From NCBI GenBank assembly GCA_964019135.1, contig OZ025249.1:32625759-32689758 (forward strand): 64,000 nucleotides of DNA. The letters run 5' to 3'. The position numbers and the translations under genes are program-made. The DNA comes from Arenicola marina. Taxonomy: Eukaryota; Annelida; Polychaeta; Arenicolidae. The first letter of the stretch is position 1. The number at the start of each line of letters is the position of its first letter. This document shows, piece by piece, positions 1 to 64,000 of this stretch. The notes beneath the pieces are model-generated. The model saw only the letters and a list, made by a program, of their open reading frames with translations. It did no database searches and was not told the origin of the DNA.

Positions 1-802
1 GCCAGGGTGGCGGCCACGCCTTGCTGCAGGCGCCATGGAGGTCATCTGGAGCTCTGAGAGAGCGAGAGAGACGCTAGGTACAAGGCCAGGGTGGCGGCCA
101 CGCCTTGCTTCAGGCGCCATGGAGGTCATCTGGAGCTCTGAGAGAGCGAGAGAGACGCTAGGTACAAGGCCAGGGTGGCGGCCACGCCTTGCTTCAGGCG
201 CCATGGAGGTCATCTGGAGCTCTGAGAGAGCAAGAGAGACGCTAGGTACAAGGCCAGGGTGGCGGCCACGCCTTGCCTCAGGCGCCATGGAGGTCATCGG
301 GAACTCTGAGAGAGCGAGAGAGACGCTAGGTACAAGGCCAGGGTGGCGGCCACGCCTTGCTTCAGGCGCCATGGAGGTCATCTGGAGCTCTGAGAGAGTG
401 AGAGAGACGCTAGGTACAAGGCCAGGGTGGCGGCCACGCCTTGCTTCAGGCACCATGGAGGTCATCTGGAGATCACAGAGAGTGAGCGAGACGCTAGGTA
501 CAAGGCCAGGGTGGCGGCCACGCCTTGCTTCAGGCGCCATGGAGGTCATCTGGAGCTCACAGAGAGTGAGAGAGACGCTAGGTACAAGGCCAGAGTGGCG
601 GCCACGCCTTGCTTCAGGCGCCATGGAGGTCATCTGGAGCTCTGAGAGAGTGAGAGAGACGCTGGGTACAAGGCCAGGGTGGCGGCCACGCCTTGCTTCA
701 GGCGCCATGGAGGTCATCTGGAGCTCTGAGAGAGCGAGAGAGACGCTAGGTACAAGGCCAGGGTGGCGGCCACGCCTTGCTTCAGGCGCCATGGAGGTCA
801 TC

Positions 803-3738
803 TAGAGCTCTGAGAGAGTGAGAGAGACGCTGGGTACAAGGCCAGGGTGGCGGCCACGCCTTGCTTCAGGCGCCATGGAGGTCATCTGGAGCTCTGAGAG
901 AGTGAGAGAGACGCTAGGTACAAGGCCAGGGTGGCGGCCACGCCTTGCTTCAGGCACCATGGAGGTCATCTGGAGCTCTGAGAGAGCGAGAGAGACGCTA
1001 GGTACAAGGCCAGGGTGGCGGCCACGCCTTGCTTCAGGCGCCATGGAGGTCATCTGGAGCTCTGAGAGAGCGAGAGAGACGCTAGGTACAAGGCCAGGGT
1101 GGCGGCCACGCCTTGCTTCAGGCGCCATGGAGGTCATCTGGAGCTCACAGAGAGTGAGTGAGACGCTAGGTACAAGGCCAGGGTGGCGGCCACGCCTTGC
1201 TTCAGGCGCCATGGAGGTCATCTGGAGCTCTGAGAGAGCGAGAGAGACGCTAGGTACAAGGCCAGGGTGGCGGCCACGCCTTGCTTCAGGCGCCATGGAG
1301 GTCATCTGGAGCTCTGAGAGAGCGAGAGAGACGCTAGGTACAAGGCCAGGGTGGCGGCCACGCCTTGCTTCAGGCGCCATGAAGGTCATCTGGAGCTCAC
1401 AGAGAGTGAGCGAGACGCTAGGTACAAGGCCAGGGTGGCGGCCACGCCTTGTCTCAGGCGCCATGGCGGTCATCTGGAGCTCTGAGAGAGCGAGAGAGAC
1501 GCTAGGTACAAGGCCAGGGTGGCGGCCACGCCTTGCTGCAGGCGCCATGGAGATCATCTGGAGCTCTGAGAGAGCGAGAGAGACGCTAGGTACAAGGCCA
1601 GGGTGGCGGCCACGCCTTGCTTCAGGCGCCATGGAAGTCATCTGGAGCTCTGAGAGAGCGAGAGAGACGCTAGGTACAAGGCCAGGGTGGCGGCCACGCC
1701 TTGCTTCAGGCGCCATGGAGGTCATCTGGAGCTCTGAGACAGCGAGAGAGACGCTAGGTACAAGGCCAGGGTGGCGGCCACGCCTTGCTTCAGGCGCCAT
1801 GGAGGTCATCTGGAGCTCTGAGAGAGCGAGAGAGACGCTAGGTACAAGGCCAGGGTGGCGGCCACGCCTTGCCTCAGGCGCCATGGAGGTCATCGGGAAC
1901 TCTGAGAGAGCGAGAGAGACGCTAGGTACAAGGCCAGGGTGGCGGCCACGCCTTGCTTCAGGCGCCATGGAGGTCATCTGGAGCTCTGAGAGAGTGAGAG
2001 AGACGCTAGGTACAAGGCCAGGGTGGCGGCCACGCCTTGCTTCAGGCGCCATGGAGGTCATATGGAGCTCTGAGAGAGTGAGAGAGACGCTAGGTACAAG
2101 GCCAGGGTGGCGGCCACGCCTTGCTTCAGGCGCCATGGAGGTCATCTGGAGCTCACAGAGAGTGAGAGACGCTAGGTACAAGGCCAGAGTGGCGGCCACG
2201 CCTTGCTTCAGGCGCCATGGAAGTCAACTGGAGCTCTGAGAGAGTGAGAGAGACGCTGGGTACAAGGCAAGGGTGGCGGCCACGCCTTGCTTCAGGCGCC
2301 ATGGAGGTCATCTGGAGCTCTGAGAGAGTGAGAGAGACGCTAGGTACAAGGCCAGGGTGGCGGCCACGCCTTGCTTCAGGCACCATGGAGGTCATCTGGA
2401 GCTCTGAGAGAGCGAGAGAGACGCTAGGTACAAGGCCAGGGTGGCGGCCACGCCTTGCTTCAGGCGCCATGGAGGTCATCTGGAGCTCTGAGAGAGTGAG
2501 AGAAACGCTAGGTACAAGGCCAGGGTGGCGGCCACGCCTTGCTTCAGGCGCCATGGAGGTCATCTGGAGCTCTGAGAGAGTGAGAGAGACGCTAGGTACA
2601 AGGCCAGGGTGGCGGCCACGCCTTGCTTCAGGCACCATGGAGGTCATCTGGAGCTCTGAGAGAGCGAGAGAGACGCTAGGTACAAGGCCAGGGTGGCGGC
2701 CACGCCTTGCTTCAGGCGCCATGAAGGTCATCTGGAGCTCACAGAGAGTGAGCGAGCCGCTAGGTACAAGGCCAGGGTGGCGGCCACGCCTTGCTTCAGG
2801 CGCCATGGAGGTCATCTGGAGCTCTGAGAGAGCGAGAGAGACGCTAGGTACAAGGCCAGGGTGGCGGCCACGCCTTGCTTCAGGCGCCATGGGGGTCATC
2901 TGGAGCTCTGAGAGAGCGAGAGAGACGCTAGGTACAAGGCCAGGGTGGCGGCCACGCCTTGCTTCAGGCGCCATGAAGGTCATCTGGAGCTCACAGAGAG
3001 TGAGCGAGACGCTAGGTACAAGGCCAGGGTGGCGGCCATGCCTTGTCTCAGGCGCCATGGCCGTCATCTGGAGCTCTGAGAGAGCGAGAGAGACGCTAGG
3101 TACAAGGCCAGGGTGGCGGCCACGCCTTGCTGCAGGCGCCATGGAGGTCATCTGGAGCTCTGAGAGAGCGAGAGAGACGCTAGGTACAAGGCCAGGGTGG
3201 CGGCCACGCCTTGCTTCAGGCGCCATGGAAGTCATCTGGAGCTCTGAGAGAGCGAGAGAGACGCTAGGTACAAGGCCAGGGTGGCGGCCACGCCTTGCTT
3301 CAGGCGCCATGGAGGTCATCTGGAGCTCTGAGAGAGCGAGAGAGACGCTAGGTACAAGGCCAGGGTGGCGGCCACGCCTTGCTTCAGGCGCCATGGAGGT
3401 CATCTGGAGCTCTGAGAGCGAGAGAGACGCTAGGTACAAGGCCAGGGTGGCGGCCACGCCTTGCTTCAGGCGCCATGAAGGTCATCTGGAGCTCACAGAG
3501 AGTGAGCGAGACGCTAGGTACAAGGCCAGGGTGGCGGCCACGCCTTGCTTCAGGCGCCATGGAGGTCATCTGGAGCTCTGAGAGAGTGAGAGAGACGCTG
3601 GGTACAAGGCCAGGGTGGCGGCCACGCCTTGCTTCAGGCGCCATGGAGGTCATCTGGAGCTCTGAGAGAGCGAGAGAGACGCTAGGTACAAGGCCAGGGT
3701 GGCGGCCACGCCTTGCTTCAGGCGCCATGGAGGTCATC
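803..3738. repeat. Higher-order repeat copy 1 (35 monomers, 84-bp satellite)
   Basis: One full period between successive TAG-bearing monomers (TCATCTAGAGC at about 801 and 3737). Rare markers recur at the same offsets in the next copy: CATCGGGAAC at 1891 and 4827, GTCAACTGGAGC near 2222 and 5158, and GGCCATGCC near 3035 and 5971. The period is 2936 bp, that is 35 x 84 minus two 2-bp deletions. Confidence 0.9.
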
Positions 3739-6676
3739 TAGAGCTCTGAGAGAGTGAGAGAGACGCTAGGTACAAGGCCAGGGTGGCGGCCACGCCTTGC
3801 TTCAGGCGCCATGGAGGTCATCTGGAGCTCTGAGAGAGTGAGAGAGACGCTAGGTACAAGGCCAGGGTGGCGGCCACGCCTTGCTTCAGGCACCATGGAG
3901 GTCATCTGGAGCTCTGAGAGAGCGAGAGAGACGCTAGGTACAAGGCCAGGGTGGCGGCCACGCCTTGCTTCAGGCGCCATGGAGGTCATCTGGAGCTCTG
4001 AGAGAGCGAGAGAGACGCTAGGTACAAGGCCAGGGTGGCGGCCACGCCTTGCTTCAGGCGCCATGGAGGTCATCTGGAGCTCACAGAGAGTGAGTGAGAC
4101 GCTAGGTACAAGGCCAGGGTGGCGGCCACGCCTTGCTTCAGGCGCCATGGAGGTCATCTGGAGCTCTGAGAGAGCGAGAGAGACGCTAGGTACAAGGCCA
4201 GGGTGGCGGCCACGCCTTGCTTCAGGCGCCATGGAGGTCATCTGGAGCTCTGAGAGAGCGAGAGAGACGCTAGGTACAAGGCCAGGGTGGCGGCCACGCC
4301 TTGCTTCAGGCGCCATGGAAGTCATCTGGAGCTCTGAGAGAGCGAGAGAGACGCTAGGTACAAGGCCAGGGTGGCGGCCACGCCTTGCTTCAGGCGCCAT
4401 GGAGGTCATCTGGAGCTCTGAGAGAGCGAGAGAGACGCTAGGTACAAGGCCAGGGTGGCGGCCACGCCTTGCTTCAGGCGCCATGGAGGTCATCTGGAGC
4501 TCTGAGAGAGCGAGAGAGACGCTAGGTACAAGGCCAGGGTGGCGGCCACGCCTTGCTTCAGGCGCCATGAAGGTCATCTGGAGCTCACAGAGAGTGAGCG
4601 AGACGCTAGGTACAAGGCCAGGGTGGCGGCCACGCCTTGCTTCAGGCGCCATGGAGGTCATCTGGAGCTCTGAGAGAGTGAGAGAGACGCTGGGTACAAG
4701 GCCAGGATGGCGGCCACGCCTTGCTTCAGGCGCCATGGAGGTCATCTGGAGCTCTGAGAGAGCGAGAGAGACGCTAGGTACAAGGCCAGGGTGGCGGCCA
4801 CGCCTTGCCTCAGGCGCCATGGAGGTCATCGGGAACTCTGAGAGAGCGAGAGAGACGCTAGGTACAAGGCCAGGGTGGCGGCCACGCCTTGCTTCAGGCG
4901 CCATGGAGGTCATCTGGAGCTCTGAGAGAGTGAGAGAGACGCTAGGTACAAGGCCAGGGTGGCGGCCACGCCTTGCTTCAGGCGCCATGGAGGTCATATG
5001 GAGCTCTGAGAGAGTGAGAGAGACGCTAGGTACAAGGCCAGGGTGGCGGCCACGCCTTGCTTCAGGCGCCATGGAGGTCATCTGGAGCTCACAGAGAGTG
5101 AGAGACGCTAGGTACAAGGCCAGAGTGGCGGCCACGCCTTGCTTCAGGCGCCATGGAAGTCAACTGGAGCTCTGAGAGAGTGAGAGAGACGCTGGGTACA
5201 AGGCAAGGGTGGCGGCCACGCCTTGCTTCAGGCGCCATGGAGGTCATCTGGAGCTCTGAGAGAGTGAGAGAGACGCTAGGTACAAGGCCAGGGTGGCGGC
5301 CACGCCTTGCTTCAGGCACCATGGAGGTCATCTGGAGCTCTGAGAGAGCGAGAGAGACGCTAGGTACAAGGCCAGGGTGGCGGCCACGCCTTGCTTCAGG
5401 CGCCATGGAGGTCATCTGGAGCTCTGAGAGAGTGAGAGAGACGCTAGGTACAAGGCCAGGGTGGCGGCCACGCCTTGCTTCAGGCGCCATGGAGGTCATC
5501 TGGAGCTCTGAGAGAGTGAGAGAGACGCTAGGTACAAGGCCAGGGTGGCGGCCACGCCTTGCTTCAGGCACCATGGAGGTCATCTGGAGCTCTGAGAGAG
5601 CGAGAGAGACGCTAGGTACAAGGCCAGGGTGGCGGCCACGCCTTGCTTCAGGCGCCATGAAGGTCATCTGGAGCTCACAGAGAGTGAGCGAGACGCTAGG
5701 TACAAGGCCAGGGTGGCGGCCACGCCTTGCTTCAGGCGCCATGGAGGTCATCTGGAGCTCTGAGAGAGCGAGAGAGACGCTAGGTACAAGGCCAGGGTGG
5801 CGGCCACGCCTTGCTTCAGGCGCCATGGGGGTCATCTGGAGCTCTGAGAGAGCGAGAGAGACGCTAGGTACAAGGCCAGGGTGGCGGCCACGCCTTGCTT
5901 CAGGCGCCATGAAGGTCATCTGGAGCTCACAGAGAGTGAGCGAGACGCTAGGTACAAGGCCAGGGTGGCGGCCATGCCTTGTCTCAGGCGCCATGGCGGT
6001 CATCTGGAGCTCTGAGAGAGCGAGAGAGACGCTAGGTACAAGGCCAGGGTGGCGGCCACGCCTTGCTGCAGGCGCCATGGAGGTCATCTGGAGCTCTGAG
6101 AGAGCGAGAGAGACGCTAGGTACAAGGCCAGGGTGGCGGCCACGCCTTGCTTCAGGCGCCATGGAAGTCATCTGGAGCTCTGAGAGAGCGAGAGAGACGC
6201 TAGGTACAAGGCCAGGGTGGCGGCCACGCCTTGCTTCAGGCGCCATGGAGGTCATCTGGAGCTCTGAGAGAGCGAGAGAGACGCTAGGTACAAGGCCAGG
6301 GTGGCGGCCACGCCTTGCTTCAGGCGCCATGGAGGTCATCTGGAGCTCTGAGAGAGCGAGAGAGACGCTAGGTACAAGGCCAGGGTGGCGGCCACGCCTT
6401 GCTTCAGGCGCCATGAAGGTCATCTGGAGCTCACAGAGAGTGAGCGAGACGCTAGGTACAAGGCCAGGGTGGCGGCCACGCCTTGCTTCAGGCGCCATGG
6501 AGGTCATCTGGAGCTCTGAGAGAGTGAGAGAGACGCTGGGTACAAGGCCAGGGTGGCGGCCACGCCTTGCTTCAGGCGCCATGGAGGTCATCTGGAGCTC
6601 TGAGAGAGCGAGAGAGACGCTAGGTACAAGGCCAGGGTGGCGGCCACGCCTTGCTTCAGGCGCCATGGAGGTCATC
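3739..6676. repeat. Higher-order repeat copy 2 (35 monomers, 84-bp satellite)
   Basis: Second full 35-monomer period, 2938 bp (35 x 84 minus one 2-bp deletion). It matches copy 1 at both ends. In the middle (about 4310-4730) the run of variant monomers differs from copies 1 and 3, which share a block with CTTGTCTCAGG followed by ATGGCGGTC that copy 2 lacks. The monomer count is unchanged. Confidence 0.88.
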
Positions 6677-9400
6677 TAGAGCTCTGAGAGAGTGAGAGAG
6701 ACGCTGGGTACAAGGCCAGGGTGGCGGCCACGCTTTGCTTCAGGCGCCATGGAGGTCATCTGGAGCTCTGAGAGAGTGAGAGAGACGCTAGGTACAAGGC
6801 CAGGGTGGCGGCCACGCCTTGCTTCAGGCACCATGGAGGTCATCTGGAGCTCTGAGAGAGCGAGAGAGACGCTAGGTACAAGGCCAGGGTGGCGGCCACG
6901 CCTTGCTTCAGGCGCCATGGAGGTCATCTGGAGCTCTGAGAGAGCGAGAGAGACGCTAGGTACAAGGCCAGGGTGGCGGCCACGCCTTGCTTCAGGCGCC
7001 ATGGAGGTCATCTGGAGCTCACAGAGAGTGAGTGAGACGCTAGGTACAAGGCCAGGGTGGCGGCCACGCCTTGCTTCAGGCGCCATGGAGGTCATCTGGA
7101 GCTCTGAGAGAGCGAGAGAGACGCTAGGTACAAGGCCAGGGTGGCGGCCACGCCTTGCTTCAGGCGCCATGGAGGTCATCTGGAGCTCTGAGAGAGCGAG
7201 AGAGACGCTAGGTACAAGGCCAGGGTGGCGGCCACGCCTTGCTTCAGGCGCCATGAAGGTCATCTGGAGCTCACAGAGAGTGAGCGAGACGCTAGGTACA
7301 AGGCCAGGGTGGCGGCCACGCCTTGTCTCAGGCGCCATGGCGGTCATCTGGAGCTCTGAGAGAGCGAGAGAGACGCTAGGTACAAGGCCAGGGTGGCGGC
7401 CACGCCTTGCTGCAGGCGTCATGGAGGTCATCTGGAGCTCTGAGAGAGCGAGAGAGACGCTAGGTACAAGGCCAGGGTGGCGGCCACGCCTTGCTTCAGG
7501 CGCCATGGAAGTCATCTGGAGCTCTGAGAGAGCGAGAGAGACGCTAGGTACAAGGCCAGGGTGGCGGCCACGCCTTGCTTCAGGCGCCATGGAGGTCATC
7601 TGGAGCTCTGAGAGAGCGAGAGAGACGCTAGGTACAAGGCCAGGGTGGCGGCCACGCCTTGCTTCAGGCGCCATGGAGGTCATCTGGAGCTCTGAGAGAG
7701 CGAGAGAGACGCTAGGTACAAGGCCAGGGTGGCGGCCACGCCTTGCCTCAGGCGCCATGGAGGTCATCGGGAACTCTGAGAGAGCGAGAGAGACGCTAGG
7801 TACAAGGCCAGGGTGGCGGCCACGCCTTGCTTCAGGCGCCATGGAGGTCATCTGGAGCTCTGAGAGAGTGAGAGAGACGCTAGGTACAAGGCCAGGGTGG
7901 CGGCCACGCCTTGCTTCAGGCGCCATGGAGGTCATATGGAGCTCTGAGAGAGTGAGAGAGACGCTAGGTACAAGGCCAGGGTGGCGGCCACGCCTTGCTT
8001 CAGGCGCCATGGAGGTCATCTGGAGCTCACAGAGAGTGAGAGACGCTAGGTACAAGGCCAGAGTGGCGGCCACGCCTTGCTTCAGGCGCCATGGAAGTCA
8101 ACTGGAGCTCTGAGAGAGTGAGAGAGACGCTGGGTACAAGGCAAGGGTGGCGGCCACGCCTTGCTTCAGGCGCCATGGAGGTCATCTGGAGCTCTGAGAG
8201 AGTGAGAGAGACGCTAGGTACAAGGCCAGGGTGGCGGCCACGCCTTGCTTCAGGCACCATGGAGGTCATCTGGAGCTCTGAGAGAGCGAGAGAGACGCTA
8301 GGTACAAGGCCAGGGTGGCGGCCACGCCTTGCTTCAGGCGCCATGGAGGTCATCTGGAGCTCTGAGAGAGTGAGAGAGACGCTAGGTACAAGGCCAGGGT
8401 GGCGGCCACGCCTTGCTTCAGGCGCCATGGTGGTCATCTGGAGCTCTGAGAGAGTGAGAGAGACGCTAGGTACAAGGCCAGGGTGGCGGCCACGCCTTGC
8501 TTCAGGCACCATGGAGGTCATCTGGAGCTCTGAGAGAGCGAGAGAGACGCTAGGTACAAGGCCAGGGTGGCGGCCACGCCTTGCTTCAGGCGCCATGAAG
8601 GTCATCTGGAGCTCACAGAGAGTGAGCGAGACGCTAGGTACAAGGCCAGGGTGGCGGCCACGCCTTGCTTCAGGCGCCATGGAGGTCATCTGGAGCTCTG
8701 AGAGAGCGAGAGAGACGCTAGGTACAAGGCCAGGGTGGCGGCCACGCCTTGCTTCAGGCGCCATGGGGGTCATCTGGAGCTCTGAGAGAGCGAGAGAGAC
8801 GCTAGGTACAAGGCCAGGGTGGCGGCCACGCCTTGCTTCAGGCGCCATGAAGGTCATCTGGAGCTCACAGAGAGTGAGCGAGACGCTAGGTACAAGGCCA
8901 GGGTGGCGGCCATGCCTTGTCTCAGGCGCCATGGCGGTCATCTGGAGCTCTGAGAGAGCGAGAGAGACGCTAGGTACAAGGCCAGGGTGGCGGCCACGCC
9001 TTGCTTCAGGCGCCATGGAGGTCATCTGGAGCTCTGAGAGAGCGAGAGAGACGCTAGGTACAAGGCCAGGGTGGCGGCCACGCCTTGCTTCAGGCGCCAT
9101 GGAAGTCATCTGGAGCTCTGAGAGAGCGAGAGAGACGCTAGGTACAAGGCCAGGGTGGCGGCCACGCCTTGCTTCAGGCGCCATGGAGGTCATATGGAGC
9201 TCTGAGAGAGCGAGAGAGACGCTAGGTACAAGGCCAGGGTGGCGGCCACGCCTTGCTTCAGGCGCCATGGAGGTCATCTGGAGCTCTGAGAGAGCGAGAG
9301 AGACGCTAGGTACAAGGCCAGGGTGGCGGCCACGCCTTGCTTCAGGCGCCATGAAGGTCATCTGGAGCTCACAGAGAGTGAGCGAGACGCTAGGTACAAG
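6677..9400. repeat. Higher-order repeat copy 3 (partial, order diverges at the end)
   Basis: Third copy starting at the TAG-bearing monomer (6677). The marker CATCGGGAAC lies at 7765 (2938 bp after its copy 2 match) and GGCCATGCC near 8909 (2938 bp later). After about 9400 the monomer order no longer follows copies 1 and 2. The next CATCGGGAAC marker, at 9863, comes about 25 rather than 35 monomers later. No TAG-bearing monomer is seen where copy 4 would start. Confidence 0.75.
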
Positions 9401-12400
9401 GCCAGGGTGGCGGCCACGCCTTGTCTCAGGCGCCATGGCGGTCATCTGGAGCTCTGAGAGAGCGAGAGAGACGCTAGGTACAAGGCCAGGGTGGCGGCCA
9501 CGCCTTGTCTCAGGCGCCATGGAGGTCATCTGGAGCTCTGAGAGAGCGAGAGAGACGCTAGGTACAAGGCCAGGGTGGCGGCCACGCCTTGCTTCAGGCG
9601 CCATGGAAGTCATCTGGAGCTCTGAGAGAGCGAGAGAGACGCTAGGTACAAGGCCAGGGTGGCGGCCACGCCTTGCTTCAGGCGCCATGGAGGTCATCTG
9701 GAGCTCTGAGAGAGCGAGAGAGACGCTAGGTACAAGGCCAGGGTGGCGGCCACGCCTTGCTTCAGGCGCCATGGAGGTCATCTGGAGCTCTGAGAGAGCG
9801 AGAGAGACGCTAGGTACAAGGCCAGGGTGGCGGCCACGCCTTGCCTCAGGCGCCATGGAGGTCATCGGGAACTCTGAGAGAGCGAGAGAGACGCTAGGTA
9901 CAAGGCCAGGGTGGCGGCCTCGCCTTGCTTCAGGCGCCATGGAGGTCATCTGGAGCTCTGAGAGAGTGAGAGAGACGCTAGGTACAAGGCCAGGGTGGCG
10001 GCCACGCCTTGCTTCAGGCGCCATGGAGGTCATATGGAGCTCTGAGAGAGTGAGAGAGATGCTAGGTACAAGGCCAGGGTGGCGGCCACGCCTTGCTTCA
10101 GGCGCCATGGAGGTCATCTGGAGCTCACAGAGAGTGAGAGAGACGCTAGGTACAAGGCCAGAGTGGCGGCCACGCCTTGCTTCAGGCGCCATGGAGGTCA
10201 ACTGGAGCTCTGAGAGAGTGAGAGAGACGCTGGGTACAAGGCCAGGGTGGCGGCCACGCCTTGCTTCAGGCGCCATGGAGGTCATCTGGAGCTCTGAGAG
10301 AGCGAGAGAGACGCTAGGTACAAGGCCAGGGTGGCGGCCACGCCTTGCTTCAGGCACCATGGAGGTCATCTGGAGCTCTGAGAGAGCGAGAGAGACGCTA
10401 GGTACAAGGCCAGGGTGGCGGCCACGCCTTGCTTCAGTCGCCATGGAGGTCATCTGGAGCTCTGAGAGAGTGAGAGAGACGCTAGGTACAAGGCCAGGGT
10501 GGCGGCCACGCCTTGCTTCAGGCGCCATGGAGGTCATCTGGAGCTCTGAGAGAGTACCAGAGACGCTAGGTACAAGGCCAGGGTGGCGGCCACGCCTTGC
10601 TTCAGGCACCATGGAGGTCATCTGGAGCTCTGAGAGAGCGAGAGAGACGCTAGGTACAAGGCCAGGGTGGCGGCCACGCCTTGCTTCAGGCGCCATGGAG
10701 GTCCTCTGGAGCTCTGAGAGAGCGAGAGAGACGCTAGGTACAAGGCCAGGGTGGCGGCCACGCCTTGCTTCAGGCGCCATGAAGGTCATCTGGAGCTCAC
10801 AGAGAGTGAGCGAGACGCTAGGTACAAGGCCAGGGTGGCGGCCACGCCTTGCTTCTGGCGCCATGGAGGTCATCTGGAGCTCTGAGAGAGCGAGAGAGAC
10901 GCTAGGTACAAGGCCAGGGTGGCGGCCACGCCTTGCTTCAGGCGCCATGGGGGTCATCTGGAGCTCTGAGAGAGCGAGAGAGACGCTAGGTACAAGGCCA
11001 GGGTGGCGGCCACGCCTTGCTTCAGGCGCCATGAAGGTCATATGGAGCTCACAGAGAGTGAGCGAGACGCTAGGTACAAGGCCAGGGTGGCGGCCACGCC
11101 TTGTCTCAGGCGCCATGGCGGTCATCTGGAGCTCTGAGAGAGCGAGAGAGACGCTAGGTACAAGGCCAGGGTGGCGGCCACACCTTGCTTCAGGCGCCAT
11201 GGAGGTCATCTGGAGCTCTGAGAGAGCGAGAGAGACGCTAGGTACAAGGCCAGGGTGGCGGCCACGCCTTGCTTCAGGCGCCATGGAAGTCATCTGGAGC
11301 TCTGAGAGAGCGAGAGAGACGCTAGGTACAAGGCCAGGGTGGCGGCCACGCCTTGCTTCAGGCGCCATGGAGGTCATCTGGAGCTCTGAGAGAGCGAGAG
11401 AGACGCTAGGTACAAGGCCAGGGTGGCGGCCACGCCTTGCTTCAGGCGCCATGGAGGTCATCTGGAGCTCTGAGAGAGCGAGAGAGACGCTAGGTACAAG
11501 GCCAGGGTGGCGGCCACGCCTTGCTTCAGGCGCCATGGAAGTCATCTGGAGCTCTGAGAGAGCGAGAGAGACGCTAGGTACAAGGCCAGGGTGGCGGCCA
11601 CGCCTTGCTTCAGGCGCCATGGAGGTCATCTGGAGCTCTGAGAGAGTGAGCGAGACGCTAGGTACAAGGCCAGGGTGGCGGCCACGCCTTGCTTCAGGCA
11701 CCATGGAGGTCATATGGAGCTCTGAGAGAGTGAGAGAGACGCTAGGTACAAGGCCAGGGTGGCGGCCACGCCTTGCTTCAGGCGCCATGGAAGTCATCTG
11801 GAGCTCTGAGAGAGCGAGAGAGACGCTAGGTACAAGGCCAGGGTGGCGGCCACGCCTTGCTTCAGGCGCCATGGAGGTCATCTGGAGCTCTGAGAGAGTG
11901 AGCGAGACGCTAGGTACAAGGCCAGGGTGGCGACCACGCCTTGCTTCAGGCGCCATGGAAGTCATCTGGAGCTCTGAGAGAGTGAGAGAGACGCTAGGTA
12001 CAAGGCCAGGGTGGCAGCCACGCCTTGCTTCAGGCGCCATGAAGGTCATCTATGGCTCTGAGAGAGTGCGAGGGACGCTAGGTACAAGGCCAGAGTGGCG
12101 GCCACGCCTTGCTTCAGGCGCCATGAAGGTCATCTGGAGCTCTGAGAGAGCGAGAGAGACGCTAGGTACAAGGCCAGGGTGGCGGCCACGCCTTGCTTCA
12201 GGCACCATGGAGGTCATCTGGAGCTCTGAGAGAGTGAGAGAGACGCTAGGTACAAGGCCAGAGTGGCGGCCACGCCTTGCTTCAGGCGCCATGGAGGTCA
12301 TATGGAGCTCTGAGAGAGTGAGAGAGACGCTAGGTACAAGGCCAGGGTGGCAGCCACGCCTTGCTTCAGGCGCCATGGAGGTCATCTGGAGCTCACAGAG

Positions 12401-13159
12401 AGTGAGAGAGACGCTAGGTACAAGGCCAGGGTGGCGGCCACGCCTTGCTTCAGGCGCCATGGAGGTCATCTGGAGATCACAGAGAGTGAGCGAGACGCTA
12501 GGTACAAGGCCAGGGTGGCGGCCACGCCTTGCTTCAGGCGCCATGGAGGTCATCTGGAGCTCTGAGAGAGCGAGAGAGACGCTAGGTACAAGGCCAGGGT
12601 GGCGGCCATGCCTTGCTTCAGGCTCCATGGGGGTCATCTGGAGCTCTGAGAGAGCGAGAGAGACGCTAGGTACAAGGCCAGGGTGGCGGCCACGCCTTGC
12701 TTCAGGCGCCATGGGGGTCATCTGGAGCTCTGAGAGAGTGAGAGAGACGCTAGGTACAAGGCCAGGGTGGCGGCCACGCCTTGCTTCAGGCGCCATGGAG
12801 GTCATCTGGAGCTCTGAGAGAGTGAGAGAGACGCTAGGTACAAGGCCAGGGTGGCGGCCACGCCTTGCTTCAGGCGCCATGGAGGTCATCTGGAGCTCAG
12901 AGAGAGTGAGAGAGACGCTAGGTACAAGGCCAGGGTGGCGGCCACGCCTTGCTTCAGGAGCCATGGAGGTCATCTATGGCTCTGAGAGAGCGAGAGAGAC
13001 GCTAGGTCCAAGGCCAGGGTGGCGGCCACGCCTTGCTTCAGGCGCCATGGAGGTCATCTGGAGCTCTGAGAGAGCGAGAGAGACGCTAGGTACAAGGCCA
13101 GGGTGGCGGCCACGCCTTGCTTTAGGCACCATGGGGGTCATCTGGAGCTCTGAGAGAGT

Positions 13160-13960
13160 GAGAGAGACGCCAGACACAAAGGGTGGCGGCCACGCCTTGC
13201 TTCAGGCGCCATGAAGGTCATCTGTGGCTCTGAGAGAGCGAGAGAGACGCCAGACACAAAGGGTGGCGGCCACGCCTTGCTTCAGGCGCCATGGGGGTCA
13301 TCTGGAGCTCTGAGAGAGCGAGAGAGACGCTAGGTACAAGGCCAGGGTGGCGGCCACGCCTTGCTTCAGGCGCCATGAAGGTCATCTATGGCTCTGAGAG
13401 AGCGAGAGAGACGCCAGACACAAAAGGGTGGCGGCCACGCCTTGCTTCAGGCGCCATGGAGGTCATCTATGGCTCTGAGAGAGCGAGAGAGACGCCAGAC
13501 ACAAAGGGTGGCGGCCACGCCTTGCTTCAGGCGCCATGGAGGTCATCTATGGCTCTGAGAGAGCGAGAGAGACGCCAGACACAAAGGGTGGCGGCCACGC
13601 CTTGCTTCAGGCGCCATGGGGGTCATCTGGAGCTCTGAGAGAGCGAGAGAGACGCTAGGTACAAGGCCAGGGTGGCGGCCACGCCTTGCTTCAGGCGCCA
13701 TGAAGGTCATCTATGGCTCTGAGAGAGCGAGAGAGACGCCAGACACAAAAGGGTGGCAGCCACGCCTTGCTTCAGGCGCCATGGAGGTCATCTATGGCTC
13801 TGAGAGAGCGAGAGAGACGCCAGACACAAAAGGGTGGCGGCCACGCCTTGCTTCAGGCGCCATGGAGGTCATCTATGGCTCTGAGAGAGCGAGAGAGACG
13901 CCAGACACAAAGGGTGGCGGCCACGCCTTGCTTCAGGCGCCATCGAGGTCATCTGATGCT
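13160..13960. repeat. Right edge of 84-bp array: 80/81-bp variant monomers and a 4-monomer HOR
   Basis: From about 13168 most monomers replace GCTAGGTACAAGGCCAGGG with GCCAGACACAAAGGG and read CTATGGCTC instead of CTGGAGCTC, giving 80- or 81-bp units. A four-monomer block (84+81+80+80 bp, 13291-13615) is repeated as 84+81+81+80 bp (13616-13941). The last recognisable monomer decays near 13942-13965 into unique sequence. Confidence 0.9.
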
Positions 13961-14274
13961 CAGAGACAAAGAGACTCTAAACATGAGACGAGACTGTAAA
14001 ACACACATGATAGGGTACATGCACGCCTCCGCAGACAAAACTCTACTGTGCCACGAATACGATGGCCGCTGAGAATTACCCTTGCGGGTCTTGGCGACTG
14101 CTCGACCTGCCACGCGAGGTTTGTATTTCTGGGCGTCATGGAGGGTCATGGAGGGCGGTCCCCACCATCTCTATCTTTAGATGGTTCGGGAACATGGCAC
14201 TTGGATTGTGATCTCTCACGGTGAATTTTCTTGTTCATGCGCCATGTACGTATGGGGCGCCAAGTGTTACCCCC
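13961..14274. other. Unannotated spacer between satellite and foldback element
   Basis: Unique sequence with no convincing gene, RNA or repeat. Short open frames here have no recognisable product. Confidence 0.6.
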
Positions 14275-15015
14275 TTCATTTCGTCGACGAAAGTTGATTT
14301 CGTCGACGAAATAGCAATTACGTCGACGAAATAGCAATTACGTCGGCGAAATTCAACTTTCGTCGACGAAATGGTAATTACGTTGACGAAATACAAATTA
14401 CGTCGACGAAATAGCAATTCCGTCGACGAAATAGCAAATCCGTCGACGAAATAGCAATTACGTCGACGAAATGGTAATTACGTTGACGAAATACAAATTA
14501 CGTCGACGAAATAGCAATTACGTCGACGAAATAGCAAGACGTAGACGAAATAAAACTTTCGTCGACGAAATAGCAATACGTAGACGAAATACAACTTTCA
14601 TCGACGAAATAAAACTTTCGTCTTGATCCAATTTATTTTGTCCGGTGATAGCTACAACACGGAACAACCTGACAAAGCGCGGAAACCGGATCTTCCACCT
14701 ACAAACACCGAATGACACGGAGCATGGTGAGTGTGTCGGGCAGTGGGGGGGGGGGGGGAGGCGGGGCATATCCCGCTGAGGACAAGATGCCTCGATAGTA
14801 TAGCCCGGTACATTACTGGGTATAAGTTTGCAGGTATCTCTGTATAAATCGGTGTTTAGAGACGGAAGCCCCGATTTTCGCGTTTGTCAGCTCGTTGTTC
14901 CGTGTTGTAGCTATCACCGGAAATAACTAATTGGGTCAATACGAAAGTTGCATTTCGTCGACGAAAGTTATCTTACGTCGACGTAATTTGTATTTCGTCG
15001 ACGTACATGTCTTGG
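14275..15015. mobile_element. Foldback-type inverted-repeat element with CGTCGACGAAAT subrepeats
   Basis: The left part (about 14275-14625) is a tandem of roughly 20-bp units around the palindrome TTTCGTCGACGAAA, with spacers such as AGCAATTA. Next comes a unique arm (about 14616-14709, including CCGGTGATAGCTACAACACG) that recurs inverted at about 14851-14950. The right part (14945-15012) holds three more palindromic motifs in the opposite orientation. The loop (about 14710-14850) contains a run of 14 or more G. Long inverted repeats made of outer tandem subrepeats are typical of foldback-like DNA transposons. No transposase frame and no certain target-site duplication were found, so it would be non-autonomous. 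Confidence 0.75.
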
Positions 15016-18000
15016 TAATAAATACGAACCGATTAAAAGACACGACCGGCGCTATGTATTGTCAATTGTTGTTACGCTAAACATTTCGAGTGGCAATTAT
15101 AAGCATTATTACTGCACATATTTAGCAGATAATAAGTAAAAAGGCATGTTGTTAAAGACTAAGTTTGCCAGATTGGCACATCTTATGTGTAAAAAGTGTG
15201 GGTTTATTGCGGACTTTAATCGCAGAAGATTCGCGATCGTGGTTTGGCTTTTAACCAAAGGATAGTTATGATAACGCATTATTTCTGATACCGTTAACAC
15301 CAACGACTCCGACTCTAGTCTAGCAAATAAAACGAGAATCATATTGAAAGTAAAAACATTGCTGACGAGCATTCTTGCGGCCGTATCTTCACATATCATG
15401 TTCGAGGCGACTGTTCAAGCTGTCGGATTGCCGTTGCTCTCACATCGCCTCTGTCATGTTGCTTTCCAAAGAAGCTTCATCATATTTTGAAGCCGGATAC
15501 AACGGAAAAGAATCGTTGTGTCTTTCATGGCAACGGTAGGCGTTGACGCGCGCGGGGTGTGGGGGGGGGGGGGGGGGGGCAGCGTAACACGCTCGCCATT
15601 TTTAGGTATGGCATCACATGGGCTCATATTTCTTCCGCTTAATACATCAAAAGTGACAAGGCAGTGGCAGCCGTTGAACAATTTTCGACAAGTGCATAAA
15701 ACTCAATATCCAATTTAAACATAAAACGTTAATCTTATTGACCGACAATTGCTTGTGTCAACTTGTTTTGCTGCGATCAATGGAATATAACATAACAACG
15801 TACTGATCATGTGCTGAATTACTCCGTTCACAACTGGGGTACCGACATCAAACATTTCCGAAAAAGTAAATGACATTATACCCGTAGAATGGCATAAACG
15901 TTGCATGGTGTTGGTGGAACTGCCGCCTAGGCGACAAGCGCCGCTCTTTCTACCACGACCCCACGTTAGAAGGGAGGGTGAGGACGGTTGGGGGTCGGGT
16001 GGAGTGGAGTCATGCGTTCATCGTCATTGTTGGCAGGGTGCCCAATTTTGACTCGTAGAGTGGGAGGCCATGGTTCGGGAAGCGGCCGCTTGGGAGTGGG
16101 GGGGGGGGGGGTGGGGAGCCCTACATTACTATAGTGGTGGAGGTGTGCCGCCCATGCCGTAAAGAGGATTTGGAGAGTGAGAGTATAGTGCCCGATTTTG
16201 TGTCATATTATTACATGTGTCCATGATCATGGAAGCTACAATGAAAATTTCGGGTGATTTGAATGTCCGTCCGACTGTGGTGTTATGAGAGAAAAACCTT
16301 GCTGAAAGGTCTATGTTTAGAACAATTTTGCGTGACATTTGATGGCTTACTTTAATTTAAGAACAATGATGATGCATTGAACTTCGAAATAGCATCAAAA
16401 TTGCCTTTGGTTGCATAAAGGTAGTATATAGCTACACATTTATTGCAAAATAAAATGTGGAATAGCAAAAATATATGTTGATGTCGTGACTGATGACCGA
16501 ATACGCCCTTTTGGGCCATTCATATATCCACTATATGAAATGTGCCTTCACATCACCGTGTCTGCTTCCGGTCGGTCGGGCATCCGTCTTCCTCAAGCTG
16601 ACGTTCGCCCGTCAGCCTCGAGACGCTCACTCCGGAAGAAGACAAATCGATTCACCAAATCCTGCGGCATAGCTATTTTGAAGCAAAACCACCATTTTAT
16701 AAGCATTGGGTTCTTGTGTAGTAACCTCTGCGCACATTTTATTGTTTTTTAAGCTTACCTATGCATGTTACACATCCAGGGTGTCTCCTTTTGCATGGCT
16801 TCTTTTGTCCCAACAGTACGAGTGGTAAACACTAGACTTTAATTGCTTACTAGCACGCACAGCACAGTTGATCTAACTTATGTATTCCTGTAATTATTAG
16901 CCTCAACCCATATACAGATTGGTCCTGAAGACTTTTCCTGATTCTCCAAATATGTTTGTCCCAGGGTCCAGTTTACATAATGTCTCAACAGTAACGGTTT
17001 TGGTCCAACAGTAACGGTGATGAATATCCAAGAGCAGAACATATATATTATCAAAAAAAAAAAAATCCTAATGTTGATGGAGGAATGATTATGAACTATA
17101 CTAACTATTTCAGGCATTAAATATTCCATAATGAATTAAATTTACACTTGTTTAGCATGTTTAAAAAGTCTCACTGCAGCAGTCCTCTCCTAATGTCTGA
17201 CGTATTTACAGTGATGCCTAAATTACTGTGCTCAGAGCAAATTCAATAGTCAGTTTCTTTTGAATTTTTGACTGGAGAACAATTTTTATGCGAAGGGAAC
17301 ATTTACCGTTACTGTTGGGACAATATTATGGTATCAATGTTAAGCATATTTTAATTTGTTATGTCTGCCTTCATGTAAATCTACATCTATAAAAAATTTG
17401 GAGCAAGAAATGTCCAAATTTATAATATATTGTGAAGAAGACATGACAGACAACCTTTTTATTTCTTATCATAGACCCTTTGCAATTTTACTGATTACAA
17501 TTACATTAATGAGTTTTTGTGTTTTCAAACCAGTATTCACCCCTAATGATATTGTTTTGCCTGGATCCAGTCATGTACAGACAGTGCAGTATCTTTTCAT
17601 TTTGGCTGTATTTTGAATAAGGAAATCTCACATTTCAGAAAAAAGGGGTCATTTGGGCGGCACATATGTATATACCTAACTATAGGTAGTGCCCCCCCCC
17701 CCGGGGGGGGGGGTGCAATGTGTAACTTGATACAGCTGCTGTCTAAGAAACTAGATGTCACTGAAGGGTGTATGGAGAGGACTGCCGTACTACAGAAAGG
17801 CCGTATGGGTTAGGGTGGGTGGGGTGGCAGTCTATCGGGGTGGTGGGGAGGGGTGGAGGGAGAAGTGGTGCGTGAAGCTAGCAGCCGGGTCGCAGCCGAG
17901 TCGACTCTAAGCAATTGTTCTCATAGTGGTCGGAACACACCTTTGAATGTTTGGTGGTTTTAAAATTCACACGAGCAATCTTGCGTAGCCATTGCCGCAA

Positions 18001-18090
18001 AAGCTGTTGGTCGCCTAGTCGATAGCGATAGAAAGATATCCTGCTTTTGCTGTCCCTTTTCGCTTTTTCGTGTTGGTTCAGGGGAAGGTA
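15016..18090. other. Unannotated AT-rich stretch with homopolymer runs
   Basis: No recognisable gene. It contains a 19-base G run ending at 15579, another G run near 16098-16111, an A run near 17055 and a perfect C11G11 palindrome at 17692-17713. A possible small TIR element is listed separately. Short open frames encode nothing I recognise. Confidence 0.6.
16805..17323. mobile_element. Possible small TIR element (TTGTCCCAACAGTA ends)
   Basis: TTGTCCCAACAGTA at 16805-16818 is matched by its exact reverse complement at 17310-17323. The similarity continues inward with a gap (GTGGTAAA against ACGGTAAA). Two further copies of CAACAGTAACGG lie inside at about 16996-17017. The interior is AT-rich and non-coding. 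There is no clear target-site duplication, so a fragment of a larger element is equally possible. Confidence 0.4.
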
Positions 18091-18094
18091 GTCG

Positions 18095-18145
18095 TCAGTG
18101 ACGTCAACGCCTTGCGTGTGATTGGCTAACTCTGGTCACGTGTTC
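18095..18145. promoter_or_regulatory. Cluster of CRE, inverted CCAAT and E-box motifs
   Basis: TGACGTCA (18099-18106), ATTGG (18121-18125) and CACGTG (18137-18142) fall within 45 bp. These are known animal promoter motifs (CREB/ATF, NF-Y, bHLH), but no gene with a recognisable product starts nearby, so a promoter role is only a possibility. Confidence 0.25.
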
Positions 18146-19059
18146 AAAACATGTCGACACCCGCTTGTTGGGCGAAAATGTGTATTTTATACTGTTGATG
18201 TACGATTTCCTCGATAAGCTTTCTTTTTAAACAAAACGATTAACGGCAAATAGATTTTATACCAAGTCTTTTATTTTTATATCACCTTGCAGCCCCCCGG
18301 TATTTTCTTTTAACCATTGAAAGATAGGACCAAAAATCTGGAAAATTGCTAGAACGTTCACAGTTTTTATTTAATCACGCGGCAAATAATTTCACATATT
18401 GGTACTTTATATACTTTTTTCCAATTTTTTGCAAATCGCTTGAACAAACTTCAACATGGAATCTTATAAGATCATGACTCAATTTCACCACAAAAGGTAC
18501 AATTCAAGCAAACGACACTTTGCCTAATACATAACATTAGTATTTGGGCGCGGATGACTATTTTGATCAAGGTCATGCCTCCAAGGTAAAGGTCACCGCA
18601 AGGTCCATGTCACGAAAGGTGTTTTTCCGCGTAACTCCGTTCATATTAGGGCTATAGGTCCACTTTAAAAAAAAAATTATCTTCAGAGAGAGCCGGAAAG
18701 GCGTTATTGGCTCAGATTTTTCTGAAAGTTGAAAGTATTAGTGTTAAAATTGTGACTACATAAACGCAGGTAGATGAGCCATATGTGGGGAAATATGTAC
18801 CCATGTTAACGACATCATGTTCGCCAAGAGGCATCGAAATCAAACAATTAGTTCGACGCTAGAAAATAATAAAACTTTGCCATGGCCAATCCAATTATAA
18901 AGCCTCGACAAGCCAAATGACGGACGGTGCTATGACGTTTCGGCCTATAGCTCGGTCGATGTTGCATGGACATAGTCGCAGTCGGTACTAAATTGTTGCA
19001 CCTATCCCCCCATTTTCTTCTTTCTTCTCAACCTATGCTTGAGCATCTCGCTGGTATCT
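18146..19059. other. Unannotated AT-rich stretch
   Basis: No gene, RNA or repeat that I can support. Confidence 0.55.
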
Positions 19060-22000
19060 GAATTTGTTGGATTGACTGTTAACCCAGAGGCCATACAAAG
19101 CCAGTGGGAAGTCCCAGCAGCCCTTCCCAGAATGCCGCGCGGTGGCTCTCTGAAAGCATCCTCCATATTTTTACAACAGGCAATAGTTTTTACTGGTCCT
19201 TCATGCATAAACCCGAAGCAATTGTCAATTTTCCTCTCAAAGGCAATCAAAAATATATGTCATCAAAGGTCTTGAAGTTTTGTATTCACCAGCAGTTTAG
19301 TTAAAGGACCCTTTTCAAATTACCCTGGGACTAGATTTTTGCCCGGCGGCTCTCTCTGCATACTAATGGCGTTGGAAAAGCCCGGATCTGAATGGTTCTG
19401 TTCCCTTTTTGTGGGAGACAGCCGTAGACTAATCTGTCAACACTGACCCTCAAACCACCATTTTAACCAAAGTCTTTACTTGGATCTCAGCTGTCAGATA
19501 GAGAGGTATGGTTTCATGGAATGACCAGGGTCGCTCTTCTTGTCTCTGACTCTGACTTTTGGAATGAGGCAAGACAATTATTGTAATGCCTTATCAAGTC
19601 AAGCTTCACTGTGATTTTTGCATATACTTTATGATGTTTGGCATTAAATATGTAACTGTGTTCAGCATCATCACAATGCTCTACTGATGCGACATGGATC
19701 TATCTCAATATGGAAATGATCGAACGACTGGATCTTGTCTTTTCATGAATATCAGCGTTTTATAAGTATGTCAAGTGAGAAACGCCAAAATGTGCTTCTG
19801 AACTTGGTTCTCCTTTTCTTCGATTCGCAAAAATAAGGCCCGTTTAACTCGTGCTCTTTTTGCAAGGCCGGCCTATTATGTCGAGAGTAAACCGGTCTTG
19901 TGGCCGCGTAACACCAATCCTGAGCTTATCCCCCGCCTTATCAGGATAACAATAATAGATTTATTTCATATGAAACATGTACATCGCAAACTGAGCAGAG
20001 GCAGTGTTTATATGTTCGCGAATGAAGAATAAAACTAATAAACAAACAAAGAATTAAAGAATAAAAAAAACATTTTTTGAATCTAATTTACTAATCTTTC
20101 AATCTAAGTTACCTACTCTGCGGTTTACGCCAATAGTTCACGAGACCCAGAGCCAAATCGGGCTAATAAACACGTTCATGAAGTGACCGTCATCCTGGTG
20201 GTATCTCCTTGTATTGTGTCTTGATGTTTACAGAGGGCAATGTCCATGAATAAGGGGGTAATCGCTATCTCTATCGCTGATGAATGTATGGGCCAGCCTG
20301 GTGAATCACAACTAGGACTGGGTAACATACGTCCCCAAGCTATGGCTTTGTGCAGGGGATGCCTCCCTAAGTGTGTTGTCTAGGGATGCAAGTCTGCGTC
20401 AGACCCCAATAGCTCTATGGCACATTGGCAAACGGGCTGTGTTGCTACAACTGCTGTGAAATGCGTTCCCCATCACCCTCGCCTTGCTCACAGAACCCCT
20501 CCAACAACCATCCTCAGCCCGAGGCTGACCGCATACAACCGCTCCCCCACCCCCCACCCCCAGACCCCCGGAACCGCCTTCTTGACAGTGCTGCCACCGA
20601 TAACAGAATCACCAAGGAAATCCTGCCGTCAAAACTGACGAGATCCAGAATATTTCGCCTTTTTCTTTGGCAGCAATCCCTCAAACATAACACCCGGCGT
20701 GTCCATCCTGACACTGAAGCTGTAGATCAGGTCGTAAATTAAATAAGTAGACAGGACAAAGCTAGAAACGTGTTGGACCTGACGGCGCCAGACAGAATGG
20801 AGTACAGCCCAGATTGGTTGGAGGTCAGAGAATACTTCCACCAGTACCCCCCCCCCCCCCTATCCCACACGCCGTCCTCCCAAACACCAATAAAAAGGGT
20901 TGAGTGTGATTTCGGCTTGCTGTCGGGGACGATTAATTTGAAGAGAAAGCAATTGGTTCAGGGCGTTAGTTTCAAACGGTTTGGTATTTTATTGACACGG
21001 GTGCTATTTAATACTATTTAATACTCATGTTTCATAACTAATTTACGTATAAGAAATTATAATGTTCCATGTGGAAGATCGCTGAACGGTTGCCGTCTCA
21101 TTACGTTTGTCATTTGACATCATAATCAGCGCAGTGACTTACATTTCTTCCTACATTAGTTCTACATATAATTTGACTTCCCCTCACAGGTTTTAGCCCT
21201 GAGTCTGTTATAATTGAAGCGGAAGTGCTTCATTTGAATCATGTGCCAGGCCAGGTAAGCATTAACATCAGTGAACCGGGAGACTTGTCTATATCTATTG
21301 CGATGGGTCCGGGGTCACCAGATAACTCCTGGCGGTATCGCTTACCATGACTACCGAACAGTATTCTGCTCCTAAGTAAGAGAAGCGAGAACAATGAGAG
21401 ATAAATTAGACTGATATGAAATCCGCCTTACACCATCGATGTTATTGTGTCTCGTGGGACTAATGTTTCTCTAACAGCGATATGGAATTAACATCCTGGG
21501 CAGCTTCATTATGGCTTATCCCACCATAGGCCATAAGGCCCGGAACATTTTGCGGCCTGACACAAGCACCTCCAGAACCAGCGTAGTTCGCCGACGTGTA
21601 AAGTGTGGGGAATGATCCGGCCGACTGATGACAAATATAAATATAAATTACTTAAACGACGAAATAGTCGTGCATGCATGGTCTTATCAGCAGGTAATTT
21701 TGTTTTATTTGCCGTCCTCTAAGTTGAGACAATTTTAATAGAGATGCGGGAATTTGTATATATAATGTATAAGTGATTGAAGAGGTCATGCTGTACATAC
21801 GCGTTAGGTCAGATTATTTACTCTAGTAAAAAATTAAATTGAAGTCCTATTAAAGTAAAAGTTTTTCACGGCCTCAGTCCAATACAATGAAATATGAAAT
21901 ATATTCGTTGTGTAAATGCAGCTGTAGGAATCGATGCTGCCTCGGTTGCTCATTATTCAGTAACAAAGCAACAGGTAAGCGACATATATTACATGGTACA

Positions 22001-22720
22001 AACAAGCATTGAATTTTGCCCGATGCAAACACCGTGGAAGCAAAGGTGTAAGTGGTTTGTTTAGATGTGATCCATTGTGACAGGTGTGTGGCTTTTCTAA
22101 CTAATAGATGGCAATACATGAGAGACTAGAGAAGGCGACGTTACAAAGGGACGGATACTGCATGACTATCTTGGGTTGCTCTAACGGATTTTCACCTGGC
22201 AATATTGCGCTTGACTGCGATTCCCAAGCTGTCCCATAGATTCAACATTTGCGTGACAAGCAATGTATAACCAGTACATTAACTCATATAAATATCTAAG
22301 CACCACATTTGTGTTATAATGGGTGTTTGTGCTGATGAAACAGGTGGTCCGTCCAACGTGGCGTGAATACAGCCATCAGCCTTTGGCATGCAATGCGGAA
22401 ATGTTCGTCTTCATCAATGTTGTATTCCGTCCCCAATCTGCCCATTCCAGTCTGAGGCCGCCCAAATGCAACTATACAACCGTTCTTTCACATTCCACCA
22501 TTGTTGTAACATCACCCATCGTACCATGTGATAACCAATAATGCGACAACCCCTCAAGGCTATTGCTTCTTCCTTCTGAGCGGTCTATGTCTAGGTTTCC
22601 GGTGTGCTGTGTATCTCACCCGTAGACGCCGAACGGATTTCACAGGAACTAATGCACACAGCTACAGGTGGCGTTCATTGTTTCACCTCAAAAGCTCCGA
22701 GGACTACGAACAGCGTGAAC
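19060..22720. repeat. Segment P, copy 1, of a tandem duplication
   Basis: Homologous along its length to 26795-29920. Matching anchors include TGTTAACCCAG at the left end (19077 against 26808), AATCGGGCTAATA, GATGGGTCCGGGGTCACC, CACTTATTTAATTTACGACC (inverted in this copy) and CACAGGAA near the right end. Identity by eye is roughly three quarters to four fifths, with many indels. About 775 bp (19350-20125) are absent from copy 2, and about 20508-20790 is inverted relative to copy 2. The unit resembles no transposon I know and could be host sequence duplicated with a neighbouring gene. Confidence 0.85.
20579..20778 (-). pseudogene. Exon-like segment in P copy 1, inverted and probably decayed
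   Basis: On the minus strand, directly after an AG (acceptor-like, plus-strand CT at 20779-20780), the frame reads VQHVSSFVLSTYLIYDL and continues through SFSVRMDTPGVMF and GLLPKKKAKYSGSR. P copy 2 has a parallel peptide on the plus strand starting at 27474, also directly after an AG. Over 46 aligned codons I count 9 synonymous and 11 amino-acid-changing codon differences, fewer replacements than neutral drift would usually give, but weak evidence. A 4-bp insertion after the SR codons shifts the frame in this copy, which then stops. I do not recognise the product; the hydrophobic stretch could be a membrane segment. It may be a broken exon or a chance open frame in a duplicated repeat. Confidence 0.3.
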
Positions 22721-22949
22721 GAATTGTTTTTCACCAACAAGTGTTCGTTTTGCCAAAAGAAGCACTCTTTTTACCAAACACCGCTTCAGTGTATATAAGC
22801 CTAAGTTTTTCTTCTTGTTAGATGTGACCCCGATCGATGGCAGAAAAGAAATGATGTTGGAAAAAGGAAAACAAAACAATGCTTCCTGTTCGCCCTGGAG
22901 TCGTTTGCATTGCCAACTAATGTTCAACTGGTCAAAAAAACATGGTTAC
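22721..22949. other. Junction between P and Q in copy 1
   Basis: Not matched at the P-Q boundaries of copy 2, but the motif around AGTGTTCGTTTTGCCAA (near 22740) recurs at about 32257 inside the 8-kb region that interrupts copy 2. A TATATAAG occurs near 22791. No gene is supported. Confidence 0.45.
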
Positions 22950-25900
22950 ATTTGGGTATGACACGTATTTTCGTGCCCACCTGCGTTAGATCACGAATCT
23001 TGAAGAAATACTGTAACAATTCATTACCTTTCTAGTGTTCTGTCGGCCATGTATGCGTGAGACGCCGTCCGCAACTGCGGGGAACTGCGGGGCCAATAAA
23101 AAGGGAAGGATTTTCTTTACTGACACTAACAAAAACGCCCCCTATGTATGTAGGGGCTGTGTATGTGGGTAGGAGGCTGAGCTTGATGACACTCTCTGCA
23201 GCCTTTATAATGATTGCCCTTGTGTTCTGTTTTCCAACCAAGACCATGTTACAATGGCGTCGCTGACGATGAGGCAGTTCACAAGAACAATCAGTTCTGG
23301 CACATTTGTGGCTTTTCACTTGTGTTTTAATGAATGTTCTGCTTTCACCAATGTGTTCCTGCAGTCTCTAATTTGTGTTGTCCTTGACATGTTGGCCGTT
23401 TCTTTAGTTTATATGGCCTTCTTGAAATGGTTCTAAACTTTACAGACATTCGTGAACAATTTCAAGTAAACAATTATTTGGTATCAACTTGACTCCGCTT
23501 TTAGCTCTTGGCTGCCGTCAGAATGGGGATGTAACTCGATACTAGCTATAATAACCATACACAGTGTTTTCAAAGGCGTAGGCATATGTTTGTGTTCGGG
23601 TGACACGCGTGAGCGTGATGACCGACACGACCAGTCGAGTCCCGTCATATGGCGAGGCCTGTGGATTCTACTCGGTGCGCCTCTGTCATAACGTGATCAG
23701 GCCCACTTACCAATACTGAATCCCGACCCTTACCACCTCTTCTCCAATACCTTAATGCTATTAGGTCGGCCTTGGACAGGTTATTGTCTCGGTTGGTGAG
23801 TAAAAAGGATGGTTATGGCAACACCAACTCCGCTTTCGTCTTCACATACTGGCTGACACTGTACCCCGCGCCAGCCTTTTCGCCCCGGGACAAAGACAAT
23901 AAGTGACACACTGTTACTGTAATACAATATTGAACCTATAACGTTTCATTTCAATTTGTAAACGGCTTACATTCGCAAAGCACACGAAGCAATGCTACTT
24001 TTTGCCTGATTCACAATCCCACATTATAGGTCAAGGTGAAGGTAAGGATTGGGGAGTTTTTAAGAACTGAAGTTTTCACAGAAATGTGGGTCTTTTGTAA
24101 CTTTTGAAGCTTTGTTTTACATATCTAACTGAATTGTGTAGAAAACCAATGTATGCCGATCCCGACCACAGTTGTATCCGGGTCAGCAAACGGGTCTTCG
24201 GAAACTATGGTAACGGCCATTGGGTTGCTACCGGGGGCCGCGTTCCGGGAAGTAGCAGGGGCCCGAGTCTTCGCCCTCCCCACTCCACCCACTCATTCTC
24301 TCACAGACACACAATCACTATGCCAAGCACACATCCTCGGGCTCTTCTTTGTAGTGAAGCTTTCCCTCGACAGGGGCGCCTCAATCGCCATGCAACCAAT
24401 ACACGAGTCGCCCCCACCCCCCTACCACCATCACGCCGCACTTTACCTGATTCCTACCGTCGATACCGCGATCTTACTTTTCAGTCGTTTTTATTTCGCG
24501 AAGACATTGTGAGTGCCGCTCACCTGAGTACGACCATTGTGCGGCTGTCGCCATGGAAACGGGTAGGCGGGGTGACACCTTTCGATCAGACGCAAAGACG
24601 AACAATGAAAGCGTTTCAGAAAGAGAAGACCTGATGTGGCTCACGTGTTTGTCGGCACAGGCTACACTTTGAACCCTTCACACGCAATGCAGGAGTTAAA
24701 AACTCCTGCATTGCGAGTGAGGGTTAGTTTTACTCCATATATTCGTCTTGGCAACACCTACAAACGGTGAAATAGTTGGCTTTCCCCAACACACCCAGCG
24801 TTGCATTAAGTACCCCCCCCCCCCACGCGGGCCCTCACCAAACAATAGTTTTCTTTGTCTACTACTCTCGTTTCTAGCGGCGCCTTTGTATGGCCTGCCA
24901 AGTATCATAACCGTTTAGCCGATTTAAGATTTGTGGCGCTTTCTTTTCATGGACACGCCATTAGTGCCTCATCGTGAAGAGCACAACGCAATACTGCCTC
25001 ATCATGAAGAGCACAACGCAATACTGCCTCATCATGAAGAGCACAACGCAATACTGCCTCATCATGAAGAGCACAACGCAATACTGCCTCATCATGAAGA
25101 GCACAACGCAATACTGCCTCATCATGAAGAGCACAACGCAATACTGCCTCATCATGAAGAGCACAACGCAATACTGCCTCATCATGAAGAGCACAACGCA
25201 ATACTGCCTCATCATGAAGAGCACAACGCAATACTGCCTCATCATGAAGAGCACAACGCAATACTGCCTCATCATGAAGAGCACAACTCAATACTGCCTC
25301 ATCATGAAGAGCACAACGCAATACTGCCTCATCATGAAGAGCACAACGCAATACTGCCTCATCATGAAGAGCACAACGCAATACTGCCTCATCATGAAGA
25401 GCACAACGCAATACTGCCTCATCATGAAGAGCACAACGCAATACTGCCTCATCATGAAGAGCACAACGCAATACTGCCTCATCTTGAAGAGCACAACTCA
25501 ATACTGCCTCATCATGAAAAGCACAACGCAATACTGCCTCATCATGAAGAGCACAACGCAATACTGCCTCATCATGAAGAGCACAACGCAATACTGCCTC
25601 ATCATGAAGAGCACAACGCAATACTGCCTCATCATGAAGAGCACAACGCAATACTGCCTCATCATGAAGAGCACAACGCAATACTGCCTCATCATGAAGA
25701 GCACAACGCAATACTGCCTCATCATGAAGAGCACAACGCAATACTGCCTCATCATGAAGAGCACAACGCAATACTGCCTCATCATGAAGAGCACAACGCA
25801 ATACTGCCTCATCATGAAGAGCACAACGCAATACTGCCTCATCATGAAGAGCACAACGCAATACTGCCTCATCATGAAGAGCACAACGCAATACTGCCTC

Positions 25901-26743
25901 ATCTTGAAGAGCACAACGCAATACTGCCTCATCATGAAGAGCACAACGCAATACTGCCTCATCATGAAGAGCACAACGCAATACTGCCTCATCATGAAGA
26001 GCACAACGCAATACTGCCTCATCATGAAGAGCACAACGCAATACTGCCTCATCATGAAGAGCACAACGCAATACTGCCTCATCATGAAGAGCACAACGCA
26101 ATACTGCCTCATCATGAAGAGCACAACGCAATACTGCCTCATCATGAAGAGCACAACGCAATACTGCCTCATCATGAAGAGCACAACGCAATACTGCCTC
26201 ATCATGAAGAGCACAACGCAATACTGCCTCATCATGAAGAGCACAACGCAATACTGTCCAATCATGAAGTGTACAAATGAATCATGACGTGTTATCATGA
26301 AGAGTAAAAAGGAATGTAAAAAGGAATCCGATGAAGACTATTCGCCCATCTAAGATTGTCGTGTGCTGCCCCCCCCCCCTATCCCCCCCACCACCCCCAG
26401 CCCCGCCCCTCCCCCGGTTAGTGGACCACCCTACCCTCATCCACACGGCACCCATTGACCAGCATGGCGTATGGCTTCCTGATGATAAATACTCGATGTC
26501 CAGTTCGCGAGGCCACTTTCTCCCTGGAGGTCCCGATCGAATATCACCCCGGGGTCCAAATCAAGCTTGGTAAATCCAGATAAGTCGGTCCTCACCAATG
26601 AAGGCACTGATTCGTCATGTGCACCAGTACTATAACCCAAATCATTAATCTGCCTTATAGCCTAACCTCAGATTCGTTATACTTGTCAAATATCGGAAGA
26701 TTTCTCGTTACCAATAGTTGTCATGAGGTCATAAATCCACTGT
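22950..26743. repeat. Segment Q, copy 1, of the tandem duplication
   Basis: Homologous to 38046-39264. Anchors are CGTGCCCACCTGC, AACTGCGGGGCCAA, ACCATGTTACAA, TTTGTATGGCCTGCCAAGTA, GGACACGCCATTA, GCGAGGCCACTTTCTCCCTG and TCGTCATGTGCACCAGTACT, in the same order in both copies. About 1.5 kb (23270-24825) is missing from copy 2. This copy contains the greatly expanded 30-bp array at 24967-26256. It is followed after about 50 bp by the second P, which shows the duplication is a head-to-tail P-Q, P-Q. Confidence 0.88.
24967..26256. repeat. 30-bp tandem array, 43 nearly identical units
   Basis: Forty-three 30-bp units containing CATGAAGAGCACAACGCAAT. Only about six substitutions were seen in the whole array: a G in the first unit, ACTCAA for ACGCAA twice, CATCTTG for CATCATG twice, and GAAAAGC once. 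Because 30 is divisible by three, frames stay open on both strands (for example HEEHNAILPH repeated on plus). I do not call them genes. The flank at 26257-26320 retains ancestral-looking units (CATGAAGTGTACAAATGA, CATGAAGAGTAAAAAGGAAT) that resemble the short array in Q copy 2. Confidence 0.97.
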
Positions 26744-26794
26744 TATTGTCTAGTTAAAAATAGCGTGAGAATAAAAATTCTTGACATGCAAACT

Positions 26795-29700
26795 AGTTAG
26801 ACTGATTGTTAACCCAGGGTACTGAAATTGCTGTGCGAACTCTCAGTCTCCACTTCCCACCATGCCACTCGGTGATTGTCTGAAAAGATCATTCCTCTTT
26901 TCACAGCAGACAATTGTTGCTTTGTTCATGCAGCAGAAGCCATCGTAATTTTTGCTCACACAGGCAATCCAAGAATATATGTCAGTGACGGAAGGCAGGT
27001 TTTATTCACCGCTAATATTGTAAAGGGACCCTTTCAAATTACCCTGAGACCAGAATTGGGCCCCGGTGTACTCCAACCGTTCACGAGACCAAGACGCTAA
27101 TCGGGCTAATACGTACCTTCAGGATGTAACCGTTAATCTGGTGGTATATCCTTATATTTCGGGATGAACGTGCCTTTGGATTTACAAGGGGGAATCAATA
27201 TGTAATCGTTATCTCTTTCGTTGGATGATGTATGGGTGAGCCTGGTGAATCACAGGATAGGGCAAAATACTTCTCAAGCTGCGCCTTGGTACAGGTATTG
27301 TGTAGGGATGGCAGTCTCAGGCCGGGGTTGTCTATGGATGGCATCAATTTATAGTCTCCGTCAGACATAAATAGCTCCGTGGCACAGTGGTAACGGGGCC
27401 ATGTTGCTACAGCCGCTGTGATCTGCGTTCTCCTTCATCCTCTTCTTGCCCAGACAACCAATGCAACATGCAGTTGCAACACGTTCCTTTCTTTGTCCTC
27501 TCCACTTATTTAATTTACGACCTGACCCGCAGTTTCAGTGTCAGGATGGACTCGCCTGGGGTTATGTTTGGGGGGCTGCTCCCAAGAAAACAATCGAAAT
27601 TTTCGGAGTCTCGTTTTGACGGCAGCATTTCCGTTGATGGTCCTCCTAGCGGCGGGAGCAGTGTCAAGATAGAGAGGGGTGGGCGGTGCTGATTTCGGTC
27701 AGTGTTCGGGATGGATGGACGCTCCGGACCAATAGAAGGCTTAGGGGTTGAGGATGATTTCTGTTTGTTGGCTGGACAATGAATTGAAATATTTGGTTTC
27801 GAAGTCGAGTTCGAAGCGTTAGTTTCAAACGGCCTGGTACCTTCATATTGGAGCAGGTGATATTTAATAATAATTATTAATCACGTTGCATAAGTATAAT
27901 ATAACAGAAATTCTAATGTTCCGATGTAAGAACACTGAACACTGTTATTATTTTGGTTATTAGTCATCAGAATCAGCTCAGCTCAGTTATTTCTACATTA
28001 ATCCGACATGCAATGTGACTTCGCCTCACAAGTTTCCGGCTCCATGAGACTGATTTATGGAATCGGAAATGGCTCAATCATGTGCCCGGCCAGGTAAGCA
28101 TTTACATCAGTGAAACCGGGAGGCCTGTCTATAATCTATTGAGATGGGTCCGGGGTCACCAGATAACCCCTAGCGGTATCGCTTATCATAACTACCAAAC
28201 AGACTTCTGCTCCTAAAAATCTTACAGATGACAGAACAATGAGAGTTACATTAGACTGATATGACATCCGCGTTGCATCACTAATGTAATTGTGTCTCGT
28301 GAGACGAATGTATTCTCTAGCAGCGATATTGAATTAACATTCTGGGCAGCTTTATTATGGCTTATCCCATCATGGGCATAGCGCACGGAACACGTTGTGA
28401 CTGGAAACAAAATCAATTTAAAAGGAAAACAAACTTCATTTGTTCTATTGCGTCATGGGGTGAGAATATTACGAATAAAAAAGACTGGAGATACTTAGTA
28501 AAGCCTTATAAATCTTTCCCTGCTATGCATGCATATGCCGGTGTCAAACAATCTTTTGTGTTTTGTAAGGCAAATATCTTTCGCGCCTGATCTAGTGGGA
28601 CAGACTGGTGTATTAAGTTCATATTGGCATAGTAATATATCATATTGTGGAATAATAAAATGAATGAAATGTGAGATAAATTTACTATCGAGAAAAAAAT
28701 GTCGAATATGAATATGAAGGACTAAAATGACAAAATAGTCAAGAGATCAGACCAGCAGATATAAATTATTAATTTTCTCGTTCATTGACTATCTTGTAAG
28801 ACGAGAGTTCTACAAATATTCTAGAAATGCGGAATTTCTATATGTAACGTGTAACTGATCGCAAAGTCACGCTGTTAGGCGAGATTTCCAGAAGTGAACG
28901 CGAAGGTGCATGCAAGTCCTATTTAAATAAACGTTGTCGACGACCCCAGTCCAATGATTGTAATTACCGTGCGGAGAGGACAGAATGTGCAAATAACACG
29001 TGTGAGTGCAACCGTACCAATCGATGCTGCTGGGTTGCCTCATGTCCTAGTAACACAAAATCTGAAACCGCAGAAACAAAGGTGTCAGTGATTTGTTTAG
29101 CTCATGGCAGAGATGTACTATAACAGTGGTAAGTTGCAGGAAGATGATTCCCCTGGACGTATGTGATCCATTGCGACCTGTGTGCTAATCCAACTACCAG
29201 ATGGTAATACAAGAGGGACTAGACAAGGCGACGTTACAGAGGCCCGGATACGGCAAGACTATCTTGAATTCCTCCAATCATAAAGTTATCTGTATTTTTC
29301 AAATTGATGACTATTTCTTCTTCGAAATGCATTACACATTAATGAGTGAATGTAGATAATAGCTTGTGTCTGTTTTATGTTTACCGTACAATATTGGTCT
29401 TCACTGCGTAGCCCATGTTGTCCAACAGACTCGTCATTTGTGCGACAAACAATGTGTAACTAACACATTAACCTTTATAAGTATCTAAACTGGGCAATGG
29501 GTTTGGTGTAATGGGTCTTTGTGCCGATGAAACAGGTGGTCCGTCCAACATGGCGTGAATGCAGACACCAGCTACAGCCTTTGCCCTGCGCAGGGGAAGT
29601 CGGCATTATTGTATTCATCGATGTTTTATTCCATTCCAACCTATAGCCCGAGGACGCCCTAATGTAACTATTCAACCGTTCTTCTATGTTTTATTATTTT

Positions 29701-29920
29701 TCTTACATCACCCATGATATTATGTGACATCCACTGATGCGGAAGCCTCTCGGGGCTATCTCTGTTCCTTCTTCGCGGTCTATTTCTAGGTTCCTGCTGT
29801 ATTGTGTATCTCACCCGGGAACGCCGTACGCATGTCACAGGAATCTATTTACACAGACTCGGTTGGCATTCATTCTTTCAATTGAAACGCTACGAGAAGT
29901 ACATGCCATAATTCAATTAG
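26795..29920. repeat. Segment P, copy 2, of the tandem duplication
   Basis: Homologous to 19060-22720, without the 775-bp insert and with the exon-like segment in the direct orientation. The homology fades near 29920, after CGCATGTCACAGGAATC and a run matching 22630-22715. The 8-kb region that follows has no counterpart in copy 1 apart from a short motif near 32257. Confidence 0.85.
27474..27676 (+). CDS. Candidate coding exon in P copy 2, product unknown
   Basis: After a pyrimidine-rich stretch (27429-27451) and an AG at 27472-27473, the frame opens with LQHVPFFVLSTYLIYDL and continues through SFSVRMDSPGVMF, GLLPRKQSKFSESR and then a serine/glycine-rich tail to about 27692. The inverted segment of P copy 1 (20579-20778) encodes a similar peptide directly after its own AG, which makes a shared acceptor site plausible. 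No family was recognised. No donor could be assigned with confidence, and no other exon of such a gene was seen nearby. Alternatives are a broken gene fragment carried in the duplication or a chance open frame. Confidence 0.28.
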
Positions 29921-30329
29921 TCTTAAAAATACTATAACGAATTCGGATCCCTTAGCAAAACATTCTATAGAACTTTATAGAAGTGCCATAGAATATGTTA
30001 TAGAATTACGATTTTCTATAGAACGTTTGTACATAATTCTGTAGAAGAATTATTTTCTATAGAAAGTAAATAGATATTTCTATAGATAAAATAACTTCTA
30101 TAGAAGATGTAGGGATACTTTTATAGAGTAAATGGCTATAGAACGTCTATAGATATTATATTTTGAAATGGCCACTGTTTTTTCGCTCGTAGCTGGTTAT
30201 GATCAGGCACGTGTGCAGGAAAATATCTTACAGAATTGCCATAACAACATTTCAAAGGTTTCAATCGATTTGCTAAACGTTTTTCCATAGAGTTTTCATA
30301 TAATTTCCAAAGAGTTTCCATCGATTTTG
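29921..30329. repeat. TTCTATAGAA-rich tract and an inverted-repeat-arm homolog
   Basis: From about 29960 to 30150 the sequence repeats the palindrome TTCTATAGAA and its near variants (CTATAGAA, TTATAGAA) at irregular spacing. From about 30255 to 30325 it resembles the left arm of the inverted repeat at 31283-31402 (AAACGTTTTTCCATAGAG, TTTTCAT, GAGTTTCCAT). No gene is supported. Confidence 0.6.
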
Positions 30330-30592
30330 TGGGGCAGGCGCGCTAGCTTAGTGGGCTAGAGCGCTCGCATTGAGTGCTCTGGCCAACTGAGAGCCTAACG
30401 GCACGTGGATCGGTGGTTCGAGCCCTACTAGGACCATGTCGGTGTGGTTGCAGGATAAAGATCCCATGTCTTTCTTCGTAAAGAGTAGGGGGTTACCCCC
30501 GGGGACATGGCTCCACTCTCCCTGCCTTCTGTCATTGACGCGATATGACCAAATGTTGTTAGAGCCTCCTGAATAACCAACCAACCAACCAT
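30330..30592 (+). mobile_element. tRNA-derived SINE, copy 1
   Basis: A polymerase III A box-like TAGCTTAGTGG (30344-30354) and a B box GGTTCGAGCC (30415-30424) are followed by a tRNA-unrelated body (with ACCCCCGGGGACATGGCTCC and GACGCGATATGACC) and a CCAA tail ending near 30592. The flanks CCATCGATTTT (30318-30328) and CCATCGAGTTT (30589-30599) match at 10 of 11 positions and could be the target-site duplication. The element sits in a stretch related to the inverted-repeat arms. Confidence 0.8.
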
Positions 30593-31156
30593 CGAGTTTC
30601 CATACCAGCCTTACAATCGACGGCAAGCACAACAACGAGCTCTGCATTTACCACACGTACATTTTCTGCGTCAAGCGAACGAGTGGATCGAGGAATTCTA
30701 GCACATATTCTATAAGTATACTCCTGAAAGCGACATATGAAATGATACCGACGGCACGACACTATTTAAGGTCATTTTAGAAGATTTAAACTTGGCATTT
30801 GAGAAACATTCATAGCCTTGCCTGCATATGGACTTTTGCACCTGTTGCCTGCTGCGAAGTGAGAACAATGGCGGAGCCGATCCCCTGGACAATAACATTA
30901 GAAGCTTGAGTTACTGCGAAGGTCTACCGAGCGGGCCGCGCCCGTTCAGCCGAGATCTTGAAATCTTGAAACTCGAAATCTGCACACACTCTGCCGCGAC
31001 GTGCGCTTTCTGTGAAAACTCTATGCAAACGGCATAGAAAATATTAGAACATTCTCTGGAAATGAAATGTTGGTGTTTTATGCCACTGTTGTGCCCATGA
31101 AGGCTAAATTGAACCACGGAATCTCTTGGGACGATGAAAGATGAAACATGCCCCAG

Positions 31157-31234
31157 ATTAGGTACCCGGGCTCGAAACCAGAACCTATTGATCTGCGGTC
31201 TAGTGCATTAACCACTAAACCAGGGAGGCCCCCG
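31157..31234 (-). repeat. tRNA-like sequence, copy 1 of a direct repeat
   Basis: On the minus strand this reads CCTCCCTGGTTTAGTGG, then an anticodon-arm-like middle, then GGTTTCGAGCCCGGG, that is A box- and B box-like promoter motifs in tRNA spacing. It is part of a direct repeat of about 125 bp (31157-31282 and 31405-31530). With two copies and no confirmed cloverleaf, a tRNA-derived SINE head or pseudogene is more likely than a working tRNA. Confidence 0.5.
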
Positions 31235-31282
31235 AAACTTTATGGAAACTCTATGGTAATTCTTTTGAAACTCTATGGAAAC

Positions 31283-31402
31283 GTTTGTGCATTACAGCAT
31301 CCCGTAGCAAAATATCGTATGGAAATTATATTAAAAAAATTCTATCGATTTTTCTTCGAAAATTCCAAACGTTTTCCCATAGAATTTTCATGGAGTTTCC
31401 AT
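31283..31402. repeat. Left arm of a 120-bp inverted repeat
   Basis: Nearly perfect inverted match to 31544-31663; only a few differences were seen, near the inner end (TTTTCATGG against TTTCCATAG). The arm includes CATTACAGCATCCCGTAGC and AAATATCGTATGG. A more diverged relative lies at about 30255-30325. Confidence 0.92.
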
Positions 31403-31404
31403 GG

Positions 31405-31480
31405 TTAGGTGCCTGGGCTCGAAACCAGGAGCTATTGATCTGCGGTCTAGTGCATTAACCACTAAACCAGGGAGGCCCCC
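31405..31480 (-). repeat. tRNA-like sequence, copy 2, inside the inverted-repeat loop
   Basis: Second copy of the tRNA-like direct repeat, differing at a few positions (GTGCCTGGG for GTACCCGGG, AGGAGC for AGAACC). It fills most of the 141-bp spacer between the inverted arms, so a transcript of the whole would place this tRNA-like segment in the loop of a long hairpin. Confidence 0.5.
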
Positions 31481-31543
31481 GAAACTTTATGGAAACTCTA
31501 TGGTAATTCTTTTGACGCTCTATGGAAACTCTATGGAAACTCT

Positions 31544-31663
31544 ATGGAAACTCTATGGAAATTCTATGGGAAAACGTTTGGAATTTTCGAAGAAAAATCG
31601 ATAGAATTTTTTTAATATAATTTCCATACGATATTTTGCTACGGGATGCTGTAATGCACAAAC
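31544..31663. repeat. Right arm of the 120-bp inverted repeat
   Basis: Reverse complement of 31283-31402. Its inner edge runs into a short tandem of CTATGGAAACT units (about 31520-31560). Confidence 0.92.
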
Positions 31664-31769
31664 ATTTTTCTTGAACTTTACTATCGTGGCCTGGGTAAGT
31701 GACCCCAACGAGCTCCTCTGGGTCCGGGCATGTACGTTCTATTCTGCCAACCCGGGAATTAGCGTCTCC

Positions 31770-32200
31770 ACCCGGCAAGAAATTGTTCCACCAGGCATAA
31801 AATGGTTCCACCCGGCATGAAATGGTTCCACCCGGCATGAAATGATTCCACCCGGCATGAAATGGTTCCACCCGGCATCAGATGGTTACACCCGGCAAGA
31901 GATGGTTACACCCCGGCAACGCTCACCTCGCCAAGAAATAGTTCCTTTCGCCAAAGGATAGTTCAATTCGCCAAGAAATAGTTCCATTCGTCAATTATTG
32001 GTTCAAGTCGCCCAGGAATAGTTCATTTCGCTCAGGAATAGTTCCCTTCGCCCAGGAATAGTTCCCTTGCGCCTAGAAATAGTTAACTACGCCTAGGAAA
32101 AGTTCCATTCGCCCAGGAATAGTTCCCTTGCGCCTAGGAATAGTTCATTTTGCAATGGTTCATTTTGCCAAGGTAATGGTTGAAAAAAGATTTCTTTGCT
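31770..32200. repeat. Degenerate 20-bp minisatellite
   Basis: First come six to eight units around TTCCACCCGGCATGAAATGG (31780-31915), then about a dozen looser units around TTCGCCCAGGAATAGTTCCC (31920-32200). The units share a length near 20 bp and a GTTC or GGTT core, which suggests one decayed array whose two halves diverged. Confidence 0.8.
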
Positions 32201-33375
32201 TCATTTCGCCGAATGAATAGTTGTTTCTTCTGTAAATAGGAAGTGTTTTTCATCAAGAAGTGTTCGTTTTGCCAATGAATGATTCATTTTGCAAACGAAT
32301 GAATGTTGGCCTGGAATTGTTTTCATGTGCCAACGAATAGGTCAACAGGTCTAACAATCACGATTAAATGATCATGGGTCACTCAGGTAAACCAATGACG
32401 ACTTTTTCAGGCGTGATGGCCCGTTTTTACGGCCAATAGATTGTAATTTAAGTCTGGACCCGTCCCTCGGCTTATGTTGATCATGACATTCCTCCGGTAA
32501 GTGGTTGTGAACATCTCGCCATCTATTGGCCCAGGGTGGGACCTCCCCCAACCCCTTCCACCTCCCCACCCACACACACACGCACCCGGCTCCCGGTGCA
32601 TGAAGACATTTTTGGAAGTTTCCCCTCTAACCAGTCATCGGATATCTCTCATAACTTTTTAAATACCTATACTGTCAAATATCAACCCTAATTAGGAAAG
32701 ATTTAGTCTTTTTTTGTAATCATAATATTACCTAGCCCAGTGAACTTGACCCTTCTGACAAAAAGCTGATAGGCAGAAGGGTCAAGCAATACACATGGTT
32801 AAAAAGGTAGTAATGCATAACCAAGCTCACTTCGATGAATGATTGTCGATTATGACAACGAGCCTACCTCTTTAACTCGCCTCGACCCTCTTCTTTACAC
32901 ATTACTTGGACCATAGGATGTATTCATTTTAAAGGTTGCTCTCTACTTCTTGCACATCAATGATATTTTCAATATCAATAGTATATTACCCGAAAAACTA
33001 TCTTCATATGAGCACCGGATGAGCCATTCGGAAATGTTCGTCGCACAGTCATATTTTTGCAAACTGTAAGGTAGAAGTTCCATTAGCTACATGAGTTGCC
33101 CTTTGTGTCGTCAGTCATGGGGTGGATCAGCTGGCGGGGTTGACATTCCCCCTGAGTGCGATGTACCCAGGCAATGAGAGCCATCGACAGCAACCCTTTG
33201 TGTGACACCGGCACCTGCGGTTGAGGAGAAATGGTCGCTTATTACAGCGTTTGAGACTTCCCGGGTAATATATATTGCGGAGAGTAATTCATGTAGGCCT
33301 ACATGTACATGCAACGCGAACGGGAGAGACACCCATGGTCATGTAGAGTATCTCCGTGTCCCGGAAACATAAAAG
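32201..33375. other. Unannotated stretch with one short perfect hairpin
   Basis: No gene supported. CTTGACCCTTCTG (32745-32757) and its exact reverse complement (32774-32786) form a 13-bp stem with a 16-base loop. A motif near 32257 (AGTGTTCGTTTTGCCAA) matches the P-Q junction of copy 1 near 22740. Confidence 0.55.
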
Positions 33376-33699
33376 TAGGATCCTGGTGAGAAATATCCCT
33401 CCGTACTTGCTGATTAATGTCACAGGTCCACAAAATTTCTTTTAAAGGTTTTTCTCACCGCCAAGCGCCATCCAGTTTTTATCAAAGTCGCTTCCGGTCT
33501 AGTTGGCGGGGTCAGCGCGTCATTCAGCCATACGGAATAAATTCATCGAAACACTCGAGTTACGTAACAGCAGCATGCGCGCATTAGATAAAAATCTGCA
33601 ACTCGAGTGTTCGATAAATTTATTCCGTAAACTTATATATTTTGTGGAAATGTGACATTAATAGGCAAGTACGGAAGGGCATTACTCCCCTCGGTCCTA
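33376..33699. mobile_element. Imperfect palindromic MITE-like element
   Basis: Outer arms (33376-33440 and about 33636-33699) share TAGGA...TCCTA ends, CCGTACTTGC, ATTAATGTCACA and CCACAAAAT in inverted orientation. Inner arms (33531-33561 and 33600-33629) share TACGGAATAAAT and ACACTCGAGTT. The left half carries about 85 extra bases between outer and inner arms, as if something inserted in one arm or was deleted from the other. No coding capacity and no certain target-site duplication. Confidence 0.7.
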
Positions 33700-35444
33700 A
33701 ATTTGTGTTTTAGGAAGACGGTGGCGTATTTTAGTTAAGCCCCGTTGCAAAATGTATAAACAGGGTCGATCTAAAGATGTTTTCGTGCTCATCAGCCGGT
33801 AAGGGTCTTCTCTCATGGGTGAGAACGACGACGGAGGCAAGACCATGCATGTATACCTACGAGAGAGTGAAACAAAAGCCATGCCATTGCAGGGAACGGC
33901 CATTGATCTGGTGATCGACACTGTTTCTCATCGCTGTACGCCCTCTCCCGATCACCCTATCCCACTCTCTCGCATTTAACCTTACACCCTTTCACTCTCT
34001 GACCCTCTTGTCCTTTGCCCCTCTCAGCCTCTCACCCTGATACCCCGAGCGACTGCCCCACATATGAGTTGTGCACTCTTGCTCAGTCAACAGTTCGACG
34101 ATCTCTGAGGTCACAAGGACTATTTTCGATGAAACGAAAGGTTAGAGCATGCCTTAAGCTTGAGAGTTACCATGCCATGTCGGAACCGTGAGTCAGCTAG
34201 TTCATCTCCAACCTGATAGCAAATTAACATTAAACTTGTCGCTTGATATATGCCTGGTATCTTCTTCCAAACTTCAACATCCGAGAAGTAATATCATATT
34301 TTGACTCTTGCTGCTGAACCCTTGGCAGACCGTTGCTTCCGCAAGGCAGCAACGCCATGTTCAATTGCGATGTTTAATTGTATCTTAGGGATTGGGCACA
34401 CGTGTCGTGTGACCTGTCAGGTGAGCGCCAATCTTGAAGAGCACTGTTCACAGCAAAAAAAAAATGTTCAAAGAGTGGGGGAGAGGGATGAGCTGATGAG
34501 GCTGGTTGGCACTGGTACTTGAAACAAAGACAGTCGTTAGGGTTAAAAGAAGGAAACCACGAGAAAAATATAAACTAAACGCCATCGTTCGTGATTAACA
34601 CATAGCAGGTTGACAGGTTAACGGTCGTATTACCACTGTGTTCCGCACAACAACAGAACGTGTCTCCGATAGGCAGTGACGCGGTAAACGGTGTTTATGT
34701 CAGCGCCCAGCGAGAAAATAACGCATTGTGGGGTATAATTGTTCCATTGCGAGCGTATCCGCAGTTATTGATTATTGAGGTGGTCGTACTGTTAAGTGGA
34801 GACAGAACAAAGGTACACTCGCTTGAACAAAAACGTATATACCTTTATTTACAGTTTATTTACATTTATTTAATTGGACCGACAGGAAGCTGTAGCAGCT
34901 GAGAAACTGAGAGGTTCCTCAATAGTACATGGAATTGCGGTGTGGCAACAGGAAGTCACCGACCCTGACCCCGGTTTGGGTTTTTATGATTGTTTCGGCT
35001 GATTTTCCAGCGTCGAAGCCGCTTTTGAAAAATGGATGCTTTTCGTTATCGCACAATCACAGCAGAGGAGTTACGCGAAAGACACATTTTAAAATATCAC
35101 CGGGTGTCAGAGTTTAAAACGCATCAGGCCTTTGACCTCGATTTTTGCAACAAAACAAATGTAATTCATAAACAACTTCAATGGTTTCAAATTCAAATTT
35201 ATCGATTTAATTTGTCGGATACGGTAACAGTGTCGGATGGAACGACAGAAGTACTAAATTTTGTGCAAAATATATGTTTGCGTAGTCTGATGCCGGAAAG
35301 GTTCTCATTTGTAATTCTGCGATTTTCCTGATAACATCGTCTTACATTTATACCGTATGTGAGGAGTTGGGTGGAGGATTAAATTACTCCATCCTCATAT
35401 TAACTTAATTATATGCCTTATATAACAAGATATCACCGATACGC
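33700..35444. other. Unannotated stretch
   Basis: No gene, RNA or repeat that I can support. A 99-codon open frame at 35032-35331 shows no recognisable motif. Confidence 0.55.
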
Positions 35445-35654
35445 ACACTGATATAAAGGTCGTCCGATAGATTAGGGACGCTGATTTGCAGCGCTCTGGC
35501 CACCTGAGGGCCTAGGTGGTTCGAGCCTCGCTGTGGTCGCAATAAGTATATAGGGAGTTATCCCGGGAACATGGCCCCGCTCTTCCCTTCCTTCCCCCAT
35601 CGACGCGATATGATCATAAGCGTCCTGAATATACAACGAACCACACTGATATAT
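35445..35654 (+). mobile_element. tRNA-derived SINE, copy 2, with perfect target-site duplication
   Basis: Same family as 30330-30592: shared GCGCTCTGGCCA, B box GGTTCGAGCC (35519-35528), GGGAACATGGCCCCGCTC and CGACGCGATATGA. The A box region is diverged. The flanks CACACTGATATA at 35445-35456 and 35643-35654 are identical and give a 12-bp target-site duplication around the element (35457-35642), as expected for LINE-assisted retroposition. Confidence 0.85.
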
Positions 35655-37635
35655 AGTATTGATGTCCGCGGCCGCCATACATAAAAGACTCGTAGGCCTA
35701 TCATCTGTCTTGATACCCCAATCCTTCTCCCCTTCGTCTGGTTTGTATCCTGCCTCATAGGTGGCTATATCAGAGGCCACTTGCGCTGGCTTTCATGATT
35801 ACTCTACCATTGGGTCCAGCTAATGACCATTCCACCCAACCCGCGTGGTTCCGCTTCAAGGCTAAGCAGCAAGCGCATGAAATACTTCTATGTTTGCTTC
35901 AGGTCTCATTGCAAGAAGCGGTGAATTTAAACTGGATAATAATAGGAATGACAAACGGCCAGCCGGCGGTACAACAGATCATGCCGAACCCGGGAAAGAC
36001 AAAACTACGTAAAGATGGCGGACAGCCATGTTTGTATGCCGGGATGACTGGTTCGAACCCCCTTGGGTACAGAGAAGACGTGAGTAGAATATGAGGGGGG
36101 GGGGTCACTCTGCACGTAACACAAGAAGTACAGATGGTTCAACGGGACTTCTGGCGAAAAAAAAGCGCATTTTATACAAAGCCATCAGGTATTCTTCATA
36201 CAAATGACTACACTTTCATTGTTGCCGGCTGCCGTCCGCCAGATGGCTCTGCCGGTTATAGAGTAAGATATATATTCGTCTTATATTATATAACAAAGAG
36301 AGCCTGTAACTATATATATTATGATTCGCGAAAATAACATTGCTTGATTTGATGGTAGAGCGAAGGCAAGATTGATTACATATCGCTCGGCTTAATAGAT
36401 TACATATCATTAAATGGTAAAGTGGAGCTACCTTGGGGGACGGGGACGAACTAGATGCGGCACCCAATGGCATGCGGGCCTAGAATGACCTGATGGCCAG
36501 TGTCGGCAGATTTGGACGACCACTACTTAATCATTTGCAGGTGAGATGAGGTAACTTAAAATAAACTGCATAGATCGTCGCTGGTTGACTAAGTACGTGT
36601 GTTGTCGTCTTTTTAACAATGTTTTTCCGAGCTTAAAATACCCGAGGTCTCCTCAGACGCAGCATGTGTTGCAAGGCAACATGATTACTCAACGCGCATC
36701 TTGTACAGTCTGGAATCAATATATATATATATATATTGCACCTAATATATGTATAAAACAATTCTGAAATTCAAAATTAAGTTTATGTGTTCGCGAAGAT
36801 GATATTTAGCCCGTAAGGAAACAAAACCCCCCTCAAGTACAGAAACAAGAATGGCCTCTTCCACGTTGACGCTTATAGCAGCAACCCGCTGTTTACTGAA
36901 GTCAACCAATGAGAGACCGGCTGCTGGCTGGCGGCAAGAAGTTCTACCCAGTCGGTCATTCGGACAACAGATGCTGACGAGGTTACCTCCTCCTCCCCAA
37001 CGCCTCCGTTATTAGACGTTTTGTTTGAATTTCAGTTTTTGTCACTACGCAAGGCACTATTAAATTGATAAGTATAGTATGATTTATACCATACAACTCT
37101 TCCATTTATGAACTTTCGTAATAAACTGACGTAGAATTATTTGATTAACAGATAACTTAATATTTAAAGAAATCGATGACCACTGTTCCTAGTTTTTCTG
37201 AACTTCATTTGTAAATATTATCAGACTTTCGATACCCCCGGCTTTCAACACAATAGAAAGCTACATTACAAATGAGAATTCCAGTGGCTAGCATGAAACC
37301 CACCATACGAAGTTTTATCAATATTATTGAATCTCCAGATCAAGTATAAATCTTGAAATTTGTTCAATTTAATGTTTTCGCCGATTCTTTTTGATTACTC
37401 TACTGAGGGATTGCGATTCGGAATAAATCCCAATGATATGTGTACAAAGGTATTTAAAATTGAGTACGTAGTAACTCAAGCTGACCGAAAATGATATGTC
37501 AATTTTAGGCCAACACACTAATTTTGAATGGTCTTAATTAATTTTTAATTTCGCTTTTACTTAAACGTGCAATATTTACAACGTATTGTCAGCCTATCCA
37601 TTTTTACCAATTATAAGATGATCAGTCAGTGGATA
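35655..37635. other. Unannotated AT-rich stretch
   Basis: A lone B box-like GGTTCGAACCCCC near 36051 lacks an upstream A box. A TA run lies near 36720-36737. No gene supported. Confidence 0.55.
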
Positions 37636-37865
37636 ATGTATTTGGCATACGTACATGCCGATGTGTGCCACCTACGTACATGGCGATGTGTTCCGCCTTC
37701 GTACAGGGGGATGTGTTTCGCATTCATACAATACATTGCAATTGGTTACGCCAACCCATAATAGGGTCACGTGGTCTATGCACGTTTATTGGCGATGCTT
37801 TCCGCCAATTACTGGCGAAGTGTTTCCCCAGATAGTGACGAAGTGTTCCGCCACTTTTATTTAAT
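37636..37865. repeat. Degenerate minisatellite of about 27 bp
   Basis: Loosely repeated units around ACATGGCGATGTGTTCCGCC (37650-37735) and GGCGAAGTGTTTCCCC (37790-37855). Spacing is irregular and copies differ at many positions. Confidence 0.6.
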
Positions 37866-38045
37866 TAATTAGAAAATTTGCTTGTCATGTAGTGTCTTTC
37901 TCACTCGGCAAATAAATTTGCCCTTTCCAATTCCATACATTGCGTTCTGTTTTCTTGCCATCAAACAAGCTGCGGGCGAGCCAGCTTATCATTACGAATT
38001 CGTAGCGAATAACATATATATATATATATATATTATTACAATATA

Positions 38046-39264
38046 TGTATTACACGTCGCTTCGTGCCCACCTGCCTTAGACCACGATCTTGAAGAAATA
38101 ATGTAACAATTCAATCCCTCTATGTCATGTAAGCGTGAGAGGCCGCCGGCAAGTTGTCACGCCATTCGATCATAGCCTGAGCAACGTCTAAGCCTGAGTA
38201 AGAAACGTAAACGCTTCCTACAAAAGCTGTTAGGGGGCCATTGTCATAAGTGCCTGAAGATTACTGGAATGGGAGACGCGTTTCGCGGGAACTGCGGGGC
38301 CAACAAAAGGGAAGGATGCTTTTCACTGACAAAAATCAACGCCCTCTATGTGTGTAGGGGGTGGGTTTGTGGGTAGGGAACTGAGATTGACGACCCTGCC
38401 TGCAGCCTTAATAATGGTTGTTGGTGTATCCTGTCTTTTAGCCAAGACCATGTTACAAAGGCGTCGATCGTGGGGTCCTCACCAAGCGATGGCTTTCTTT
38501 TTCTGTTGCTCTCGTCTCTAGGTGCGTCTTTGTATGGCCTGCCAAGTATCGCAACCGTTTAGCCACATGAAGAGTTGTACTTTCTTTTCAAGGACACGCC
38601 ATTAAAGAAAAGGATCGAAACAGCAACAGGCAACGGACTAATGTTCATAAAGACAACAAACGAATACTGTCTGATCATGAAGAGTACAAAGGAATAGTGT
38701 CTTACCATAAAGAATACAAAGGAATAATATTTTATCATGAAGTGTACGACGAAATAATGCTTTGTCATGAAGAGTACAAAGGAAACCTGTCTTACCACGA
38801 AGATCACAAAGCAATGATCATGAAACGGATAATAAGATGCAGACTATTCGCCAATCTAAGAATAGTGCGTGCTGCCGCCCCCCCCCCCCTGCCTCCCCCC
38901 TCCCCCTGCCCGCCCTGCCCGTAAATAAGTGGACCAGCCACCCAACCCTCATCCACACTGCACCCATTCACCAGCATGGCGTGTGGCTCTCTGATGATAA
39001 ATACTCGATGCCCAGTTCGCGAGGCCACTTTCTCCCTGGAGGTCCCGATCGAATGTCACTCCGGTGTCCAAAACGTGGCTTGATAAATCAAAGTCCGACC
39101 CTCAGCAACGAAGGCACTAATTCGTCATGTGCACCAGTACTCTCTCACCATAATCCAGATCATTAATCTGCCTTATAGCCTAATCTCGGATTCGTTTCAC
39201 TTGTCGAATATCGGAAGAATTCTTAATACCTAGTTGTCATGAGTTCGTACATCCACTGTAATAT
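38046..39264. repeat. Segment Q, copy 2, of the tandem duplication
   Basis: Homologous to 22950-26743 and in the same order, with the 1.5-kb middle part missing and about 145 bp extra near 38140-38285. It contains the short ancestral form of the 30-bp array (38655-38825). Its 3' part (38830-39250) matches 26330-26740 closely, including GCGAGGCCACTTTCTCCCTG and TCGTCATGTGCACCAGTACT. Confidence 0.88.
38655..38825. repeat. Short, diverged form of the 30-bp array (about six units)
   Basis: About six units around CATGAAGAGTACAAAGGAAT, each with several differences, at the position matching the 43-unit homogeneous array of Q copy 1. The last units run into ATGATCATGAAACGG. Confidence 0.85.
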
Positions 39265-39510
39265 AAGAATTATGGCTATATGGCCCTCCACAAAGACGTT
39301 GGGTGGCAAGCAAGGGCTAGTAAATCAACTCTGGTACATGAAATAGTTCTTACGGGCATCATTAAAACATAGTGAGACGGATGCGTCGGGTTCAGTCATT
39401 TATTTTGCATCAAGTTTGTTTGCCAAAGGGGAGTTCTGCCATATTATAACATATCAAAGACATTTGCATAAATGACGGATGGGTATTAGACAGCTATTAG
39501 TTTCGCACTC
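39265..39510. other. Unannotated spacer before the 15-bp satellite
   Basis: Nothing recognised. Confidence 0.5.
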
Positions 39511-42500
39511 TACCCCATACCTCCCCATCACATACCGCCCCGTCACATACCGCCCCATTACATACCTCCCCATCACATACCGCCCCGTCACATACCACCC
39601 CATCACATACCGCCCCATCTTATACTGCCCCATCACATACCACTCCGTCACATACCTCCCCATCAGATACCGCCAGGTCACATACCGTCCCATCACATAC
39701 CGCCCCATCAATTACCGCCCCATCACATACCGCCCCATCCCATACCGCCCCATCACATACCGCCCCATCACATACCGCCCCATCACATACCGCCCAATCC
39801 CATACCACCCCATCACATACCACCCCATCACATACCGCCCCATCACATACCGCCCCATCACATACCGCTCTATCACATACCACCCCATCACATACCACCC
39901 CATCACATACCACCTTGCCACATACCACCCCATCACATACCACCCTGTCACATACCGCCCCATCACATACCACCCCATCACATACCGCCCCATCACATAC
40001 CACCCCATCACATACCGCCCCATCACATACTACCCCATCCCACACCGCCCCATCACATACCACCCCTTCACATACCACCCCATCACATACCCCCCCATCA
40101 CATACCCCCCCATCCCATACCACCCCATCACATACCACCCTGCCACATACCACCCCATCCCATACCACCCCATCACATACCTCCCCATCACATACCGCCC
40201 CATCCCATACGACCCCATCACATACGACCCCATCACATACCGCCTCATCCCATACCACCCCATCACATACCTCCCCATCACATACCGCCCCATCCCATAC
40301 GACCCCATCACATACCACCCCATCACATACCGCCCAATCCCATACCACCCCATCACATACCACCCCATCACATACCGCTCCATAACATACCACCCCATCA
40401 CATACCGCCCCATCCCATACCGCTCCATCACATACCGCCCCATCCCATACCGCTCCATCCCATACCACCCCATCACATACGACCCATCACATACCGCCCC
40501 ATCCCATACCGCCCCATCCCATACCACCCATCACATACCCCCCCATCACATACCGCTCCATCACATACCACCCATCACATACCGCCCCATCCCATACCGC
40601 CCCATTCCATACCACCCCATCACATACCACCCCATCACATACCGCCCCATCACATACCACCCCATCACACACCACCCTGCCACATACCACCCCCTCACGT
40701 ACCGCCCCATCACATACCGCCCCATCACATACCGCCCCATCACATACCGCCCCATTATACCGACCCGTGACATACCGCCCATCCCATACCGCCCAATCAC
40801 ATACCGCCCCATCCCATACCGCCCCATCACATACCACCCCATCACATACCACCCCATCACATACCACCCCATCACATACCAGCCCATCACATACCGCCCC
40901 ATCACATACCCCCCCATCACATACCACCCCATCACATACCGCCCCATCACATACCGCCCCTCCCATACCGCTCCATCACATACCACCCCATCACATACCA
41001 CCCCATCACATACCCCCCCATCACATACCCCCCCATCCCATACCACCCCATCACATACCACCCTGCCACATACCACCCCATCCCATACCACCCCATCACA
41101 TACCACCCCATCACATTCCGCCCCATCACATACCGCCTCATCATATACTACCCCGTCACATACCGCCCCATCCCATACCACCCCATCACATACCACCCCA
41201 TCACATACCACCCCATCACATATCGCCCCATCCAATACCGCCACATCACATACCGCCCCATCACATACCGCCCCATCACATACTACCCCATCACATACTA
41301 CCCCATCCAATACCACCCAGTCACATACCACCCCATCACATACCACCCCATCACATACCACCCCGTCACATACTGCCCCATCACATACCACCTCATCACA
41401 TATCGCCCCATCACGTACCGCCCCATCACATACCGCCCCATCCCATACCGCCCCATCCCATACCGCCCCATCCCATACCACCCCATCACGTACCGCCCCA
41501 TCACATACCGCCCCATCACATACCGCCCAATCCCATACCACCCCATCACATACCACCCTGCCACATACCGCCCCATCACATACCGCCCCATCACATACCG
41601 CCCAATCCCATGCCACCCCATCATATACCACCCCATCACATACCAACCCATCACATACCACCCCGTCACATACTGCCCCATCACATACCACCTCATCACA
41701 TATCGCCCCATCACGTACCGCCCCATCACATACCGCCCCATCCCATACCACCCTGCCACATACCACCCCATCACATACCACCCTGTCACATACCGCCCCA
41801 TCACATACCACCCCATCACATACCGCCCCATCACATACCACCCCATCACATACCGCCCCATCACATACTACCCCATCCCACACCGCCCCATCACATACCA
41901 CCCCATCACATACCACCCCATCACATACCCCCCCATCACATACCCCCCCATCCCATACCACCCCATCACATACCACCCTGCCACATACCACCCCATCCCA
42001 TACCACCCCATCACATACCTCCCCATCACATACCGCCCCATCCCATACGACCCCATCACATACGACCCCATCACATACCGCCCCATCCCATACCACCCCA
42101 TCACATACCTCCCCATCACATACCGCCCCATCCCATACGACCCCATCACATACCACCCCATCACATACCGCCCAATCCCATACCACCCGATCACATACCA
42201 CCCCATCACATACCGCTCCATAACATACCACCCCATCACATACCGCCCCATCCCATACCGCTCCATCACATACCACCCCATCACATACCCCCCCATCACA
42301 TACCGCTCCATCACATACCACCCATCACATACCGCCCCATCCCATACCGCCCCATCCCATACCACCCCATCACATACCACCCCATCACATACCGCCCCAT
42401 CACATACCACCCCATCACATACCACCCTGCCACATACCACCCCCTCACGTACCGCCCCATCACATACCGCCCCATCACATACCGCCCCATCACATACCGC

Positions 42501-44008
42501 CCCATTATACCGACCCGTGACATACCGCCCATCCCATACCGCCCAATCACATACCGCCCCATCCCATACCGCCCCATCACATACCAGCCCATCACATACC
42601 GCCCCATCACATACCCCCCCATCACATACCGCCCCATCACATACCGCCCCATCACGTACCGCCCCATCACATACCAGCCCATCACATACCCCCCCATCAC
42701 ATACCGCCCCATCACATACCACCCCATCACGTACCGCCCCATCACATACCGCCTCATCACATACCGCCCCATCCCATACCGCTCCATCACATACCACCCC
42801 ATCACATACCGCCCCATCCCATACCGCCCCATCCCATACCACCCCATCACATACCACCCATCACATACCACCCCATCACATAACACCCCATCACATACCA
42901 CCCCATCACATACCACCCCATCACATACCGCCCCATCACATACCGCCCCATCACATACCACCCCATCACATTCCGCCCCATCACATACCGCCCCATCACA
43001 TACTACCCCGTCACATACCGCCCCATCTCATACCACCCCACCACATACCACCCCATCACATACCACCCCATCACATATCGCCCCATCCAATACCGCTACA
43101 TCACATACCGCCCCATCCAATACCACCCAGTCACATACCACCCCATCACATACCACCCCATCACATACCACCCCATCACATACCACCCCGTCACATACTG
43201 CCCCATCACATACCACCTCATCACATATCGCCCCATCACGTACCGCCCCATCACATACCGCCCCATCCCATACCGCCCCATCCCATACCGCCCCATCCCA
43301 TACCACCCCATCACGTACCGCCCCATCACATACCGCCCCATCACATACCGCCCAATCCCATACCACCCCATCACATACCACCCTGCCACATACCGCCCCA
43401 TCACATACCGCCCCATCACATACCGCCCAATCCCATACCACCCCATCACATACCACCCTGCCACATACCGCCCCATCACATACCGCCCCATCACATACCG
43501 CCCAATCCCATGCCACCCCATCATATACCAACCCATCACATACCACCCCGTCACATACTGCCCCATCACATACCACCTCATCACATATCGCCCCATCACG
43601 TACCGCCCCATCACATACCGCCCCATCCCATACCGCCCCATCCCATACCGCCCCATCCCATACCACCCCATCACGTACCGCCCCATCACATACCGCCCCA
43701 TCCCATACCGCCCAAGCCCATACCACCCCATCACATACCACCCTGCCACATACCGCCCCATCACATACCGCCCCATCACATACCACCCCATCACATACCA
43801 CCCCATCACATACCGCCCCATCACATACCGCCCGCTCCATCAGATACCGCCCCATCACATACCACCCCATCACATACCACCCTGCCACATACCGCCCCAT
43901 CACATACCGCCCCATCACATACCGACCGCTCCATCAGATACCGCCCCATCACATACCGCACGCTCCATCAGATACCGCCCCATCACATGTCGTCCCCATC
44001 ACATACCT
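39511..44008. repeat. 15-bp satellite array, about 300 units, with internal duplication
   Basis: Units are mostly CCCATCACATACCGC or CCCATCACATACCAC, with recurring variants (CCCATCCCATACC, ACCCTGCCACATACC, GACCCGTGACATACC). The period of 15 keeps frames open on both strands (TPSHT, HHIPP or PITYR repeats on plus), so these are not called genes. A block of nearly 0.9 kb recurs downstream: CCATAACATACC lies at 40380 and 42218 (offset 1838), and CCCATTATACCGACCCG at 40751 and 42501 (offset 1750). The right edge (43830-43980) switches to a compound unit with CGCTCCATCAGATACCGC. No telomere or known centromere motif was recognised. Confidence 0.97.
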
Positions 44009-45718
44009 TGAGTTAGGCGCGGTAACAGAGAGGGCGCGGGGAGGGTGCTGGTATCTGAAATAAATGCGGATAATAAGTAATTTTTTTTTTTCAAATCTAG
44101 TTCCATCTGCGGTTTGCGGAGAGGGATCTGGGGAATGGCCGAATGGTTTAGTCCTTAAAGACTATGCACTCAATTATTGGAACATATAACATATATTTAT
44201 ACTAAACCGTGTAATTTTGCTGTGTGGTAGCAGACTCCACCTAGATTATTCAATAATACCAAGGATGGTGTATACATTATCCTTGATAATACAGTATTCT
44301 TCGCGCGCACCAGTGAAATAAAGTTGTTTTTGTTAGGAAAGTTGAAATTTTAGTCAGTGCGTTTAATATCTGCCGCCTGGCCTTTCGTAAATCATTCTTT
44401 TCTGCGCACCATTTCAATGGTGGATCCAGGGGGGGGGGGGGGTCCAGGAGGTCCGGATCCTTTGGCTTCGTTCTCTCTGACCCCTCTCTCTCTCTCTCGA
44501 TAGCAAGTCTATCATTACTGCAAGGCTGCTTGGTAATGAATGGCTCACTTATTACTTATCATCCAAATTGCATATATAGGTCTGCACATAGAAGGCATGT
44601 ACGCCAAATGCCATCTGTATACTGAAGCAAATAAAGTGTATTTATGCATTTAGGGACGACAGTTGTGTGTAACAAAAGGAGCCTGGGACAAGTCTTAAAT
44701 GGAAACCTATTGGTACCATTTTTAGTTTACCGCTGATATAATATCTCAGGGAATGAGTGAAATACAATTACATTGTTGTATATTTCGGGAAATAAATAAA
44801 TAAATAAACAATATGGCCTCTTGAATACAATAATAATGTTTTCTTGTTACTGAACTATAAACCAGTGAAGTTATCCGTGACGAAGTACACATCACCTTCA
44901 ACATGCTGGCTGCTGTCTAACCCAGTTAGTTAGTCTAACCCATGATTATTATGGGAGAAGGAAGCAACTGCTTAGCAGGGACTACGGAGATGACACAATG
45001 AATACAACGCAATCCGTCTTCAAGAAGGACATAGGGAAGTTTTTACACCGCAATCAATGTACATACCACCAATATTTGAAGAGCGTTTTTTGCAATCGAA
45101 ATGTTTTCGTTATTTTACTGTACTATGGGCCCGAGACCTGAAGTAATAAAGCTATGAATTATCACATCATTTATAATTTATAGCAATTCAAAGATCAACA
45201 TTGTAACCCCCACCCTCTTCCCCAAATAAATGTTGCAAACCATGGTCTGGATGATATCACCAGTTTGTGACATCCCTGGCGGTTGTATGCCCCCCCCCCC
45301 CCCCGTGACGAGCAAGTGTCTGACACTGTCGGGGAGTGAGTGTCAGACTTTGGTCTAGATTATAGTTACTGCAGCAGGGGATGAAGGAAACGGCCTCTCC
45401 GGGCGACAACTTCAGGTCGGTAATTTCTATGCTGCCTCTGGTTACCGCGACAAGATCTTGATTTCTTTTTTGATTTTTTCTTCACACATTATAAAGGGGT
45501 ATTGGCTTCGTTCCTGTTATGAGCAACATGGTGAATATTCGATACAGGATATGTTGTGCTTTTCATAGACATGGCACAGACGTCCGTGGTGTAAGGTGGG
45601 GTGGCGGGGGGAGGTGTAAAGCAGATGTACGGCGGCCCAGGCGACTCACCACCCGCAATGGACAAAGCAGCAATCATAATGTCACCATGCATGTCTCCTG
45701 ATCAGCTAGAGACGTGTC
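44009..45718. other. Unannotated stretch before the gap
   Basis: AT-rich, with a CT run near 44483-44498, a TAAA run near 44791 and a GGTGGATCCAGGGGG motif (44418) that resembles one end of the hAT-like elements described below. No gene supported. Confidence 0.55.
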
Positions 45719-45918
45719 NNNNNNNNNNNNNNNNNNNNNNNNNNNNNNNNNNNNNNNNNNNNNNNNNNNNNNNNNNNNNNNNNNNNNNNNNNNNNNNNNN
45801 NNNNNNNNNNNNNNNNNNNNNNNNNNNNNNNNNNNNNNNNNNNNNNNNNNNNNNNNNNNNNNNNNNNNNNNNNNNNNNNNNNNNNNNNNNNNNNNNNNNN
45901 NNNNNNNNNNNNNNNNNN
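45719..45918. other. Assembly gap of 200 N
   Basis: Exactly 200 N. The round number suggests a fixed-size scaffolding gap of unknown true length. Confidence 0.99.
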
Positions 45919-48673
45919 AACAGAGTCTGGGCTAGGAACAAAACCATTCTTTCCGCTGATATCCCTGTAGGAACCATGCAACCGACAAGACAAGCAGTCA
46001 TTTCCATCCGGCATAATACGGTCACTGTCCGCATTTCCAGTTTTTTAACGTGACCACGTGGGTGTGTGTTCAGTGCCTTCAGTTCCTCCGGGTGCACTAA
46101 CGATAAAACTAGCATAATACCTACACCCCCTTCCCCCCAACGTTGTGCCCCATGCCCGGTATTCTGCGATTACTTTCGGCTGTCGCGCAATCTTGCGAAC
46201 ACTCGCCGCCATTTTCAATCACCCTTTCTATACTGGTGATAATTTTCTGTCCATTCCGTTATGCGGGTGTCATGATAATAAAAATAAAAAATAAATAATT
46301 ATAATAATATAATAATTAATGTTTGGGAATAAATAATGGCTCGCCAAACCGCTGTTGCACGACATCTGCATTACGAATTAGGAATATAACAATTTTTTTT
46401 CCAGAAACTGTGATTCCCTTCACACACCCAAACCCTCTCATCCCACCCTCGCCCCCCGCCCATCCACACAACCATACATTCTCATCCCACGCTCGCCCCC
46501 TGCCCCTACACACACACATACCCTCTCCTCCCGCCTGCCACCTCTTCACTCCCACCATATCCCCTCACACACATACTTATTCTCGCCTGAAGGCGACCAT
46601 GGAGTGGAAGGGGTGTGACGGGCATGACTCTAATTGGCCGAAGCTGCGGATGGCAGCGCCACGGCGGAGACGTTCGCTTCCGTCATCCGTCGTGTTATTG
46701 CCCCGACGCAAGCTGGGAACGATTTTATGTGGCGAAAGAAGTCCAAGTAGGGGCTAATCACAGGAAATTGAACTAGTTTACCACTAGATTTTTTACCAGT
46801 GAAGCCAGTAAAACGCGCATGGCCAGAAGCCAAAACACACGCGCATGGCCAGAAGCCAAAACACACTTTGCCTACAATGCAGAGCCAAAAGACTAAAAGG
46901 ACAAAAATTGAAAAAACACCTTTCATTACTAGCTAAATATCGCAAATCTCTTTCCACAATATGCACTAGTCCAACAGCTTCAACCTACATAAAACATATG
47001 TGGCTGTGCAGTGATGACCTAATCTGCAATGACGTTGTGCATTATTTTTAGGAAAATGTAATTTCACAATGCCTATCTGTTTAGGGATGACCAGGAAGCC
47101 GTTATTAGTAGTCTTCTCAAGACGATAATGCCACCTGTGATTAATGATGGCTAAACAGATGATATGCACATGACACTGGCATTGAATCGAATCGAGGTTT
47201 ATATCTTCATAATTCTCCCATAATATCCTCGTCTAACCTATTCAAACCAATCGAACTAACGCCATATACATTTCTCGCACGAACCGTAGTCAAATTTCAC
47301 CTTAAGTGGTGACAAATCGAACCTCTTTGAAGGTGCAGAATCTAAGAGTGCAAAATTGGTTTCCCCCGGACCCGGTGTGACAATAGGCCTCAGCGAAGAT
47401 AGTGCGCGAAGATGTCATTTTTTTAATTGAAACGATTACTTTCAAAATATTTTTAATATTTCATGTGTCAAGGCAAAACACACGTTTCGGTACTCGTTAC
47501 GCTAATAGTTTTTGTTTGTTGACTTATTGCGAAATATCTGTCAAACTATCTGTCACGATACATGATTGATTTTACTGAATTTTACATCAATTTGATGAAG
47601 TGGAGTAGTTCTGTGCGGATTTGTCCGTTTATTATTATCTAGTTGCTTTCTTACACATTGGTTTATACTTGTACGTATACTTATCAGTGTGTCCATCCGT
47701 GCAAAAAGGGCAAAAGCCGCCTGCCAGACGAGTGTCACCTAAGGTATAGCCCAGAAAGAATGCCGTATTTCTACCCAAAATTTAGGCACCCTTAGGCGTG
47801 CCCCGCCCCCCCCCCCCCCAACCCGGTCGTAAAAATTGATCGATTCCCGGTCGCGATTGCTTTTAGAGCTTCCCCACTCCCTCAGTCGCAAATTTTCAGT
47901 TCCCCCCCCCCCCCCCTCCTTTTCAAATCCTAAATCCGCCTCTGTAGTCCATACGTATCTTGAAAAAAAATGGTAAATGGAACCTCTCTCATATCAAAGC
48001 CATGTACCAGAACCGCAAAAAAATAAAAATAAATCTGGACGAAAAAAAACCACTCATGGACAGAGACTGCAAGAGGAGTCATGTCACATGTATAGCGGGG
48101 GAAGCAACCGCTGGTCAGCCGCAACCACGAAATAGCACACTGGTCATCGAGGCGTCCTCTAGATAGAGATTGATATCACGTCTGCCACGAATTAGACAGT
48201 GATCATTTGTCATTCATGGGCTATCACTTTGAAGCGCTTGGTCCAAATCCAGCACAGAATTTAACGCGGGAGGGGAAATGTCTATTTGTTATGTATAACG
48301 CGGTGAATGGCCATCATATCATTGGATGGCGGGCTGTACCGTGCCCTTTAACTCAGACGATCGGTCAACTCGCCACCGGAGAATGATATTTTTGTTGAGT
48401 CAGCTTTATTGACCTAACTTCCGGTGTTTAGGCGTGTGAGCCTCAGCAAACCATTCGGTAACGCCTCAAACGATGAGCATGGAATACACAGTGGTCCCTC
48501 CGTGGGCGCCTTGCCCCTGCTGTCCTGGAGCTCTCAGTACATACCATCACCCACATAGATATCGCACGGCTATGTCACGCAAACAGTAATTCACGGAACA
48601 TTCGTATTCAGGTTTTAAATTATTGTTAATATTGACGTATACCGTATGCGAATAAAATGACAAGCTATGCAGT
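45919..48673. other. Unannotated stretch with small repeats
   Basis: A 27-bp tandem duplication lies at about 46813-46866 (GCGCATGGCCAGAAGCC twice). Near 47915-47945 the sequence CCTAAATCCGCCTCTG follows a C run and looks like the right end of a hAT-like element; no matching left end was found. No gene supported. Confidence 0.5.
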
Positions 48674-48799
48674 GGCGCATTTCACGAACGCAGTTTAGCC
48701 GAATACGGGGGTTTAGTCGACTAAAGTTTACCATGTAAATGATGAGCGATTTTACCCGGCTGAGCCGTAGCCGGCTACACTATGTTCGTGAAATAGGCC
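48674..48799. mobile_element. Short MITE-like hairpin element
   Basis: Ends are inverted: ATTTCACGAACGCAGTTTAGCC at the left (shared core ATTTCACGAAC) and GTTCGTGAAATAGGCC at the right. Inside is the palindrome TTTAGTCGACTAAA. At 126 bp it is too short to code. No target-site duplication was identified. Confidence 0.55.
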
Positions 48800-49348
48800 C
48801 CTTGGGCCAGTACCCTAGCCGAAATGCAGAAAGAGGATTACATCATATACAGACACTCCCTTTTTCTGCCTGTCGGCCGCGGTGATTGGTCTATCAGTCC
48901 TTGGGGATGGATGATGCCTCACACAAATATGCGTTAAATGTAATACATGGTAAAGGCAATCTACCGGGGACCTGGTACCGTCTGTCGCTATGCTTCGCGC
49001 TGCTAAAGTAACCATACCAAGGCGCATCATGCTCACTAATGTATTATAATGCGTAATTTACATTATGCGGTCGTAGCATTCGATCTTGTACATGATTTAA
49101 CTGACACCGGTTTTGTCTTGAAAAAACATTTCTTTTTAAAATATACCTCCATAGATAACAATTATTATCCTCGTTTTTGAAAGATTATCCCACAGGCCAT
49201 ATCTGCGAACTATTTTGCAAAATGTGTTGAGCTGCGCTTGCGATTCAGTGTCCGAGATAGAGACAAGCACCGTGTTATTTGCGAAGATATACATAACATA
49301 TTTTTGTCTTTATATTAAATATGGAGACGTGGGACAGGGTGGTGGGTA
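48800..49348. other. Unannotated stretch
   Basis: Nothing recognised. Confidence 0.5.
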
Positions 49349-49714
49349 CAGGGGCGGATCCAGTAGATAGTCATGTGGGGTCACAAGCGGGTTCGAATTC
49401 AGGAATTTGTAAAGAGGGTGGGGACATTAAGTTCGAACTTCTTACGATTGGGCGGGGGGTGGGGCAATAGGAGGTTAACATATTAGTATGGTGGGTCCGG
49501 TACAAACAAGCGGTCCACATCTTAGCTGTTACTGAAAAAAATCATCCTCGCTGCAGAAAAAGAGGGGGGGGGGGCTCAGATCTCCTCAATATCCCCCGCT
49601 CAGATATCTTTATGATGCATTAGCGGGCGGCAACAGCAATAACCTGTGACCCCAGTGACCAATAACTATCTAGAGGTCACAGCCCCCCCCCCCCCCCATT
49701 GGATCCGCACCTGT
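49349..49714. mobile_element. Non-autonomous hAT-like DNA transposon
   Basis: The left end CAGGGGCGGATCCAG (49349-49363) is mirrored by the right end ATTGGATCCGCACCTGT (49698-49714). The flanks GGTGGGTA (49341-49348) and GTTGGGTA (49715-49722) match at 7 of 8 positions, fitting the 8-bp duplication of the hAT superfamily. The element is about 366 bp, has G and C runs near both ends and no coding frame. Confidence 0.7.
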
Positions 49715-51107
49715 GTTGGGTAAGTTTATGTAACCACAGAGGGACATCGCAGGTTGCAATGACAGAAAGAGGTGACAAACACACTGGGCTAGTGGGCGAA
49801 TGTGGTCTAGCTTAGTTAACACTGGATACGTGGATAATGCCCAAGCACGGTAGCAAAATCAGGTCTTTGGGCGTCGGTGCCGCACCCGTGGCTTGAGACA
49901 CATCCGGTCCCGCTGGATACTGGATACGGCGGCGGCCACAGGTCCCGGCCGGTCAGGTCGCAGGCGTTATGAACAAGTCAAATCCACCCCCCCCCTCCCC
50001 CCTCCACCTCAACCCCTACCCTAAAAAAAACATTCGCGCAAAAAGCATTGCCACCCCGCACCACAAATCCGAGACGACAGATTTCCATTGGGAAATGTAG
50101 CCTTCGGGCTGTCTAGCATCAGTGGCCTCCTCACTCCTTTAAAGGGCGTCTTGGCGATACTTTTTTCTCTTTTAATAGCCTCAGAAATATCATGCGTTTG
50201 AGAGACCGCGTAATGAGAGGTCGCAAAGCAGTCGGGGAGCGTAGCCACATGTTCTAGCGGGGGAATTCCGGCAAAAGCCGCGGGTAGAATAGGTGGGAAG
50301 GGAGGGGGGGGGGGGGAGGGTTGGACGGGTGTGTGGCCGGGGGTGGGGATGGGTGGGGGGAGGGAGGGAGGTAGAGTGTAGCTTGTGGTAAGGATGGGGT
50401 GGGTGGAGCACTGAGGGCTGGGGCTGGGCTCTTCATATTTGCCATGAGTAGAAGGTCTGGGGAGAATTGCCCTGTCTTCACGGTTGAATCAGCAAGGACA
50501 AGACATAGCCGTGCTATGGAGAAGACGATTAGGCCCGGCCACGGTGGCCATGGTGGGGGGGGGGGCGGGGCTACCCTTCCCTTCCCAACGATATTCGTAC
50601 CTCCACCCCCACCCCCTCTCGACCCCTCCCCGCCCTCCCCCTGTACCTTAGCGCCTACCTTACCCCCTGTCCTCACCCAGTGAGAGGACGTCTCGGGAGC
50701 GATAGGGTTCTCGGCCATGGCGCTGTCAATGGTTTCGACAGCAGACGATCTCCGGAGTATTCATGTCCGGGCCAAGGACCCCGGAACGAGCCACCGCCCT
50801 GGAGTAGATTACCCAAATGCACCCTGTACCCTCCCCTCCACCCTCTGCGCCAGCGGTCCACCTACCTACCCACCATCAGACATATAGCGCCACCCCCCCC
50901 CCCACCCCACCCACTCCCCCGTCCCGTTCGGATGTCTCTGGCACCAACGGCCGGTATCCGCGCGACAAGACCACCACAGCCAGCAACCATTACCACCCCC
51001 GTCCCTACTATACACCCCCCCCCCCCACTCTCCCGAACCGCCGCGGGAGACCTTTAAGACCACTCTCGACCCTTGATCGCTCGACCGCCATGCTTGTTCG
51101 CCGGGGT
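49715..51107. other. Unannotated, GC-rich with long C and G runs
   Basis: Skewed homopolymer-rich DNA, notably near 49989, 50307, 50557 and 50894. Open frames are proline- or glycine-rich by-products. No gene supported. Confidence 0.55.
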
Positions 51108-51647
51108 TCATCACCCAATTCTGACCCGATCTCCATCGCGTTCATCTGCCATTTCTGACCCCTGCTCCATCCTGTTCACCACCCATTTCTGACCCGTTCT
51201 CCACTCTGTTCACCACCAATTTCTGACCCGTTCTCCACTCTGTTCACCACCCATTTCTGACCCGTTCTCCATCCTGTTCACCACCCATTTCTGACCCGTT
51301 CTCCATGCTGTTCATCACCCATTTCAAACCCGTTCTCCACTCTGTTCATCACCCATTTTCTGAACCGTTCTCCATCCTGTTCACCACCCATTTCTGACCC
51401 GTTCTCCATGCTGTTCATCACCCATTTCAAAGCCGTTCTCCACTCTGTTCACCACTCATTTCTGACCCGTTCTCCATCCTGTTCACCACCCATTTCTGAC
51501 CCGTTCTCCATCCTGTTCACCACCCATGTCTGACCCGTTCTCCATGCTGTTCATCACCCATTTCAAACCCGTTCTCCACTCTGTTCATCACCCATTTCAA
51601 ACCCGTTCTCCACTCTGTTCATCACCCATTTTCTGAACCGTTCTCCG
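51108..51647. repeat. 34-bp minisatellite, about 16 units
   Basis: Units contain TTCTGACCCGTTCTCCATCC or TTCAAACCCGTTCTCCACTC followed by TGTTCACCACCCAT. The two flavours (TGACCC and AAACCC) are interspersed in groups, which suggests multi-unit duplications. If the GPCR below continues leftwards, this array lies in its first intron. Confidence 0.93.
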
Positions 51648-53206
51648 GCCCTCAGTCCACCTAGGCCTTCAGGCGCCAGGGGGATACGCGGCACATGTGC
51701 GGCACGTTTCCGAGAACCCTCAACAAGACGTAATACCGGTACTGAATGGGTAACCCCTCCCCCAGCCTCTTCACACACCCGTCCCTCCAGACGTCCATCT
51801 CCACCCTACGGCACTTATTATTGATTCGGACATATTAATTTACGTAGTCCTTGCTCCCTGTCGGTTGAGTTGAAGTTACCCTGAAGGGTGATATGGGGAC
51901 CGCACAAGACACTACATGTCTCAGCTTTCGAGGATGCTAGAGCTGTCTGTAGCATTTCACATCGCCACGATAATTCATATCAGGATGGTTTAGTGGAACG
52001 ATTCTTGCTAATTCAACATCAACCATTACACGTAGTGCACGTATATAGATATAAATGTCAATGATAACCCTGCGATATAAAATATGTCTATATCTTTGTT
52101 TGGTATATGAATGATTTGGTCTAAGGTTAGCTTCTGGGTAAATTAATTCGTAAAATTAACATAATATACCCACAGAAGGATAAATGTTCAATCCGGTTGG
52201 ATGTGTAAATTATGTGGCCTAATTGAAATGATGCAATTAACTGGAACATTAGTCCAGCTTGGATGTTTCCCAATTCCAAGTATTAGTTGCTACTATTCTC
52301 GGAAGTGAGTATACATTTTGTAATTTTAATTACATAATAACAAGATACATATACGGCTTCGTCCTAGGAATATATGGGTATAGCTTTAGAAGCAAAGTTT
52401 CAAAAGGGATGTTTAAATCTACACCTTAATGGGAACCACCAGCCTAGCCTCTAACACTGCTTTACCGATTCATATAATACTCAATTGTCTATCCTCCAAA
52501 TTATAGAATTTTTTGTTCTATCTGTAGCTCACTATAAAATTTCGAAGTGACCGCCAGGCACAATTTTGCCGCCTACCCAGGCGGCAGCCCTTTTTGGAGG
52601 CGTGTCTATTGTGCCGAAATTGCGCCTATTGTGTGAGCAAAACAAGAGTTCGTGATAATCGCTAATATAAATTGTTGCGATTCTAACTCCAATCATGGCA
52701 TTGTTGCAGAGTCAATCGTCGCAAGACGTATATCAATTTGTTTGGATAGTACTTTTCCATGAAACACTAAGATCTTGCGCTACTGCGAGGCTTGGAACTG
52801 CCGCTGTTCATCTGTGAATCGCGGCCCTGATCTCTCTCCGCGAGTTATAACGTAAGGCGGCGCCATATGAATAGTCACAATATGCGTCACTGCTCTCGGC
52901 AAAATGGCGCTCTGCTTGACATTCCTGAGGGCGGGTTGTCTTGTTGTTTTTTTCTCCTTACCAGTCGGCCAAAACGAAGCGTTAACACTCGCCAATTTAA
53001 TTTTATGATGTAAACTTTCGGTTTAAGCATGCGCGCATATCGCTTCCGCTTCAAACAGCTGATCTAAATACCGAATTCCCTGGAGGAATGGTTTGACAAG
53101 ATCCGAAGCAATCTTCCCATGGCTCCCTCGGTGGCCATATGTATATATATATATATGGCGGGCAGGGCATTGTGCCAGGAAGTTGGATTGTTTTGGGTGA
53201 CCTTAC
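51648..53206. other. Unannotated; probably intron 1 of the GPCR gene
   Basis: No further receptor exon was found on the minus strand here. A 34-codon frame at 52902 in an AAAATGGCG context starts hydrophobically (MALCLTFLRAG) but ends at once; it is not called. A TA run lies near 53141-53153. Confidence 0.5.
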
Positions 53207-53659
53207 CTGGAGGTACTTGACGATCTTGCAGAGGGTGCTGCCGATGAACCAGGTTTCCGTGACGTCATCGATGACGGTTGGCGGCAGACAGATAAGGATG
53301 ACGAGCAGATCGGCCACGGACAGGTTGACTATGAAGTAGTTGGTGACCGTCCTCATGCTCTGGTTGCGGAACACCACGAAGCACACGAGGAAGTTCCCGA
53401 TAAGGCCGACGACAAACACGATAACGTAGAATGATATGAGCACCCATTCGAAGTACGTGGGGTAGATGTAGTCTTTTATCATGTCAACGTAGTCGTCGTC
53501 GTCCAGGCAGTATTCGTTGCTGCACGGGGTCGTGGACTCTCCGCCGTCCCCTGTCATTACGCCAGACGCGTTGGGGGTCCCACCCAGCGGTACTAGCTCC
53601 ACGGGGCCAACCACCCCGTCCTTATAGACGAACGAATCGTTTATTCCGCCGGTCGCCAT
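53207..53659 (-). CDS. Orexin/allatotropin-type neuropeptide receptor, first coding exon (partial)
   Basis: This 151-codon exon encodes the N-terminus, TM1, TM2 and the start of TM3 of a class A GPCR that would bind a neuropeptide at the plasma membrane. The ATG at 53659 has a good context (ACCATGG) and an in-frame TAA 15 bases upstream. Residues 7-9 and 30-32 are possible N-glycosylation sites. Residues 53-68 are acidic and lead into YIYPTYFEWVL, as orexin receptors have before TM1. TM1 spans about 71-97 with GN at 88-89. MRTVTNYFIVNLSVADLL (102-119) holds the conserved LxxxD with Asp117. Trp137 and Cys144 are the usual extracellular loop 1 Trp and TM3 disulfide Cys. The exon ends at KYLQ in phase 0 with donor CAG/GTAAGG. 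Remaining exons must lie below 53207, perhaps beyond this window. The CLPPTV motif resembles protostome allatotropin receptors, but orexin-type receptors of other invertebrates cannot be excluded. Confidence 0.9.
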
Positions 53660-53679
53660 GGTCTCCACGTTTTAAAATT

Positions 53680-53880
53680 GCTTATTCCGTCGTATAGTGC
53701 ACAAATACAAATAATGCTTATTCCGTCCTATAATGTGCAAACTAAAAGCCAAAATCCAACGTACGCATCATATGTACCAAATTGTTTATTCAGTCCTATA
53801 GCGCACAAATTAAAAAATCGCTTAATCCGTCTGTCTAATAACGCGCAAATTATAGGCCAAAATCCAACGTACGATGTATG
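53680..53880. repeat. Degenerate direct repeats just upstream of the GPCR start
   Basis: About four loose units around GCTTATTCCGTCCTATA and GCGCACAAATTA, within a larger direct repeat: GGCCAAAATCCAACGTACGA near 53852 matches GCCAAAATCCAACGTACG near 53748. They lie about 20-220 bp upstream of the receptor ATG, so in its 5' untranslated or promoter region. Confidence 0.7.
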
Positions 53881-56800
53881 ATTTCTCTATCATATGAATT
53901 GAGAGCTTTGTGATGGTGGGAATGGCACAATGCCCGACAGAAAGTGGCGACGACGATGTATCCCAGGTTTGAGTGGTTGCCACTGCACATCTGCCGAGGA
54001 CCAACTTGACACCCAAGCCCTTTTATTTATCGAATACCCAGTAAATGACGTAGTCGTATGGGGTGTCCGTTCACCCTACGTAACATTCCGTAATGCGCCG
54101 CTGTACATGGCTCACGCCAACTTTCTCTGTGGGCGTTGTCTTATCCATTAAAACAACTTAGCGGTCCATTAAGAAAACGTTAACGACCGCTAGAGATTTC
54201 GGGGAACTGTCCCCGAGTTGGTTGGTGGGCTGGCTTGTTGGCTTGCTGGCCGACTGATGATGAGTCCCGAGGACTGTGGCTACCGCGCCCTGTCATGCGG
54301 TGGCGACGCGCTGTGGCGTGGCCTGGTACTACAGAGGCCTCGGCTGTCGGTCGCGGGTCTGAGGGACGAGGAAGAACAGCAGCCCGCCAAGCAGCGAACC
54401 AAGCGGCAGGGCAGTTGTTGCAAGCTTTAGCAAGGCGACAGCCAGCCTTTCACCCAGCCGCCAGACTTGCTTGTGGCTTAAGCGGATTGCCTGGTAGTTC
54501 ACGCGGGTCCGGAGCCGCCCTTCAGTGGTTTGGGTGAGGGGGGTGTACGTCGAAGGGAGTGGAGGTTGGGGGGGTGTACGTCGAATGAAGTGGGGGAGGG
54601 GGGGGGCGCGGGTGGACTGGGAAGGTAAGGTATATTATGTGGGCTATACAGGGCCCAGTTATCCCCGCCCATCACCCCCCGTGCCCAATCTTTCCAACGA
54701 CCCTCACCCACACCCGGCGCCCACCACCCCACATCCCCGCCCCGTATCGCCTGCCCCCCGGTTGCCGCCTCTTCACTACCATGGCATCTCATGCTGGGGC
54801 AGTTACGGGCCTATATACTTATTGACTTGTTGCTCTGGGAAGAACCCGCCGCAGCCCACACATCGGTTTCCCCAACGCTGAGCCTCGCTGCCCATTCCCG
54901 CAGGCCGTCAGTCAACCCCCACACGGCCGGCCATCCAGCACTGGCCCCGGGCCTCGGGCCAGGCGCCAGGGGTCTCGGCCAACGAGCCACAGGCCACTGG
55001 CCAACGAACCATGACCCCCGGGCCACGAGCTCCACGTGTCACCCCGGGGGAGGCGACGTGCTGGTCGGACCGCCTCGTGCCAGCCAGACCAACCCCAGCC
55101 GAAGGGGAGTGGGCGATGGTGCCCACGCGCCCGATGGTCTGCTCAGGGTCTGCGCAGGCCGCCCACCCCCTCCCTCATCCGCCCACTACTAGCTGCTCCC
55201 CCCTCACCCGGCCTTTCTCACTCCCTCCTGCCATTACAGCATGACCGAATCTTTAATAGGCGACACAAGTCTTTCCACCCTATGACTTCCTATCGTGGCC
55301 AGGTGTCGCTGCCTTGGGAATGTCCCGCTGTCATGGCAGAGTGACATCCACTGAGTCCAACAAGGCCGCGAGCAATGAGGCGTAGTATCCGTGGGAGAAA
55401 GGCCCTATTCGGCGCCCTCCATGTGGCGGCGACCACGGCATCTAATCACCGACAAGTGCAGGCGAAAGGGAGCATGAAGCAGAATTCGATCTGCAGGACA
55501 GAGAGCGACAACAAAAGAGGGAGAGAAACATGCAAAATACAACATGTACAGCGAGAATCATTAAGCAAATTATAGGCCTGTGGGCAACGGGCCGCAGAGC
55601 AAAATATGCACAGGAGAAACAGAATAAACAGTTGACTAATTTACAAAGGAAAAATAAAGCCATAATGTTAAAAGCCGCTACGGAATCCGTGCACGAGATG
55701 CGGGAGGACAGGAGCGTCAAGTGCTGCCAAGAGAAGAGAACCCTAACATGTTATTATAGGTCGCTTGTTCACACCCGAAGTTTAAATGAATCTTTGAAAC
55801 GTTACGGAAGAAACAAAGGAGATTGATGAGCGGAGCTGGGCGGGGAGGGGTAGGGGGGAGGTGTGTTCATAGGAAGGGAAGGACGTCTGGAAACTATATC
55901 TAGAAATGTATCGAAGTTTTCGCGGCATGATGAAACAGCTGCAGGTGCCAGGACGCGAGGCCGTGGCCTATTGATATGCACGTCAACCTGCTAAAAGAGA
56001 AAACGAACGAGCCGAGGAGACACATAAGACACAAGAAGAAAGAGCAAAATAGACACATAGAGAAGAAGAAGAGCCAAAGAGGAGCTTTGACTTGAATGTT
56101 TTACGCCTCATTTTTGTTTTCAAGCTGTTGCAAACTGAAAATTCTAAAATAATTGCCCGGGACCAATGACTTATACGTTAAAAAAATTACCATTGACGCA
56201 AGACACATACGAGGCATCTGTGGAGATGGAGAACCATATATATATATTGACATGTGAGAGTCAAATAAGTGAAAGTGATAATTATATTTGGCAAATTAGC
56301 ATTCTGAAGGCGCAAGTGAATGTCCAGTGTGTCTCACTATACCCGCAGAAAACTCGTATGTTTCATTCTATAAATTCGGAAACCTAATAAACATCGCCGT
56401 TTAGGCTGTGGTGTGGCAAACGTTTCTATCCTGGGACACCAAAGAACTCTGTCGCGGCACTGCTACTTATACCAAAGCATCGCGAAGCACACAAACTGAT
56501 GACGTTTACCACTAAAATGAAAATTGTGGTAAATTGATATCACTGGCAAGGCTAAGAGACACTATTTGGCAGTCTGGCATGGGTGGAATATAAACAAATG
56601 AAATCTAGAACGATTCAAGGACTGATTCTTATTTGTATTTTGACCTTTTTAGTTTTGGCGGGAAAGAGCTCGATATGCAACTTTAAGAAGGGACGCCATA
56701 TATTGGGCTATTATTATAAGAGTTTCTCCATTTTTCTATTCTTTTTCTATTTCAAAAAAAGCAAATAAATCGTATCTGTGTATTTTCGTCGTATCTTTTC

Positions 56801-57115
56801 ACTTGATTTGGAAATTGGGTGTAGGATTAACTGCATCTAGCAGGTGGCTGCAATGATAGCTGGCCCTGTGTGGCCTTAATTTGTTTCCTGGACTATTATT
56901 GATGACATTATGAATATATCATTAATTTTTTTATCATGGTCATTATTATGACATGCATTGTTACAATTATAAGGATTATGATTATTCAAATTATAAGCAT
57001 GATTATGTATGTGTATCTAATAATTCTGATATGTATCACTTCGAAATAACGTCACCTGCCCCACAATGGCAAGGGCGATTGTGGAGGACTAGTGGGGTTG
57101 TATTGACGAGAGATG
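53881..57115. other. Unannotated stretch, GC-rich then AT-rich
   Basis: GC-rich with C and G runs to about 55350 (proline/glycine-rich frames, no known product), then AT-rich. No gene supported; the promoter of the GPCR presumably lies in its left part. Confidence 0.5.
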
Positions 57116-57130
57116 TGAGGCGGCGTTACC

Positions 57131-57259
57131 ATGGCGGCGGGTGGAAAGGCGGTAGGGGAGTCGCTGCAAATTCTCCGGAGGAACCGGGAACTACTTGCAC
57201 CGAAATGCTTTCCCGTTGACTTAAAAATAAACGAACTTTTAGCCAGTGCAAAGACAAAT
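57131..57259 (+). CDS. Possible start exon of an unidentified gene
   Basis: The ATG at 57131 sits in ACCATGGCGGCG, a strong initiation context that also fits a YY1-type element as seen at many animal TATA-less starts. The frame reads MAAGGKAVGESLQILRRNRE, then a basic and leucine-rich stretch to about residue 43, before it degenerates into a proline-rich run caused by a long C tract (57308-57329). No consensus splice donor follows; GGCGGTAGGG at 57147 would give a very short exon. The product was not recognised. It may be a chance frame. Confidence 0.2.
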
Positions 57260-57819
57260 TTAGTTTTCACTTTTCCTCTTTGGCCTCTTCTTCCTCCTCC
57301 TTCCTCGCCCCCCCCCCCCCCCCCCCCCCAAGAAAACATCCCTTGCCGACCGGATCGTCAGCATTTTCTGGACTTGCTGGTTCCGTCTAGTAACCACTCG
57401 TATCTGGATCTCCATCCTTACTTCCATCCCGAACCCCCCGGCCCCCTACCCAGCTATCTACATGTCAGTGATGGTGGTTCCCCCCCCCCCACCCACCCAC
57501 TCCACCCCCTCCCTCTGCTCTGGCCAGACAGTGCTCGCTGCCCACTTGACACTTCTAGGAAAGTTCGCTTCTTCGGCGGCCGTTGTTTTTTGTTTCCTCC
57601 GACATTTCACCGGAGGGTGTCTGGCGGGTTTCTAAATCACAATAGTTGTTGGTCGTCTCCCAAGGACAAAACTCTCGAAAAACCTCACGAAGCCCTCCCA
57701 TGAGAACCGGGCGAGATGGCCATGGAAAGGCTGAGGGAGGTACTGCGCAGGCTGAGGGATGACGGTGGAGGGGGCATGGTGGGAGCGAGGGCTGTGTGTG
57801 TGTGTGGGGGGGAGGTATG

Positions 57820-58370
57820 TGTACGGGTGAGGCGAGGGCGGTGGGTGGGGTACGGTTGGGGGCGAGGGCGGTGGATGGGGTACGGGTGGGGGCGAGGGCG
57901 GTGGATGGGGTACGGGTGGGGGGAGGGCGTTGGAGGGGGCACGGGTGGGAGCGATGGTGGTGGGTGAGGTACGGGTGGGGTGAGGGCGGTAAAGGGGGTA
58001 CGGGTGGGAGCGAGGGCGGTGGATGGGGTACCGGTGGGGTGAGGGCGTTGGAGGGGGTTCCGGTGGAGGCGAGGGCGGTGGATGGGTTACGGGTGGGGGC
58101 GAGGGCGGTGGAGGGGGCACGGGTGGGAGCAAGGGCAGTGGATGCGGTTAGGGGGGGCGGGAGGGCTGTGGGTGGGGTACAAGTGGGGGGAGGGCGATGG
58201 GTAGGGTACCGGTGGGATGAGGGCGGTGGGTGGGGTACGGGTAGGGTGAGGGCGTGGAGGGGGTACGGGTGGGGTGAAGGCGGTGGGTGGGGTACGGGTT
58301 TGGGTGAGGGCGTTGGAGGGGGTATGGGTGGGGTGAAGGCGGTGGGTGGGGTACGGATAAGAGCGCGGCG
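57820..58370. repeat. G-rich minisatellite of about 28-30 bp, roughly 18 units
   Basis: Units contain GGGCGAGGGCGGTGGATGGG followed by GTACGGGTGG, with variable unit length. Strong G skew on the plus strand with many runs of three or more G. The complementary strand gives long proline/histidine/threonine frames that I reject as genes. Confidence 0.9.
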
Positions 58371-59220
58371 GCCCAGAGGGCAAGGATGGCAGCGAGGGCG
58401 GGGGAGGGAGATGGATAGGGGTGGGGTGGGCCTTTGGGGGGGGGGGGGTCGGAGGGAGAACGGTGGGCTGGCTTTGAAGGAAGCGACAGTATAGGAGGGT
58501 CTTGTAGCGGAAGAGACGTGAGACACGGTAGACACAGCGGTAAGGGGCGCGGAAGGGAAGGTGGGGAGGACAGAGAGTGGGTGGGCGGGAAGAAGTTTGT
58601 TTGAGATATGAGAAAGATGTGTGGATGGTGGGACTACAGAGGCTTTGTCAGATGTAGAGCAGGGAGGGGCGAAATATAAAGTGGAATGAGGGGTGGGTTT
58701 AGTTTAGGGAGAGAACCATGGGAAGCGTAGGAAGGCGGGGGGGGGGGGGGTAGAGGTAGGGGTCGTGTGGCAAGGGGTGGGAGGCCAGCTACCGAGAGGC
58801 AGAGAGCAGAGCTTATCACGGGTACTCGTGTCAGGCTAAAAGCCCCTGCCACTGTAAACAGCTGGGATTCTGACCGAGGCCGGGTCGCGATACCTGGCTA
58901 TCCTCTGTCACTGGTAGATGTTGCCGATTCTCCGCCTCCTCTCTCTGGCCCTCTCCCTCTCTCCCTCTATCTTTATCCTTGTGCATTGTCAAGCTCCACC
59001 CTCACCCCCCCCCCTCACCCCTTCCTTACACCCATCACAAGGTCGCTTGTCTATTCTCTGCTGTTGTCAAACGCCAGCAGGCAAATTAACGGGTATGATC
59101 TAGGTTAAGATGAGTAGGGGGTCACGGGAGGTCTAAAACTGAGGCCACCTCACTACCGGAAGTAGATAAAAATAACCATAGCATTCCACTGACGTAGGTC
59201 ACGAGTTATCCCGACGTTCA
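58371..59220. other. Unannotated purine-rich then mixed stretch
   Basis: G runs near 58437 and 58738. Nothing recognised. Confidence 0.5.
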
Positions 59221-59235
59221 ACCTACTCCACTCGA

Positions 59236-59590
59236 CACCTCCCACCTATATACCCACCAACCCATCCACCCACACCACCCACCCACCATCCACCCATACA
59301 CGCTGCCACCTCCCACATATATACCCACCAACCCATCCACCCACACCACCCAACCACCACCCACCCATACACCCCGCCACCTCCCACCTATATACCCACC
59401 AACCCTTTCACCCACACCACCTACCCACCACCCACCCATACACCCCGCAACCTCCCACCTATATATACACCAACCCACCCATACACCCCGCAACCTCCCA
59501 CCCATACACCCCGCAAACTCCCACCTATATACCCACCAACCCACCCATCCACACCACCCACCCACCACCCACGCATACACCCCGCCACCT
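59236..59590. repeat. 70-72-bp repeat, about five units, at the left edge of the 35-bp satellite
   Basis: Units begin CCACCTCCCACCTATATACC and continue with CACC/CCAC-rich sequence to CCCATACACCCCG. The last units are shortened. The array passes without a break into the 35-bp satellite, and the two share the motif CCACCTC followed by a TATATACC or ATATACC. Confidence 0.88.
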
Positions 59591-62500
59591 TCACTTTCCA
59601 CCTCTCACACCGTACATATACCCTTTCACCTTCCACCTCTCACACCGTACATATACAATTTCACCTTCCACCTCTCACACCGTACATATACCCTTTCACC
59701 TTCCACCTCTCACACCGTACATATACCCTTTCACCTTCCACCTCTCACACGTTACATATACCCTTTCACCTTCCACCTCTCACACCGTACATTAACCATT
59801 TCACCTTCCACCTCTCACACCGTACATATACCCTTTCAACTTCCACCTCTCACACCGTACATATACCCTTTCACCTTCCACCTCTCACACCGTACATATA
59901 TACCCTTTCACCTTCCACCTCTCACACCGTACATATACCATTTCACCTTCCACCTCTCTCACCGTACATATATACCCTTTCACCTTCCACCTCTCACACC
60001 GTACATATAGCCTTTCACCTTCCACCTCTCACACCGTACATATACCCTTCCACATTCCACCTCTCACACCGTACATATACCCTTTAACTTTCCACCTATA
60101 ACACCGTACATATACCCTTTCACCTTCCACCTCTCACACCGTACATATATACCCTTTCAGCTTCCACCTCTCACACCGTACATATACCCTTTCACCTTCC
60201 ACCTCTCACACCGTACATATACCCTTTCACCTTCCACCTCTCACACCGTACATATACCCTTTCACCTTCCACCTCTCACACCGTACATATACCCTTTCAC
60301 CTTCCACCTCTCACACCGTACATATACCCTTTCACCTTCCACCTCTCACACCGTACATATATACCCTTTCACCTTCCACCTCTCACACCGTACATATACC
60401 CTTTAACCTTCCACCTCTCACTCCGTACATATACCCTTTCACCTTCCACCTCTCACACCGTACATAAATACCCTTTCAGCTTCCACCTCTCACACCGTAC
60501 ATATACCCTTTCACCTTCCGCCTCTCACACCGTACATATACCCTTTCACCTTCCACCTCTCACACCGTACATATATACCTTTTCACCTTCAACCTCTCAC
60601 ACCGTACATATACCCTTTCACCTTCCGCCTCTCACATCGTACATATACCCTTTCACCTTCCACCTCTCACACCGTACATATACCCTTTCACCTTCCACCT
60701 CTCACACCGTACATATATACCCTTTCACCTTCCACCTCTCGCACCGTAAATATACCCTTTCACCTTCCGCCTCTCACACCGTACATATACCCTTTCACCT
60801 TCCACCTCTCACACCGTACATATACCCTTTCACCTTCCACCTCTCACACCGTACATATACCTATTCACCTTCCACCTCTCACACCGTACATATACCCTTT
60901 CACCTTCCACCTCTCACACCGTACATGTACCCTTTCACCTTCCACCTCTCACACCGTATATATACCCTTGCACCTTCCACCTCTCACACCGTACATATAC
61001 CCTTTCACCTTCCACCTCTCACACCGTACATATACCCTTTCACCTTCCACCTCTCACACCGTACATATACCCTTTCACCTTCCACCTCTCACACCGTACA
61101 TATACCCTTTCATGTCCCACCTCTCACACCGTACATATACCCTTTCACTTTCCACCTCTCACACCGTACATATACCCTTTCATCTCTCACCTCTCACACC
61201 GTACATATACCCTTTCACCTTCCACCTCTCACACCTTACATATACCCTTTCACCTTCCACCTCTCACACCGTACATATACCCTTTCATCTTCCACCTCTC
61301 ACACCGTACATATACCCTTTCACCTTCCACCTCTCACACCGTACATATACCCTTTCATATCACACCTCTCACACCGTACATATACCCTTTCACTTTCCAC
61401 ATCTCACACCGTACATATACCCTTTCACCTTCCACCTCTCACACCGTACATATACCCTTTCACCTTCCGCCTCTCACACCGTACATATACCCTTTCACTT
61501 TCCACCTCTCACACCGTACATATACCCTTTCACCTTCCACCTCTCACACCGTACATATACCCTTTCACCTTCCACCTCTCACACCGTACATATACCCTTT
61601 CACCTTCCACCTCTCACACCGTACATATACCCTTTCACCTTCCACCTCTCACACTGTACATATACCCTTTCACCTTCCACCTCTCAAACCGTACATATAC
61701 CCTTTCATCTCCCACCTCTCACACCGTACATATACCCTTTCACATTCCACCTCTCACACCGTACTTATACCCTTTCACCTTCCACCTCTCACACCGTATA
61801 TATACTCTCCACCTTCCACCTCTCACACCGTACATATACCCTTTTACCTTCCACCTCTCACACCGTACATATACCCATTCACCTTCCACCTCTCACACCG
61901 TACATATACCATTTCACCTTCCACCTCTCACACCGTATATATACCCTTTCACTTTCCATATCTCACACCGTACATATACCCTTTCACCTTCCACCTCTCA
62001 CACCGTACATATACCCTTTCACTTTCCACCTCTCACACCGTACATATACCCTTTCACCTTCCACCTCTCACACCGTACATATACCCTTTCACCTTCCACC
62101 TCTCACACCGTACATATACCCTTTCACCTTCCACCTCTCACACGTTACATATACCCTTTCACCTTCCACCTCTCACACCGTACATTAACCATTTCACCTT
62201 CCACCTCTCACACCGTACATATACCCTTTCACCTTCCACCTCTCACACCGTACATATACCCTTTCACCTCCCACCTCTCACACCGTACATATACCCTTTC
62301 ACCTTCCACCTCTCACACCGTACATATATACCCTTTCACCTTCCAACTCTCACACCGTACATATACCATTTCACCTTCCACCTCTCTCACCGTACATATA
62401 CCCTTTCACCTTCCACCTCTCACACCGTACATATACCCTTTCACCTTCCACCTCTCACACCGTACATATACCCTTTCACCTTCCACCTCTCACACCGTAC

Positions 62501-64000
62501 ATATAGCCTTTCACCTTCCACCTCTCACACCGTACATATACCCTTTCACATTCCAACTCTCACACCGTGCATATATCCTTTCACCTTCCACCTCTCTCAC
62601 CGTACATATACCCTTTCACCTTCCACCTCTCACACCGTACATATACCCTTTCACCTCCCACCTCTCACACCGTACATATACCCTTTCACCTTCCACCTCT
62701 CACACCGTACATATAGCCTTTCACCTTCCACCTCTCACACCGTACATATACCCTTTCACATTCCACCTCTCACACCGTACATATACCCTTTAACTTTCCA
62801 CCTCTAACACCGTACATATACCCTTTCACCTTCCACCTCTCACACCGTACATATATACCCTTTCAGCTTCCACCTCTCACACCGTACATATACCCTTTCA
62901 CCTTCCACCTCTCACACCGTACATATACCCTTTCACCTTCCACCTCTCACACCGTACATATACCCTTTCACCTTCCACCTCTCACACCGTACATATACCC
63001 TTTCACCTTCCACCTCTCACACCGTACATATACCCTTTCACCTTCCACCTCTCACACCGTACATATATACCCTTTCACCTTTCACCTCTCACACCGTACA
63101 CATACCCTTTAACCTTCCACCTCTCACTCCGTACATATACCCTTTCACCTTCCACCTCTCACACCGTACATAAATACCCTTTCAGCTTCCACCTCTCACC
63201 CCGTACATATACCCTTTCACCTTCCGCCTCTCACACCGTACATATACCCTTTCACCTTCCACCTCTCACACCGTACATATATACCCTTTCACCTTCAACC
63301 TCTCACACCGTACATATACGATTTCACCTTCCGCCTCTCACATCGTACATATACCCTTTCACTTTCCACCTCTCACACCGTACATATACCCTTTCACCTT
63401 CCACCTCTCACACCGTACATATACCCTTTCACCTTCCACCTCTCACACCGTACATATACCCTTTCACCTTCCACCTCTCACACTGTACATATACCCTTTC
63501 ACCTTCCACCTCTCAAACCGTACATATACCCTTTCATCTCCCACCTCTCACACCGTACATATACCCTTTCACCTTCCACCTCTCACACCGTACTTATACC
63601 CTTTCACCTTCCACTTCTCACACCGTATATATACTCTCCACCTTCCACCTCTCACACCGTACATATACCCTTTTACCTTCCACCTCTCACACCGTACATA
63701 TACCCATTCACCTTCCACCTCTCACACCGTACATATACCATTTCACCTTCCACCTCTCACACCGTATATATACCCTTTCACTTTCCATATCTCACACCGT
63801 ATATATACCCTTTCACCTTCCACCTCGCACATCGTACATATACCCTTTCACTTTCCACCTCTCACACCGTACATATACCCTTTCACCTTCCACCTCTCAC
63901 ACCGTACATATACAATTTCACCTTCCACCTCTCACACCGTACATATACCCTTTCACCTTCCACCTCTCACACCGTACATATACCCTTTCACCTTCCACCT
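59591..64000. repeat. 35-bp satellite array, about 126 units, running off the window
   Basis: Units contain CCACCTCTCACACCGTACAT followed by ATACCCTTTCACCTT. Some units are 37 bp through an extra TA (CATATATACCC). Because 35 is not divisible by three, each plus-strand frame cycles through all phases every 105 bp, yet it stays open for 1.8 kb since the unit lacks stops in all three phases. Rare variants recur at fixed offsets: ATTAACCATTTC near 59790 and 62182; CTTTAACTTTCC near 60081 and 62785; ATACTCTCCACC near 61803 and 63632. These show kilobase-scale internal duplications. Confidence 0.97.

What the first reader, a model, noticed from the sequence alone, without database searches (positions are those of the whole stretch)
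803..9400. 35-monomer higher-order repeat in an 84-bp satellite
Four independent rare markers (TAG monomer, CATCGGGAAC, GTCAACTGG, GGCCATGCC) all recur at 2936 then 2938 bp. The shortfalls from 2940 are explained by 2-bp deletions inside each period, so the period is exactly 35 monomers. Higher-order organisation this long is unusual for a minisatellite-sized unit outside centromeric satellites, and implies recent unequal exchange between multi-kilobase blocks.
Basis: seen in the sequence. Interest (0 to 1): 0.75.

Follow-up and report, generated by a model that had tools for sequence, protein, structure and literature searches.

The report
Three-copy block repeat inside an 84-bp satellite
A tandem array of an 84-letter DNA unit in an animal genome really does contain a larger repeating block of 35 units, about 2.9 kb long and present three times, but this looks like the ordinary result of block exchange within tandem arrays, and two unrelated arrays nearby show kilobase-sized block copies too.

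Summary
The window opens inside an 84-bp array (1-13987, 167 monomers, cut at the window's left end). Monomers 6-111 (505-9400) repeat in phase every 35 monomers (2936, then 2938 bp), giving three copies 98.9-99.4% alike. The lag-35 match scores 133 against at most 24 in 150 monomer-order shuffles. Broken-phase partial copies lie on both sides and the right edge is degenerate. In the middle copy a 375-586-bp tract is replaced, without length change, by the segment found 22 monomers further on: a conversion-like event that also argues against assembly duplication.

Multi-monomer exchange is well supported. But long higher-order repeats (HORs) of small units outside centromeres are in print: a 61-bp human VNTR at Xp22.33 has 1.6- and 2.5-kb ones (PMC2588610, passages). 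All three arrays here with over 100 monomers (84, 15, 35 bp) carry block copies 1.75-2.94 kb apart; two shorter tested arrays do not. Neutral simulations often give block copies when exchanges span tens of monomers. No sign of coding or centromere function was found. It is a new instance of a known kind. Species, chromosomal position and read support could not be checked.

The parts
1..13987 (+). 84-bp tandem array, 167 monomers (the last one degenerate), open at the left end of the window
1..420 (+). Partial, broken-phase HOR copy (HOR phases 10-14); the phase then jumps to 31
   Evidence: 0.7% from the HOR reference
505..9400 (+). In-phase 35-monomer HOR region: 106 monomers, 3.03 periods
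757..3692 (+). HOR copy A, monomers 9-43, 2936 bp (two 2-bp deletions)
3693..6630 (+). HOR copy B, monomers 44-78, 2938 bp (one 2-bp deletion); 99.1% to A, 98.9% to C
6631..9400 (+). HOR copy C, monomers 79-111 (33 of 35); the next two monomers (9401-9568) already follow another phase
4223..4808 (+). Conversion-like tract in copy B (maximum extent; minimum 4318-4692): HOR phases 7-12 replaced by the segment of phases 29-34, same length
   Evidence: donor-like at 18 of 18 sites where A and C agree and differ from the donor
6127..6630 (+). Segment most like the donor of that tract (monomers 73-78; 1 difference). Next is the same phase in copy A, monomers 38-43 (3 differences)
9401..11500 (+). 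Diverged fourth HOR copy: monomers 112-126 match phases 8-22 (19 of 1260 differ), monomer 127 is extra, monomers 128-136 match phases 23-31 (5 of 756 differ; a rival fit to phase 4 has 8)
   Evidence: the phase map, which allows no insertion, cuts this stretch differently
11501..13987 (+). Right edge of the array; best 19-monomer fit of monomers 137-155 to the HOR region has 56 of 1596 differences; monomer forms of 77-83 bp from 13097
13260..13910 (+). Second, small HOR at the edge: two imperfect copies of a 4-monomer unit of 325-326 bp
39906..43784 (+). Unrelated 15-bp array with block copies 1750-1838 bp apart (39916-40436 = 41754-42274; 40527-40960 = 42277-42710; 41321-41611 = 43146-43436); shorter offsets (360, 915 bp and others) also occur
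59590..64000 (+). Unrelated 35-bp array with block copies 2706 bp apart (59970-60717 = 62676-63423) and 1829 bp apart (61515-62171 = 63344-64000), cut by the window's right end

Best explanation
It is a non-coding satellite (a long minisatellite) of an animal genome in which a block of 35 monomers was tandemly amplified to three copies by homologous exchange between misaligned arrays. Shown: three in-phase copies about 99% alike, differences private to single copies, one same-length replaced tract, phase jumps on both sides, and higher divergence towards the right edge. Inferred: a first duplication of about 2.9 kb by unequal exchange (or break repair) between similar monomers; then preferred pairing in the new 35-monomer register gave the third copy; then point mutations, 2-bp slippage in GA runs and one gene-conversion event marked the copies. 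No function is needed.
For: Lag-35 match score 133 against a maximum of 24.2 in 150 shuffles. Outside the replaced tract and the last two monomers, A-B differ at 6, B-C at 5 and A-C at 9 of 2268 columns. Of the 10 variable columns, A alone departs from the array consensus at 5 and C alone at 3; at the other two A and C share a departure once and A and B once, so no order of duplication is favoured. Tract in B: 18 of 18 sites donor-like, return to the original phase, no length change. The fourth copy is about 1.2% from copy C (24 of 2016 columns, extra monomer left out), and the edge is further away. Unrelated 15- and 35-bp arrays show block copies too. Neutral simulation with exchanges of 1-60 monomers: at mean distance 3.47, blocks of 1.6 or more copies in 30 of 40 runs and HORs of three or more copies in 6 of 40; at mean distance 5.15, 28 of 40 and 0 of 40; with homology-weighted exchange, three or more copies in 22 of 40 and 15 of 40. 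Exchanges of 1-10 monomers gave three or more copies in 0 of 40 in both modes.
Against: No reads, second haplotype or relative was available, so recency and polymorphism are inferred from divergence alone. The simulation is a plausibility check, not a fit: without homology weighting three copies were rare or absent; the homology-weighted runs had mean distances of 11.6-11.8, well above the real array's (3.4-4.4); a strict homology rule froze the array and gave 0 HORs in 440 runs. The test counts only lags of 20 or more monomers, which disfavours short exchanges by construction. The HOR reference is the majority of A, B and C, so its low divergence in the centre is partly built in.
Confidence: 0.83

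Rival explanations
1. Assembly artefact: one 2.9-kb block was repeated by the assembler, or two haplotypes were laid end to end.
For: Array of near-identical units; one 200-N gap in the window shows a scaffolded assembly.
Against: The gap is at 45719-45918, not in the array. Copies have private differences, including a 2-bp deletion only in A, and a replaced tract only in B that returns to phase. Two other arrays show block copies too, although these come from the same assembly.
Confidence: 0.1
2. Centromeric or pericentromeric satellite whose HOR is maintained by centromere function.
For: HOR organisation, with a homogeneous centre and a diverged edge, resembles centromere arrays (general knowledge); the anatomy is.
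Against: The array ends at 13987 next to non-satellite sequence; a rhodopsin-family receptor exon lies at about 53177-53461. CENP-B-box core: 9 matches with up to 1 mismatch in the window, 9.75 expected, none in the array; many animals lack that box (recalled), so this is weak. No telomere repeat with up to 1 mismatch. The left side of the array is not seen.
Confidence: 0.05
3. Protein-coding repeat (28 codons per monomer; the longest ORF has 1707 aa), the HOR being a by-product of a selected repetitive protein.
For: 84 is a multiple of 3 and one frame is open for long stretches.
Against: Distinct variants in the first 156 monomers: 13 synonymous, 37 non-synonymous and 2 stop, against 65, 176 and 11 possible, i.e. 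no constraint; codon positions carry 15, 19 and 18 variants. 2-bp deletions break the frame in each of the three copies. No Pfam match for the 1707-aa ORF.
Confidence: 0.02

Closest known systems
Human 61-bp VNTR array, Xp22.33 (PMC2588610; passages read)
   Same: Minisatellite-sized unit, array of similar length (18 kb), irregular HORs of 1.6 and 2.5 kb, outside centromeres
   Different: Different organism, and a different unit length. Here the period is regular over three copies; there the arrangement is described as complex
Human HSat3 / DYZ1 (3.6-kb unit of pentanucleotide origin, Y long arm; PMC4022460 and PMC2588610, passages read)
   Same: Kilobase HOR built from a unit far smaller than alpha satellite
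   Different: 5-bp unit and megabase array
Hornerin 39-bp quartic HOR (PMC9584774; passages read)
   Same: Small unit (39 bp) organised in nested HORs up to 1.41 kb outside centromeres
   Different: Lies in a gene; built as 9mer, then 2mer, then 2mer
Amphioxus 'mirage' minisatellites (PMC3087553; passages read)
   Same: Minisatellite arrays with concerted evolution inside and diverged boundary units; unequal crossing-over invoked
   Different: 3-6 units in the globin example, at intron-exon boundaries; no kilobase HOR described in the passages read

Membership tests
Satellite higher-order repeat (HOR) | Fixed number of distinguishable monomers repeated as a block, with blocks more alike than monomers | tested here: met
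   lag-35 distance 1.10 against 3.38 overall; copies 98.9-99.4% alike
Satellite higher-order repeat (HOR) | At least two complete tandem blocks in phase | tested here: met
   106 monomers in phase, 3.03 periods, 505-9400
Minisatellite / VNTR | Unit of about 10-100 bp in a kilobase array | tested here: met
   84 bp, 13.97 kb within the window
Minisatellite / VNTR | Copy-number variation between individuals | not testable with these tools
   No second individual or reads; no genome held
Centromeric satellite | Location at the kinetochore (CENP-A) | not testable with these tools
   No chromosome map; CENP-B-box-like sites at chance and none in the array
Protein-coding tandem repeat | Purifying selection on one frame | tested here: not met
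   variants follow the neutral proportions

The most novel reading that the evidence does not exclude
This genome may amplify its long minisatellites by a common process that copies blocks of about 1.8-3 kb whatever the unit length: the strongest block offsets are 1750-1838 bp (15-bp unit), 1829 and 2706 bp (35-bp unit) and 2936-2938 bp (84-bp unit), all within 64 kb. A shared length would point to a physical scale, such as repair-synthesis tract length or excised circles, and not to monomer-by-monomer exchange. Against it: shorter offsets also occur (360 and 915 bp in the 15-bp array, many of 70-700 bp at lower identity in the 35-bp array), there are only three arrays, and two of them are under 5 kb within the window, which limits the lengths that can be seen.
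Probability: 0.1. Interest if true: 0.5.

Novelty: new member of a known kind. Interest (0 to 1): 0.3.

Why it matters
It is a clean, fully readable example of how HORs form: three similar blocks, older broken copies beside them, one well-bounded conversion-like tract and a decaying edge. Block copies in two unrelated arrays within the same 64 kb suggest that kilobase exchanges are common in long minisatellites of this genome, so HOR structure by itself is not a sign of a centromere.

Tried and rejected
Coding function: rejected on the variant spectrum, frame-breaking deletions and no Pfam match. Centromere motif and telomere repeat: not found above chance. Known RNA: none at gathering score in the window; no tRNA by ARAGORN, bacterial code. 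Relatives of the repeat: no match in phages or plasmids (copy A only, blastn, E up to 1e-5), and no exact match to one 33-base pattern in viral contigs or one 40-base pattern in genome contigs. By their descriptions these collections hold bacterial, archaeal, viral and plasmid sequence, so this says nothing about distribution in animals. Own-genome search: no genome is held. Gapped BLAST self-comparison of the arrays over-extended along the monomer lag and was not used. Species: not identified. Amphioxus was only a guess behind two literature searches. A first search of solved structures with a wrongly placed stretch (53417-53620) gave no hit; the better placed one gave the orexin-receptor match.

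A mean-distance test for single lags was weaker for the 35-bp array (lag 52: 2.00 against a shuffled minimum of 2.01 in 500) than for the 15-bp (1.78 against 1.88) and 84-bp (2.83 against 3.71) arrays. The local-match test is the one quoted.

A CpG effect was looked at: 7 distinct transitions at 10 CpG positions against 12 at 43 other C/G positions, first 156 monomers. This is compatible with methylation decay, but the numbers are small and it is not used in the argument.

Simulations: the first set was uncalibrated (mean distances 12-45) and gave 1 HOR of three or more copies in 330 runs. The second, without homology rule, gave 0 of 80 (exchanges of 1), 0 of 80 (1-5), 2 of 120 (1-20) and 4 of 160 (1-60) for three or more copies, and 0 of 80, 1 of 80, 26 of 120 and 114 of 160 for 1.6 or more copies; mean distances in the 1-60 arm were 8.3-15.8. 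Its strict-homology arm gave 0 of 440. The third is the one quoted; its 1-10 arms gave 1.6 or more copies in 3 of 40 and 0 of 40.

Papers: only passages found by term search were read, in PMC2588610, PMC4022460, PMC9584774, PMC3087553 and PMC4053949. Other papers were seen only in search listings (one search listed none).

Full report
What is there. The tandem-repeat finder reports an 84-bp array at 1-13966 with 166.7 copies at 95% matches. I split it into monomers by wrap-around alignment to the consensus: 167 monomers (numbered 0-166) to 13987, the last one degenerate. The array is cut by the left end of the window.

More than chance. At lag 35 the mean distance between monomers is 1.10 of 84 columns, at lag 70 it is 1.02, and averaged over lags 3.38 (monomers 0-113). 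The lowest value at any lag from 2 to 79 in 2000 shuffles of monomer order was 2.24. In a local search over all lags and the whole array the best match is lag 35, monomers 6-76 against 41-111, score 133; the maximum in 150 shuffles was 24.2. The in-phase region is therefore 505-9400, 106 monomers.

Anatomy. Copies A (757-3692), B (3693-6630) and C (6631-9400, 33 of 35 monomers before the phase changes) are 99.1% (A-B), 98.9% (B-C) and 99.4% (A-C) alike over 35 monomers. Left of them, 1-420 follows HOR phases 10-14 and then jumps. Right of them comes a diverged fourth copy: monomers 112-126 fit phases 8-22 (19 of 1260 columns differ), monomer 127 is extra, and monomers 128-136 fit phases 23-31 best (5 of 756; the rival phase 4 has 8). 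The phase map, which allows jumps but no insertion, cuts this stretch at 9149, 10493 and 11753 instead. From 11501 the best 19-monomer fit to the HOR region has 56 of 1596 differences. From 13097 the monomers are 77-83-bp forms, among them a 4-monomer unit of 325-326 bp present twice, imperfectly. Three of the four markers also occur off-period in the broken copies and the edge.

History read from the copies. Leaving out the replaced tract and the last two monomers, A-B differ at 6, B-C at 5 and A-C at 9 of 2268 columns. Of the 10 variable columns, A alone departs from the array consensus at 5 (two of them one deletion), C alone at 3; A and C share a departure at one and A and B at one. The order of duplication is thus not resolved. 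In B, between 4223 and 4808 at most (4318 and 4692 at least), all 18 sites at which A and C agree and differ from the phase 29-34 segment have the latter's letter. The closest 6-monomer window elsewhere, monomers 73-78, differs at one site, where only B differs from all the others; next come monomers 38-43 with 3 and then windows with 8 or more. Outside those limits B follows A and C again, with no change of length. This is what gene conversion predicts; an assembly phase slip would be expected to change the length or stay out of phase.

Not coding, not evidently centromeric. Distinct variants in the open frame (first 156 monomers) fall 13: 37: 2 into synonymous, non-synonymous and stop, against 65: 176: 11 possible. 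The long reading frames are a side effect of a unit length divisible by three. CENP-B-box-like cores are at chance level and none is in the array. The host is an animal by inference: a translated stretch at 53177-53461 (minus strand) matches orexin/hypocretin receptor type 2 best among solved structures (7l1u_R, E 9.1e-33) and Pfam 7tm_1. The species is unknown and no genome is held.

Is it special? I tested five arrays of the window in the same way; other short arrays listed were not tested. The 15-bp array (300 monomers) has block copies at lags 117-123 (best score 41.0, shuffled maximum 11.1 of 60), and the 35-bp array (126 monomers) at lags 77 and 52 (20.9 and 17.0, shuffled maximum 13.5 of 150). 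The 30-bp (44 monomers; 11.0 against 15.0) and 34-bp (16 monomers; 5.5 against 9.8) arrays show none above shuffles. So 3 of 5 tested arrays, the three with more than 100 monomers, carry block copies, the strongest 1.75-2.94 kb apart. Unlike the 84-bp array, the other two show pairs of partial blocks and not three regular copies, and weaker matches at shorter offsets.

Can neutral exchange do it? Simulated arrays with exchanges of 1-60 monomers at a mean monomer distance of 3.47 showed a block of 1.6 or more copies in 30 of 40 runs and an HOR of three or more copies in 6 of 40; at a mean distance of 5.15 the counts were 28 and 0 of 40. With homology-weighted exchange 22 of 40 and 15 of 40 had three or more copies, at a larger mean distance (11.6-11.8) than observed. 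With exchanges of at most 10 monomers none did, in 40 runs of each mode. Single-monomer exchange gave none in 80 runs. The criterion asks for a lag of at least 20 monomers, so short exchanges are disfavoured by construction. The structure thus can arise from exchanges of tens of monomers without selection; three regular copies are easier with pairing by homology.

What is known. PMC2588610 (passages) describes an 18-kb array of a 61-bp repeat at Xp22.33 with irregular HORs of 1.6 and 2.5 kb, and 3.36- and 3.6-kb HORs in GAATG arrays. PMC9584774 (passages) describes the 39-bp hornerin HOR of 1.41 kb. PMC4053949 (passages) finds HORs of candidate centromere repeats prevalent across animals and plants. 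My literature searches listed no paper that I recognised, from titles and abstract beginnings, as describing this repeat.

Verdict. A true, well-resolved HOR of known kind; confirmed observation, modest interest.

Noticed in passing
14278-15005: Just right of the array lies a 20-bp minisatellite (ACGTCGACGAAAT type); 14560-14722 recurs inverted at 14838-15003 (81%), like a foldback element with tandem subrepeats in its arms.
   Followed up: partly
19066-23262, 26796-29902 and 38047-39262: Diverged dispersed copies (69-80% identity, in pieces, one of them inverted) of one or more long repeats; related copies of a 30-bp minisatellite lie beside them (24965-26276 and 38645-38815).
   Followed up: no
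53177-53461 (minus strand): Exon-like stretch closest to orexin/hypocretin receptors in solved structures (E 9.1e-33), Pfam 7tm_1.
   Followed up: partly
45719-45918: Scaffold gap of exactly 200 N.
   Followed up: no
one of 149 ORFs scanned (of 172 listed), place not found: A THAP-domain match (E 8.3e-8) in the pooled scan; two follow-up scans of 10 ORFs each did not contain it.
   Followed up: partly
51106-51646, 57821-58356, 59236-59590: Further short arrays for which the repeat finder gives double or triple periods (34/102, 30/59, 71/137 bp). In my own test the 34-bp array showed no order above shuffles; the other two were not tested.
   Followed up: partly
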